DNA of 39,657 nucleotides from Ignavibacteria bacterium (GTDB lineage Bacteria > Bacteroidota > Ignavibacteria > Ch128b). The stretch's first letter is position 1; each line of letters starts with the position of its first letter. The DNA lies in NCBI GenBank assembly GCA_016873845.1, contig VGVX01000018.1:1-39657 (forward strand). Reading direction: 5' to 3'. Positions 1 through 39,657 of this stretch are shown piece after piece. Both the position numbers and the translations under genes were made by a program. The notes under the pieces were generated by a model, which ran no database searches, was not told where the DNA came from, and saw only the letters and a list, made by a program, of their open reading frames with translations.

Positions 1-181
1 AAATAGCTTATTGTTGTCTTCATCATTAAAACCTTTCAAAGAAATTTAATCTCAAGAAATTTTAATCGGTCGAATTGACCTATTTTAACCGCAAGTTAAG
101 AATCTATTTGCTTTCAGAAAAGGAAAACCCTTTGATACTTGTATTTATCGTTCTCTATTCCGATTACAGAATAATATAAAA

Positions 182-1225
182 TTAAGAAAAATATTTTTTC
201 TTAAACAATAGAGCTACATTCACTAACATAATTAAAACCGGAACTTCAACCAGAGGTCCAATAACTGTTGCAAACGCTATATGTGAATTTATTCCGAATA
301 CAGCGACAGCAACGGCAATCGCCAATTCAAAATCATTGCTGCCGGCAGTAAAAGCTGCTGTTGTGGATTTTTCATAACCGGCTCCAATTCGTTTTGCTAT
401 AAAGAAAGTAACGAAGAACATTCCGGCAAAGTAGAAAATATATGGTATTGCTACTCGAATCACATCGAGCGGAAGATCAATAATCGTTTCTCCTTTCAGC
501 GAGAACATCACAAAAATTGTGAACAGTAATGCAATTGGAGTTAACACCGAAATTTTCGGAATAAACTTTTTATGATACCACTCTTTGTCCTTAATTTTAA
601 TTAGAGAATAGCGCGTAATCATTCCTCCAAAAAAAGGGACACCGAGATAAATCAAAACCGTTACAGCAATCTCGCCAATTGAAATATCTACGAGAGCACC
701 GCTAAATCCGAATAGGGGAGGGAGAATTGTTACAAAAATGTAAGCATATACCGAATAGAGAAATACCTGGAAGATAGCATTGAAAGCAACAAGTCCCGCA
801 GCTAACTCAGAATCACCTTTAGCAAGATCATTCCAAACTAAAACCATAGCAATGCATCTTGCTAAGCCGACAAGTATTACTCCAATCATCATTTCGGGTT
901 TATCGGGAAGAAAGATTATAGCCAGAATGAACATCACAAGAGGTCCGACAATCCAGTTTTGAATTAGGGATAGTGAAAGTAGTTTTACATTTCTGAATAC
1001 TACAGGTAATTCCTCATACTTAACTTTTGCAAGCGGCGGGTACATCATTAAAATTAATCCAATTGCAATTGGAATATTCGTAGTGCCGCTGCTAAGTGAA
1101 TCCCAAATCTCTGCTATTCCGGGAAAGAGTGAACCTACGGCAACTCCAAGAAACATCGTGATGAAAATCCATAGAGTTAAGTAGCGATCAAAGAAAGATA
1201 ATTTTTTGAATAATGTCTCACTCAT
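182..1225 (-). CDS. acr3: Acr3-family arsenite efflux permease
   Basis: Inner-membrane exporter that expels arsenite, the product of the ArsC encoded upstream in the same operon. The 347-residue protein has about ten hydrophobic segments and the usual Acr3 length. The family signature [13 protein letters not shown] holds the conserved cysteine (C124), and PLVEVP near the C-terminus holds a conserved glutamate (E327). These correspond to the Cys and Glu shown to be needed in other Acr3 proteins. Start ATG at 1225 is supported by AAGGA seven bases upstream. It is the last gene of the five-gene ars operon, 10 bases after the small redox protein. The family is clear; specificity for arsenite rather than antimonite is inferred from family and context. 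Confidence 0.95.
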
Positions 1226-1235
1226 ATAAATTCCT

Positions 1236-1478
1236 TTATTTAACTTCTTTTAGCCAATGCTCAATAGTAGACTTAGTTGGAATTTTTCCTTGGGATAAAA
1301 CTTTTCCATTCACGATTAATCCAGGAGTCATCCAAATGCCAAGCTCGGCATATTTTTCTCTGTCTGTAATTTTTTGAATATTTGCCTCGATATTATTCTC
1401 AGCAGCAACATTCATACACATTTGAAAAAGATTTTCACAATTTTGGCATCCAGGTCCAACAATTCTGATAGTTAGCAT
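1236..1478 (-). CDS. Small thioredoxin-like CxxC redox protein
   Basis: An 80-residue thioredoxin/glutaredoxin-fold mini-protein of the thioredoxin_3 type. The active site GPGCQNC (C11 and C14) follows the first beta strand, and the cis-proline region reads [10 protein letters not shown]. There is no signal peptide, so it is cytoplasmic. A longer frame opens at 1505, but AAGGAG lies six bases before the ATG at 1478, which is therefore chosen. Its place between arsC and acr3 suggests it passes electrons to ArsC or to a metal-handling partner; this is inference. Relatives often sit beside DUF318 permeases, as here. Confidence 0.85.
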
Positions 1479-1572
1479 TTTTTTTCTCCTTTGTTTTAGG
1501 TTCAATTATTTTCAAGGCTGATTGCTCATGAGTGTAAAATTCCACGCAGATGAGTATATAAATATGTTTATT

Positions 1573-1675
1573 GGATTCACACTTGCGCGGGAATGACTTT
1601 ATGAGTGTTGTCATTCTTGCAAAAGCAGGAATCTAATTCTAACACGTCATAGATTTTCGCTTTCACAGGAATAAC
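1573..1675. repeat. Three GTCATTC/GAATC dispersed hairpin repeats
   Basis: The 200-bp spacer between arsC and the redox gene holds three degenerate copies of one repeat with ends GTCATTC and GAATC: 1573-1597 (GGATTC...GAATGAC), 1610-1634 (GTCATTC...GGAATCT) and a decayed copy at 1652-1675 (GATTTTC...GGAATAAC). Each can form a short stem. They widen an otherwise tight operon and could affect expression of the two downstream genes. Further copies lie at 2158, 13261, 13323 and 35810. Confidence 0.7.
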
Positions 1676-1679
1676 ACTT

Positions 1680-2102
1680 TCATTTTAACTCCTTAAAATA
1701 AAATTCAAAAAAATCTCTTTTTATTTCATCCCGAACTTTTCTGAAGACTGAAAGTATTTCTTCCTCTGCTCCTCTCGCTTCGGCAGGATCTTCAAATCCA
1801 ATATGAAGCTGTTTTGCAACCTTGCCAATGAACACTGGGCATGTTTCTTTAGCGTTATCGCAGACCGTAATCACATAATCAAAAGATTGATCAATATATT
1901 TTTCAACATCTTTGGGTACTCCGTCACTTATGTCAATCCCAACTTCTTTCATTACTCGAACCGCTATTGAACTAATTTTTTCTGCGGGTCTTGTGCCAGC
2001 TGAAAATACTTCGAGTTCACTGTTGAATGACTTTAAAAAACCTTCAGCCATTTGACTTCGACAGCTATTGCCTGTGCAGAGAATTAAAATTCTTTTTTTC
2101 AA
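1680..2102 (-). CDS. arsC: Arsenate reductase, thioredoxin-coupled LMW-PTP type
   Basis: Cytoplasmic enzyme reducing arsenate to arsenite for export by Acr3. The 140-residue length matches the Staphylococcus pI258-type ArsC. The phosphatase loop CTGNSCRS (C9 to R15, C-x5-R) opens the protein, and the redox pair VCDNAKETC gives C81 and C88. This fits the known Cys10/Cys82/Cys89 relay that ends on thioredoxin. The start codon is TTG at 2102, chosen because AAAGGAGGT stands just upstream (spacing short, about four bases) and no other in-frame start precedes the catalytic loop. Second-to-last enzyme step of the operon, followed by a small CxxC protein that could be its reductant. Confidence 0.95.
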   Translation of the reverse strand: MKKRILILCTGNSCRSQMAEGFLKSFNSELEVFSAGTRPAEKISSIAVRVMKEVGIDISDGVPKDVEKYIDQSFDYVITVCDNAKETCPVFIGKVAKQLHIGFEDPAEARGAEEEILSVFRKVRDEIKRDFFEFYFKELK

Positions 2103-2157
2103 TTACCTCCTTTCAGATTGTTATAACCGTGAGAGATAATATCTATTAAAGAAAAGT

Positions 2158-2183
2158 AGATTCTCGCGCTTCGCGAGAATGAC
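2158..2183 (-). terminator. Perfect hairpin after the permease gene, repeat-derived
   Basis: A perfect 9-bp stem ATTCTCGCG/CGCGAGAAT with a three-base loop lies two bases beyond the permease stop. On the minus strand it is followed by CTACTTTTCTTTA, a U-rich tail, so it may attenuate or terminate between permease and arsC. Its ends (AGATTC and GAATGAC) show that it is also a copy of the GTCATTC/GAATC repeat family. Confidence 0.55.
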
Positions 2184-2184
2184 A

Positions 2185-3489
2185 TTAGAACAATGTTCCA
2201 TACATTATTCCGCTTATTGTAGCTATAATAACGACAAGTAAAACATAAACAACTGTTTTTTGTGTGCCAATTACACTTCGAATCACAAACATATTGGGTA
2301 AAGATAAAGCTGGTCCGGCAAGAAGTAACGCAAGTGCTGGACCTTTTCCCATTCCGTTATTTATTAAACCTTGCAGAATTGGTATCTCTGTTAGTGTAGC
2401 AAAATACATAAATGCTCCAGTTATCGAAGCAAAGAAATTTGAGAATAAGGAATTTCCTCCAACAAGATTTGCAATCCATTCATTAGGTATTATACCATTT
2501 TTATTATCTGCCGAACCGAGCAAGAAACCGGCGACTAAAACTCCCGCACCAAGCAAAGGCATAATCTGTTTTGTGAATCCCCAAGTTTCGCCAAGCCATT
2601 GATTTGCTTCGCCATCTGTAAAAGTCAAAGCCAGTGTTGTTGCAATTACAGCTGCAACAAAAGTAATAGTAGGTTTATTATAGAATATTAACGCAGAGAT
2701 AATTACCGCTGAAACGCCTAAAATCACATAAAGTCTTTTAACCTGAATTATATAAATCATGGAAAGTGCGAAACCGATTCCGAAAATGGAAGTAATGAAC
2801 CACTTGTTTGCAAATACCAAATACCAGAAACTATCAGTTGCCTCAGCAGGTTTTCCCCAATTGATAAAAACGAGTATTGCAACAAGAAAGAAAAAGTGTA
2901 GGGAAGTTTGCCAGATGGGTTTTACTTCAACTATTTCTGGCATTGCGAGTTGTGCCGCTTCTTTTTGCTTTTCTTCCTTTCGAAAGATGAGAGACATAAA
3001 AAGTCCAATTATCAAACTAAAAGAAACTGCACCTATTACACGAGCGATTCCTAATTCAATACCAAGAATTCGGGCGGTTAATATTATAGCCAAGATGTTG
3101 ATTGCCGGACCTGAATACAAAAATGCAATTGCAGGACCTAATCCAGCACCGCGTTTATGAATGCTTGAAAACAGTGGAAGCACAGTGCAAGAGCAAACTG
3201 CAAGTATGGTTCCGGATACTGAAGCAACCGAATATGCGATCCATTTTTTTGCTTTAACTCCGAAATACTTTATTACTGCAGTTTGGCTGACGAACACAGC
3301 AATTGTACCAGCAATAAAAAATGCTGGAATAAGACAGAGTATAACGTGCTCTTGTGCATACCATTTTACCAAATTAAATGCGGATAGTATCGCCCCGTTA
3401 AAATATTCATTCTCAATCGGCATAAAATAAACGAAGAGAAAAAATCCAGCAATCCACAAGAATGATTTATATTGTTCTTTCCAGTTCAT
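2185..3489 (-). CDS. ArsP/DUF318-family membrane permease
   Basis: A 434-residue polytopic membrane protein of the DUF318 (YraQ/ArsP) family. The family signature CSCTVLPLFSSI occurs near residue 100. An internal duplication is visible: GLGPAIAFLYSGPAINI in the first half and GKGPALALLLAGPALSL in the second. ArsP in Campylobacter exports trivalent organoarsenicals; other members are linked to Cu/Zn or other soft metals. Its position directly after arsR, and an arsM in the same window at 31929, favour export of methylated arsenic, but this is inference. No strong ribosome binding site precedes the ATG at 3489; the gap to arsR is 48 bases. Confidence 0.85.
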   Translation of the reverse strand: MNWKEQYKSFLWIAGFFLFVYFMPIENEYFNGAILSAFNLVKWYAQEHVILCLIPAFFIAGTIAVFVSQTAVIKYFGVKAKKWIAYSVASVSGTILAVCSCTVLPLFSSIHKRGAGLGPAIAFLYSGPAINILAIILTARILGIELGIARVIGAVSFSLIIGLFMSLIFRKEEKQKEAAQLAMPEIVEVKPIWQTSLHFFFLVAILVFINWGKPAEATDSFWYLVFANKWFITSIFGIGFALSMIYIIQVKRLYVILGVSAVIISALIFYNKPTITFVAAVIATTLALTFTDGEANQWLGETWGFTKQIMPLLGAGVLVAGFLLGSADNKNGIIPNEWIANLVGGNSLFSNFFASITGAFMYFATLTEIPILQGLINNGMGKGPALALLLAGPALSLPNMFVIRSVIGTQKTVVYVLLVVIIATISGIMYGTLF

Positions 3490-3537
3490 AGGGTGCTTGT
3501 GTTATTTTCATTTCGGTAAGTACAGAATCAAAATCAA

Positions 3538-3879
3538 TCACATAGAACATATATTATATCTGTCAGCCTTTAAGACTTTTGTTTTGTCTGCAATTATTAT
3601 TTTTTCATCGGAGATCCAAAAATCTAAAGAGTTGAGTATAGAATTTATCCTAGGATCAAGCGGCTGTGGATTTATCATGTAGTTTACCCATTTTTTTTCT
3701 TTTTTTTCAATTATAAAAGATGAATCCTTAAGAATTTTCAAATGCTGTGATACGGTCGAGGTTGCCAGCTGAAGCACATAAGTAATTTCGCAAACACATA
3801 AGGGGCGAGTTTGTAACATTTTCAGAATTCGTAGACGATTGAAATCTGAAAGCGCCTTGAAAATTTTTGTCTTATCCAT
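3538..3879 (-). CDS. arsR: ArsR-family metalloregulatory repressor
   Basis: A 113-residue winged-helix repressor, first gene of the ars operon. The DNA-recognition helix reads ATSTVSQHLKILKDS. Just before it, PLCVCEI places C28 and C30 in the position of the classical ArsR As(III)-binding cysteines, so arsenite should release it from DNA. The ATG at 3879 has no clear Shine-Dalgarno sequence; a perfect palindrome lies 9 bases upstream of it, as expected for autoregulation. The C-terminal tail (about 25 residues) has another cysteine (ICSM). Confidence 0.92.
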   Translation of the reverse strand: MDKTKIFKALSDFNRLRILKMLQTRPLCVCEITYVLQLATSTVSQHLKILKDSSFIIEKKEKKWVNYMINPQPLDPRINSILNSLDFWISDEKIIIADKTKVLKADRYNICSM

Positions 3880-3888
3880 TATTAAATC

Positions 3889-3908
3889 ATTTCGTTACTT
3901 AACGAAAT
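3889..3908. promoter_or_regulatory. Probable ArsR operator
   Basis: Perfect inverted repeat ATTTCGTT-ACTT-AACGAAAT directly upstream of arsR, with the core TCGT-N6-ACGA. The same core with the same spacing precedes the second arsR at 31553-31570. ArsR-family proteins bind such imperfect or perfect palindromes over their own promoters. Assignment is by position and symmetry. Confidence 0.75.
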
Positions 3909-4232
3909 ATAAGAATTATTATAAAGGAATACAATCAAAAATTACCAATCGTATTTTATAAATATTAGATATATTTTTCATAATTCTGAAATTTTCTAAC
4001 TGACAAAATGCAATAAGAACAAAGTAGATGTGATTGATTTGAGCAATTACTTTTCTGAAAGAACAACATTCTAATCTTAGTTCTGACTTTAGAATTTTGA
4101 AAAACTCTTCAACTAATTGCCGAGTACGGTAGTAACTTTTAACAAGAGTTGAATTCAATGATAGATCACTTGTAGCCAAATAATTATCATTATCTTTAAC
4201 CAGCCATAGGCGGGCGCTTTAATGTTGTTTGA

Positions 4233-4282
4233 CCCGCCACGACAAGGCTATTACCGGAGGACTCTTACGGAGTAGTGGCAGG
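4233..4282. repeat. Mini-palindrome, 50-bp form with a nested insertion
   Basis: Begins CCCGCCACGACAA and ends GTAGTGGCAGG. Its first 19 and last 11 bases match the reverse complement of 4610-4639 at 29 of 30 positions. The extra 20 bases in the middle (4252-4271, from TACCGGAGG to CTTACGGA) form a small palindrome of their own. It lies in the transposase remnant and, being 50 bp, shifts the frame. Confidence 0.85.
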
Positions 4283-4609
4283 TAATTTACCAATATGGTT
4301 ACCATAACGATAAGTAAAAAAGTCTTGAACTTGAACGTTGTCTATTAGACGGTTTGACTTGATTTTAGAAATCCAATACCACTTTAGTTTACGAATTATT
4401 CTCAGTAACTCTTCGTGGCGAGCGGCAGAATAGAAGGAGTCCATTAAAACGTAATCTGGTTTAATGTGATATGTTCTTTGAGCAAAAAGCAACAATTCTA
4501 TGGCTAAATCAATCCTTGTTTTTTTATCGTTTTTATTCCAAATCTTGAATCCGATTAGATAACGGGTGTTACCGTCAGTCCACAAAAGGAATACGATATT
4601 AATGCCATA

Positions 4610-4639
4610 CCTGCCACTACATAGCGTTGTCGTGGCGGG
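4610..4639. repeat. Mini-palindrome, 30-bp form
   Basis: On the plus strand it begins CCTGCCACTAC and ends GTCGTGGCGGG; the 8-bp ends are inverted with one mismatch. It is the same unit as 4233-4282 in the opposite orientation and without the internal 20 bp. It adds exactly ten codons to the transposase remnant. Confidence 0.85.
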
Positions 4640-4750
4640 GAGGAATTGTTTATCACTGGATGAATATACTCATGACAAAATATCAAGTTCTTTGATGTAA
4701 GGTTTGGCCATAACCGTGTCATCGATTATCAGATAAGATTTATTCTTCTC

Positions 4751-4776
4751 AGCCAGAGGCTGATGAGCCTCCGGCT
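4751..4776. repeat. Small palindrome in the transposase remnant
   Basis: Inverted repeat AGCCAGAGGCT-GATG-AGCCTCCGGCT, 10 of 11 pairs matching. It lies upstream of the first acidic motif of the IS4-type remnant and keeps the frame open, so it looks like a third insertion into the same pseudogene. Confidence 0.65.
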
Positions 4777-4799
4777 TAAATGAAGACTTTTTATGCTTT

Positions 4800-6240
4800 A
4801 TTAAACCCGAAAAATTTAATGGAAATGCTTAACCTACGGTAATTCACAGAAAACAAAGGAGATACTAGAACAATGGCAGAGGCTGAAAAAGTGCAGTGCA
4901 TACCGTATGAGTTCAGTGAGAAGCGAGTTAGTCCGTGGGGAGGATTGCGGATCGTGCGAGAGTTTGTCAATAACATAGGATTAGAAGATGCCTTTGAGAG
5001 ATTGGAACTTCCGGCCCCGGGTTCGAATCGTGGATACAAAGCCCTAGATGTGGTGATGAGTTTTTTGGTGAGCATCTGGATTGGAGGGAATCGTTTTGCG
5101 CATTTCGGACTGTTACGCTATGATGAAGTCATCAAGAAGATCTTCGGGTGAAAACGAACAGCATCAGAGAGCACCTTCAGTCGGTTTTTTCAGAAATTTA
5201 CGTGTGCGTTGAACGACAAGATTTTTCCTGCGCTGCAAAAGTGGACGACAACGTTGTATGTAAAGATAACCGTAACGATGGATTTAGACAGCACCGTTCT
5301 CGAGCGCTATGGAGAGCAAGAGGGGAGTCGCAAGGGATACAATCCAAAGAAGCCATGGCGAGCGAGTCATCGTCCGATCATTGCCTTTATCAGTGAATTA
5401 AAAATTGTCGCCAATAGATGGCTATGTCCGGGAGACACATCGTTATCCAACAATGTGGTAAAGTTTTTGGAGGAGACGCTGTTGCTGTTGGGGAACATGC
5501 TTGTCGGACTCATACGTGCCGACAGCGGATTTTTCAATGAAAAGTGCTTGAATTTCTTTGAATCGTGAGGCTTGTCATACATTGTTGCAGCGAAGTTCAC
5601 ACCTCCTTTGAAGAGAATGTTGGTGAAGGGATTAAAGTTTGTTCCGGTAAGGTGTTGAATCGATACAGCCGAGTGTTCCTATAAAGCACTGGGGTGGAAA
5701 ACAGAACGACGATTTATTGTCGTACGAAAGAATGCCGACGTGTACCCGAACGCAAGCGGAAAGGAATTGGAATTATTTCCTTTGGAAGATTGGCGAAGAC
5801 ACTACCGCAGCACGATGATGGTAACGAATCTCGATTTGCCGCCGAATGAAATTTGGGAGATGTATAAAAGACGCAGCGATTCTGAGAACAGGATCAAAGA
5901 ATTGAAGTACGATTTCGCGGTGAACGGATTTTCTTCACAAAAGTTTTACGCGACCGAAGCGGCATTCCGTTTTGCGTTAGTGGCATACAATGTCATGGTG
6001 TTATTTAGGTTGATCGCATTGAAAGATAAGAGAGCACGAAGAATGGCGAGTTTGTATTTGAAATGCATTGCATTAGGAAGTTGGACGGTGTCGAAACACG
6101 GCAGAGATGTCTTATGCGCAGCATCCTTCGGAAAGCTCTCAGTCCAGCAAGAAAGACGAGTGTGGATTGACGGTCTGTTCGGTAATATTAACAACTTTTC
6201 ACCTCCAATCATGGTTTCTATTGCATGATTCGGGATGAAT
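4800..6240 (+). mobile_element. IS1380-family insertion sequence, inactive
   Basis: About 1.44 kb, bounded by candidate terminal inverted repeats: ATTAAACCCGAAAAAT at 4800-4815 and, on the other strand, ATTCATCCCGAATCAT at 6240-6225 (12 of 16 identical, with shared CCCGAA). It carries one transposase pseudogene. It is visibly more GC-rich than its surroundings, which suggests later arrival. No clean target duplication is seen. It truncates the IS4-type remnant on its left. The limits rest on the weak inverted repeats and may be off by a few bases. Confidence 0.7.
4873..6228 (+). pseudogene. IS1380-family transposase with three in-frame TGA codons
   Basis: A single frame of 452 codons, the full length of an IS1380 transposase, from ATG at 4873 (AAGGAG upstream) to TGA at 6226. 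The catalytic acids are all visible: MDLDSTVLERYG, IRADSGFF and SDSENRIKELK. The frame is broken only by TGA at 5149, 5566 and 5656; there is no indel. The first replaces a residue in FG-x-KRTASES and the third lies in VRC-x-IDTAE, both plausible former TGG tryptophans; the second is in ES-x-GLSYIVAAKF. Point-mutation decay is the simplest reading. Confidence 0.88.
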
Positions 6241-6648
6241 TGTTAAATTATTTAGAGAACATTTTATGTACGGATTTGTAGAGAAAGAAATATCCTCGTT
6301 CGGGCGAACTAACATCCCTGTAAAATTAAGTAATATATACTCACCAATACTTGCATTTGAATATTGCATCAGTTCAAATAATCAATATTTAGAGTCTCTA
6401 CTCGTCACAAAATTGTATTATAAACCTAATTTCATTATTCAAGGTTAGGACGTTAATGAGAACATGGATAAACAAATCTATTAAATAATCAAGCTTTTGA
6501 TAAAAATGAAATTCAAAATGAAGTAACCTTTTTATTAGAGAAAAAATAGATGAGATTACTTAAAAAGACTTGCCTGTCTGCCCGCCTTGTTGATCCCTCT
6601 GTGGCAGGCGGGTTAGATTCGTCTCATAGATTAAAGAGAGGTATTATT
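6241..6648. other. Gene-poor stretch between the IS and the envelope operon
   Basis: About 400 bases. A 60-codon frame at 6266-6448 has no ribosome binding site and no recognisable family, so it is not called. The only clear structure is the CCCGCCTGCC-type palindrome at 6571-6615. The promoter of the three-gene operon must lie here, but I cannot point to it. Confidence 0.5.
6571..6615. repeat. CCCGCC/GGCGGG imperfect palindrome
   Basis: Starts TGCCTGTCTGCCCGCC and ends GGCAGGCGGGTTAG, with an 18-base loop. Its reverse complement shares AACCCGCCTGCC at one end and CGGGCAG...GCA at the other with the element at 11590-11629. It sits in the 5' leader of the next gene, just upstream of the preferred GTG start; an ATG at 6550 would read through it. 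Confidence 0.7.
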
Positions 6649-8205
6649 GTGAGGTCTTCAAAATTTTTTTGCTTGATAATTTTCACAACTATTTTTTTCG
6701 TTGTAACAATCAATTTCATCAATGCACAGAATATAAGTTCCTCCCCATCATTTTCTTTATCTGAAAAAGAAGCTAAACAATACTTCTCAGGTGAGTTTAA
6801 CGTGAATATAAAAAGGGATAAGGACAAATCATTATCATTTTCAAAGAAGTTGAAGTTTGAAATCATTGGTCCAAAAAAAATATCTAAAAATAAACCTGTG
6901 CGATTTCAAATATTACTTCTACCTGAAGATTATGATAACGCCAATCTTGCAGAAGAAGTTTATTCCCATTATGGTCTTTTCAATTCTCTCGAAGACAGAT
7001 ATCCACACATCAGAATAACCGATACCTATATTACACCATGGACATTATATCCTTCAATAGTAATGGTTGGAGAAAAAAATACTTTCAAGATTGATAAAAA
7101 TAGTATCAAGTGGTTTGCCTATCTTCCATATAGTTTCTTTCACAGTAAAAATAATTGGAAAGACCTAACCCCATCCGGTTTTGAATATAAGTCCGGTAAA
7201 GTGTTGGAGGAGATAACTAAGAAGAAACCATTGGAAAGAGCAAGTCTGTTAAAATCATTGCGAGGCAAAATGGGTGAATCCATACATTCATCACCCGACC
7301 CTCAGAAAGCGTTAGAGACTAAAAACGACATTCTCATTTTAAATTTAACCGGACCGATAAATTTTTGGGATAGACAAAGTGAAAGGATTTTAGGCATTCT
7401 TGGTAAATCATCCGCAACTGCAAGAGGAATTGAATTTTTAGTAACGTTCACGAAAGCCGGTGAGTGTAATATAGAATTTGAATATTTCTTAAATATAGAA
7501 GTTCACAGTGTGGAGAGAGAAACCAAAAAAGAATCTGGATTCTCCGAGAAAGAATACTCCAAGACCGTAAAAGAGGGAATTGGAGAAGCACGAGGAGGTG
7601 CAAACTTAACTTTATTAGTTGAAAGCGAAAAAGTTTTAAGTTTATCAGAGAGAATTCCAATTGAAAGTTTTCCACAATTAAGCCTCTTAGGAGTTTTTGG
7701 AGCAGTTAATATACCTATAGAAAAGCAGTTCAAGAACAAATTCAATCCGCTTGGGATAAATTTAGAATTCTCCAAAAGCAATTGGAACGTTGGTCTTGGA
7801 GTCGGTTCCAACTATATGGAAGCAAATAAAGATGATTACGTTCTAAAAACATTAGCATTTTATTTATATGGAAAGTATTCATTATTTAAATTTTTCAATG
7901 ATAATTTAGATTTCTTTGTCTCTGCAGGCGGTCTATACTGGCGATCATCCTTTCAGTATACAAAATACCCTTCATTAGAAGATTATTATCCTGTCGAAAA
8001 AGATAATGGATTTAGCTATCTCCTTAGTGTTGGAACAGGTTACACATTCGGTCACTTCTTGATCAGGCTTCAATATCAACTATTAAGATCGAAAGATGCG
8101 AGTTTTGGAAAAATCCCATTCGAAACTGAGTTCACTAATTACTACACTTTATATACGGGTTCTCAACAACTGCAAATCTTATTAGGATATAGATTCAATT
8201 TTTAA
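6649..8205 (+). CDS. Exported protein with predicted C-terminal outer-membrane strands
   Basis: I do not recognise this 518-residue protein. An N-terminal signal peptide (FFCLIIFTTIFFVVTINFIN, cut near NAQ) exports it. The middle is polar and unassigned. The last 150 residues or so are alternating short strands ending LGYRFNF, a terminal-phenylalanine pattern of outer-membrane beta-barrels. The frame is open from an ATG at 6550, but that leader encodes a palindromic repeat rather than a signal peptide. GTG at 6649 has AAAGAGAGG eight bases upstream and starts directly before the signal peptide. First gene of a three-gene set; 40 bases separate it from the next. Confidence 0.75.
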   Translation: MRSSKFFCLIIFTTIFFVVTINFINAQNISSSPSFSLSEKEAKQYFSGEFNVNIKRDKDKSLSFSKKLKFEIIGPKKISKNKPVRFQILLLPEDYDNANLAEEVYSHYGLFNSLEDRYPHIRITDTYITPWTLYPSIVMVGEKNTFKIDKNSIKWFAYLPYSFFHSKNNWKDLTPSGFEYKSGKVLEEITKKKPLERASLLKSLRGKMGESIHSSPDPQKALETKNDILILNLTGPINFWDRQSERILGILGKSSATARGIEFLVTFTKAGECNIEFEYFLNIEVHSVERETKKESGFSEKEYSKTVKEGIGEARGGANLTLLVESEKVLSLSERIPIESFPQLSLLGVFGAVNIPIEKQFKNKFNPLGINLEFSKSNWNVGLGVGSNYMEANKDDYVLKTLAFYLYGKYSLFKFFNDNLDFFVSAGGLYWRSSFQYTKYPSLEDYYPVEKDNGFSYLLSVGTGYTFGHFLIRLQYQLLRSKDASFGKIPFETEFTNYYTLYTGSQQLQILLGYRFNF

Positions 8206-8245
8206 GCATGAAGAATATTATTTCAAAACTCTTTGGAGTAGAAAA

Positions 8246-10015
8246 ATGGGACGAAGATTAATAAGGTATCCAATCTACTGTTTAATTGGATCCTTGAGTT
8301 TTGTTTCACTTACCTGTGTTGAAGATATTTTTGTTCCACCGATAGATCCATTTGTAGAACAAAGATTGGAGCCAAATCCAAAAACATTTACCCTCGGCAC
8401 AGGACCGAATAAACTTACTATCAAAACAAATCAGGCAAACGTTACTGAAATAGAGAATGGTATTAGAATTCGAGGAAGTTTATTTGCCAAGAATAATAAA
8501 TATGGCGATGTAATGCTAACTAGCGGAGACTTTGTATTGTTAAAATCGACAGGCACAAGCTCAACAACGTACATTTCCCCTGAGCACGGCGCTCTTCCAA
8601 TAAGCAGTGGAAAATTCATAATGCAAGGTGAGACAGCTACCGAGTATGTTGGTTTTGCAGGCATTGGTCTCGTAGAATTACCGAATTATGGAATCGTAAA
8701 ACACCTTAAGATTCTCGACGTTAATATTGCTCCGATGGGCTTTATCTTAGGAAGCGAATTAGAAGATTGGCCGGTAAGTCCGAATAGATATTATTTTTAC
8801 ACAAACCTTGAAAGCCCGATTAAGGCAGAAGTTGGAAATTCAAGTTTGTCGGGAATTAAGAAGATTGCAATCGACCCATACGACCCCTACTTCTATGTTT
8901 CCTGTGATTTTGAAGGTTCAATTCTCGGACCAATTACAAATATTGGTTTTGCAGTTTCAGCCCAAGGAATCATTCCTTATAATCCGAGCGTTACAATTTA
9001 CAAGGTTCCAAATTTCAAGGGTAATCTTTATCTTACAGGAACAATTGATCTTCTTAAATTCCCAGCTTCAATAACTGGTGAGACAGTAATTGGCTTTTAC
9101 ACAGGCGACCAAAAAGGATCGGAAAATTTTTTCCAAGGTAAAGAATCAAAATTTAACCTTGGATTTAATGGCAAGGTAAACCTTGAGCATGATCTACTCG
9201 ATTTTCTTGATGTCGAAATTGTTCTTGGTAAAGCATCTCTATTTTTAAAGGTAATGGAAACCGGCGATGCCGAACTTTATTTTGTCGGTATTGTAGAACA
9301 GCCCGCTGTGACTCCAAGCGAATTAATGTATCAAATCTTTGGTGTTGACTGGAAGTTTCTTGATTATCTTCAGCCACGGCGGACAGAAACAACTTTATAT
9401 GGAACTGTTGGTACAGTTCCCTCTAATTGGGAATTAGGATTCAAACAAAAATCTTATCTCGATATATTGGGTAAGTGGAAACTTGATATGGGTGAAACCG
9501 CTGTCGAATTAAATTCTGAATTTATGTACTTCAAAGGGGAAAGCTCCGTAGCCGGGTTTAATAGAATTGGGGTTGAAGGTAAAGTGAATAAAAGTGGTGA
9601 TTTTATATTAACAGGATATCAGAAATCAGGATTCGATCTAAGCGCCGGTCCGCTTTCATTAAGTTTTAGTATGGGAATGAATTTAACTGTAGCCCTGCAG
9701 GATGCCGTTTTTACTTTTAAAGGCAAAATTAAACTAAGCGGTGAGGCGTGTGCTGAAATCTTAGGAGTAGATTTATGTGCTGATTTTTCACTTAAGGCAG
9801 AGGCATCTATTTCGACTAATGGCTCGTTCAAAATCTGTTTTAAAATTGGTATTTCAGATGTCGGATTCGATGTTTGTCTATCATTCTCATTTGACAAAGC
9901 GGGAAAAAGTGTTGAAACTATGACAGTTCAAGAGATCCCAATCGAAATGGTACCATTGGAAAACAGATTTCAACCAAAAACAGGACAAAATGAAATACAA
10001 CCAATAATGAATTAG
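8246..10015 (+). CDS. Large beta-rich putative lipoprotein, function unknown
   Basis: A 589-residue exported protein I cannot assign. The N-terminus has a signal peptide ending SFVSLTC, with C24 as the likely lipidated residue (the lipobox is loose, so this is uncertain). Most of the chain has an alternating polar/hydrophobic pattern, suggesting long beta-sheet or solenoid structure. The C-terminal 160 residues alternate strongly (LSAGPLSLSFSMGMNLTVAL) and carry four cysteines in two pairs (ACAEILGVDLC; ICFKIGISDVGFDVC) that could form disulfides in the periplasm. GGAG precedes the ATG at 8246. Middle gene of the 6649-11360 operon, so it probably works with the two flanking envelope proteins. 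Confidence 0.75.
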   Translation: MGRRLIRYPIYCLIGSLSFVSLTCVEDIFVPPIDPFVEQRLEPNPKTFTLGTGPNKLTIKTNQANVTEIENGIRIRGSLFAKNNKYGDVMLTSGDFVLLKSTGTSSTTYISPEHGALPISSGKFIMQGETATEYVGFAGIGLVELPNYGIVKHLKILDVNIAPMGFILGSELEDWPVSPNRYYFYTNLESPIKAEVGNSSLSGIKKIAIDPYDPYFYVSCDFEGSILGPITNIGFAVSAQGIIPYNPSVTIYKVPNFKGNLYLTGTIDLLKFPASITGETVIGFYTGDQKGSENFFQGKESKFNLGFNGKVNLEHDLLDFLDVEIVLGKASLFLKVMETGDAELYFVGIVEQPAVTPSELMYQIFGVDWKFLDYLQPRRTETTLYGTVGTVPSNWELGFKQKSYLDILGKWKLDMGETAVELNSEFMYFKGESSVAGFNRIGVEGKVNKSGDFILTGYQKSGFDLSAGPLSLSFSMGMNLTVALQDAVFTFKGKIKLSGEACAEILGVDLCADFSLKAEASISTNGSFKICFKIGISDVGFDVCLSFSFDKAGKSVETMTVQEIPIEMVPLENRFQPKTGQNEIQPIMN

Positions 10016-10082
10016 AATCTTATGTTTGAATGAACAGCAATCCTAATATCTTTATAATTTTTTCTAAAAAAGGAAAATTAAT

Positions 10083-11360
10083 ATGATGCGTGGAATTTGT
10101 TTGGTATTTATTGCAGTCACAACATCAATAATCATCACTTCTTGTAAAAGCATAACAGAACCAGAAGTTGATTATAATTATTCCATACAAAAAGTCTGGT
10201 GGTCGGATATTATCGATAATGATAAAGATGGATTCGCAGTGAGCAAGATCTTGAATTTTAACGTCCGCTTAGAAGAAAACGTTACTCGCACTGTAGTAGC
10301 TCGAATTTATTATAAATTAACCGATGCACCAAACTATTCTTTCTATAACTTTACGGAGGAATATGAAATTGAAGGAATAAAATCACCTTCATCTATGCAA
10401 ATGATAATTGGTATCCCGAACAAAGAACTTATTTCGGGTTTATATGATTTTCAAATCGAACTTTATGAAAAAAGCAATAATCGAGTGAAAACTAAAGTAA
10501 CCATCGAGGATTCCATTGGTGCAGTATTGGCAAATCAAGCTTTTGAGGAATTGAAGGATGATCAAATTTATACTATTACACCATGGTGGCGAGATGCATA
10601 TGACCGTAACGGGAATGGTTATGCACGATATGCTACACTCGGATTAGATATCGATGTTGGAGGAAATTTAGAAAAAAAGTTGACAGCATATGTCTACTAT
10701 AAACAAAAAACTTCAGATAAGTTTAGGCTATACCTTACGAGTAAGGAATTCACAATCCGAGGAATGCAAAGACAAGATTCCATAAATTTACTTATCGGAG
10801 AGGAAGGTAAAGAATTAAGCAGAGGTGAATATGACTTTCGAGTTGAATTCATGGAAACCGCTTTTGATTATCCTGCCGCGGTAATCGACAACCGAACATC
10901 TGACATTCTTAACGACGTTAAATTCGAAACTCACGATGAGGACAGCTATTTCTACACCGTTGTAAAAAATAATTTAAATTGGATCAACCTGGTAGATAAT
11001 GATGCAGATGGGTATACAAGTTCACGGAAACTCATTTTCGACGTTGATGTAGATAAAAACGAGTACCGTTCCATACTTGCTAAAATATTTGTTAAACATC
11101 CTGACTCGACCAACTATAATTATTACGGCATTACAAATGTATTTCGTATTTATGGAAGTAATCCTTTCGATACAATTCAAATTCCAATTGGAACTGCTTC
11201 TTACAATTTAGACAGCGCCAAGTACAATTTTATTCTTACAGTTTATGAAGATGTACCCGATTCACTAAAAATCATTGAGGCAGAAGCCGGGGGTTATAAG
11301 GAAGGAGATGCATTGTACCAGCAATCATTTGAAACTGCATTACAGGATTCATTGAGATGA
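10083..11360 (+). CDS. Lipoprotein with three choice-of-anchor-H-like repeats
   Basis: A 425-residue lipoprotein: signal peptide and lipobox IITSC with C21. Three homologous domains of about 130 residues follow. Each starts with an aromatic then an acidic calcium-type loop (DIIDNDKDG at 42-50, DAYDRNGNG at 171-179, NLVDNDADG at 302-310), then a strand with alternating acids, a YYK/FVK strand, an I-x-G turn and a closing (E/K)YDF or KYNF strand. This resembles the choice-of-anchor H domain, normally seen singly. AAGGA stands eight bases before the ATG. Last gene of the operon. A surface or periplasmic binding role is likely; the ligand is unknown. Confidence 0.75.
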   Translation: MMRGICLVFIAVTTSIIITSCKSITEPEVDYNYSIQKVWWSDIIDNDKDGFAVSKILNFNVRLEENVTRTVVARIYYKLTDAPNYSFYNFTEEYEIEGIKSPSSMQMIIGIPNKELISGLYDFQIELYEKSNNRVKTKVTIEDSIGAVLANQAFEELKDDQIYTITPWWRDAYDRNGNGYARYATLGLDIDVGGNLEKKLTAYVYYKQKTSDKFRLYLTSKEFTIRGMQRQDSINLLIGEEGKELSRGEYDFRVEFMETAFDYPAAVIDNRTSDILNDVKFETHDEDSYFYTVVKNNLNWINLVDNDADGYTSSRKLIFDVDVDKNEYRSILAKIFVKHPDSTNYNYYGITNVFRIYGSNPFDTIQIPIGTASYNLDSAKYNFILTVYEDVPDSLKIIEAEAGGYKEGDALYQQSFETALQDSLR

Positions 11361-11532
11361 GATCGTGCTTTGAGATAAAAAGCATTATCTAATTGATTGT
11401 TTTTGTTATATCTGTAAATAAGAGACGGTGTACTCGAAGTCAGGGAGAAATTATTGATTTTTTGCGGTTAAATGTCCATATTTTTTACATATGTAATTGT
11501 TGTAATCCTCTTTAAAGAGAAGTATTCTTTTT

Positions 11533-11629
11533 CCGAAGGAATGCCTTCGGCAGAAGCTTGTCGTCCCGACAAGTCGGGATATGGATTTTTGCCTGCCCGC
11601 TAACCTTAAACTTACGAGGCAGGCGGGTT
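11533..11629. repeat. Cluster of three adjacent mini-palindromes
   Basis: In order: CCGAAGG-AATG-CCTTCGG (11533-11550, perfect), TCCCGAC-AA-GTCGGGA (11564-11579, perfect), and TGCCTGCCCGC...GAGGCAGGCGGGTT (11590-11629). The second recurs as the core of the terminator at 18559-18590, the third in the leader at 6571-6615. They are unrelated to each other in sequence yet sit within 100 bp. Confidence 0.8.
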
Positions 11630-11713
11630 GGAATCAAATACTATGTTCTGATTAAACTGTTCAGAGATTTTTGTGCATGTTAGACGGATATCTCTGAAAC
11701 ATAAAATATTTAC

Positions 11714-11782
11714 ATAAGCGAATAAGGTGGTTTGATAAATTATTTTTTTCATAATACAAATTTAACCCCTTATTTCGCTTAT
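11714..11782. repeat. Inverted repeat with long loop
   Basis: ATAAGCGAATAAGG at 11714-11727 pairs with CCTTATTTCGCTTAT at 11768-11782, with one unpaired base, leaving a 40-base AT-rich loop. It may be a decayed MITE or a convergent-gene terminator. Low certainty. Confidence 0.45.
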
Positions 11783-11844
11783 TGTTATATAATTTGCATA
11801 ACTTTAGTTAAAAGTAAATTGTAAGATTACTTGAAGCGGATGAT

Positions 11845-12981
11845 TTATTTTTTCTTTATCGTAAATCTATCAATAACTTTTATTTCTGTTCCAATTTTTG
11901 TAAAGGAACCGTCTTCCGGAAAAATTCCGTATGTAACGGCATCAACTTTTTCATCATAGACTTCAAATAGAACATAGGTGAATGCACGATAGCCGACAAA
12001 ATCTCTTGATGCTTGTGAGTTTTCGTTTGGGCCATGGTAATAATTTAGCGTTTCATAATAAGGAATTGCTTCAATGTATGTCATCTCTTGACCATATCTT
12101 TTCTGCTCAGGATTATCACCATACTTTGGATTGAATTCGTATAAAGGTGCACCGCTACTACCGGTTGTTATTTGAAAAACTCCATCAACAGATTGCCTGC
12201 CATACATATGCTCGTGTCCATTGATAAATGCTGTTACTTTATATTCATTTAATAAACTCCAAAACTTGTTTCTTCTATCGAGATACCATTTGCGTGTTGA
12301 ATCTAACGGGGGAGAAAAGTTTCTGCCTAAGTTTGGGAGTCCATCTCTCAAATGTCCACCAATTGGAAAAGCAGGCTCGTGACTTATAACAAAAATTTGT
12401 TTAATGCCTCGTGATTTTGCATTTGATAGATCGTTCTCAAGCCAGTCGAGATGCTTGATGTAATGTCTGTCAGGTTTGTCGTCGGTTGTATCAGCTAAAT
12501 CGCCGTAATGCCACCGGTCGCTGGTCATAAAAACAAAATGTGAGTTTTCGTAGTCGAATGAATATGTCAAACCTTTTTCATCATCCGGTCCGTTCATGAA
12601 AACATCGGGAAAGAGTTTCCTGAAATTATCTTCATCGTCGCGGTGCTGAACTTCGTGATTGCCGACTGTCAGCCAAACTTTAGGCCAAACCATGTTCGGA
12701 TTATTATAGATAGGAGACATAACTTTTTTCCAGAATTGAAGCTGCATGTAAGTTAAATTCGGATCGAATCTATTTCCGGCGACCATATCTCCTGCAAACA
12801 CGATAAACTTAACATCTTTTTGATTCTCAACAATATGATTCACGATAGTCGATAACACCGCTTCGTTCACTCCGTTGTTGCTGCCGCGGCTGTCGGACAT
12901 TGCAATGAACTGAAACAGCTGAGCCGTGACAGAAGAAAAAGTTATCAACGAACAAAACAAGATCATATAAAATCTGTGCAT
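11845..12981 (-). CDS. Secreted calcineurin-like metallophosphoesterase
   Basis: A 378-residue exported phosphoesterase with a signal peptide (FCSLITFSSVTA). Binuclear-metal motifs run in order: MSDSRGS (DxR in place of the usual DxH), FAGDMVAG (GDxV), VGNHEVQ (GNHE), VISHEPAF, and INGHEHMYGR (GHxH). The layout resembles purple-acid-phosphatase-like members of the calcineurin superfamily; the substrate cannot be read from sequence. ATG at 12981 is preceded by AAGGA. No T9SS sorting domain is present, so it is probably periplasmic. It stands alone, convergent with the envelope operon. Confidence 0.85.
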   Translation of the reverse strand: MHRFYMILFCSLITFSSVTAQLFQFIAMSDSRGSNNGVNEAVLSTIVNHIVENQKDVKFIVFAGDMVAGNRFDPNLTYMQLQFWKKVMSPIYNNPNMVWPKVWLTVGNHEVQHRDDEDNFRKLFPDVFMNGPDDEKGLTYSFDYENSHFVFMTSDRWHYGDLADTTDDKPDRHYIKHLDWLENDLSNAKSRGIKQIFVISHEPAFPIGGHLRDGLPNLGRNFSPPLDSTRKWYLDRRNKFWSLLNEYKVTAFINGHEHMYGRQSVDGVFQITTGSSGAPLYEFNPKYGDNPEQKRYGQEMTYIEAIPYYETLNYYHGPNENSQASRDFVGYRAFTYVLFEVYDEKVDAVTYGIFPEDGSFTKIGTEIKVIDRFTIKKK

Positions 12982-13162
12982 TACATATCCTTAATTAGAT
13001 TATTACAAAGTGTGACAAAGTTAAGTCGATTTTTTGAATTATTGAAAAGTTTTTGAGTGATGATTCTTTTCTCTACATCCAAATCGATCCCCTAAATCTG
13101 AAATAATAATTTGATAACCTCAAAGAATTTTCATGAAGCAAATAAATGAGGTTGGCACAAGA

Positions 13163-13234
13163 GGTTCTCCCGATACACGATTTCCTCGAAATCGTACTCG
13201 AGAACCGTGAAATTTTTTTTAGGTTTTCGAGTGT
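13163..13234. repeat. Nested palindrome, GGTTCTC/GAGAACC family, copy 1
   Basis: Outer arms GGTTCTC...GAGAACC enclose inner arms CGATTTC/GAAATCG. After a 17-base spacer comes TTTTCGAGTGT. Copy 2 at 18453-18521 has the same outer arm, inner arm and trailing TTTTCGAGTGT, with only a few changes in the palindrome, so the unit is about 70 bp. Confidence 0.8.
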
Positions 13235-13260
13235 GGTTGACTAAAATGTACTTCAATTTA

Positions 13261-13302
13261 TCATTCCCGTGTAAATGCTCAGCATCCTTTTGACGGGAAT
13301 CT
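13261..13302. repeat. GTCATTC/GAATC family repeat
   Basis: TCATTCCCGT...ACGGGAATCT with an expanded interior that includes ATGCTCAGCAT, a further small palindrome. Same ends as the copies near arsC. Confidence 0.65.
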
Positions 13303-13322
13303 AAAACCAACGAAAATATTAT

Positions 13323-13369
13323 GGATTCCCACTCACCACTTGCGTGAGGACAGGTTTCGTGGGAATGAC
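13323..13369. repeat. GTCATTC/GAATC family repeat, inverted and expanded
   Basis: GGATTCCC...GGGAATGAC, opposite orientation to the copy at 13261. The interior (CTCACCACTTGCGTGAG, then ACAGG) holds an inner stem CTCAC/GTGAG, so it looks like a repeat with a second palindrome inside it. Confidence 0.65.
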
Positions 13370-13491
13370 TAATGAGAAAAAATTAATTTTTAGACAGCCA
13401 GGAAATAGATAATCATTGAATAGTTTTTCTAAATCGAATATGAGATCAATACTTCGTAAGCGAGATTATTTTTAGTATTTTTGCCCTCACT

Positions 13492-15633
13492 ATGCCGAAC
13501 ATATCGAAGTCACTCGCTTTATTATTTATTTTTCTAATGACTTTTTTCCTAACAGAAGGATTTGGTCAGAAAATAGTCACTGCAGTTGAAATTTTTACTC
13601 CGCCTTCAATTGATGGCATGCTAAACGATTCCGTCTGGAGTTTAGCTGTACCGAATTCAGAATTTTTACAGCAGGAACCAAAAGCAGGCGAAAATCCCAC
13701 ATTCAAAACTGAGATAAGAATTCTTTACGATAAAGAAAACCTCTACCTCGGAATTATGTGCTACGATCCTGAGCCGGATAAAATAGTTGCACGCGAATTG
13801 AAGCGCGACGGAAATCTGCGCGGCGATGATAACATCATGATGATATTCGATACTTTTAACGACGACCGGAATGCTTATTGGTTTGGTACAAACCCGCTCG
13901 GAATGAGAGACGATGCTATTCTTTATGGGTTTGATTATCGCAGCTTCAATGAAGAATGGCATGGAATATGGGACGTGAGTTCGGCAATTGTCGACAGCGG
14001 CTGGAGCACCGAATTAGTTTTTCCATTTTCAACTTTTAAATTTCACGATAAAGACGAACAAACTTGGGGATTTAATTTACTTAGACAGATCAGAAGATTG
14101 AATGAACAAGCGATTTGGTCTGCAGCAGGGAAAAATCTTGGATTATTTCGAATTGCTTTTGCTGGTGATCTAGTAGGAATAAAAAAAATTAAAAGGGGGG
14201 ATCCAATTTACATTAAGCCATTTTTAACAGGAGGGTTTCAACAAGGTGAATCGGTAAAGAAAAAAAATTTTGAGCCCGGTTTGGATATCAAGTATGGAAT
14301 TACACAGAACTTCTCCCTCGATTTGACTTTCAACACGGATTTTGCTCAAGTCGAATCTGACAGAGCAAGGATCAATCTCACTCAGTTTCCGCTATTTTTT
14401 CCTGAGAAGCGGGAATTCTTTTTAGAAAACGCGAACGTTTTCGATTACACTTTTGGAGCGGGCAATAATTTATTTTACAGCAGGCGGATCGGAATTAGTG
14501 ATGAAGCGCAAATCCCGATTATTGCAGGAGCAAGACTTGTTGGCAGAATCCAGAAGGTCGAGCTTGGTGTAATGAACATCCAAACCGAAAAACGTGGCGC
14601 TGAACCTACAACCAATTATGGTGTGGTTAGAATGAAATACGATCTATTCGATCAATCTTATGCCGGATTTATTTTCACTAATAAGATTTCGAAAAATAAA
14701 TTCAATCGTGTTTATGCTGGGGATTTTAATTTTACTTTTAGTGAAATATTCGGCGATCAGACTATGGCAATCGGTGGTGGAGTAATGAAGTCAGAGGATA
14801 CTGATGGGGGAAAAAATTCCTGGGGGAGCAAGTTCTTCATAAATTATCCAAATGATTTGATCAATTTTTTTACCAGCCATAGATATGCACAAAAAGATTT
14901 TAATCCTGGAATCGGATTTATGTACAGAACAGGCTTCCAATCTCTTGTTTTCAATTTGAAAGTCTCTCCAAGAATTAATTGGAATGAAGTTAAACGATTG
15001 AACTTCGAGCCGATTGAGTCGGATATTTATTGGAATGATAAGGGCGAGCTTTCGATTATTAGAGCAAGCTTTGTACCCATCGGTTTGTCAACTAATGCAG
15101 ATGATAATCTTGAATTTAAAATCAATAGAAGATTTGATTTTTTAGAGAGCGATTTCAATATCTTCGATACAACCGTGATCCCAATCGGGAAATACTGGTA
15201 CACGAGCTATGAAGTTGACCTGGAAACTTCTCGAAGCAGAAAAATCTACGGCGGAGTTGAATACAGTTTCGGAGATTATTTAACCGGAAAGAAAAAGTCT
15301 TTTTCACTGAATGTTTCCTCAATTTTGAGCAAGCATTTATCCATCTCGGCTGATTATGAAACAAATACGATTAAGCTGCGTGAAGGAATTTTCACAACTA
15401 ATGAGTTCGGAACTAGAATCCGTTACGATTTCACAACGATGATCTATTCTTCTATTTTTGCTCAGTGGAATAATGAAGAAAATGAGATTAACATCAATTA
15501 CCGTTTCAACTGGCAGCCAAAGATTGGGAGCGATTTCTATCTCGTTGTGAATCATATGCTGTCAACGGGAAGAAAATTCCGCACGAAAGATATTGCAATC
15601 CTTGCAAAGATAGTTTGGCTGTTTGTGATTTAG
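13492..15633 (+). CDS. CBM9-like / DUF5916 outer-membrane beta-barrel protein
   Basis: A 713-residue exported protein. The signal peptide (LALLFIFLMTFFLTEGFG) is followed by a CBM9-like domain: SIDGMLNDSVWSLA, then RILYDKENLYLGIMCYDPEP and a GDDNIMMIFDTFNDDRNAYWF block, about residues 30-220. The rest (about 230-713) matches the DUF5916 barrel pattern of many aromatic-rich strands, with FNTDFAQVESDRARINLT and LFFPEKREFFLENA as characteristic stretches. Such proteins are common in Bacteroidota/Ignavibacteria and often annotated as carbohydrate-binding; ligand unknown. No Shine-Dalgarno sequence is seen before the ATG. It ends at a hairpin terminator. Confidence 0.88.
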   Translation: MPNISKSLALLFIFLMTFFLTEGFGQKIVTAVEIFTPPSIDGMLNDSVWSLAVPNSEFLQQEPKAGENPTFKTEIRILYDKENLYLGIMCYDPEPDKIVARELKRDGNLRGDDNIMMIFDTFNDDRNAYWFGTNPLGMRDDAILYGFDYRSFNEEWHGIWDVSSAIVDSGWSTELVFPFSTFKFHDKDEQTWGFNLLRQIRRLNEQAIWSAAGKNLGLFRIAFAGDLVGIKKIKRGDPIYIKPFLTGGFQQGESVKKKNFEPGLDIKYGITQNFSLDLTFNTDFAQVESDRARINLTQFPLFFPEKREFFLENANVFDYTFGAGNNLFYSRRIGISDEAQIPIIAGARLVGRIQKVELGVMNIQTEKRGAEPTTNYGVVRMKYDLFDQSYAGFIFTNKISKNKFNRVYAGDFNFTFSEIFGDQTMAIGGGVMKSEDTDGGKNSWGSKFFINYPNDLINFFTSHRYAQKDFNPGIGFMYRTGFQSLVFNLKVSPRINWNEVKRLNFEPIESDIYWNDKGELSIIRASFVPIGLSTNADDNLEFKINRRFDFLESDFNIFDTTVIPIGKYWYTSYEVDLETSRSRKIYGGVEYSFGDYLTGKKKSFSLNVSSILSKHLSISADYETNTIKLREGIFTTNEFGTRIRYDFTTMIYSSIFAQWNNEENEININYRFNWQPKIGSDFYLVVNHMLSTGRKFRTKDIAILAKIVWLFVI

Positions 15634-15643
15634 AGGGCTGCAG

Positions 15644-15679
15644 AAAGATGCCATCCCGGTTTGTTGAGATGGCATCTTT
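15644..15679. terminator. Bidirectional hairpin terminator
   Basis: Perfect 12-bp stem AAAGATGCCATC/GATGGCATCTTT with a 12-base loop and TTTTCT after it on the plus strand. It lies between convergent stops (15633 and 15692), 10 bases after the plus gene. The same stem (AAGATGCCAT/ATGGCATCTT) is reused at 18413-18446 around a different core. Confidence 0.85.
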
Positions 15680-15691
15680 TCTAATGAAAAA

Positions 15692-16972
15692 TTATTTCAG
15701 CAGTATCATCTTCTTCAGCTCGGAAAATTTTCCGGCTGTCAGTTTATAAAAATACACTCCACTTGATAGGTTATTTGCAGCAGAAAATTTAACTAAATGT
15801 TTTCCTGCTTGTTTAAACTCATTCACTAAGGTTTGAACTTCTCTTCCTAGAACATCATAAACTTTTAGAGTTACAAAGCTCGGCTTTTGTAATTCATAGC
15901 TTATAACAGTAGATGGATTAAACGGATTCGGATAGTTTTGATACAGAGAATATGAGTGAATTGAGAACGATTCATCGTCAACTGATGTAACTCCAGTAAC
16001 TCCATTTTCATTATATATAGCAAGACCATGTGAAAACGTCCCTATCCACTTATTATTAAATCTATCAATCTTCATTGATATTATGCTCCAAGGGTTAGTA
16101 ACATCCGGAAATGTCGTGAAAGTAGTTCCATCAAATTTAACTAAACCACGATCCGTTCCAATCCATAAGTTATTATCTTTGTCCACAGTAATAACATTTA
16201 TAAAATTATTTGGCATTGGGGAGTTAGAAGTATTGTATGAAATAAATGTACTGTCGTTTACCCATTTCAGTAATCCTTGATCTGCAGTGCCTAACCATCT
16301 AACTCCGTTCAGATCTTTTGCGAAAGAAAAAAATCTTTGTGATGGCATCGTGGTATTAGTCGTATCGAATATTTTCCAAGTATCATTATATAAAAGTACG
16401 AGCCCTTTATAAGAACAAATCCATAATGAATCCCCCTCCTTCTTCACTTGTCCCCCATATCCAGTTGGCATAGGTGAATTGATTGGACTAAAAAGTGTAA
16501 AATTAGAATTATCAAACTTTATCAAGCCATAACGTGTTGGGGAGAACGACCATTTATTACCGTTATTATCAATTTCCATTTGTGGGAATTTTGTATATCC
16601 CATAGCTCCAATTCCTTCATACTTATATACATTCCAATTAATTCCATCAAATTTATAAAATCGGTAGCCATGGTCTATCCAATTACAATTTGAACTATCC
16701 ACTTTTACCGCAGTAAATTGCCATGGGAGTGTGTCTCTTACAGAGATGTTCCAGTGAGTCCAGTTTATTCCATCATATTTAAGTAAACCAGAGTGAAAAC
16801 CATATAAAGAGTAACCGATCCAAAAATTGTCATAGTTATCAATTTCTATTGAGTTAACTATGTCAAATTCTAAATCCGAATTAACTCTATTAATAAACAA
16901 CCATTGATTTGTTTGCGCGAGATTTATGTTTGTTAAAAATAATAGCAACAAAATTATAACTTTTAATTTCAT
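15692..16972 (-). CDS. T9SS cargo, two-component-propeller repeats
   Basis: A 426-residue secreted protein. Signal peptide (VIILLLLFLTNINLA), then about seven propeller units of the Reg_prop type, each with an NxWIG / GLxKYDG pattern (DNLWIGTDRGLVKFDGTTF is the clearest). The last 85 residues are a T9SS type A sorting domain: LYQNYPNPFNPSTVISYEL, VYDVLGREVQTLV and a final GKFSELKKMILLK. It should cross the outer membrane by T9SS and be released or surface-anchored. AAGGAG precedes the ATG. First of six cargo genes in a row on this strand; the fold repeats in the 726-residue gene at 22228. Confidence 0.88.
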   Translation of the reverse strand: MKLKVIILLLLFLTNINLAQTNQWLFINRVNSDLEFDIVNSIEIDNYDNFWIGYSLYGFHSGLLKYDGINWTHWNISVRDTLPWQFTAVKVDSSNCNWIDHGYRFYKFDGINWNVYKYEGIGAMGYTKFPQMEIDNNGNKWSFSPTRYGLIKFDNSNFTLFSPINSPMPTGYGGQVKKEGDSLWICSYKGLVLLYNDTWKIFDTTNTTMPSQRFFSFAKDLNGVRWLGTADQGLLKWVNDSTFISYNTSNSPMPNNFINVITVDKDNNLWIGTDRGLVKFDGTTFTTFPDVTNPWSIISMKIDRFNNKWIGTFSHGLAIYNENGVTGVTSVDDESFSIHSYSLYQNYPNPFNPSTVISYELQKPSFVTLKVYDVLGREVQTLVNEFKQAGKHLVKFSAANNLSSGVYFYKLTAGKFSELKKMILLK

Positions 16973-17014
16973 TGTATATCTCCTTTTGTATTTAGTATAA
17001 ACTTAAATAAAGAA

Positions 17015-17039
17015 GTAAATAGATATTTTCTCTATTTAC
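17015..17039 (-). terminator. AT-rich hairpin overlapping a stop codon
   Basis: Perfect 8-bp stem GTAAATAG/CTATTTAC with a 9-base loop, overlapping the stop of the 394-residue cargo gene and followed on the minus strand by TTCTTTATTT. The stem is weak (AT-rich), so termination is possible rather than sure. Confidence 0.45.
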
Positions 17040-18220
17040 CTAATAACTATCATCTTTTTAATATCATAAAAATCACCAACATTAATTTTATAAAAGTAAA
17101 CTCCACTTGTTAGATTACTTGCTTCAAATTCAATTTGATATTTACCTTGTAATTTGAACTCATTCACTAAAGTTTTTATCTTTCTTCCCAAAAAATCATA
17201 TAGATTTATTGTCACAAAGCCTTCTATAGGCAAATAGTAACTGATGAATGTTGTTGGATTACCCGAATGGGTGGCTTCGCCAAATGGATTGGGATAATTT
17301 TGATTTAAAGTAAAAACTACTGGTGAACCTCCGACAGCTTTTTTCTGTAATTCTGGATCGATCAAAATAGATTCAATATTTGAATACGCTGCAGATAAAA
17401 TTGTACCGTTCAATCCACGTACTTTATAACTTATTTGTTGTGTTTGATTACCCCCTGGCCAAGTTATCTCATTATCAATAAAAGTATTTGTAAGCGAGGT
17501 GCATCTATCTACCCAATCACCATCCCCTGATTTTCTTTTAATTGGAAAGCCCGTGTTAAATTCATCTGATGACCATGTAAGTATTGGATGCTGTGTTCCG
17601 GGTTCGAAAGATATCTCTAAGTTATATGGAGAGGGAGGTTCGAAATAAATTGTCAGAGGGGAATTATTATAGTTCTTAATTTCCCACACGTTTAGTGTAT
17701 CCCCTGATGAATATTCTGTCCAATCGGATGCGTTAGGACTATAAAACAACCTATTTGGTGTCCCAAATACAAATTTTATAAAAACATCTGGATTTTGATC
17801 TCCATAATGATTATCACGAGTATCATAATAAAAATACACATACGGACTTTTACTATACGGACTTTTACTAGTGGTCACCTTATAGAGTCCAAATGCTATT
17901 TCCGGTGTGTTTTCACCTGGTGGTATTGAATGTGAAAACCAACAATCCCACTTAGAAGGATCACTTGTATCGCTAATACCTGTCGTAATTAAACTACTAG
18001 ATATTAAATTAGAATTACTGGTTATTGGGAAATAGCTTGTACTCTGTTTTTCCCAGGTGGTCTTTTGACTCGTTATTGTATAAGTTATCTGCTCATTTAC
18101 GCCTACTCCAAAAGTTCCAACAAAAAGAGCTCCTTCGGTAACTAGCTCTTGTGAGAAAGAAATCTTGTACAAAGAAAAAATTAGAATTGCAATTAAAAAG
18201 TGTTTAATACCGCCTCCCAA
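17036..18220 (-). CDS. T9SS cargo with an interrupted sorting motif
   Basis: A 394-residue secreted protein without a recognised N-terminal domain; residues 205-290 look like a fibronectin-III-type sandwich (PILTWSSDEFNTG). The C-terminal 90 residues are a T9SS type A sorting domain (FTLNQNYPNPF, LYDFLGRKIKTLV, DIKKMIVIR), but GEATHSG is inserted after NYPNPF, where the family reads NPFNPTT. The 21 bases encoding it are a palindromic repeat (17261-17281). The start is unclear: TTG at 18220 has no binding site, while GGGAGG lies four bases before an ATT at 18208 that begins the signal peptide (IKHFLIAILIFSLYKISFSQ). Confidence 0.82.
   Translation of the reverse strand: MGGGIKHFLIAILIFSLYKISFSQELVTEGALFVGTFGVGVNEQITYTITSQKTTWEKQSTSYFPITSNSNLISSSLITTGISDTSDPSKWDCWFSHSIPPGENTPEIAFGLYKVTTSKSPYSKSPYVYFYYDTRDNHYGDQNPDVFIKFVFGTPNRLFYSPNASDWTEYSSGDTLNVWEIKNYNNSPLTIYFEPPSPYNLEISFEPGTQHPILTWSSDEFNTGFPIKRKSGDGDWVDRCTSLTNTFIDNEITWPGGNQTQQISYKVRGLNGTILSAAYSNIESILIDPELQKKAVGGSPVVFTLNQNYPNPFGEATHSGNPTTFISYYLPIEGFVTINLYDFLGRKIKTLVNEFKLQGKYQIEFEASNLTSGVYFYKINVGDFYDIKKMIVIR
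17261..17281. repeat. 21-bp palindromic insertion inside a sorting-domain codon run
   Basis: Two adjoining hairpins, ACCC-GAAT-GGGT and GGC-TTC-GCC. Deleting exactly these 21 bases joins GGATT to AAATGG and makes the minus strand read QNYPNPFNPTT, the family consensus. The insertion therefore adds seven codons without disturbing the frame. Confidence 0.85.
17841..17870. repeat. Perfect 15-bp tandem duplication in a coding region
   Basis: TACGGACTTTTACTA occurs twice in direct succession and encodes SKSPYSKSPY in the 394-residue cargo protein. A recent slippage or duplication event; the frame is kept. Confidence 0.8.
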
Positions 18221-18412
18221 AATAAATTGTTAAAATATTTATTGTCAACCAAGAGCAGTATTTTTTTCGATTCAAGATTTGGCTCTGTAAATCTCAGCAG
18301 CAGTTTTTATTAATCTCTACTACAAGTAATTGTAATACATTCGGCAAATAAAGTCAAGTACAAAAACTATTCAATCTCACTGACGAATTGAAAGATTCCA
18401 CTCAATAAAAAA

Positions 18413-18446
18413 AAGATGCCATACGTCAGCTGACGGATGGCATCTT
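18413..18446 (-). terminator. Hairpin terminator with CGTCAGCTGACG core
   Basis: Outer stem AAGATGCCAT/ATGGCATCTT around the perfect palindrome CGTCAGCTGACG. On the minus strand the stem is followed by TTTTTTTTATTG, a strong U tract, so it terminates leftward transcription. It is the second terminator after the 1020-residue gene; the outer stem equals that at 15644 and the core equals that at 35822. Confidence 0.75.
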
Positions 18447-18452
18447 AATTTA

Positions 18453-18521
18453 GTTCTCTCGATACACGATTTCTTCGAAATCGTACTCGAGAACCATTGA
18501 ATGTAGTTGTTTTTCGAGTGT
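18453..18521. repeat. Nested palindrome, GGTTCTC/GAGAACC family, copy 2
   Basis: GTTCTC...GAGAACC with inner CGATTTC/GAAATCG and a trailing TTTTCGAGTGT, the same plan as 13163-13234. It lies between two terminators in a 390-base gene-free spacer (18221-18609), where nothing else is coded. Confidence 0.8.
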
Positions 18522-18558
18522 CCACTAACTGGACTTGTGATTTAAATGGATATTAAAA

Positions 18559-18590
18559 AGATTCCATCCCGACTTGTCGGGATGGAATCT
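18559..18590 (-). terminator. Strong hairpin terminator after the BNR cargo gene
   Basis: Perfect 15-bp stem AGATTCCATCCCGAC/GTCGGGATGGAATCT with a two-base loop, followed on the minus strand by CTTTTTAATA. It begins 19 bases after the stop of the 1020-residue gene. The core TCCCGAC/GTCGGGA is the free-standing palindrome at 11564-11579. Confidence 0.88.
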
Positions 18591-18609
18591 ATATTTTATC
18601 TATACAAAA

Positions 18610-21600
18610 TTACTTCAGCAGTATCATCTTCTTCAGCTCAGAAAAATTTCCGGCTTCTATCTTATATAAGTAAACACCGGATGAAACTTGTCTTCCGGAA
18701 TTATCTTTTCCATTCCATTCGATAGTATATGTTCCAGGAGCTTGATGATTATCCACCAGCTTTGCAACTTCACTTCCATTTAAATCATAAATAATTACAG
18801 AAACCAATTGTTCATTCGGCAAGCTGTATTTTATTCTCGTAACGGGGTTAAATGGATTTGGATAATTCTGTGAAAGATCAAAGTGTTTCGGGACTCTCGT
18901 TTCTATATCAACCACAGATGTAAGCGTTTGAATTTTTGCACGCATGAAATATGTCTCATTCCAGGATGACCAAGACACGCCATCGAAATCCCAAGCCCTG
19001 CCGTTATCAATCGGATCGAAGCCATACATCGGCTTGTTTGTTCCATCATAAAAAAGTCCAACAAAGAAATCGTCACTCACATTTATATTGTAAGAAGAGA
19101 GATTTATTTCATCCCAACCGGGAGGAACAGCAACTCGAGTTGAGAGCGTCGTAAGATTCGATCCAGGCGCCGAACCTGATTTCCCTTTTATAAATGGCTG
19201 GTACGAACCTGTACCGGCATTTATCCCAGTAAAGTAAATACTCATTTGAGTTACTTTAGCAGGTGTGATAGTTGGAGTCATTCGGTTTGCAGAACCTGCA
19301 CCAGGTGTATTCCAATAATAACCGCTTGATGGAATTCCATCGTCATAATTCAAAGTTACTTCGGTTGGAGTAGTCCCGCCTGAGAGTGGAGCTTTGAACA
19401 TGCTTCTTCCATGAGTTGCTGCGAACAAATATTTGTCGCTTGACCGATAATCGAGATCTGCAATGCTGACATTAGCTAAACCGCCGTTATCAGTTACCCA
19501 AGTGCCGCCATCGTTGATTGATGAAAAAATTCCAAGGTCTGTTCCGACGATTATCTGGCTTGCATTATCTGGATTTAAAGCAACACAATTTACAGGCAAA
19601 TTCGGCAGACCGGAAGAAATATTTGTCCACGTCGATCCGTAGTTGGACGTTTTATAAATTTTGCTTGATGAAGTGTAACCCGAATAAGTTAGATAAGCAG
19701 CCCCAGGATTGGTTGAAGAGATTTCGATATCTGTTACATACAAAGTTGGTAAACTGCTTGAGACGACTGACCAGGAACCGCCATTATTAGTTGTAACCTG
19801 AACTCTGCCGTTGCTGCATCCGGCATAAATTACATTTGAATTTCCTTTAGCGATTGCAATAGCAGAAATCGTTGCGCCAGAAGAACCAGAACCATCGCCG
19901 GTCAAATCGCTGCTAATGGCAGACCAATTATTTGCGCCATCTGTTGTTTTATAAAGCTTGTAAGTTCCAGCAATTAAAGATTGTGAGTTATTAGGATCCA
20001 TAATAAACGGAGCGATGAATTGGCAGCGCTCGGTCGTTCCATCCCAATATCCTGATCCGACAGGAATTCCGCTCATCTTCTTTGTCCATGAACTGCCATT
20101 GTTTGTTGATTTGAAAAATGCAAGATATACGTATTCAGCGTAAAGTGTCGAAGGAGTATTGAAATCAACTTCAGTTGCACCGCCGTCACCACTTAGGATT
20201 TCTGTCCAAGTTAGTCCTGAACTTGTTTTAAGCGTGCCATTATCTTGCGTCCCGCCGTAAAAAACATCTGAGGTCGGATGGACCGCACCATAGTAAAATT
20301 GAGTTACTTCAAGTCCGTTGTTTAGTGCAGTCCAAGCCGTTCCGCTATTTACGGATTTATAAATTCCTCCGTCAGTTCCAACGAACATTGTATTTGCGTT
20401 AGATGGATGGAAAACAATCGCATGATGATCTGCATGTACATAGGCATAGGAAGGATGAGTATACCAATTTGTAATTTGCGACCATGATGTACCGCCATTT
20501 GTAGTTTTAAACATATCCACTCCACCAGCGAAAACTATGTTTGGATCGGTTGGATGAACAGATACAATGTTATTATACCAAGCTTGTGAGCCGGTATAAT
20601 TATTGGCAGTCAGCGATGGACCGGGGACTGTCACAGCTGAAAAAGTATTTCCACCATCAGTTGATTTCTGGAAATGTGAAACACCGCTCGTGCTTAAGTT
20701 TAAAAAAGCAGCATATACGATTTGGTTATTTGATGGAGATGTAGCTAATTCTATTCTTCCAGTTCCGGTTACTGAATGAATTGCACTGAATGAACTTCCC
20801 CCATCATTGCTTTTATAAATCGCTGATTGATTGAACTGTCCATAACTTGCGAAGATAGTTGTCGGAGAAGTATTTGAAATTTCAATATCAATACAGTGTG
20901 CAGATGCACCGCTTAATCCGCCGCTTACAAGGTTCCAATTCGTTCCGCCATTAACAGTGTAGTAAAGTCCAGTTCGAGTAGCAGCATAGAGTCTGCCAGT
21001 TGTTGCATCAAACTGTAAATCGTTAACATAGTAGAAACTGCTGTTCTTTGTTGATGATAATTGAGTCCACGCTGTACCGCCATCGGTAGTTTTAAAAATT
21101 CCTTCGCCCCGGATTGCATCGGCATTGAAATATCCTTCTCCGGTACCGGCATAGATTATATTCGAATTCGCCGGATCCATTGCGAGAGCACAAACAGCGA
21201 GATTTTCCATGTCATCTTTTAATGCCGACCAGCTCGTTCCGCCATTCGTAGTTTTCCAGACGCCTCCACTTACTGCACCAACGTACATAATATTTGTATT
21301 CGATGGATTAATTAGAATTGAACGAAGTCTTCCTCCTATATTATTTGGTCCGACTTGCGTCCAAGATAATGCAGCAGCTTTAGTACTCAAAGAGGGGGAA
21401 TTGAATTTCTTAATATGCTCTAATGCACCACTTCGCCAATTATCCGGAATATAACCGATTGGAAAAGCCCGCTGATCATAATAAAATTTCATAGCTTCCA
21501 TTGGTTTGTCGTAAGCGGCTTTATTTTCTTTTTTAGATTTTATTTTATGAGCGAGCATGTCTTTAATTGTAAATTCATTTTTTGAATTTTCACTCGAGGT

Positions 21601-21672
21601 CTGAAAGATCAGGGATAAACTTGTAATTGCAGTTAGAAAAAGAAGTGATAAATGAGGCAGGAACTTTTTCAT
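18610..21672 (-). CDS. T9SS cargo, BNR/Asp-box (sortilin-like) beta-propeller
   Basis: A 1020-residue secreted protein. After the signal peptide (LSLLFLTAITSLSLIFQT) and a linker, residues 105-770 hold many Asp-box repeats of the form S-x-D-G-G-x-x-W or T-x-N-G-G-T-x-W (for example VWKTTNGGTSW, IFKTTDGGTAW, IYKSNDGGSSF), typical of VPS10/sialidase-like propellers of two or more rings. A beta-sandwich segment follows (about 790-920). The last 85 residues are a T9SS type A sorting domain (SQNYPNPFNPVTRIKYSL, VIIYDLNGSEV, ELKKMILLK). AGGAG precedes the ATG. No enzyme motif is seen, so binding or adhesion is as likely as catalysis. It follows a small lipoprotein gene by 16 bases and ends at a strong terminator. 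Confidence 0.9.
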   Translation of the reverse strand: MKKFLPHLSLLFLTAITSLSLIFQTSSENSKNEFTIKDMLAHKIKSKKENKAAYDKPMEAMKFYYDQRAFPIGYIPDNWRSGALEHIKKFNSPSLSTKAAALSWTQVGPNNIGGRLRSILINPSNTNIMYVGAVSGGVWKTTNGGTSWSALKDDMENLAVCALAMDPANSNIIYAGTGEGYFNADAIRGEGIFKTTDGGTAWTQLSSTKNSSFYYVNDLQFDATTGRLYAATRTGLYYTVNGGTNWNLVSGGLSGASAHCIDIEISNTSPTTIFASYGQFNQSAIYKSNDGGSSFSAIHSVTGTGRIELATSPSNNQIVYAAFLNLSTSGVSHFQKSTDGGNTFSAVTVPGPSLTANNYTGSQAWYNNIVSVHPTDPNIVFAGGVDMFKTTNGGTSWSQITNWYTHPSYAYVHADHHAIVFHPSNANTMFVGTDGGIYKSVNSGTAWTALNNGLEVTQFYYGAVHPTSDVFYGGTQDNGTLKTSSGLTWTEILSGDGGATEVDFNTPSTLYAEYVYLAFFKSTNNGSSWTKKMSGIPVGSGYWDGTTERCQFIAPFIMDPNNSQSLIAGTYKLYKTTDGANNWSAISSDLTGDGSGSSGATISAIAIAKGNSNVIYAGCSNGRVQVTTNNGGSWSVVSSSLPTLYVTDIEISSTNPGAAYLTYSGYTSSSKIYKTSNYGSTWTNISSGLPNLPVNCVALNPDNASQIIVGTDLGIFSSINDGGTWVTDNGGLANVSIADLDYRSSDKYLFAATHGRSMFKAPLSGGTTPTEVTLNYDDGIPSSGYYWNTPGAGSANRMTPTITPAKVTQMSIYFTGINAGTGSYQPFIKGKSGSAPGSNLTTLSTRVAVPPGWDEINLSSYNINVSDDFFVGLFYDGTNKPMYGFDPIDNGRAWDFDGVSWSSWNETYFMRAKIQTLTSVVDIETRVPKHFDLSQNYPNPFNPVTRIKYSLPNEQLVSVIIYDLNGSEVAKLVDNHQAPGTYTIEWNGKDNSGRQVSSGVYLYKIEAGNFSELKKMILLK

Positions 21673-21688
21673 TTTTTTTCTCCTAATT

Positions 21689-22117
21689 TTATTGTTGCAT
21701 GTCCATTATCAACCAACCCATTTTTAGTGTTAGTTTTAGGATTAAATTAACAGTATCTCCTTCGCGTTTGTTCGATAGCGATTTCAACTTTTGGTTTCTT
21801 TGATCTGCAGAATTTATTTTTCCTCTTTCATCCAAATAGAAATTTGGGGAAACCATGATTTCATCTCCGGCAGCAGCCATACTCGGCAGCGAACCAATAT
21901 CCTCGCAAGTTATAAGACGCAGCTTAAGTGAATAATCCTCATCGTTCTTTTTATAAATGCTGAGGATTTTTACCTGCACAAGTGAACGATTGTCTTGTAT
22001 TGTTGTCGGAGATTTTACTTCACCTTGATCAGTTTGAGTTTGATGCTCTTTTTTAGAACAACTGCTTAGAGCAAGAATAATAAAAAAAAGCACGACAGTT
22101 GTCGGTATTTTTACCAT
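21689..22117 (-). CDS. Small lipoprotein, function unknown
   Basis: A 142-residue lipoprotein with signal peptide and lipobox ILALSSC (C20). The mature part is about 120 residues, mixed charged, with a strand-rich region (VQVKILSIYKKNDEDYSLKLRLI); no family recognised. The frame opens at 22129, but GAGG lies six bases before the ATG at 22117, which also starts the signal peptide directly. It sits 16 bases upstream of the 1020-residue cargo gene, so the two are probably co-transcribed. Confidence 0.75.
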   Translation of the reverse strand: MVKIPTTVVLFFIILALSSCSKKEHQTQTDQGEVKSPTTIQDNRSLVQVKILSIYKKNDEDYSLKLRLITCEDIGSLPSMAAAGDEIMVSPNFYLDERGKINSADQRNQKLKSLSNKREGDTVNLILKLTLKMGWLIMDMQQ

Positions 22118-22227
22118 AAGGGCCCTCATTTTTTTGTTTCAAGTTAACAAATTAATTATAAGATGCAAGGATGAGATGCAGTTAAATCTCAGGCATGCTG
22201 CAAATGTTTTAAAGGATTAACTATTTT

Positions 22228-24408
22228 TCACTTCACTACAACCATTTTCTTAGTCTCAGTGTAATTACCGGCTTTGAGCTGATAGAAATAGATCCCAGTG
22301 GATAATTGAGAATTGAGAATTGATAATTGAGAATTATAAATTCCTGGGTCATTAATTTCATCAACAAGCGTTGCAATTTCTCTCCCGAGCACGTCATAGA
22401 CTTTCAAAGATACATGTTCTCTTCTCAATACTGAATACTCAATGCTAGTTACTCCATTGAATGGATTAGGATAATTCTGCGATAGAGAGAATCTCTCTGG
22501 AACGTTTGCGGGTTGATAATCCTTAACGTCAAGTATCACTCCACCTTCACGGTAAATAGATAATCCGGCATTTGTCCCGATAATTTTATGATTCGCTCCG
22601 TCAATCTCAATTGATGTTATGGAGTTGCTCGGAAGCTCGGAGTTAGATACATTGAACACCTGCCAGTTCGTTCCATCGTATTTTACCAAACCTGCATTCT
22701 CTGTTCCAATCCATAAGTTTCCAATTGTATCGACTTTTATTACTCTTATCCAATTGCTTGGGAGCCCGGAGTTCGATGTGTTGTAAACAGTCCAATTAGT
22801 CCCATCGTATTTTACCAATCCATAACGCCAAGTGCCAATCCATTTATTATTTAGACTGTCTATTGCCAATGAGATTATCCAGTTTTCCGGTAAACCGGAA
22901 GTCGATGTATTGTAAACACCCCAGCTTGCTTCATCGGTTATAACCAAGCCATTCTCCGTTCCAATCCATTTATAGTTGAATTTATCTATCAGAATTGAGC
23001 TGATGTATCTGCCCGGAAGACCAGAATTATATCTATTGTAAATAGTCCAATTGATTCCGTTAAATTTAGCTACACCATTATCGGTTCCTATCCATTTGTT
23101 CCCGTATGAATCGATGTTAACGCAAAGTACGTTATTGCTTGGGATGGGTGAGTTCGAAGTATTGAAAGTATCCCATTTGGCACCATTAAAGTGAAGCAAT
23201 CCGTTGAACTGCGTTCCGACCCAGATTTTGTTAGCAGAGTCTGTTTTAAGAGTTTGTATGTAAGTTCCGGGAATTTCACCCCGCCAGCTTGTTGTGTTTT
23301 TATCTGATTTATGAAATACAATTCCGCTTCCGTAAGTTCCGATTAAGATGTTACCGGATTTATCGTATGCAACAGCTTTAACATAATCGTTTTGGATGCC
23401 GGTGTTGTTGTTATCGAAAATAAACCAATCAGCGCAATCGTATTTAACAACTCTATTATCATTAGTCCCCAGAAAAACATCTGAGCCGTCAGATAGTATT
23501 ATATTGATCCATGAATAAGGTAATCCAGAGTTCATTTCGTCAAGTTGGAGATAATTGGTGGTGTCATTGAAAATTATTACAAATCTATGAGACGGAAATA
23601 GAGCGTCTCCATGAAAACCTATCCAAATTCGACCAGCACTGTCTTCAGTAATTGTTGTAAATCTATGTGAATCATTCTTAAAATAATGAATCCATCTGCT
23701 TCCGTTAAAAATAGCAATTCCAAGATATCCACCAATCCAAATATTATCATGTCTATCAATATAAATGTCTAATATTGTTTCAGGAATACGTGAGGAAGTT
23801 CTGTTAAATGTTATCCAGCTTGTATCATTAAATATTGCTAATCCGCCGTTCCACCCAGTTCCGATGTACTTCTTATTAAATCTATCAATAGTAATTGCGG
23901 TTACTTTTATTTCTGGAAGTCCAGAATTCCCCGTCCAATATCTTGTCCAGTTTGTGCCATCAAATTTAATTAATCCTTTTTCCTCAGTACCGATCCATAT
24001 ATTTCCAATAGAATCAAATGCAACAGCATTTATTATGTTTTCCATAATACCTGAATTCGCGGTGTTATAGATAGTCCATTCGATTCCATCGTATTTTGCT
24101 AGCCCATAGCCGTTGGTCAAAAACCATTTGTTATCGTTTTTATCTATCAGAAGTTTTTTAATCGTAGACTTTGGTATTCCTGGAATTTGGATTTCGATAT
24201 TTGTCCAATTAAAATTGTCGTATGTTACAACATCACCATTTCCCATTAAAAACCATTTTACTTTTTTCTTGTCTATCGCAATCGATAGAATTTTTGAGTT
24301 GGTAATCCCAGTTTTATTTTTATTATAAGTACGCCATTCTAAAGATTGTGCCACAAGTGATGTGGGTAAAAGAAAAATAATTATTATTAAGTTTAATATT
24401 TTATACAT
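22228..24408 (-). CDS. T9SS cargo, long two-component-propeller repeat protein
   Basis: A 726-residue secreted protein made of about fourteen Reg_prop units of roughly 45 residues (NNKWIGTWRYGLVKYDGTNW, then YNTSNSGLPSNWI is a typical pair), enough for two seven-bladed propellers. The signal peptide reads ILNLIIIIFLLPTSLVA. The C-terminus is a T9SS type A sorting domain (SQNYPNPFNGVTSIEY, VYDVLGREIATLV, TETKKMVVVK), enlarged by NSQLSILNSQLS, which is encoded by heptamer repeats. The frame opens at 24441, but the ATG at 24408, preceded by AGGTG, starts at the signal peptide and is chosen. Same fold as the 15692 gene and the sensor part of the regulator at 32783. Confidence 0.88.
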   Translation of the reverse strand: MYKILNLIIIIFLLPTSLVAQSLEWRTYNKNKTGITNSKILSIAIDKKKVKWFLMGNGDVVTYDNFNWTNIEIQIPGIPKSTIKKLLIDKNDNKWFLTNGYGLAKYDGIEWTIYNTANSGIMENIINAVAFDSIGNIWIGTEEKGLIKFDGTNWTRYWTGNSGLPEIKVTAITIDRFNKKYIGTGWNGGLAIFNDTSWITFNRTSSRIPETILDIYIDRHDNIWIGGYLGIAIFNGSRWIHYFKNDSHRFTTITEDSAGRIWIGFHGDALFPSHRFVIIFNDTTNYLQLDEMNSGLPYSWINIILSDGSDVFLGTNDNRVVKYDCADWFIFDNNNTGIQNDYVKAVAYDKSGNILIGTYGSGIVFHKSDKNTTSWRGEIPGTYIQTLKTDSANKIWVGTQFNGLLHFNGAKWDTFNTSNSPIPSNNVLCVNIDSYGNKWIGTDNGVAKFNGINWTIYNRYNSGLPGRYISSILIDKFNYKWIGTENGLVITDEASWGVYNTSTSGLPENWIISLAIDSLNNKWIGTWRYGLVKYDGTNWTVYNTSNSGLPSNWIRVIKVDTIGNLWIGTENAGLVKYDGTNWQVFNVSNSELPSNSITSIEIDGANHKIIGTNAGLSIYREGGVILDVKDYQPANVPERFSLSQNYPNPFNGVTSIEYSVLRREHVSLKVYDVLGREIATLVDEINDPGIYNSQLSILNSQLSTGIYFYQLKAGNYTETKKMVVVK
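22302..22336. repeat. Heptamer tandem array in a sorting domain
   Basis: Five 7-base units in a row: ATAATTG, AGAATTG, AGAATTG, ATAATTG, AGAATTA. They encode the run NSQLSILNSQLS in the sorting domain of the propeller protein, a stretch absent from the other sorting domains in the window. Confidence 0.85.
22427..22447. repeat. Short heptamer array in the same sorting domain
   Basis: Three 7-base units, AATACTG, AATACTC, AATGCTA. On the minus strand they encode SIEYSV, just after the QNYPNPFNG motif. The unit type AGTATT(G/C) is shared with the array at 28162-28196. Confidence 0.6.
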
Positions 24409-24432
24409 ACTTTTTGCACCTAACAGATAAGT

Positions 24433-24467
24433 GAGATGCAAGCTGAATAATGATCAGCTTGCATCTC
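24433..24467 (-). terminator. Perfect 14-bp hairpin between cargo genes
   Basis: GAGATGCAAGCTGA/TCAGCTTGCATCTC with a 7-base loop, 12 bases after the stop of the 575-residue gene and 24 bases before the start of the next. No U tract follows on the minus strand, so it may be an intercistronic stabiliser or attenuator instead of a full terminator. Confidence 0.6.
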
Positions 24468-24479
24468 AGTTTAACAAAA

Positions 24480-26207
24480 TTATTTAATCAACAAAAACTT
24501 CCTGACAGAATAAAAATTCCCAGCCCTTAACTCATAAAAATATATACCGGACTGCAATTCAAAATCTTCGGCATTGAAGTCAATTTCATATTCGCCAGGT
24601 TCTTTATGTTCATTTACTATAGTTCCAATAATGTTTCCAAGCAAATCATAGACTTTTAGTGTTGTAAGTACGGCATTAAATTGATTTACTGGAATACTGA
24701 ACCTAATTTTTGTTGATGGATTAAATGGATTAGGATAATTTTGTTCAAGGGTAAATTGAGCTGGATAAATTCTCCCTACAGCGATTTTATTCTCACCTGT
24801 ACCATAGCTGATACTAACTGTTGATGAATATTCTGAATGATGACTTGTATAATCCCTTGCTCTGATTCTATATTCAACTTTACAAGGACCATAACCTGCC
24901 GAACCTATTGATTCATCTGTAAAATCAGATTTGGAATAATCCCGCGATGCGAAATAATACCAAGGACCAAAATTTCCCGTCCCCAAAGAATCAATGCGTC
25001 TATCAATTTTATAGGCAGTGTTATTGTCCGCTCTGACTACATCTGGTTCTGAATTTTTTGTCCAGGTTAATTTTGGATGTCCAGCCCCATCGACAGTAAT
25101 TGAGAAATTTTGCGGAACTAATGGATTGGCGTCGTATTGGCAATACCGCATGTAGGAAGAACCATTATCTTTCCAGATCAAATAAATATCATTTGAAACA
25201 GAAGAACTGCTAAGAGAATTAAAATTGCTTCCGCTTGCTACAGAAACCACTGAGCTCCATGCACCGTCATAAGTTCTATGTTTTAATCCAGAGGCAGAAT
25301 AAATAATATTTAATTTATTATTTACAGTACGACTGACAGTGCATAATACATTGTCAACATTTTCAGCAACAGTGAGATAGTTCGTCCCATATGAAGTAGC
25401 GTCAGCTATTTTCTTTTTCTGCCTAATACGAACAAGTTCGCCATCATCGTATATATAAAATATATACAGACTGTCATCACTGGTAGAATAAATCATTGAA
25501 CCTGCAGTGTAACTTGAAATAGTTTCACAAACCGACCAGATACCTCCGCCACCAGGGTAATAGAATTTATCCCGTGTGCGGGTTACATTAGTGCTTAACT
25601 GCCAGGTAATATGCGCTCTTCTAGCATCGTTGTAATAAGTTGCTCGAATTGAAGGATATTTTGCGTCTGTATTATCACAATCAGATACATCTCCTTCATC
25701 AACAGGTGTGGTATCTTGAAATCGGGAATAATATACTCTGTACCTACCATTATTATATCTTGAATCTGCTACATGCAGATAATCAAAATCGCTATCGTAA
25801 AACGCATCAAGTCCTTCGCAGGTAGATGTAGAAATGTCGTATGAAGAAGAAAGGCTCCAACTACCTCCCGAATTTGTTGATTTATAATACTTTATATAAT
25901 TGTCTTTTCTATAGACCACACAAACCACATCTCCTCTTCCAGTAATATTAGCCCATTTTCCGCCTCCGGAACTTTCAAACGTATATTCTGTTTCGCTGAT
26001 ATAAGAACCGCTCGAGTTATATCGATAATATTTTACAGTTGAATTATTGGAAACAACTATATGATTTCCATCCTTATTTGTATAAACTTCTGCTTTATCG
26101 AAATTCGTTAAATCTAATCCAGTCGTAACCACACTATTCCAACCCTCACTTTGTCCATATAATTCAAAAGAAAAAATAAACATCAATGTTGTCAATAAAT
26201 GTTTCAT
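24480..26207 (-). CDS. T9SS cargo, sialidase-like propeller plus Fn3
   Basis: A 575-residue secreted protein. Signal peptide (LLTTLMFIFSFELYG), then about 360 residues of strand repeats with SxxxG patterns (YYKSTNSGGSWSLSS), resembling a sialidase/BNR propeller. A fibronectin-III-like domain follows (VPQNFSITVDGAGHPKLTW, about 380-480). The last 85 residues are a T9SS type A sorting domain (LEQNYPNPFNPSTKIRFSI, VYDLLGNIIGTIV, final SVRKFLLIK). AAGGA precedes the ATG at 26207, overlapping the end region of the upstream cargo gene 12 bases away, so the two are co-transcribed. Catalytic sialidase residues are not evident. Confidence 0.85.
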   Translation of the reverse strand: MKHLLTTLMFIFSFELYGQSEGWNSVVTTGLDLTNFDKAEVYTNKDGNHIVVSNNSTVKYYRYNSSGSYISETEYTFESSGGGKWANITGRGDVVCVVYRKDNYIKYYKSTNSGGSWSLSSSYDISTSTCEGLDAFYDSDFDYLHVADSRYNNGRYRVYYSRFQDTTPVDEGDVSDCDNTDAKYPSIRATYYNDARRAHITWQLSTNVTRTRDKFYYPGGGGIWSVCETISSYTAGSMIYSTSDDSLYIFYIYDDGELVRIRQKKKIADATSYGTNYLTVAENVDNVLCTVSRTVNNKLNIIYSASGLKHRTYDGAWSSVVSVASGSNFNSLSSSSVSNDIYLIWKDNGSSYMRYCQYDANPLVPQNFSITVDGAGHPKLTWTKNSEPDVVRADNNTAYKIDRRIDSLGTGNFGPWYYFASRDYSKSDFTDESIGSAGYGPCKVEYRIRARDYTSHHSEYSSTVSISYGTGENKIAVGRIYPAQFTLEQNYPNPFNPSTKIRFSIPVNQFNAVLTTLKVYDLLGNIIGTIVNEHKEPGEYEIDFNAEDFELQSGIYFYELRAGNFYSVRKFLLIK

Positions 26208-26219
26208 TTTTAATTCCTT

Positions 26220-27965
26220 CTATTTAATTAAAATTGTTTTGATTGTTTGAATAGTTTGCAGGTTTTTGACCTGTATGAAATACATTCCGCTAGCAAGTTC
26301 ATATCCATCATTGTTTTTACCATCCCATTCTATAAAATGACCGCCCGAATACAATTCCTGATTTAATAAGACTTTTATTTCTTTTCCTAAGAGATTAAAT
26401 ATTCTAATATCAAAGTGATTGGATTTAAGGTTATTTGGAACAAGAAGTTTAAACTGTGTTTTACTGTTAAATGGATTTGGATAGCTGTGACTTATTCTAA
26501 AATTTTCCAGTTTAGTATTTTTATCATTTTTAACGCTTGATAGAAAATTTTCTTTATAAATCCGCGTGGCAGTCCATGCTTGAGATGGAGAAGTTCGCCA
26601 CCTGTCTCCCGATATAGTTAGTTCCAGCTTACCGTCATTGTCGAAGTCATAAGTATTGACAGAAAAATAGTTAAACCTTTTTGAAAAATTGATATAAAAC
26701 GGTTCAAAGATATATTTGCCTTCAACTCGCTTGGGTTTTAAGATAATTACAAAATTTTCGGCTACGCAAATTACTAGTTCCTCCTCTCCGTCGTTATCTA
26801 TATCCGAAGGTAGGGCATAACCTGTAATCCAGGATTCTGCATCAATAAGATAAATCTGATGAATTAGTTCATAACTGTTATCTCCGTTAGATTCAAAACA
26901 CCAAAGAACTAGAAAAGGATAAGTATATGTGGGAAGAAATTGAGAACCCACCCAAAATTCCGGTTTGCCGTTCTTATTAAAATCGTTTGTTACCATAAAA
27001 TAAGCAAGATTCGAATAGGGGAGTGTAGTCTCCCATACAATTTGGTATTCTCGTCCAAAAACATTTTCAAGCATAAATAGTTTTGTACCGCTTCCGAAAA
27101 AAATATCACCTTTTCCATCCTGATCGAAATCACCAACTGTAAAAGTTCTAAGTTGTCGATCTAATGGACTCCGCATTGAAAATACAGAATCATAATTGTT
27201 AGTAAGCGGATTATATTCGAGTATATAAATTCTCATATAAGTCTCTGAACGACAGATTAAATTTGTTCTACCGTTTTTATCCAAATCTAAAATTTTGCAA
27301 TTAGTTACTAATCCATTTAAATAATTTGAAATGAACATAAAATTCGTTGGCAGAGAATTGATACTATTTCCTGTATAAAATCTTAAATGATGTATTGTAT
27401 ATGGACCCGCTCTAACGCCTAAATCTTTTATCCCATCTCCATTTATGTCTCCTATTGTCACTGGATGTTGTACGAACCATGGCTCAGGTTTATAAATATA
27501 CTTTAGCGGAAAGTTCTTTAATGAATCCATTTCATATATAACACTATGCAGATCAAGTGTATCCAATCCGTACAGTACTCCATAAATTTCCGGCAAACCA
27601 TTATTATTCGCATCCGCAATAACTATAGGGTCTGATGGCAAATACGTTGAAACATCAATTTCCTTCCAAAGCTTATATTTTTGCCCGTAAATTGTTGTAT
27701 CCAACTCGTATGGGTAGATATACTGCGGATCAGGGTAATTTAACTTTGGATCGTCGAATAATTTTAGATTAGCCTCGTTTGATGTTGTTAGTTCAACATA
27801 GTTTAATACATCACCCCATTTATTTTCAATTTTATAAATGTCTTTTTCAACTTTAGTTATTACATATCCTCTATCACGGTATTTTTCAATTAACCCTTCA
27901 ACAGACTGAGAGTGAACATTTTGAACAACAGATAGAGCAATCAGCCAATAAAATATTTTTTTCAT
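26220..27965 (-). CDS. T9SS cargo, seven-bladed FG-GAP/VCBS propeller
   Basis: A 581-residue secreted protein. Seven calcium-loop blades of the FG-GAP/VCBS type are readable in order: DANNNGLPEI, DINGDGIKDL, DLDKNGRTNL, DFDQDGKGDI, DFNKNGKPEF, DIDNDGEEEL and DFDNDGKLEL, which is exactly one integrin-like propeller. The C-terminal 85 residues are a T9SS type A sorting domain (SYPNPFNSKTQF, IFNLLGKEIKVLL, KNNDGYELASGMYF). An ATG lies at 27971, but the one at 27965 has AGGA at proper spacing. First gene of the minus-strand cargo run; the promoter should lie in the 28-kb spacer. Confidence 0.88.
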   Translation of the reverse strand: MKKIFYWLIALSVVQNVHSQSVEGLIEKYRDRGYVITKVEKDIYKIENKWGDVLNYVELTTSNEANLKLFDDPKLNYPDPQYIYPYELDTTIYGQKYKLWKEIDVSTYLPSDPIVIADANNNGLPEIYGVLYGLDTLDLHSVIYEMDSLKNFPLKYIYKPEPWFVQHPVTIGDINGDGIKDLGVRAGPYTIHHLRFYTGNSINSLPTNFMFISNYLNGLVTNCKILDLDKNGRTNLICRSETYMRIYILEYNPLTNNYDSVFSMRSPLDRQLRTFTVGDFDQDGKGDIFFGSGTKLFMLENVFGREYQIVWETTLPYSNLAYFMVTNDFNKNGKPEFWVGSQFLPTYTYPFLVLWCFESNGDNSYELIHQIYLIDAESWITGYALPSDIDNDGEEELVICVAENFVIILKPKRVEGKYIFEPFYINFSKRFNYFSVNTYDFDNDGKLELTISGDRWRTSPSQAWTATRIYKENFLSSVKNDKNTKLENFRISHSYPNPFNSKTQFKLLVPNNLKSNHFDIRIFNLLGKEIKVLLNQELYSGGHFIEWDGKNNDGYELASGMYFIQVKNLQTIQTIKTILIK

Positions 27966-27971
27966 TTTCAT

Positions 27972-28732
27972 CCTGTTTATTAAAGGAAAAGAAATAAAGT
28001 TCTATTTAAGTCGGATTTCTTCATGAAAACCCAGTCGCATAAAACTTCAGTTCATAAAATATCTGTTTGCGGTAAGTAACTAAGGGCTTTAAGTTCTTCG
28101 TTAAGCAGTGGAAAAGTGGTTGGCATAGCAGCAAGTAAATCAGCATTTTGCCCCCCCCCAATAGTATTTAGTACTGAGTACTTAGTATTGAGTAAGAAGA
28201 AGGGAGAAAATATTTGGTTGAGATAAACGGGTGAATTATTATTCTTTCTGTTAAGCCCAGTAAAAGAACTGTATGTAAAACAGCTGCGCATAGCATTTAT
28301 CCCGCTGGTGCAATGTTAAGATAAAAACAGTGTGTTGTCAAGAGTTCTCCTTCATGGTTAATTTCGACATGGAGTTTTAGGAACAAAAAAAACTTTTGGG
28401 GAATATCATGAATCGATTAAAATAATACTTATCAACCTGCTTGCCGCCAGCAGGATTGGCGCAGAATAATATATCGTCCCTCTGGGACTTGTAACTTTGT
28501 GCGTTCATATACTAAAATTATATTGCTCCTATGGAGCTAAAAATTCCGTAGGGATAAAATATTTATAGAAATAGAGTAAGAAGTGAGAAACAGAGTCCCG
28601 TATAGGCGAAATAGAGAATCGTGCTTTGTGTTCTATATATGATTTGACACCTTTCATGCTTACGTGAAATATTACCTTTTTAGATTCGCATCATTAGTAT
28701 TAAATTAAAATAAAAACTCATAAGAATTTTTG
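27972..28732. other. Repeat-rich divergent spacer without convincing genes
   Basis: About 760 bases. It holds a run of nine C at 28151-28159, a heptamer array (28162-28196) and three short hairpins: CCTGC...GCAGG (28436-28454), GTCCC-TCT-GGGAC (28476-28488) and GCTCC-TAT-GGAGC (28525-28537). A 79-codon minus frame at 28052-28291 reads through the repeats and is not called. Promoters for both flanking genes must be here. Confidence 0.6.
28162..28196. repeat. Heptamer tandem array, intergenic
   Basis: Five 7-base units: TAGTATT, TAGTACT, GAGTACT, TAGTATT, GAGTAAG. The consensus (T/G)AGTA(T/C)T resembles the unit read on the minus strand at 22427-22447. Confidence 0.8.
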
Positions 28733-29647
28733 ATGTATAGATTTGCACCGTTTGCCGTGATCATAGCCGCCTCGCTTTGGGGATTAGATGGAATTGTTTT
28801 AAGACCATCGCTTTATGCTTTGCCCGTCCCGCTAGTAGTTTTTATTGAAAGCTCAATAGTTGCTCTGATTCTGACACCTTTTTTCATCAAGCAAATTCCA
28901 AAAATCAAGCTGCTCGATAAAATCGATTGGCTTGCGTTCTTTGCAGTTGCAATGCTCGGCGGAGCGCTTGGTACAATGACGATCACAAAAGCTTTGTTTT
29001 ATGTCAACTTCGTGAATCTCTCGGTCGTGATTCTAATTCAAAAGCTTCAGCCGGCATTTGCGATCTTACTTGCTTCGCTTCTGCTCAAAGAAAAACTTCC
29101 AAAGATTTTTTACTTGTGGGCGGGGATTGCCATTGTCGGTGCATACATAATGACATTTGGAGCGAATCTCCCAATATTCACAACCGGAGATAAGACGGCG
29201 ATCGCTGCGGTTTTTTCGCTAATCGCAGCTTTTAGTTTCGGTTCATCTACTGTTTTCAGCAAACGTGCTTTGCGAAATGTCGGATTCGAGCTTGGAACAT
29301 ATTTAAGATTCTTGATAAGCTCGATCATAATGCTTGTAATCGTTTTAAGCTTGAGTCAAATTGGAAGCATATCGAATGTTACGAATCATCAATGGCTGAT
29401 ATTTTTGATAATTGCATTTACCACCGGCGGGGCTGCGATCTTTCTCTATTATTATGGATTGAAAAGTATTCCTGCATCCATTTCGGCAATTTGTGAATTA
29501 GCTTTTCCATTCACTGCAATACTGCTCGAATATTTTGTCCACGGAAATATGCTTGATGCAATTCAATGGTTCGGTGTCGTAATGCTTTTTGCGGGAATGA
29601 TCAAAGTCTCCCAGATAAAGATTGGAAATAATGAAAAAAGTAATTGA
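28733..29647 (+). CDS. DMT-superfamily (EamA) transporter
   Basis: A 304-residue inner-membrane protein with ten hydrophobic segments in two EamA halves. Each half has the expected conserved stretch (LWGLDGIVLRPSLYALP early; AAFSFGSSTVFSKRALRNVG at the start of the second). These are drug/metabolite exporters; the substrate cannot be predicted. A TTG at 28730 also opens the frame, but the ATG at 28733 is preferred. No clear Shine-Dalgarno sequence. Likely monocistronic. Confidence 0.9.
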   Translation: MYRFAPFAVIIAASLWGLDGIVLRPSLYALPVPLVVFIESSIVALILTPFFIKQIPKIKLLDKIDWLAFFAVAMLGGALGTMTITKALFYVNFVNLSVVILIQKLQPAFAILLASLLLKEKLPKIFYLWAGIAIVGAYIMTFGANLPIFTTGDKTAIAAVFSLIAAFSFGSSTVFSKRALRNVGFELGTYLRFLISSIIMLVIVLSLSQIGSISNVTNHQWLIFLIIAFTTGGAAIFLYYYGLKSIPASISAICELAFPFTAILLEYFVHGNMLDAIQWFGVVMLFAGMIKVSQIKIGNNEKSN

Positions 29648-29680
29648 GTTTTGAAAATCGTTTTTGATTAATCAAAGCCT

Positions 29681-29786
29681 CTTTGTGTGCATTGGTGCCG
29701 TTGTGCCTTCGTGGTAATTTCAAAAATCTTTTTTATCACGTTAATTGTATGGCCACTAAGACACGAAGCCGCGAGAACTCACAAAG
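29681..29786. repeat. Inverted pair of degenerate short-unit arrays
   Basis: CTTTGTGTGC...CTTCGTGGTAATT (29681-29719) and GGCCACTAAGACACGAAG...CACAAAG (29751-29786) are built of 8-9-base units like TTTGTG, TTGGTG, TTCGTG. The second array is roughly the reverse complement of the first. They fill the spacer before the His-rich permease gene. Confidence 0.55.
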
Positions 29787-29814
29787 TTTATTAACATAAA
29801 GTTGGTTAAAACCT

Positions 29815-30543
29815 ATGAACAATGAATTATATCTTTTAGCTCTAACTGCTGCGTCAGTAGGAATTATTCACACAGTTGTTGGAATCGATCATTATGTTCC
29901 ATTCATAGCATTATCTAAAGCAGGCAAATGGTCGAGAGTAAAAACTATATGGATAACTTTGCTTTGCGGAATAGGGCATGTCCTTTCGTCAGTTGTTATT
30001 GGCGGTATTGGAATTGCATTTGGCGTTTCGCTTTTTTCACTAGAAGCTCTTGAGTCGTTTCGTGGAGATGTTGCTGCATGGTTATTATTAGGATTTGGAC
30101 TTTTATACACCGTATATGGAATTTGGCATTCGATCAAAAATAAACCGCACAAACATTTTCATATTCATTCGCACGATGAAAAGAGTGATAACATTCACTA
30201 TCACACACATGATCATGCTCATTCCGGAGAACATGCTCACGTCCATCGTGAAGAAGGAAAGAAAATTACCCCATGGGTATTGTTCATTATTTTTGTTTTG
30301 GGTCCATGCGAAGCTCTGATCCCCGTTTTAATGTTTCCTGCTGCAACAGAGAGTGTATTCGGAATAGTATTGGTGACAACTGTTTTCGGGATCTTTACTA
30401 TTTTAACAATGATTACAATGGTTCTTATCGGACTTTGGGGAATTGAACTTCTTCCGTTGCATCGATTGGAGAAGCACGTTCACACACTTGCAGGTTTAAC
30501 GATCTTTCTTTGCGGAATTGGAATAATATTCGTTGGAATTTAA
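29815..30543 (+). CDS. His-rich membrane protein, NicO/UreH-like metal permease
   Basis: A 242-residue inner-membrane protein with about six segments. The first helix carries HTVVGIDHYVPF, like the H-x4-D-H motif of nickel/cobalt and UreH-type permeases. A central loop (about residues 112-145) is packed with histidines (HKHFHIHSHDE, then HYHTHDHAHSGEHAHVH), typical of a metal-binding loop. The second half has GPCEALIPVLMFP, a motif of the same superfamily. Divalent metal export or uptake (Ni, Co, Zn) is likely; direction and metal are unknown. It ends three bases from the convergent TerC gene, and lies in a metal/arsenic region. Confidence 0.8.
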   Translation: MNNELYLLALTAASVGIIHTVVGIDHYVPFIALSKAGKWSRVKTIWITLLCGIGHVLSSVVIGGIGIAFGVSLFSLEALESFRGDVAAWLLLGFGLLYTVYGIWHSIKNKPHKHFHIHSHDEKSDNIHYHTHDHAHSGEHAHVHREEGKKITPWVLFIIFVLGPCEALIPVLMFPAATESVFGIVLVTTVFGIFTILTMITMVLIGLWGIELLPLHRLEKHVHTLAGLTIFLCGIGIIFVGI

Positions 30544-30546
30544 GAA

Positions 30547-31476
30547 TCAGTTCACAACAGATTCTTTTTTAATAAAAACCGAAGCTAATATAGAGCCTGT
30601 TAAAACCACTGCAATGAAAACCAAAGAAAAAGCTACAGGGATGTGATAGAATTCAACCAATATCATCTTCACACCAACGAAAAATAAAATTAACGCAACT
30701 CCATATTTCAAATACCTAAAAAGACTCATAATTCCTGCCAAAGCAAAATAAAGCGCTCGCAAGCCAAGTATCGCAAAAATATTAGAAGTCAAAACAATAA
30801 ACGGATCGCGGGTAATTGCTAAAATCGCAGGTATCGAATCAATTGCAAACACAATATCTGTCGATTCAATCAGCAATAGTGTTAGGAATAAATTCGTTGC
30901 AAAGATTTTTCCGCCATGTTTGATAAAAAAATGTTCGGTATCTACATCCGCTTTAATCGGAAAATACTTTGATGCAGTCCGTACGAGTATATTTTTTTCA
31001 GGTTCAATTTTCTTATCGTGCATAAAAGCCATTTTATAAGCAGTGTACAAAAGTATTGCCCCGAAAATGTAAATCACAAAATCGAATGCTTCGAGCAGAG
31101 CAACGCCCGCAAAAATAAAAATAATACGAAAAACCACTGCACCCAAAATTCCCCATTTCAAAATATGCGGCTGATTTTTCTGATCGATCCCCATTACTGT
31201 GAAGATCATTATAAAAACAAAAAGGTTATCGACAGAAAGTGACTTTTCAATGAGATATCCGGTGAGGAACTCCAATGCTTTTACGTGTCCGTTTGGGAAT
31301 TTAAAATAGATAGAAACATTGAAAAGCAAAGCCACGCCAATCCAAATTGCACTCCAAATCAGAGCAGATTTGATCCCGATTTTTCCGTGCCGATGATCTG
31401 TAACCCAAAGATCCACAACAAGCATAACGGAAATTAAAACAGTAAAAACTATCCAATACCAAATTTCAGTCGTCAT
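30547..31476 (-). CDS. TerC/Alx-family membrane protein, probable Mn exporter
   Basis: A 309-residue integral membrane protein with nine hydrophobic segments. Family blocks: EKSLSVDNLFVFIMIF and LLIESTDIVFAIDSIPAIL, each with the buried acidic residues of TerC. Alx, a member, exports manganese; others are linked to tellurium resistance or metalation of secreted enzymes. The name tellurium resistance would be an over-call without other ter genes, and none are seen. It is divergent from arsR2, sharing a 111-base spacer with the operator, so ArsR2 might affect it too. No yybP-ykoY-like structure fits in that spacer. Confidence 0.92.
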   Translation of the reverse strand: MTTEIWYWIVFTVLISVMLVVDLWVTDHRHGKIGIKSALIWSAIWIGVALLFNVSIYFKFPNGHVKALEFLTGYLIEKSLSVDNLFVFIMIFTVMGIDQKNQPHILKWGILGAVVFRIIFIFAGVALLEAFDFVIYIFGAILLYTAYKMAFMHDKKIEPEKNILVRTASKYFPIKADVDTEHFFIKHGGKIFATNLFLTLLLIESTDIVFAIDSIPAILAITRDPFIVLTSNIFAILGLRALYFALAGIMSLFRYLKYGVALILFFVGVKMILVEFYHIPVAFSLVFIAVVLTGSILASVFIKKESVVN

Positions 31477-31552
31477 AAATTCTTTGTTATTTGTTAAACA
31501 AATTTAATTAGAAAAACAGTAATTAAAAATTTTTGCATTTTCATGAAACATT

Positions 31553-31570
31553 TATCGTATATTTACGATA
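31553..31570. promoter_or_regulatory. Probable ArsR2 operator
   Basis: Perfect inverted repeat TATCGTA-TATT-TACGATA, 17 bases before the arsR2 start, in the divergent spacer to the TerC-family gene. The core TCGT-N6-ACGA equals that of the first ars operon at 3889-3908. Confidence 0.75.
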
Positions 31571-31587
31571 TGTAATGAGTAATTAAT

Positions 31588-31914
31588 ATGGCAGTATCGA
31601 AGAAAAATATTTTCAGCAAGAAAGATCAAAAGTTAGCCGATTATGCGAAGGCACTTTCTCATCCAGCGAGAGTTGCGATCGTAAAATTTCTTGCGGAAAA
31701 AAATGTTTGCATGTGCGGCGAGATTGTTGATGAACTTCCGCTCGCACAATCTACCGTTTCGCAGCATCTTCGCGAACTGAAACGTGCGAACATTATTAAA
31801 GGCGAGATCGAGGGTCCGAAAGTCTGTTACTGTCTCAATCCAGATGTTATTGCCGAGCTAATCAATATTTTCAACGAACTTTTTAGCTGCTGCCCAACTG
31901 AAAAGAAAAAATAA
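31588..31914 (+). CDS. arsR: ArsR-family repressor of the arsM unit
   Basis: A 108-residue winged-helix regulator. Recognition helix AQSTVSQHLRELKRANII. Metal-site cysteines differ from the first ArsR: NVCMCGE (C41, C43), KVCYCLN (C80, C82) and a terminal FSCC (C101, C102). It may bind As(III) through the first pair plus the C-terminal cysteines, a variant known in other ArsR proteins. ATG at 31588 lacks a strong Shine-Dalgarno sequence. It is followed 14 bases later by arsM, the gene it most likely controls. Confidence 0.93.
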   Translation: MAVSKKNIFSKKDQKLADYAKALSHPARVAIVKFLAEKNVCMCGEIVDELPLAQSTVSQHLRELKRANIIKGEIEGPKVCYCLNPDVIAELINIFNELFSCCPTEKKK

Positions 31915-31928
31915 TTTAGGAGGATTTT

Positions 31929-32717
31929 ATGAACGATAATCAAATAAAGGAAATCGTAAAAGAAAAATATTCGCAATTGGCAGAAGTCAATTTGAAAAAA
32001 GCAAAAAGCTGCTGCGCAGGTAGTGAACAAGTTTATACCATCATGGCGGATGAGTATACAAGCTTAGAAGGTTATGTGCCCGATGCAGATCTTGGTTTGG
32101 GCTGCGGACTTCCTACTGAGTTTGCTGAAATCAAAACTAGAGATACAGTTCTTGATCTTGGAAGCGGTGCCGGCAATGACGTCTTTATTGCAAGAAGAGT
32201 TGTCGGAGAGAATGGAAAAGTCATCGGAGTGGATTTCACACAACCGATGATTGATAAAGCTAACTTGAATAATAAAAAACTTGGTTATGAAAATGTTGAG
32301 TTCAAGTTAGGGGAAATTGAAAAACTGCCAATTGAATCTTCGTCTATTGATGTCGTGATAAGCAACTGCGTCTTAAATCTTGTTCCAAATAAAATCAAAG
32401 CATTTCAAGAAATTTATCGAGTGCTAAAAACTACCGGGCATTTCTGTGTGTCTGATATTGTTTTGAAAGGAGAACTGCCGGAAAGAATACGAAAAGCCGC
32501 CGAAATGTACGCTGGCTGTGTTGCCGGAGCTTTACAAAAGGAAGAATACATTAAGACTGTCAAGTCAGCTGGCTTTAAGAATATTCAGGTCAGAAAAGAA
32601 AAGCAGATTGTAATTCCGAAAGAAATTCTGAAAAACTACTTATCAGATAAAGAAATTGAAGAGTATGAGAATAAAGAATTTCAAATCTTGAGTATGACAG
32701 TCTTTGCCGAGAAATAA
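31929..32717 (+). CDS. arsM: Arsenite methyltransferase
   Basis: Cytoplasmic SAM-dependent enzyme that methylates As(III). The 262-residue chain has the SAM loop VLDLGSGAGNDVF and the ArsM signature of three far-spaced cysteines: C59 (LGLGCGLPTE), C147 (ISNCVLN) and C197 (YAGCVAGA). The 50-residue spacing of the last two equals C174 to C224 of Cyanidioschyzon ArsM, the arsenite-binding pair. An N-terminal CC pair (C28, C29) is also present. TAGGAGG eight bases upstream is a strong binding site. Product methylarsenicals could leave by the ArsP-like permease at 2185. Confidence 0.95.
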   Translation: MNDNQIKEIVKEKYSQLAEVNLKKAKSCCAGSEQVYTIMADEYTSLEGYVPDADLGLGCGLPTEFAEIKTRDTVLDLGSGAGNDVFIARRVVGENGKVIGVDFTQPMIDKANLNNKKLGYENVEFKLGEIEKLPIESSSIDVVISNCVLNLVPNKIKAFQEIYRVLKTTGHFCVSDIVLKGELPERIRKAAEMYAGCVAGALQKEEYIKTVKSAGFKNIQVRKEKQIVIPKEILKNYLSDKEIEEYENKEFQILSMTVFAEK

Positions 32718-32782
32718 ATTCTTTTAGGTTTCATTCGTTGACTTTCAAAGCATTACTTAATATTTTCAATTGTTAAGTCACA

Positions 32783-35461
32783 GTGAAAAAAAAGCTTCTT
32801 ACATTAATATTTTTAATTTTCGTTCAGACTGCTTTTGGGCAGCTTTACAATTTTCATCTTTATAACACTTCAAATGGATTAGTACACAACTCAATTAAAT
32901 CCATAACTCAGAATAAGAATGGCTATCTGTGGTTCGGAACACTGACCGGAGTTTCAAAATACGATGGATACAAGTTTGATAATATTTCAGGATACGATCC
33001 AGCCCTTTCATCTGAAATTTTAGGAATACTTCAATCAAAATCGAACGATATTTGGATTGCAGTTCGTAATAAAGGCTTATTAAAAATTTCTCCATCGAGC
33101 GAAATAAAAAAATTTAACACGTCAAATTCTCCTATTCCTGATAAAATTAAAGTAATTCGTCTATCCAAAGATCAGAATGTGTTAGTTCTTTCTGAAGACA
33201 ACCGATTTTTTATTGTTCATTCAGATTCGCAAATCGTTCCGCTTCTAAATAATATTAGACTTCCAGAAGTTAACTTTACAGACATTCTAGAAATAGACAA
33301 TGGCTATGCGCTTGCATCCGAACAAGGTTTATATTTGGTCAGATATAATCGAGTTCAATATAAATTCACATCAGCAGAAGGATTGAAATCAAACAAAGTA
33401 AGCAGAGTTATATATGATAATAACTCTAACATATTATTTGCTGTCGATCAGGGGAGTATTTATAAAATTACGAATAACTCTTTGGCGGAAGTTCATTCAA
33501 GTCAAAGTCAATCGACAAGTTATTTTACATCTTTGCTTTCTGCCTATGATAATGCGATTTGGATTGGCAATGATTTTGGTGTTGTTCGAATTGAGGGTGA
33601 ACAAAAAGATTACATAGGTTTCCAGAATGGACTTCCTCATAACGTTGTGACCTCTTTGTATGAAGACCGCGAAGGAAATATTTGGATCGGAACGTTAAAT
33701 GGAGTAGTGAAACTAAATTCGCTTGCGTTCCGGAATTATCCATCTCTCTTTCCAAACACATCTTCTGCTGTGCAAAAAATTCATAAGCACGATAAAGAAA
33801 TTTGGATTTTTTCGAATGAAGGTGCATCAGTTTTCAATCTCCAAAATAAATCCTGGCGAAACTATTCAGTAAAATTTTCAGGCACGAATCGTGTGAATGA
33901 TGTTGTTTCGATCAGCGCGGCGCAAAAATTACTTGCCACAGATGATGGAGTAAAAGATTTTCAGAATGGAAGAATTTCCGATGCAACGCTAAATAGATGG
34001 CTGCCGTCGAGAATAATTAAATCTATTGCGAAAGATTTTGATGGAAAAGTTTATGTGGGAACTGACTCAGGCTTATACGTTTTCAAGGATAATCAGATTA
34101 TCGATCGATACACAATTGAAAACGAGATGCCGAACAATGTGATTAACAAAATTCACGTCACTTTGAAAAATGAGATTCTCATAGGTACGGAAAGTGGATT
34201 TGTGAAGTTGTACAACGATAATCTTCACGTCTTAAAATCCTCGCAAGGTATGATTGGAAATTTTGTTACTTCAATAACAGACGATGGCAACGATAAATTT
34301 TGGATCGGAACTAAACAAGGAGTTTCTTCATTAAAAAATGGAAGATTTACGAATTATTCTCCAAGACTTGGTTCAATTGAAACAGAAGCAGTTGAAGACA
34401 TTATTCTAGATAAGCATGAGACTGTTTGGACGGCAACGTTTAATGGGCTTTATCGAATTCTCCCGAAAAATGAATTTGACATCATTACATCGCGCGAAGG
34501 ATTGCTATCCGATGCAGTAAACAATTTAGTTTATGACGAGGTGAATGATCTCGTATTTGCAGGAACAAATGCGGGTTTAACAATTATCGAATTGAAATAT
34601 TTAAAGCGAAAACCATTTACTCACAACATCACTTTCACAAGTTTTGAAACAAATAAAAGTGTATATCCCTTGAATAACATCGTTATTCCCGAATCAGAAA
34701 ATGAGATATCGGTTGGCGTTTCGCTCTTTTCGTTCGTCGATGAAAAGAGGATTGGATTTCGCTACAAGCTTGATGCAGAAAATTGGAATTATTTGTCAGG
34801 ATCAAATAAAATTATTTTTAAAGATCTTCTGCCAGGAGATTATAGGTTAGTTATTCAAGCATCTCTCGATGGATTTAATTGGATTGACCAAACCGCGGAG
34901 TTGAAGTTCGCTATCACATCGCAAATTTATAAAAAATGGTACTTCTATGTCGTTGCACTAATTCTTGTTGGATCTTTGATCCTCCTATTTTATTATTTGA
35001 AAGATAATCGGAGAGTGTCAGTCAAACAACAAACCAAAACTATCCCAAAAGAAGAAATTGAAGAATCTTCTTTACAAATTGAAACTGAAGAAACTTCAAT
35101 CTCTTTCTCTGAAGCACAGAAAAAATTCGAAGAGAAAACAGAAAAATACAAGCAGATGCTTTCTGAAAAAGAATCCGAAATATCCAGATTGCGTCATGAA
35201 CTTAGAGACGTGAAAGAAAAATCCACCCCGCAAAGTGAAGAGGATAAGGACAAAAGAATTTATCAAGAAAGAATTAATGTAGTTGTTAAAGATCTGCGAG
35301 ATGCAGAAGAAGTTAAAGAATATATTGAAGCACTCGATAAAACTAAATGGAACATTCGAAAAGCAGCGAGACTTTTGAATCTCCCGCATTCAACTTTCCA
35401 TTATAGATTGAAAAAACTAAATTTGCTAAGAAATAAATCTGACGAACAGGAAGATTCATAA
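32783..35461 (+). CDS. Membrane-spanning propeller sensor with Fis-type HTH
   Basis: An 892-residue one-component transmembrane regulator. Signal sequence (LLTLIFLIFVQTAFG), then a periplasmic Reg_prop propeller to about residue 610 (GYLWFGTLTGVSKYDGYKF, GNIWIGTLNGVVKL and similar units), a Y_Y_Y sandwich (about 630-715, FRYKLDAENWNYLSG), one membrane helix (about 720-739, YFYVVALILVGSLILLFYYL), a charged coiled coil (about 770-815), and a C-terminal Fis-type HTH (WNIRKAARLLNLPHSTFHYR, about 856-880). Hybrid sensors of this type usually carry kinase and receiver domains; neither is present. The start is GTG at 32783. Target genes are unknown. Confidence 0.85.
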   Translation: MKKKLLTLIFLIFVQTAFGQLYNFHLYNTSNGLVHNSIKSITQNKNGYLWFGTLTGVSKYDGYKFDNISGYDPALSSEILGILQSKSNDIWIAVRNKGLLKISPSSEIKKFNTSNSPIPDKIKVIRLSKDQNVLVLSEDNRFFIVHSDSQIVPLLNNIRLPEVNFTDILEIDNGYALASEQGLYLVRYNRVQYKFTSAEGLKSNKVSRVIYDNNSNILFAVDQGSIYKITNNSLAEVHSSQSQSTSYFTSLLSAYDNAIWIGNDFGVVRIEGEQKDYIGFQNGLPHNVVTSLYEDREGNIWIGTLNGVVKLNSLAFRNYPSLFPNTSSAVQKIHKHDKEIWIFSNEGASVFNLQNKSWRNYSVKFSGTNRVNDVVSISAAQKLLATDDGVKDFQNGRISDATLNRWLPSRIIKSIAKDFDGKVYVGTDSGLYVFKDNQIIDRYTIENEMPNNVINKIHVTLKNEILIGTESGFVKLYNDNLHVLKSSQGMIGNFVTSITDDGNDKFWIGTKQGVSSLKNGRFTNYSPRLGSIETEAVEDIILDKHETVWTATFNGLYRILPKNEFDIITSREGLLSDAVNNLVYDEVNDLVFAGTNAGLTIIELKYLKRKPFTHNITFTSFETNKSVYPLNNIVIPESENEISVGVSLFSFVDEKRIGFRYKLDAENWNYLSGSNKIIFKDLLPGDYRLVIQASLDGFNWIDQTAELKFAITSQIYKKWYFYVVALILVGSLILLFYYLKDNRRVSVKQQTKTIPKEEIEESSLQIETEETSISFSEAQKKFEEKTEKYKQMLSEKESEISRLRHELRDVKEKSTPQSEEDKDKRIYQERINVVVKDLRDAEEVKEYIEALDKTKWNIRKAARLLNLPHSTFHYRLKKLNLLRNKSDEQEDS

Positions 35462-35512
35462 ATCTTATTACAATTTTGGACTATCTAGTTTAAATATAAC
35501 TATGAATAACAA

Positions 35513-35788
35513 ATGAATTTAGTAAGTATAAGAAGACTGATATTTTTTATCTGTTCATCGATCATCATCGGTTTGTTGGTTGCTTGGGGAGTTGAAGGAT
35601 TCCATCTATTGACAGAAACGAAAACTGCAGTTCAAATAGAAGATAGAATTACAGGTATGGTCTACACTCAATCTGAAAATAAATTCAGTATGGGTCTTGA
35701 TCTCGTTGCGCTGATTTCTCTCGTGGTTGTAGGTGTTGGCTTAGTTGCCGTTAATTTGGTAAAGATTTTTTATCCAAAAAAATCTTAG
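35513..35788 (+). CDS. Small two-helix membrane protein
   Basis: A 91-residue protein with two hydrophobic helices (FFICSSIIIGLLVAWGV and DLVALISLVVVGVGLVAVNL) joined by a 35-residue polar loop. Not recognised. No ribosome binding site is evident before the ATG at 35513. Its TAG stop is the left copy of the target duplication made by the element at 35791-35933, so an insertion happened exactly at its end without altering it. It may belong to the regulator's transcription unit (52 bases downstream). Confidence 0.6.
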   Translation: MNLVSIRRLIFFICSSIIIGLLVAWGVEGFHLLTETKTAVQIEDRITGMVYTQSENKFSMGLDLVALISLVVVGVGLVAVNLVKIFYPKKS

Positions 35789-35790
35789 TG

Positions 35791-35933
35791 ACTGAAGTTA
35801 CGCAAAACAGTCATTCTGAATCCGTCAACTGACGGATGAAGAATCTGAAATTGTACTTTTCGGGATTTATTAGATGTTTCGTCCGCCGAGGCGGACTTAA
35901 CATGACAATAAGGCCATTCTGCGTAACTTCAGT
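35791..35933. mobile_element. 143-bp MITE-like element with 14-bp ends and 5-bp target duplication
   Basis: Perfect terminal inverted repeats ACTGAAGTTACGCA (35791-35804) and TGCGTAACTTCAGT (35920-35933). TAGTG stands directly outside both ends (35786-35790 and 35934-35938), a 5-bp target duplication. No gene inside. The interior holds GTCATTCTGAA...GAATCT (35810-35846) around CCGTCA-A-CTGACGG, and the perfect hairpin GTCCGCC-GA-GGCGGAC (35881-35896). It separates two convergent genes whose stops would otherwise be 4 bases apart. Confidence 0.85.
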
Positions 35934-35940
35934 TAGTGAA

Positions 35941-36855
35941 CTAAAATAAGGACTTTGAAGTTTTAAAGTGGAGTTTTACCAAGCCGCTCAACTTTTCCGC
36001 CCCATATTTCTCAAGAATTTTTTTTGCCGTAGTTTTCACTATTTCGCTTGCCCCCTTTGGTATAGCGATTTTCAGTTCCCTTGATTTTAATTCTATCCAA
36101 TTAATAAAAGAATCCCGCGCAAGAATTGAAGCAGCGGCAACGCCTAAAAATTTTTCTGCACGAAAAGATTGACGAAGCTCAATTTTTTTACCTTTTTCTA
36201 ACAAAGCATTTTTTATTGAACTTTCGTTTCCAAATTGATCGCAAATTGCAATTGTCGTATCATTATTCGTAAGTAGATTTTCGATGCACCGTGCATGACC
36301 CCAAGCAAGAAGTTGATTCAAATTCTTAAACTTAGAGTACAGCTCATTGTATCTCTTCGGATTTATTTGGACTGTACTGTAGTTTTCCTTGAACTGACTT
36401 CTAATTTTTACAGCTAAAAATCTAATTTCACTGTCCGATAAAAGCTTACTGTCTCGGATTTTTAAATTAATTAATTGTGATTTAATTTTTTCATTTATAA
36501 CAAATCCTCCGATCACGAGCGGTCCAAAAAAATCTCCCTTTCCGGATTCATCCACTCCGATATAGCTTCCAGGTTCTTGAATTTCATCAGCTGGTGGGAA
36601 TAAATTTAATCCAAAAATATTTTCATCAATGTCTTTGAATAGCTTCGAAGTTTTATCTCCTTGAATTTGCAGTTTGAAGCCTTTTTTGCCGTAATAAATT
36701 ATTAACTTTACCCAGTCGCGGTTTCTTGAAATCTCAACGAAAACATTATACTGCCCTTCTTTAATTTCGGAAATGAACAAATCTTTTGCTAGTTCGTGAT
36801 TTAATTCGACCTTTTGAATTAAGTCGGCTAATTGTTTTTTTGCCCGTTCAATCAT
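35941..36855 (-). CDS. rnhC: Ribonuclease HIII
   Basis: Cytoplasmic nuclease that cleaves the RNA of RNA:DNA hybrids. The 304-residue protein has the TBP-like N-terminal substrate-binding domain of RNase HIII (about 1-90), then the type 2 RNase H fold. HIII-type signature YIGVDESGKGDFFGPLV gives D102 and E103; further acids are D206 (AICDQFG) and D248 (ILARDSF). GKGD rather than the HII form GRGP supports rnhC over rnhB. ATG at 36855 without a strong binding site. Housekeeping gene, divergent from the peptidase gene across 65 bases. Confidence 0.95.
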   Translation of the reverse strand: MIERAKKQLADLIQKVELNHELAKDLFISEIKEGQYNVFVEISRNRDWVKLIIYYGKKGFKLQIQGDKTSKLFKDIDENIFGLNLFPPADEIQEPGSYIGVDESGKGDFFGPLVIGGFVINEKIKSQLINLKIRDSKLLSDSEIRFLAVKIRSQFKENYSTVQINPKRYNELYSKFKNLNQLLAWGHARCIENLLTNNDTTIAICDQFGNESSIKNALLEKGKKIELRQSFRAEKFLGVAAASILARDSFINWIELKSRELKIAIPKGASEIVKTTAKKILEKYGAEKLSGLVKLHFKTSKSLF

Positions 36856-36920
36856 TCTTGCAATCGATTATTTATTAATTTATTATTAGCATCAATTTGT
36901 TAATTATCACAGGTTCCTAA

Positions 36921-38717
36921 ATGAAAATTAAAACTCTAATTCTAATAATCATACAAATTTTTTCAGTAAATGTTCTTTTGTCTCAAAGGAATTTTTCCAA
37001 TGAATGGATTACACATTTTGAGAAATCAAATTATCTTGAAACTCCGCGATACAAAGAGACCATCGATTACTTCAAAAAGTTTGAGAAGCATTCACCCTAT
37101 GCAAAGCTAATTTCATTTGGCAGATCTCCGGAGGGTAGAGAGCTTTTCGTGCTCATCGCATCAAAAGACAAACAATTTAATCCACTCTCTGCACAAAAAT
37201 CCGGCAAGGTTATTTTAATGATTCAAAATGGAATTCATTCTGGTGAAATTGATGGCAAAGATGCGTCTATGATTTTGCTCAGAGATATCTTAGTGACAAA
37301 AGAAAAATTTCATTATTTGGATAATGTGATTTTAATGGTCATTCCGGTATTTAACGTAGATGGACACGAACGATTTAGTCCATTTAACCGGATCAACCAA
37401 AACGGTCCGAAAGAGATGGGCTGGCGTGTGAATTCACTGAATTTAAATCTTAACCGCGACTACATGAAAGCCGATTCACCGGAAATGAAAGCCTGGCTGA
37501 AATTATTTAATGCTTGGCAGCCTGATATGTTTGTCGATTGTCACGTAACAAATGGTGCGGATTACCAATACACAATGACTTACGCGATCGAGAAAGATAA
37601 AAATGTTCATCCAATTCTTGGTGAGTGGGTGAAAAAATCCTTTATCCCATATTTTGAAAATGAAGTAGAGAAGGATGGATTTTTAATTGCTCCGTATGTT
37701 TGGTTTCGCGGGGATGAAATTAAAAAAGGAATTGTCGATGGAGCGACTGGGCCGCGTTTATCAAATGGATACACTGCGATCAGAAATAAAATAGCTCTGC
37801 TTCTTGAGACTCACATGCTGAAAGATTACAAATCGAGAGTCTTTGCAACTTACTCAGCACTTGATGTTGTAATAAGAAAAATAAATTCCGAGTCGAAAAA
37901 AGTAAAAGAAATTGTTAGAAAAGCTGAAGAACAATCGCTCAGAGATTTTATTCGTGATAAAAAGGCAATCCCGTTGAAATATCAAACAGAAGACGAAGGA
38001 ATTCCTTTTATTTTCAAAGGAATTAATTATCGAAAAGAACCAAGCGAGATATCTGGAAAAGAAAAAATTGTGTACACCGATGAAAAGTCTGAACTGGAAG
38101 TACCACTATTTAACAATGTAAGGGTAGTCGACTCGGTGGAAGCGCCTTTTGCGTATTTTATTCCAACCCAGTTTAAAGAGATTATAGATGTAATGAAATT
38201 ACACGGAATAAAACTCCATAGACTAACCAAAGAAATAAAATTGAAGGTTGAAAAATACAAGTTCGATGAAACTCCGGTTTGGCAGCGAATACCATACGAA
38301 TCCCGCATTGCAGTTTCAGCAAAATATAATTCTTTTTTTGAAGAAGTAATTATTCCTGAAGGAACATATGCAGCATTAACAGACCAGCTGGCATTTCGAG
38401 TGCTTGTAAATCTGCTCGAGCCAAAAGCCCCTGATTCATTCGTTTATTGGGGATTCTTCAATTCAATCTTTGAACGGAAAGAATATTTTGAAGATTATGT
38501 AATGGAAAAGTATGCACTCGAAATGATCGAATCAGATCCAAACTTAAAAATTTCTTTTTCAGAAAAAATAAACTCGGATTCATCATTTGCAAATAATCCG
38601 TATAAACGACTGGAATATTTTTATCGGCTTTCTCCATACTATGACCAAAGCTGGAACGTTTATCCTATAATGCGGTTGAATGAAAAAATAGAGCTCAAAT
38701 CTTTGAAAGAAGATTAG
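36921..38717 (+). CDS. Secreted M14-family zinc carboxypeptidase-like protein
   Basis: A 598-residue exported metallopeptidase. Signal peptide (LILIIIQIFSVNVLLS), then the M14 fold to about residue 310. Zinc ligands H106 and E109 (NGIHSGEIDG) and H208 (VDCHVTNGADY); substrate-binding arginine RDY (179-181); catalytic glutamate E296 (LLLETHML). A 290-residue C-terminal region without a recognised domain follows. The family cleaves C-terminal residues from peptides. No T9SS sorting domain, so periplasmic or outer-membrane associated. Weak AGG before the ATG. The next gene starts 36 bases on, probably co-transcribed. Confidence 0.92.
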   Translation: MKIKTLILIIIQIFSVNVLLSQRNFSNEWITHFEKSNYLETPRYKETIDYFKKFEKHSPYAKLISFGRSPEGRELFVLIASKDKQFNPLSAQKSGKVILMIQNGIHSGEIDGKDASMILLRDILVTKEKFHYLDNVILMVIPVFNVDGHERFSPFNRINQNGPKEMGWRVNSLNLNLNRDYMKADSPEMKAWLKLFNAWQPDMFVDCHVTNGADYQYTMTYAIEKDKNVHPILGEWVKKSFIPYFENEVEKDGFLIAPYVWFRGDEIKKGIVDGATGPRLSNGYTAIRNKIALLLETHMLKDYKSRVFATYSALDVVIRKINSESKKVKEIVRKAEEQSLRDFIRDKKAIPLKYQTEDEGIPFIFKGINYRKEPSEISGKEKIVYTDEKSELEVPLFNNVRVVDSVEAPFAYFIPTQFKEIIDVMKLHGIKLHRLTKEIKLKVEKYKFDETPVWQRIPYESRIAVSAKYNSFFEEVIIPEGTYAALTDQLAFRVLVNLLEPKAPDSFVYWGFFNSIFERKEYFEDYVMEKYALEMIESDPNLKISFSEKINSDSSFANNPYKRLEYFYRLSPYYDQSWNVYPIMRLNEKIELKSLKED

Positions 38718-38752
38718 TAAATTATAAATGAAAAATTAATAAAGAGGTTTAT

Positions 38753-39657
38753 ATGTGGCGTTTAGTAATTATTTTTCTATTTGCAATCACTTTAACTGCT
38801 TCCATTACAATTGCTCAAGAAAGTGAAAAAGTCGAACAAAAATCAGAGAGCATTATTTGTGCGAACTGTAAACAAGAAAATTTAATCAACAATAATTTCT
38901 GCACAAGATGTGGAATGAAGCTGCTGCAAAAAGAAAAAGTTGCTGAAAAACCAGAGGTTAAATTTTCCTTTGGTCATCAAATTGGCAGACTTTTTTCTAT
39001 TCCTTATGCGGCGGTTTTAAATTCCTTAGATTTAAGTCTTCTAGTTGGCGGTTCGTTCGGGTTCAGCAATACCGATGGCTTTTTGGGAACACTGAGTTTG
39101 GGACTTGGCGGATTTGGTGATGTAGAAGTCAGTACGGTAAGCTTACTTGGATCGGTTTTTAGCAGGTCTGAAAATTTTGCCTCTCTCGGTTTAAAAATTG
39201 CAGTGTTAAAAGAAAATGAAACGCTCCCCGGGTTAAGTGTCGGGTTAAAAACAAACAATCAATGGAATACTTCAAGTAATTACGATATTCAAACTGCAGC
39301 TCCCGATCTTGGAATTTTTGGCTTAACTTCAACTGAGTACGATGCAAGGATGACTTCATTTTATGCGGCACTTTCTAAAAAAATGAATCCAGTTACGAAT
39401 ATTCATTTAGGCGTTATGGTGTCTGACCTTCGATACCGCAATGTGAGATCGTATTTTATCTCACCTACATACAGCTATAGAGAGCCAAGCGAACAAAAGA
39501 AAAATATGGTGCTTGCTTTTGGGGGAATAGACTTTACCTTGAATGAACGTACAAGCTTGATGTTTGAAGCGCAAACAATTCCATATTTTAGAGTCGATCC
39601 GAAAAAGGGGAGCATTGAGCCATCAAGAAGAATTGCAGGCGTTGGTGGATTGAGATT
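38753..39657 (+). CDS. Exported zinc-ribbon plus beta-barrel protein, 3' end cut by window
   Basis: An open frame from ATG at 38753 (AAAGAGG at good spacing) to the end of the window, at least 301 codons. Signal peptide (LVIIFLFAITLTASITIAQ), then a zinc-ribbon knuckle pair ICANCKQEN...FCTRCGMKL (four cysteines, about residues 36-55), then repeated amphipathic strands (LDLSLLVGGSFGFS, GTLSLGLGGFG, MVLAFGGIDFTL) typical of an outer-membrane barrel. Zinc ribbons of this kind are usually cytoplasmic or membrane-attached, so one after a cleavable signal is odd. Function unknown; the missing C-terminus would show whether the barrel closes. Confidence 0.75.
   Translation, partial: MWRLVIIFLFAITLTASITIAQESEKVEQKSESIICANCKQENLINNNFCTRCGMKLLQKEKVAEKPEVKFSFGHQIGRLFSIPYAAVLNSLDLSLLVGGSFGFSNTDGFLGTLSLGLGGFGDVEVSTVSLLGSVFSRSENFASLGLKIAVLKENETLPGLSVGLKTNNQWNTSSNYDIQTAAPDLGIFGLTSTEYDARMTSFYAALSKKMNPVTNIHLGVMVSDLRYRNVRSYFISPTYSYREPSEQKKNMVLAFGGIDFTLNERTSLMFEAQTIPYFRVDPKKGSIEPSRRIAGVGGLR

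Follow-up and report, generated by a model that had tools for sequence, protein, structure and literature searches.

The window, by which we mean the whole stretch of 39,657 nucleotides that was analysed from an Ignavibacteria bacterium (contig VGVX01000018.1; genome G000), encodes T9SS cargo proteins with a type A C-terminal sorting domain (CTD), and the sorting motif of one of them contains a short palindromic insert (Table 1). The insert reads ACCCGAATGGGTGGCTTCGCC on the forward strand and GGCGAAGCCACCCATTCGGGT on the coding strand and is translated as GEATHSG, which gives the context PNPF-GEATHSG-NPTT. A sequence-only reading of this DNA had placed a 21-bp palindrome of two abutting hairpins exactly within the sorting motif, and both points are borne out by our analysis; the hairpins are real but weak, with a minimum free energy of -4.3 kcal/mol as single-stranded DNA (z -1.8). 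Removal of the 21 bp does give NPFNPTT, as had been stated, and its description as the consensus of the other cargo proteins is only roughly right, since the remaining CTDs of the window have NPFNPST, NPFNPVT and NPFNGVT.

The host domain is a T9SS type A sorting domain (TIGR04183/PF18962) whose motif is here longer by seven residues. In a profile search, the insert-bearing CTD scored above the curated cut-offs of both families (TIGR04183, 32 bits with a cut-off of 23; PF18962, 32.4 with a cut-off of 27). AlphaFold models it with a pLDDT of 88 as an Ig-like beta sandwich of six long strands with an intact core, in which the seven inserted residues form a flexible loop of low confidence that precedes the first long strand (20-27). 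Such a loop within a well-predicted sandwich agrees with tolerance of the insert. An orthologous empty site, or a pair of strains with and without the insert, was sought and not found: the same-genus genome G001 lacks the gene, and the homologue in G005 (47% identity) is differently fused, runs into a propeller and ends NPFNSKT. Compared with window positions 15692-18220, the G005 locus (L307) has the cargo N-terminus fused to the propeller and CTD, and the window has two adjacent genes with a CTD each, a difference that reflects either gene fission or fusion with gain of a sorting domain.

Table 1. Positions of the insert, its host gene and related features in the window; hairpins are separated by a slash.
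Feature	Position	Strand	Details
21-bp double-mini-hairpin insert	17261..17281	-	Coding strand GGC-GAA-GCC/ACCC-ATTC-GGGT = GEATHSG, between NPF and NP
T of the Phe codon	17282..17282	-	Also opens the 22-bp form, as part of the T-A pair that closes hairpin 1; by comparison with dispersed copies
T9SS type A CTD containing the insert	17045..17296	-	PF18962/TIGR04183
Cargo gene, 394 aa, TTG start as listed	17036..18220	-	N-terminal part without known family
Uninserted neighbouring CTD	15704..15934	-	NPFNPST; comparison domain
Uninserted neighbouring CTD	18622..18864	-	NPFNPVT
Uninserted neighbouring CTD	22237..22473	-	NPFNGVT
Uninserted neighbouring CTD	24492..24737	-	NPFNPST
Second double-mini-hairpin	11531..11552	.	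Same architecture, TTCC-GAA-GGAA/TGCC-TTC-GGCA; z -4.5

The second double-mini-hairpin of the window, TTCCGAAGGAA followed by TGCCTTCGGCA, lies between convergent ORFs at 10083-11360 and 11845-12981. A further palindrome, TCCCGACAAGTCGGGA, follows it at 11564-11579, and the two are possibly a cluster of such units.

Taken alone, the palindrome in the sorting motif means little. The window contains 10 abutting double hairpins and Markov sequences contain 4-14, so there is no excess by which a reader of this one window could have told an element from chance; in 440 kb of the same genome the count (10 vs 3-8) is hardly above chance. Given the peptide GEATHSG and local codon usage, a double hairpin with stems of 3 and 4 bp has a probability of 9e-5, and zero matches to the 21-mer within three mismatches are expected by chance in the window. 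The sequence-only reading had taken this single copy as direct evidence of movement, which it is not; the evidence is recurrence. The sequence at 17261-17281 is a copy of a dispersed double-mini-hairpin element and not a codon accident, because it recurs in its own genome, in a relative of the same genus and across the class, with stems that have changed on both sides.

Pattern searches and inspection of sequence stretches in its own genome, first for units with up to three mismatches to the seed and then for NPF-x7-NP codons, gave five places: the window; C51; C81 (GEATHSG); C24 (GEAIHSG); and C72 (GEAAYSG). C51 repeats window positions 11939-28344 at 99.89% identity over 16.4 kb (18 differences), through either strain variation within the bin or a recent duplication. 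As a near-identical copy of the same stretch it is not independent, which leaves four distinct copies; the 21-mer is thus found again in three other genes of this genome and, as an identical 20-mer, in G001. All four lie at the same NPF^NP codon boundary, each in a different gene, and in this genome the element is nearly confined to T9SS motifs. The inserts are 71-95% identical to one another and have more codons in common than codon usage predicts (p=0.0012). At NPF^N, contig C17 (L201, + strand, from about 12927) carries 42 nt of inserted GC-rich DNA, SASSSDKSGSTSGG, that includes two imperfect palindromes; here another element occupies the hot spot.

The same-genus genome (G001; record JAHJVF01) has an identical 20-mer in a non-coding stretch (L036/L082). 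Its copies are mostly extragenic, with one within a T9SS motif as GKATPSG, and their stems covary: they include TGGC-GAA-GCCA/TCCC-TTA-GGGA, CGGC-GAA-GCCG/TCCC-TTT-GGGA, TGGC-GAA-GCCA/TTCC-TTC-GGAA and TGGC-GAA-GCCA/TCAC-TTT-GTGA, among others. At four further loci of this genome (L056, L064, L065, L068) there is a longer unit, GCGAATGC-GGCAAAGCC-GTCCATTCGGAC, in several repeats and often followed by a TCCC..GGGA hairpin; this longer unit may be built up from the same modules.

The dispersed unit is 22 bp long and consists of TGGCGAAGCCA followed by TCCCTTCGGGA, and the in-frame T9SS copies amount to a net 21 bp. Its architecture, [T N3 GAA N3' A][T M3 TTC M3' A], keeps its form on reverse complementation, so that either strand reads a GAA hairpin and then a TTC hairpin; copies use two stem registers. 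When the 22-bp consensus was searched for with up to three mismatches in 391 genomes of the class, with the reversed pattern as a control, it was found in 111 of them, at about 490 places (484 when summed over the genomes of the Y1 comparison below) vs 5 for the reversed control. These copies lie mostly outside genes across many genomes. Among 64 distinct copies, 93% of stem cells are paired and all 8 pairs have changed on both sides; the covariation score of 0.233 compares with 0.076 for shuffled alignments (reached in 0/500) and at most 0.075 with slid partners. In the phylum sample, matches outside the class were mainly in one family (f43) of a sister class, and a contig scan for GGCGAAGCCAYCCATTCNGG returned chiefly chance matches in Bradyrhizobium and other GC-rich DNA, along with the genus relative. 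Two viral contigs (IMG/VR; L350, L351) have an exact match to the relaxed 22-mer, which could reflect spread by phage.

Across 72 distinct copy contexts, the unit tends to be preceded by TT and followed by RAA, a target preference of TT^RAA, and six copies vs 0.8 expected lie midway between the arms of inverted repeats whose stems are at least 6 bp long. Seven of the 72, a set whose query was chosen from T9SS-like copies, are at NPF^NP; each of them belongs to the TGGC subfamily, and they share one orientation. This number has a binomial probability of about 1e-7 under uniform choice among TTTAA sites, and it includes the seed and two related genes of G279, so that about five are independent without the seed. 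Three of the seven are in frame, namely the window copy, GDAIPSG in G390 and PNPYGEAIPSGNPTT in G078. The other four, in two different genes of G168 and in the two related genes of G279, are 22 bp long and shift the frame into TAA; the in-frame copies have one T fewer. The flanks of the G168 and G279 insertions rejoin cleanly, as PNPFNPST, PNPFNPYT, PNPFNPKT and PNPFNPTT. Near the insertion these four genes look decayed and may already have been dead, so that they tell of the element's target site but not of damage to a working gene. The sequence-only reading had called the insertion a multiple of three, which holds for the in-frame T9SS copies; the element itself is 22 bp and often shifts the frame, and the multiple of three is therefore a mark of the survivors and not a property of the element. 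Its more general proposal that micro-palindromes enter genes gains support from the recurrence, from the similarity of inserts whose flanks are unlike and from the clean 22-bp insertions in two other genomes.

Copies were also noted at RNA genes. Three lie, by reading, in tRNA T-loops (TTC^GA; L174, L329, L336). In G001 as well as in G000 (L045, about 1460-1530; L051, C15:3553), the anticodon region of a decayed tRNA-Ser upstream of tRNA-Ser(CGA) contains a double hairpin, and since both members of the genus have it, this insertion predates their split.

These observations are very probably best explained by a dispersed element of about 22 bp that integrates at TT^RAA, has entered NPF^NP repeatedly and is tolerated there as net +21 bp copies. 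Such an element would use targets of the TT^RAA type, often in the middle of inverted repeats, and in genomes rich in T9SS cargo genes it would insert again and again at the NPF^NP codons (TTT-AAT) in a single orientation. Each insertion would add 22 bp and break the frame. Copies with a net gain of 21 bp would lengthen a surface loop of the sorting domain by seven residues (G-x-A-x-x-S-G), would be tolerated there with secretion presumably intact, and may later drift into an ordinary loop.

Transposition would take place in trans, probably through an enzyme of the HUH/Y1 type acting on single-stranded hairpins, and we offer a single-strand enzyme of this kind as our preferred but doubtful guess for the mover. 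A more specific proposal, compatible with the reading above since it concerns the mover, is that the dispersed units are REP/REPIN-like and moved by REP-associated (Y1/HUH) transposases. Counts of Y1_Tnp and of the element are correlated over 382 genomes (Spearman 0.37, p 4e-14, uncorrected for relatedness), every genome with at least five copies has Y1, and the flanks are able to fold around the element. However, the 20 Y1 loci of element-rich genomes have 2 flanking units vs 2.4 expected, and within 6 nt of the copies the GTAG tag occurs in 0/72 and CGTC in 1/72, which leaves the proposal tentative.

A single ancient insertion could instead have spread among cargo genes by copying or conversion of sorting domains. 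CTDs are numerous, with 139 matches in G000, and they shuffle between genes, as the different arrangement of the G005 homologue indicates; the two G279 copies resemble a duplicated gene. Nevertheless, the flanks of the four distinct G000 copies are no more similar than those of random CTD pairs (60-67% vs 63% identity on the 5' side; 36-51% vs 48% on the 3' side). Copying of whole domains does not explain flanks at background level, which separate insertions, or conversion of about 20 bp, would. The units of other genomes, moreover, have different stems that are still paired, and we consider this explanation unlikely.

It could also be argued that sorting motifs of this length (NPFG-x6-NP) are a native variant, with the seven residues retained for reasons of the protein and the palindrome a by-product of complementary Gly/Ala and Thr/Gly codons. 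In its favour, NPFG-[ENKRS]-[AT]-x-[HN]-S-x-NP is found in at least eight other genomes of families f10 and f22, within true CTDs and in unrelated and often hairpin-free codons (G320, G354, G244, G336, G339 and others have such domains), and five genomes with the variant (G320, G354, G236, G336 and G244) have no dispersed near-consensus copy. More distant relatives do carry the seven residues with unrelated codons, which goes part of the way to the outcome that the sequence-only reading had named as refuting it. Some relatives still have double hairpins at the motif, such as GGC-AGT-GCC/ATCC-ATCC-GGAT in G236. A scan of the phylum sample with NPFG-x6-NP codons returned only G000, in a sample that missed the class members having the variant. 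Against a native variant stand the low probability of the double hairpin given the peptide, the near-identical insert DNA in diverged domains, the extragenic occurrence of the unit in many genomes with compensated stems, and the frame-shifting 22-bp copies at the same site, which cannot be retained for their peptide. We regard it as quite improbable, though conceivable for the decayed motifs, and read the NPFG-x6-NP domains with unrelated codons as old or converged copies, in a series that runs from fresh insertion to protein loop; some copies may have turned into ordinary protein loops. That the units are immobile terminator or protein-binding hairpins conserved by function, as the many extragenic copies and those in loops of larger inverted repeats might suggest, is very unlikely, since copies in CTD motifs, apparent tRNA T-loops and a decayed tRNA-Ser are not terminators, the flanks are unrelated between copies and the window copies have no match in Rfam.

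The reading of a dispersed element that repeatedly enters NPF^NP can be carried further. We find it possible, at somewhat below even chances, that a transposase-less 22-bp micro-element, built from two covarying mini-hairpins, is actively mobile throughout the class, picks hairpin centres and NPF^NP in one orientation, and created an NPFG-x6-NP subtype of the sorting motif that is inherited as protein after the hairpins have decayed. A frame-shifting insertion, an in-frame insertion and a decayed protein loop at one codon boundary would form a natural series, and the movement of micro-palindromes and the conversion of insertions to functional protein thereby become testable questions.

A literature search found no paper connecting T9SS sorting motifs with palindromic insertions, and several known systems invite comparison. 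REPs and REPINs are palindromes of 20-40 bp, arranged as hairpin pairs and associated with RAYTs (PMC3116915, PMC3733652). The element is like them in its small palindromic hairpin pairs and its Y1-transposase-rich genomes, and unlike them in having no GTAG, almost never CGTC, unflanked Y1 genes and units that abut without a spacer. In the mitochondria of fungi and algae, double-hairpin elements and GC clusters are also described as small mobile units in which two hairpins abut (PMC4478555, PMC5910586); these are organellar, and the likeness is one of description.

Rickettsia palindromic elements (RPEs) are long stem-loops of 105-146 bp (about 150 bp; PMC2229807), dispersed between genes, within RNA genes and in frame within conserved protein genes (Ogata 2000, reviewed in PMC2229807 and PMC10969869). 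The element described here is likewise a dispersed palindrome found inside and between genes. The resemblance to RPEs suggested by the sequence-only reading thus extends to behaviour, but not to sequence, size or structure: the unit is 21-22 bp long and made of two 11-nt mini-hairpins with 4-bp stems instead of one long stem-loop, stays in frame only with the loss of a base, and enters one motif again and again. In a lineage that is free-living and has a T9SS, it is a counterpart to the protein-coding palindromes of Rickettsia at about 1/5 to 1/7 their size. In Nostoc, the small dispersed repeats (SDRs; Elhai 2008, cited in PMC3116915) are reportedly hairpins of about 21-27 nt with many dispersed copies; the 22-nt unit is similar in size and hairpin nature, in a comparison made by description only and with another phylum. 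By analogy, the element would work like RPEs and cyanobacterial SDRs, a likeness that does not imply belonging to either.
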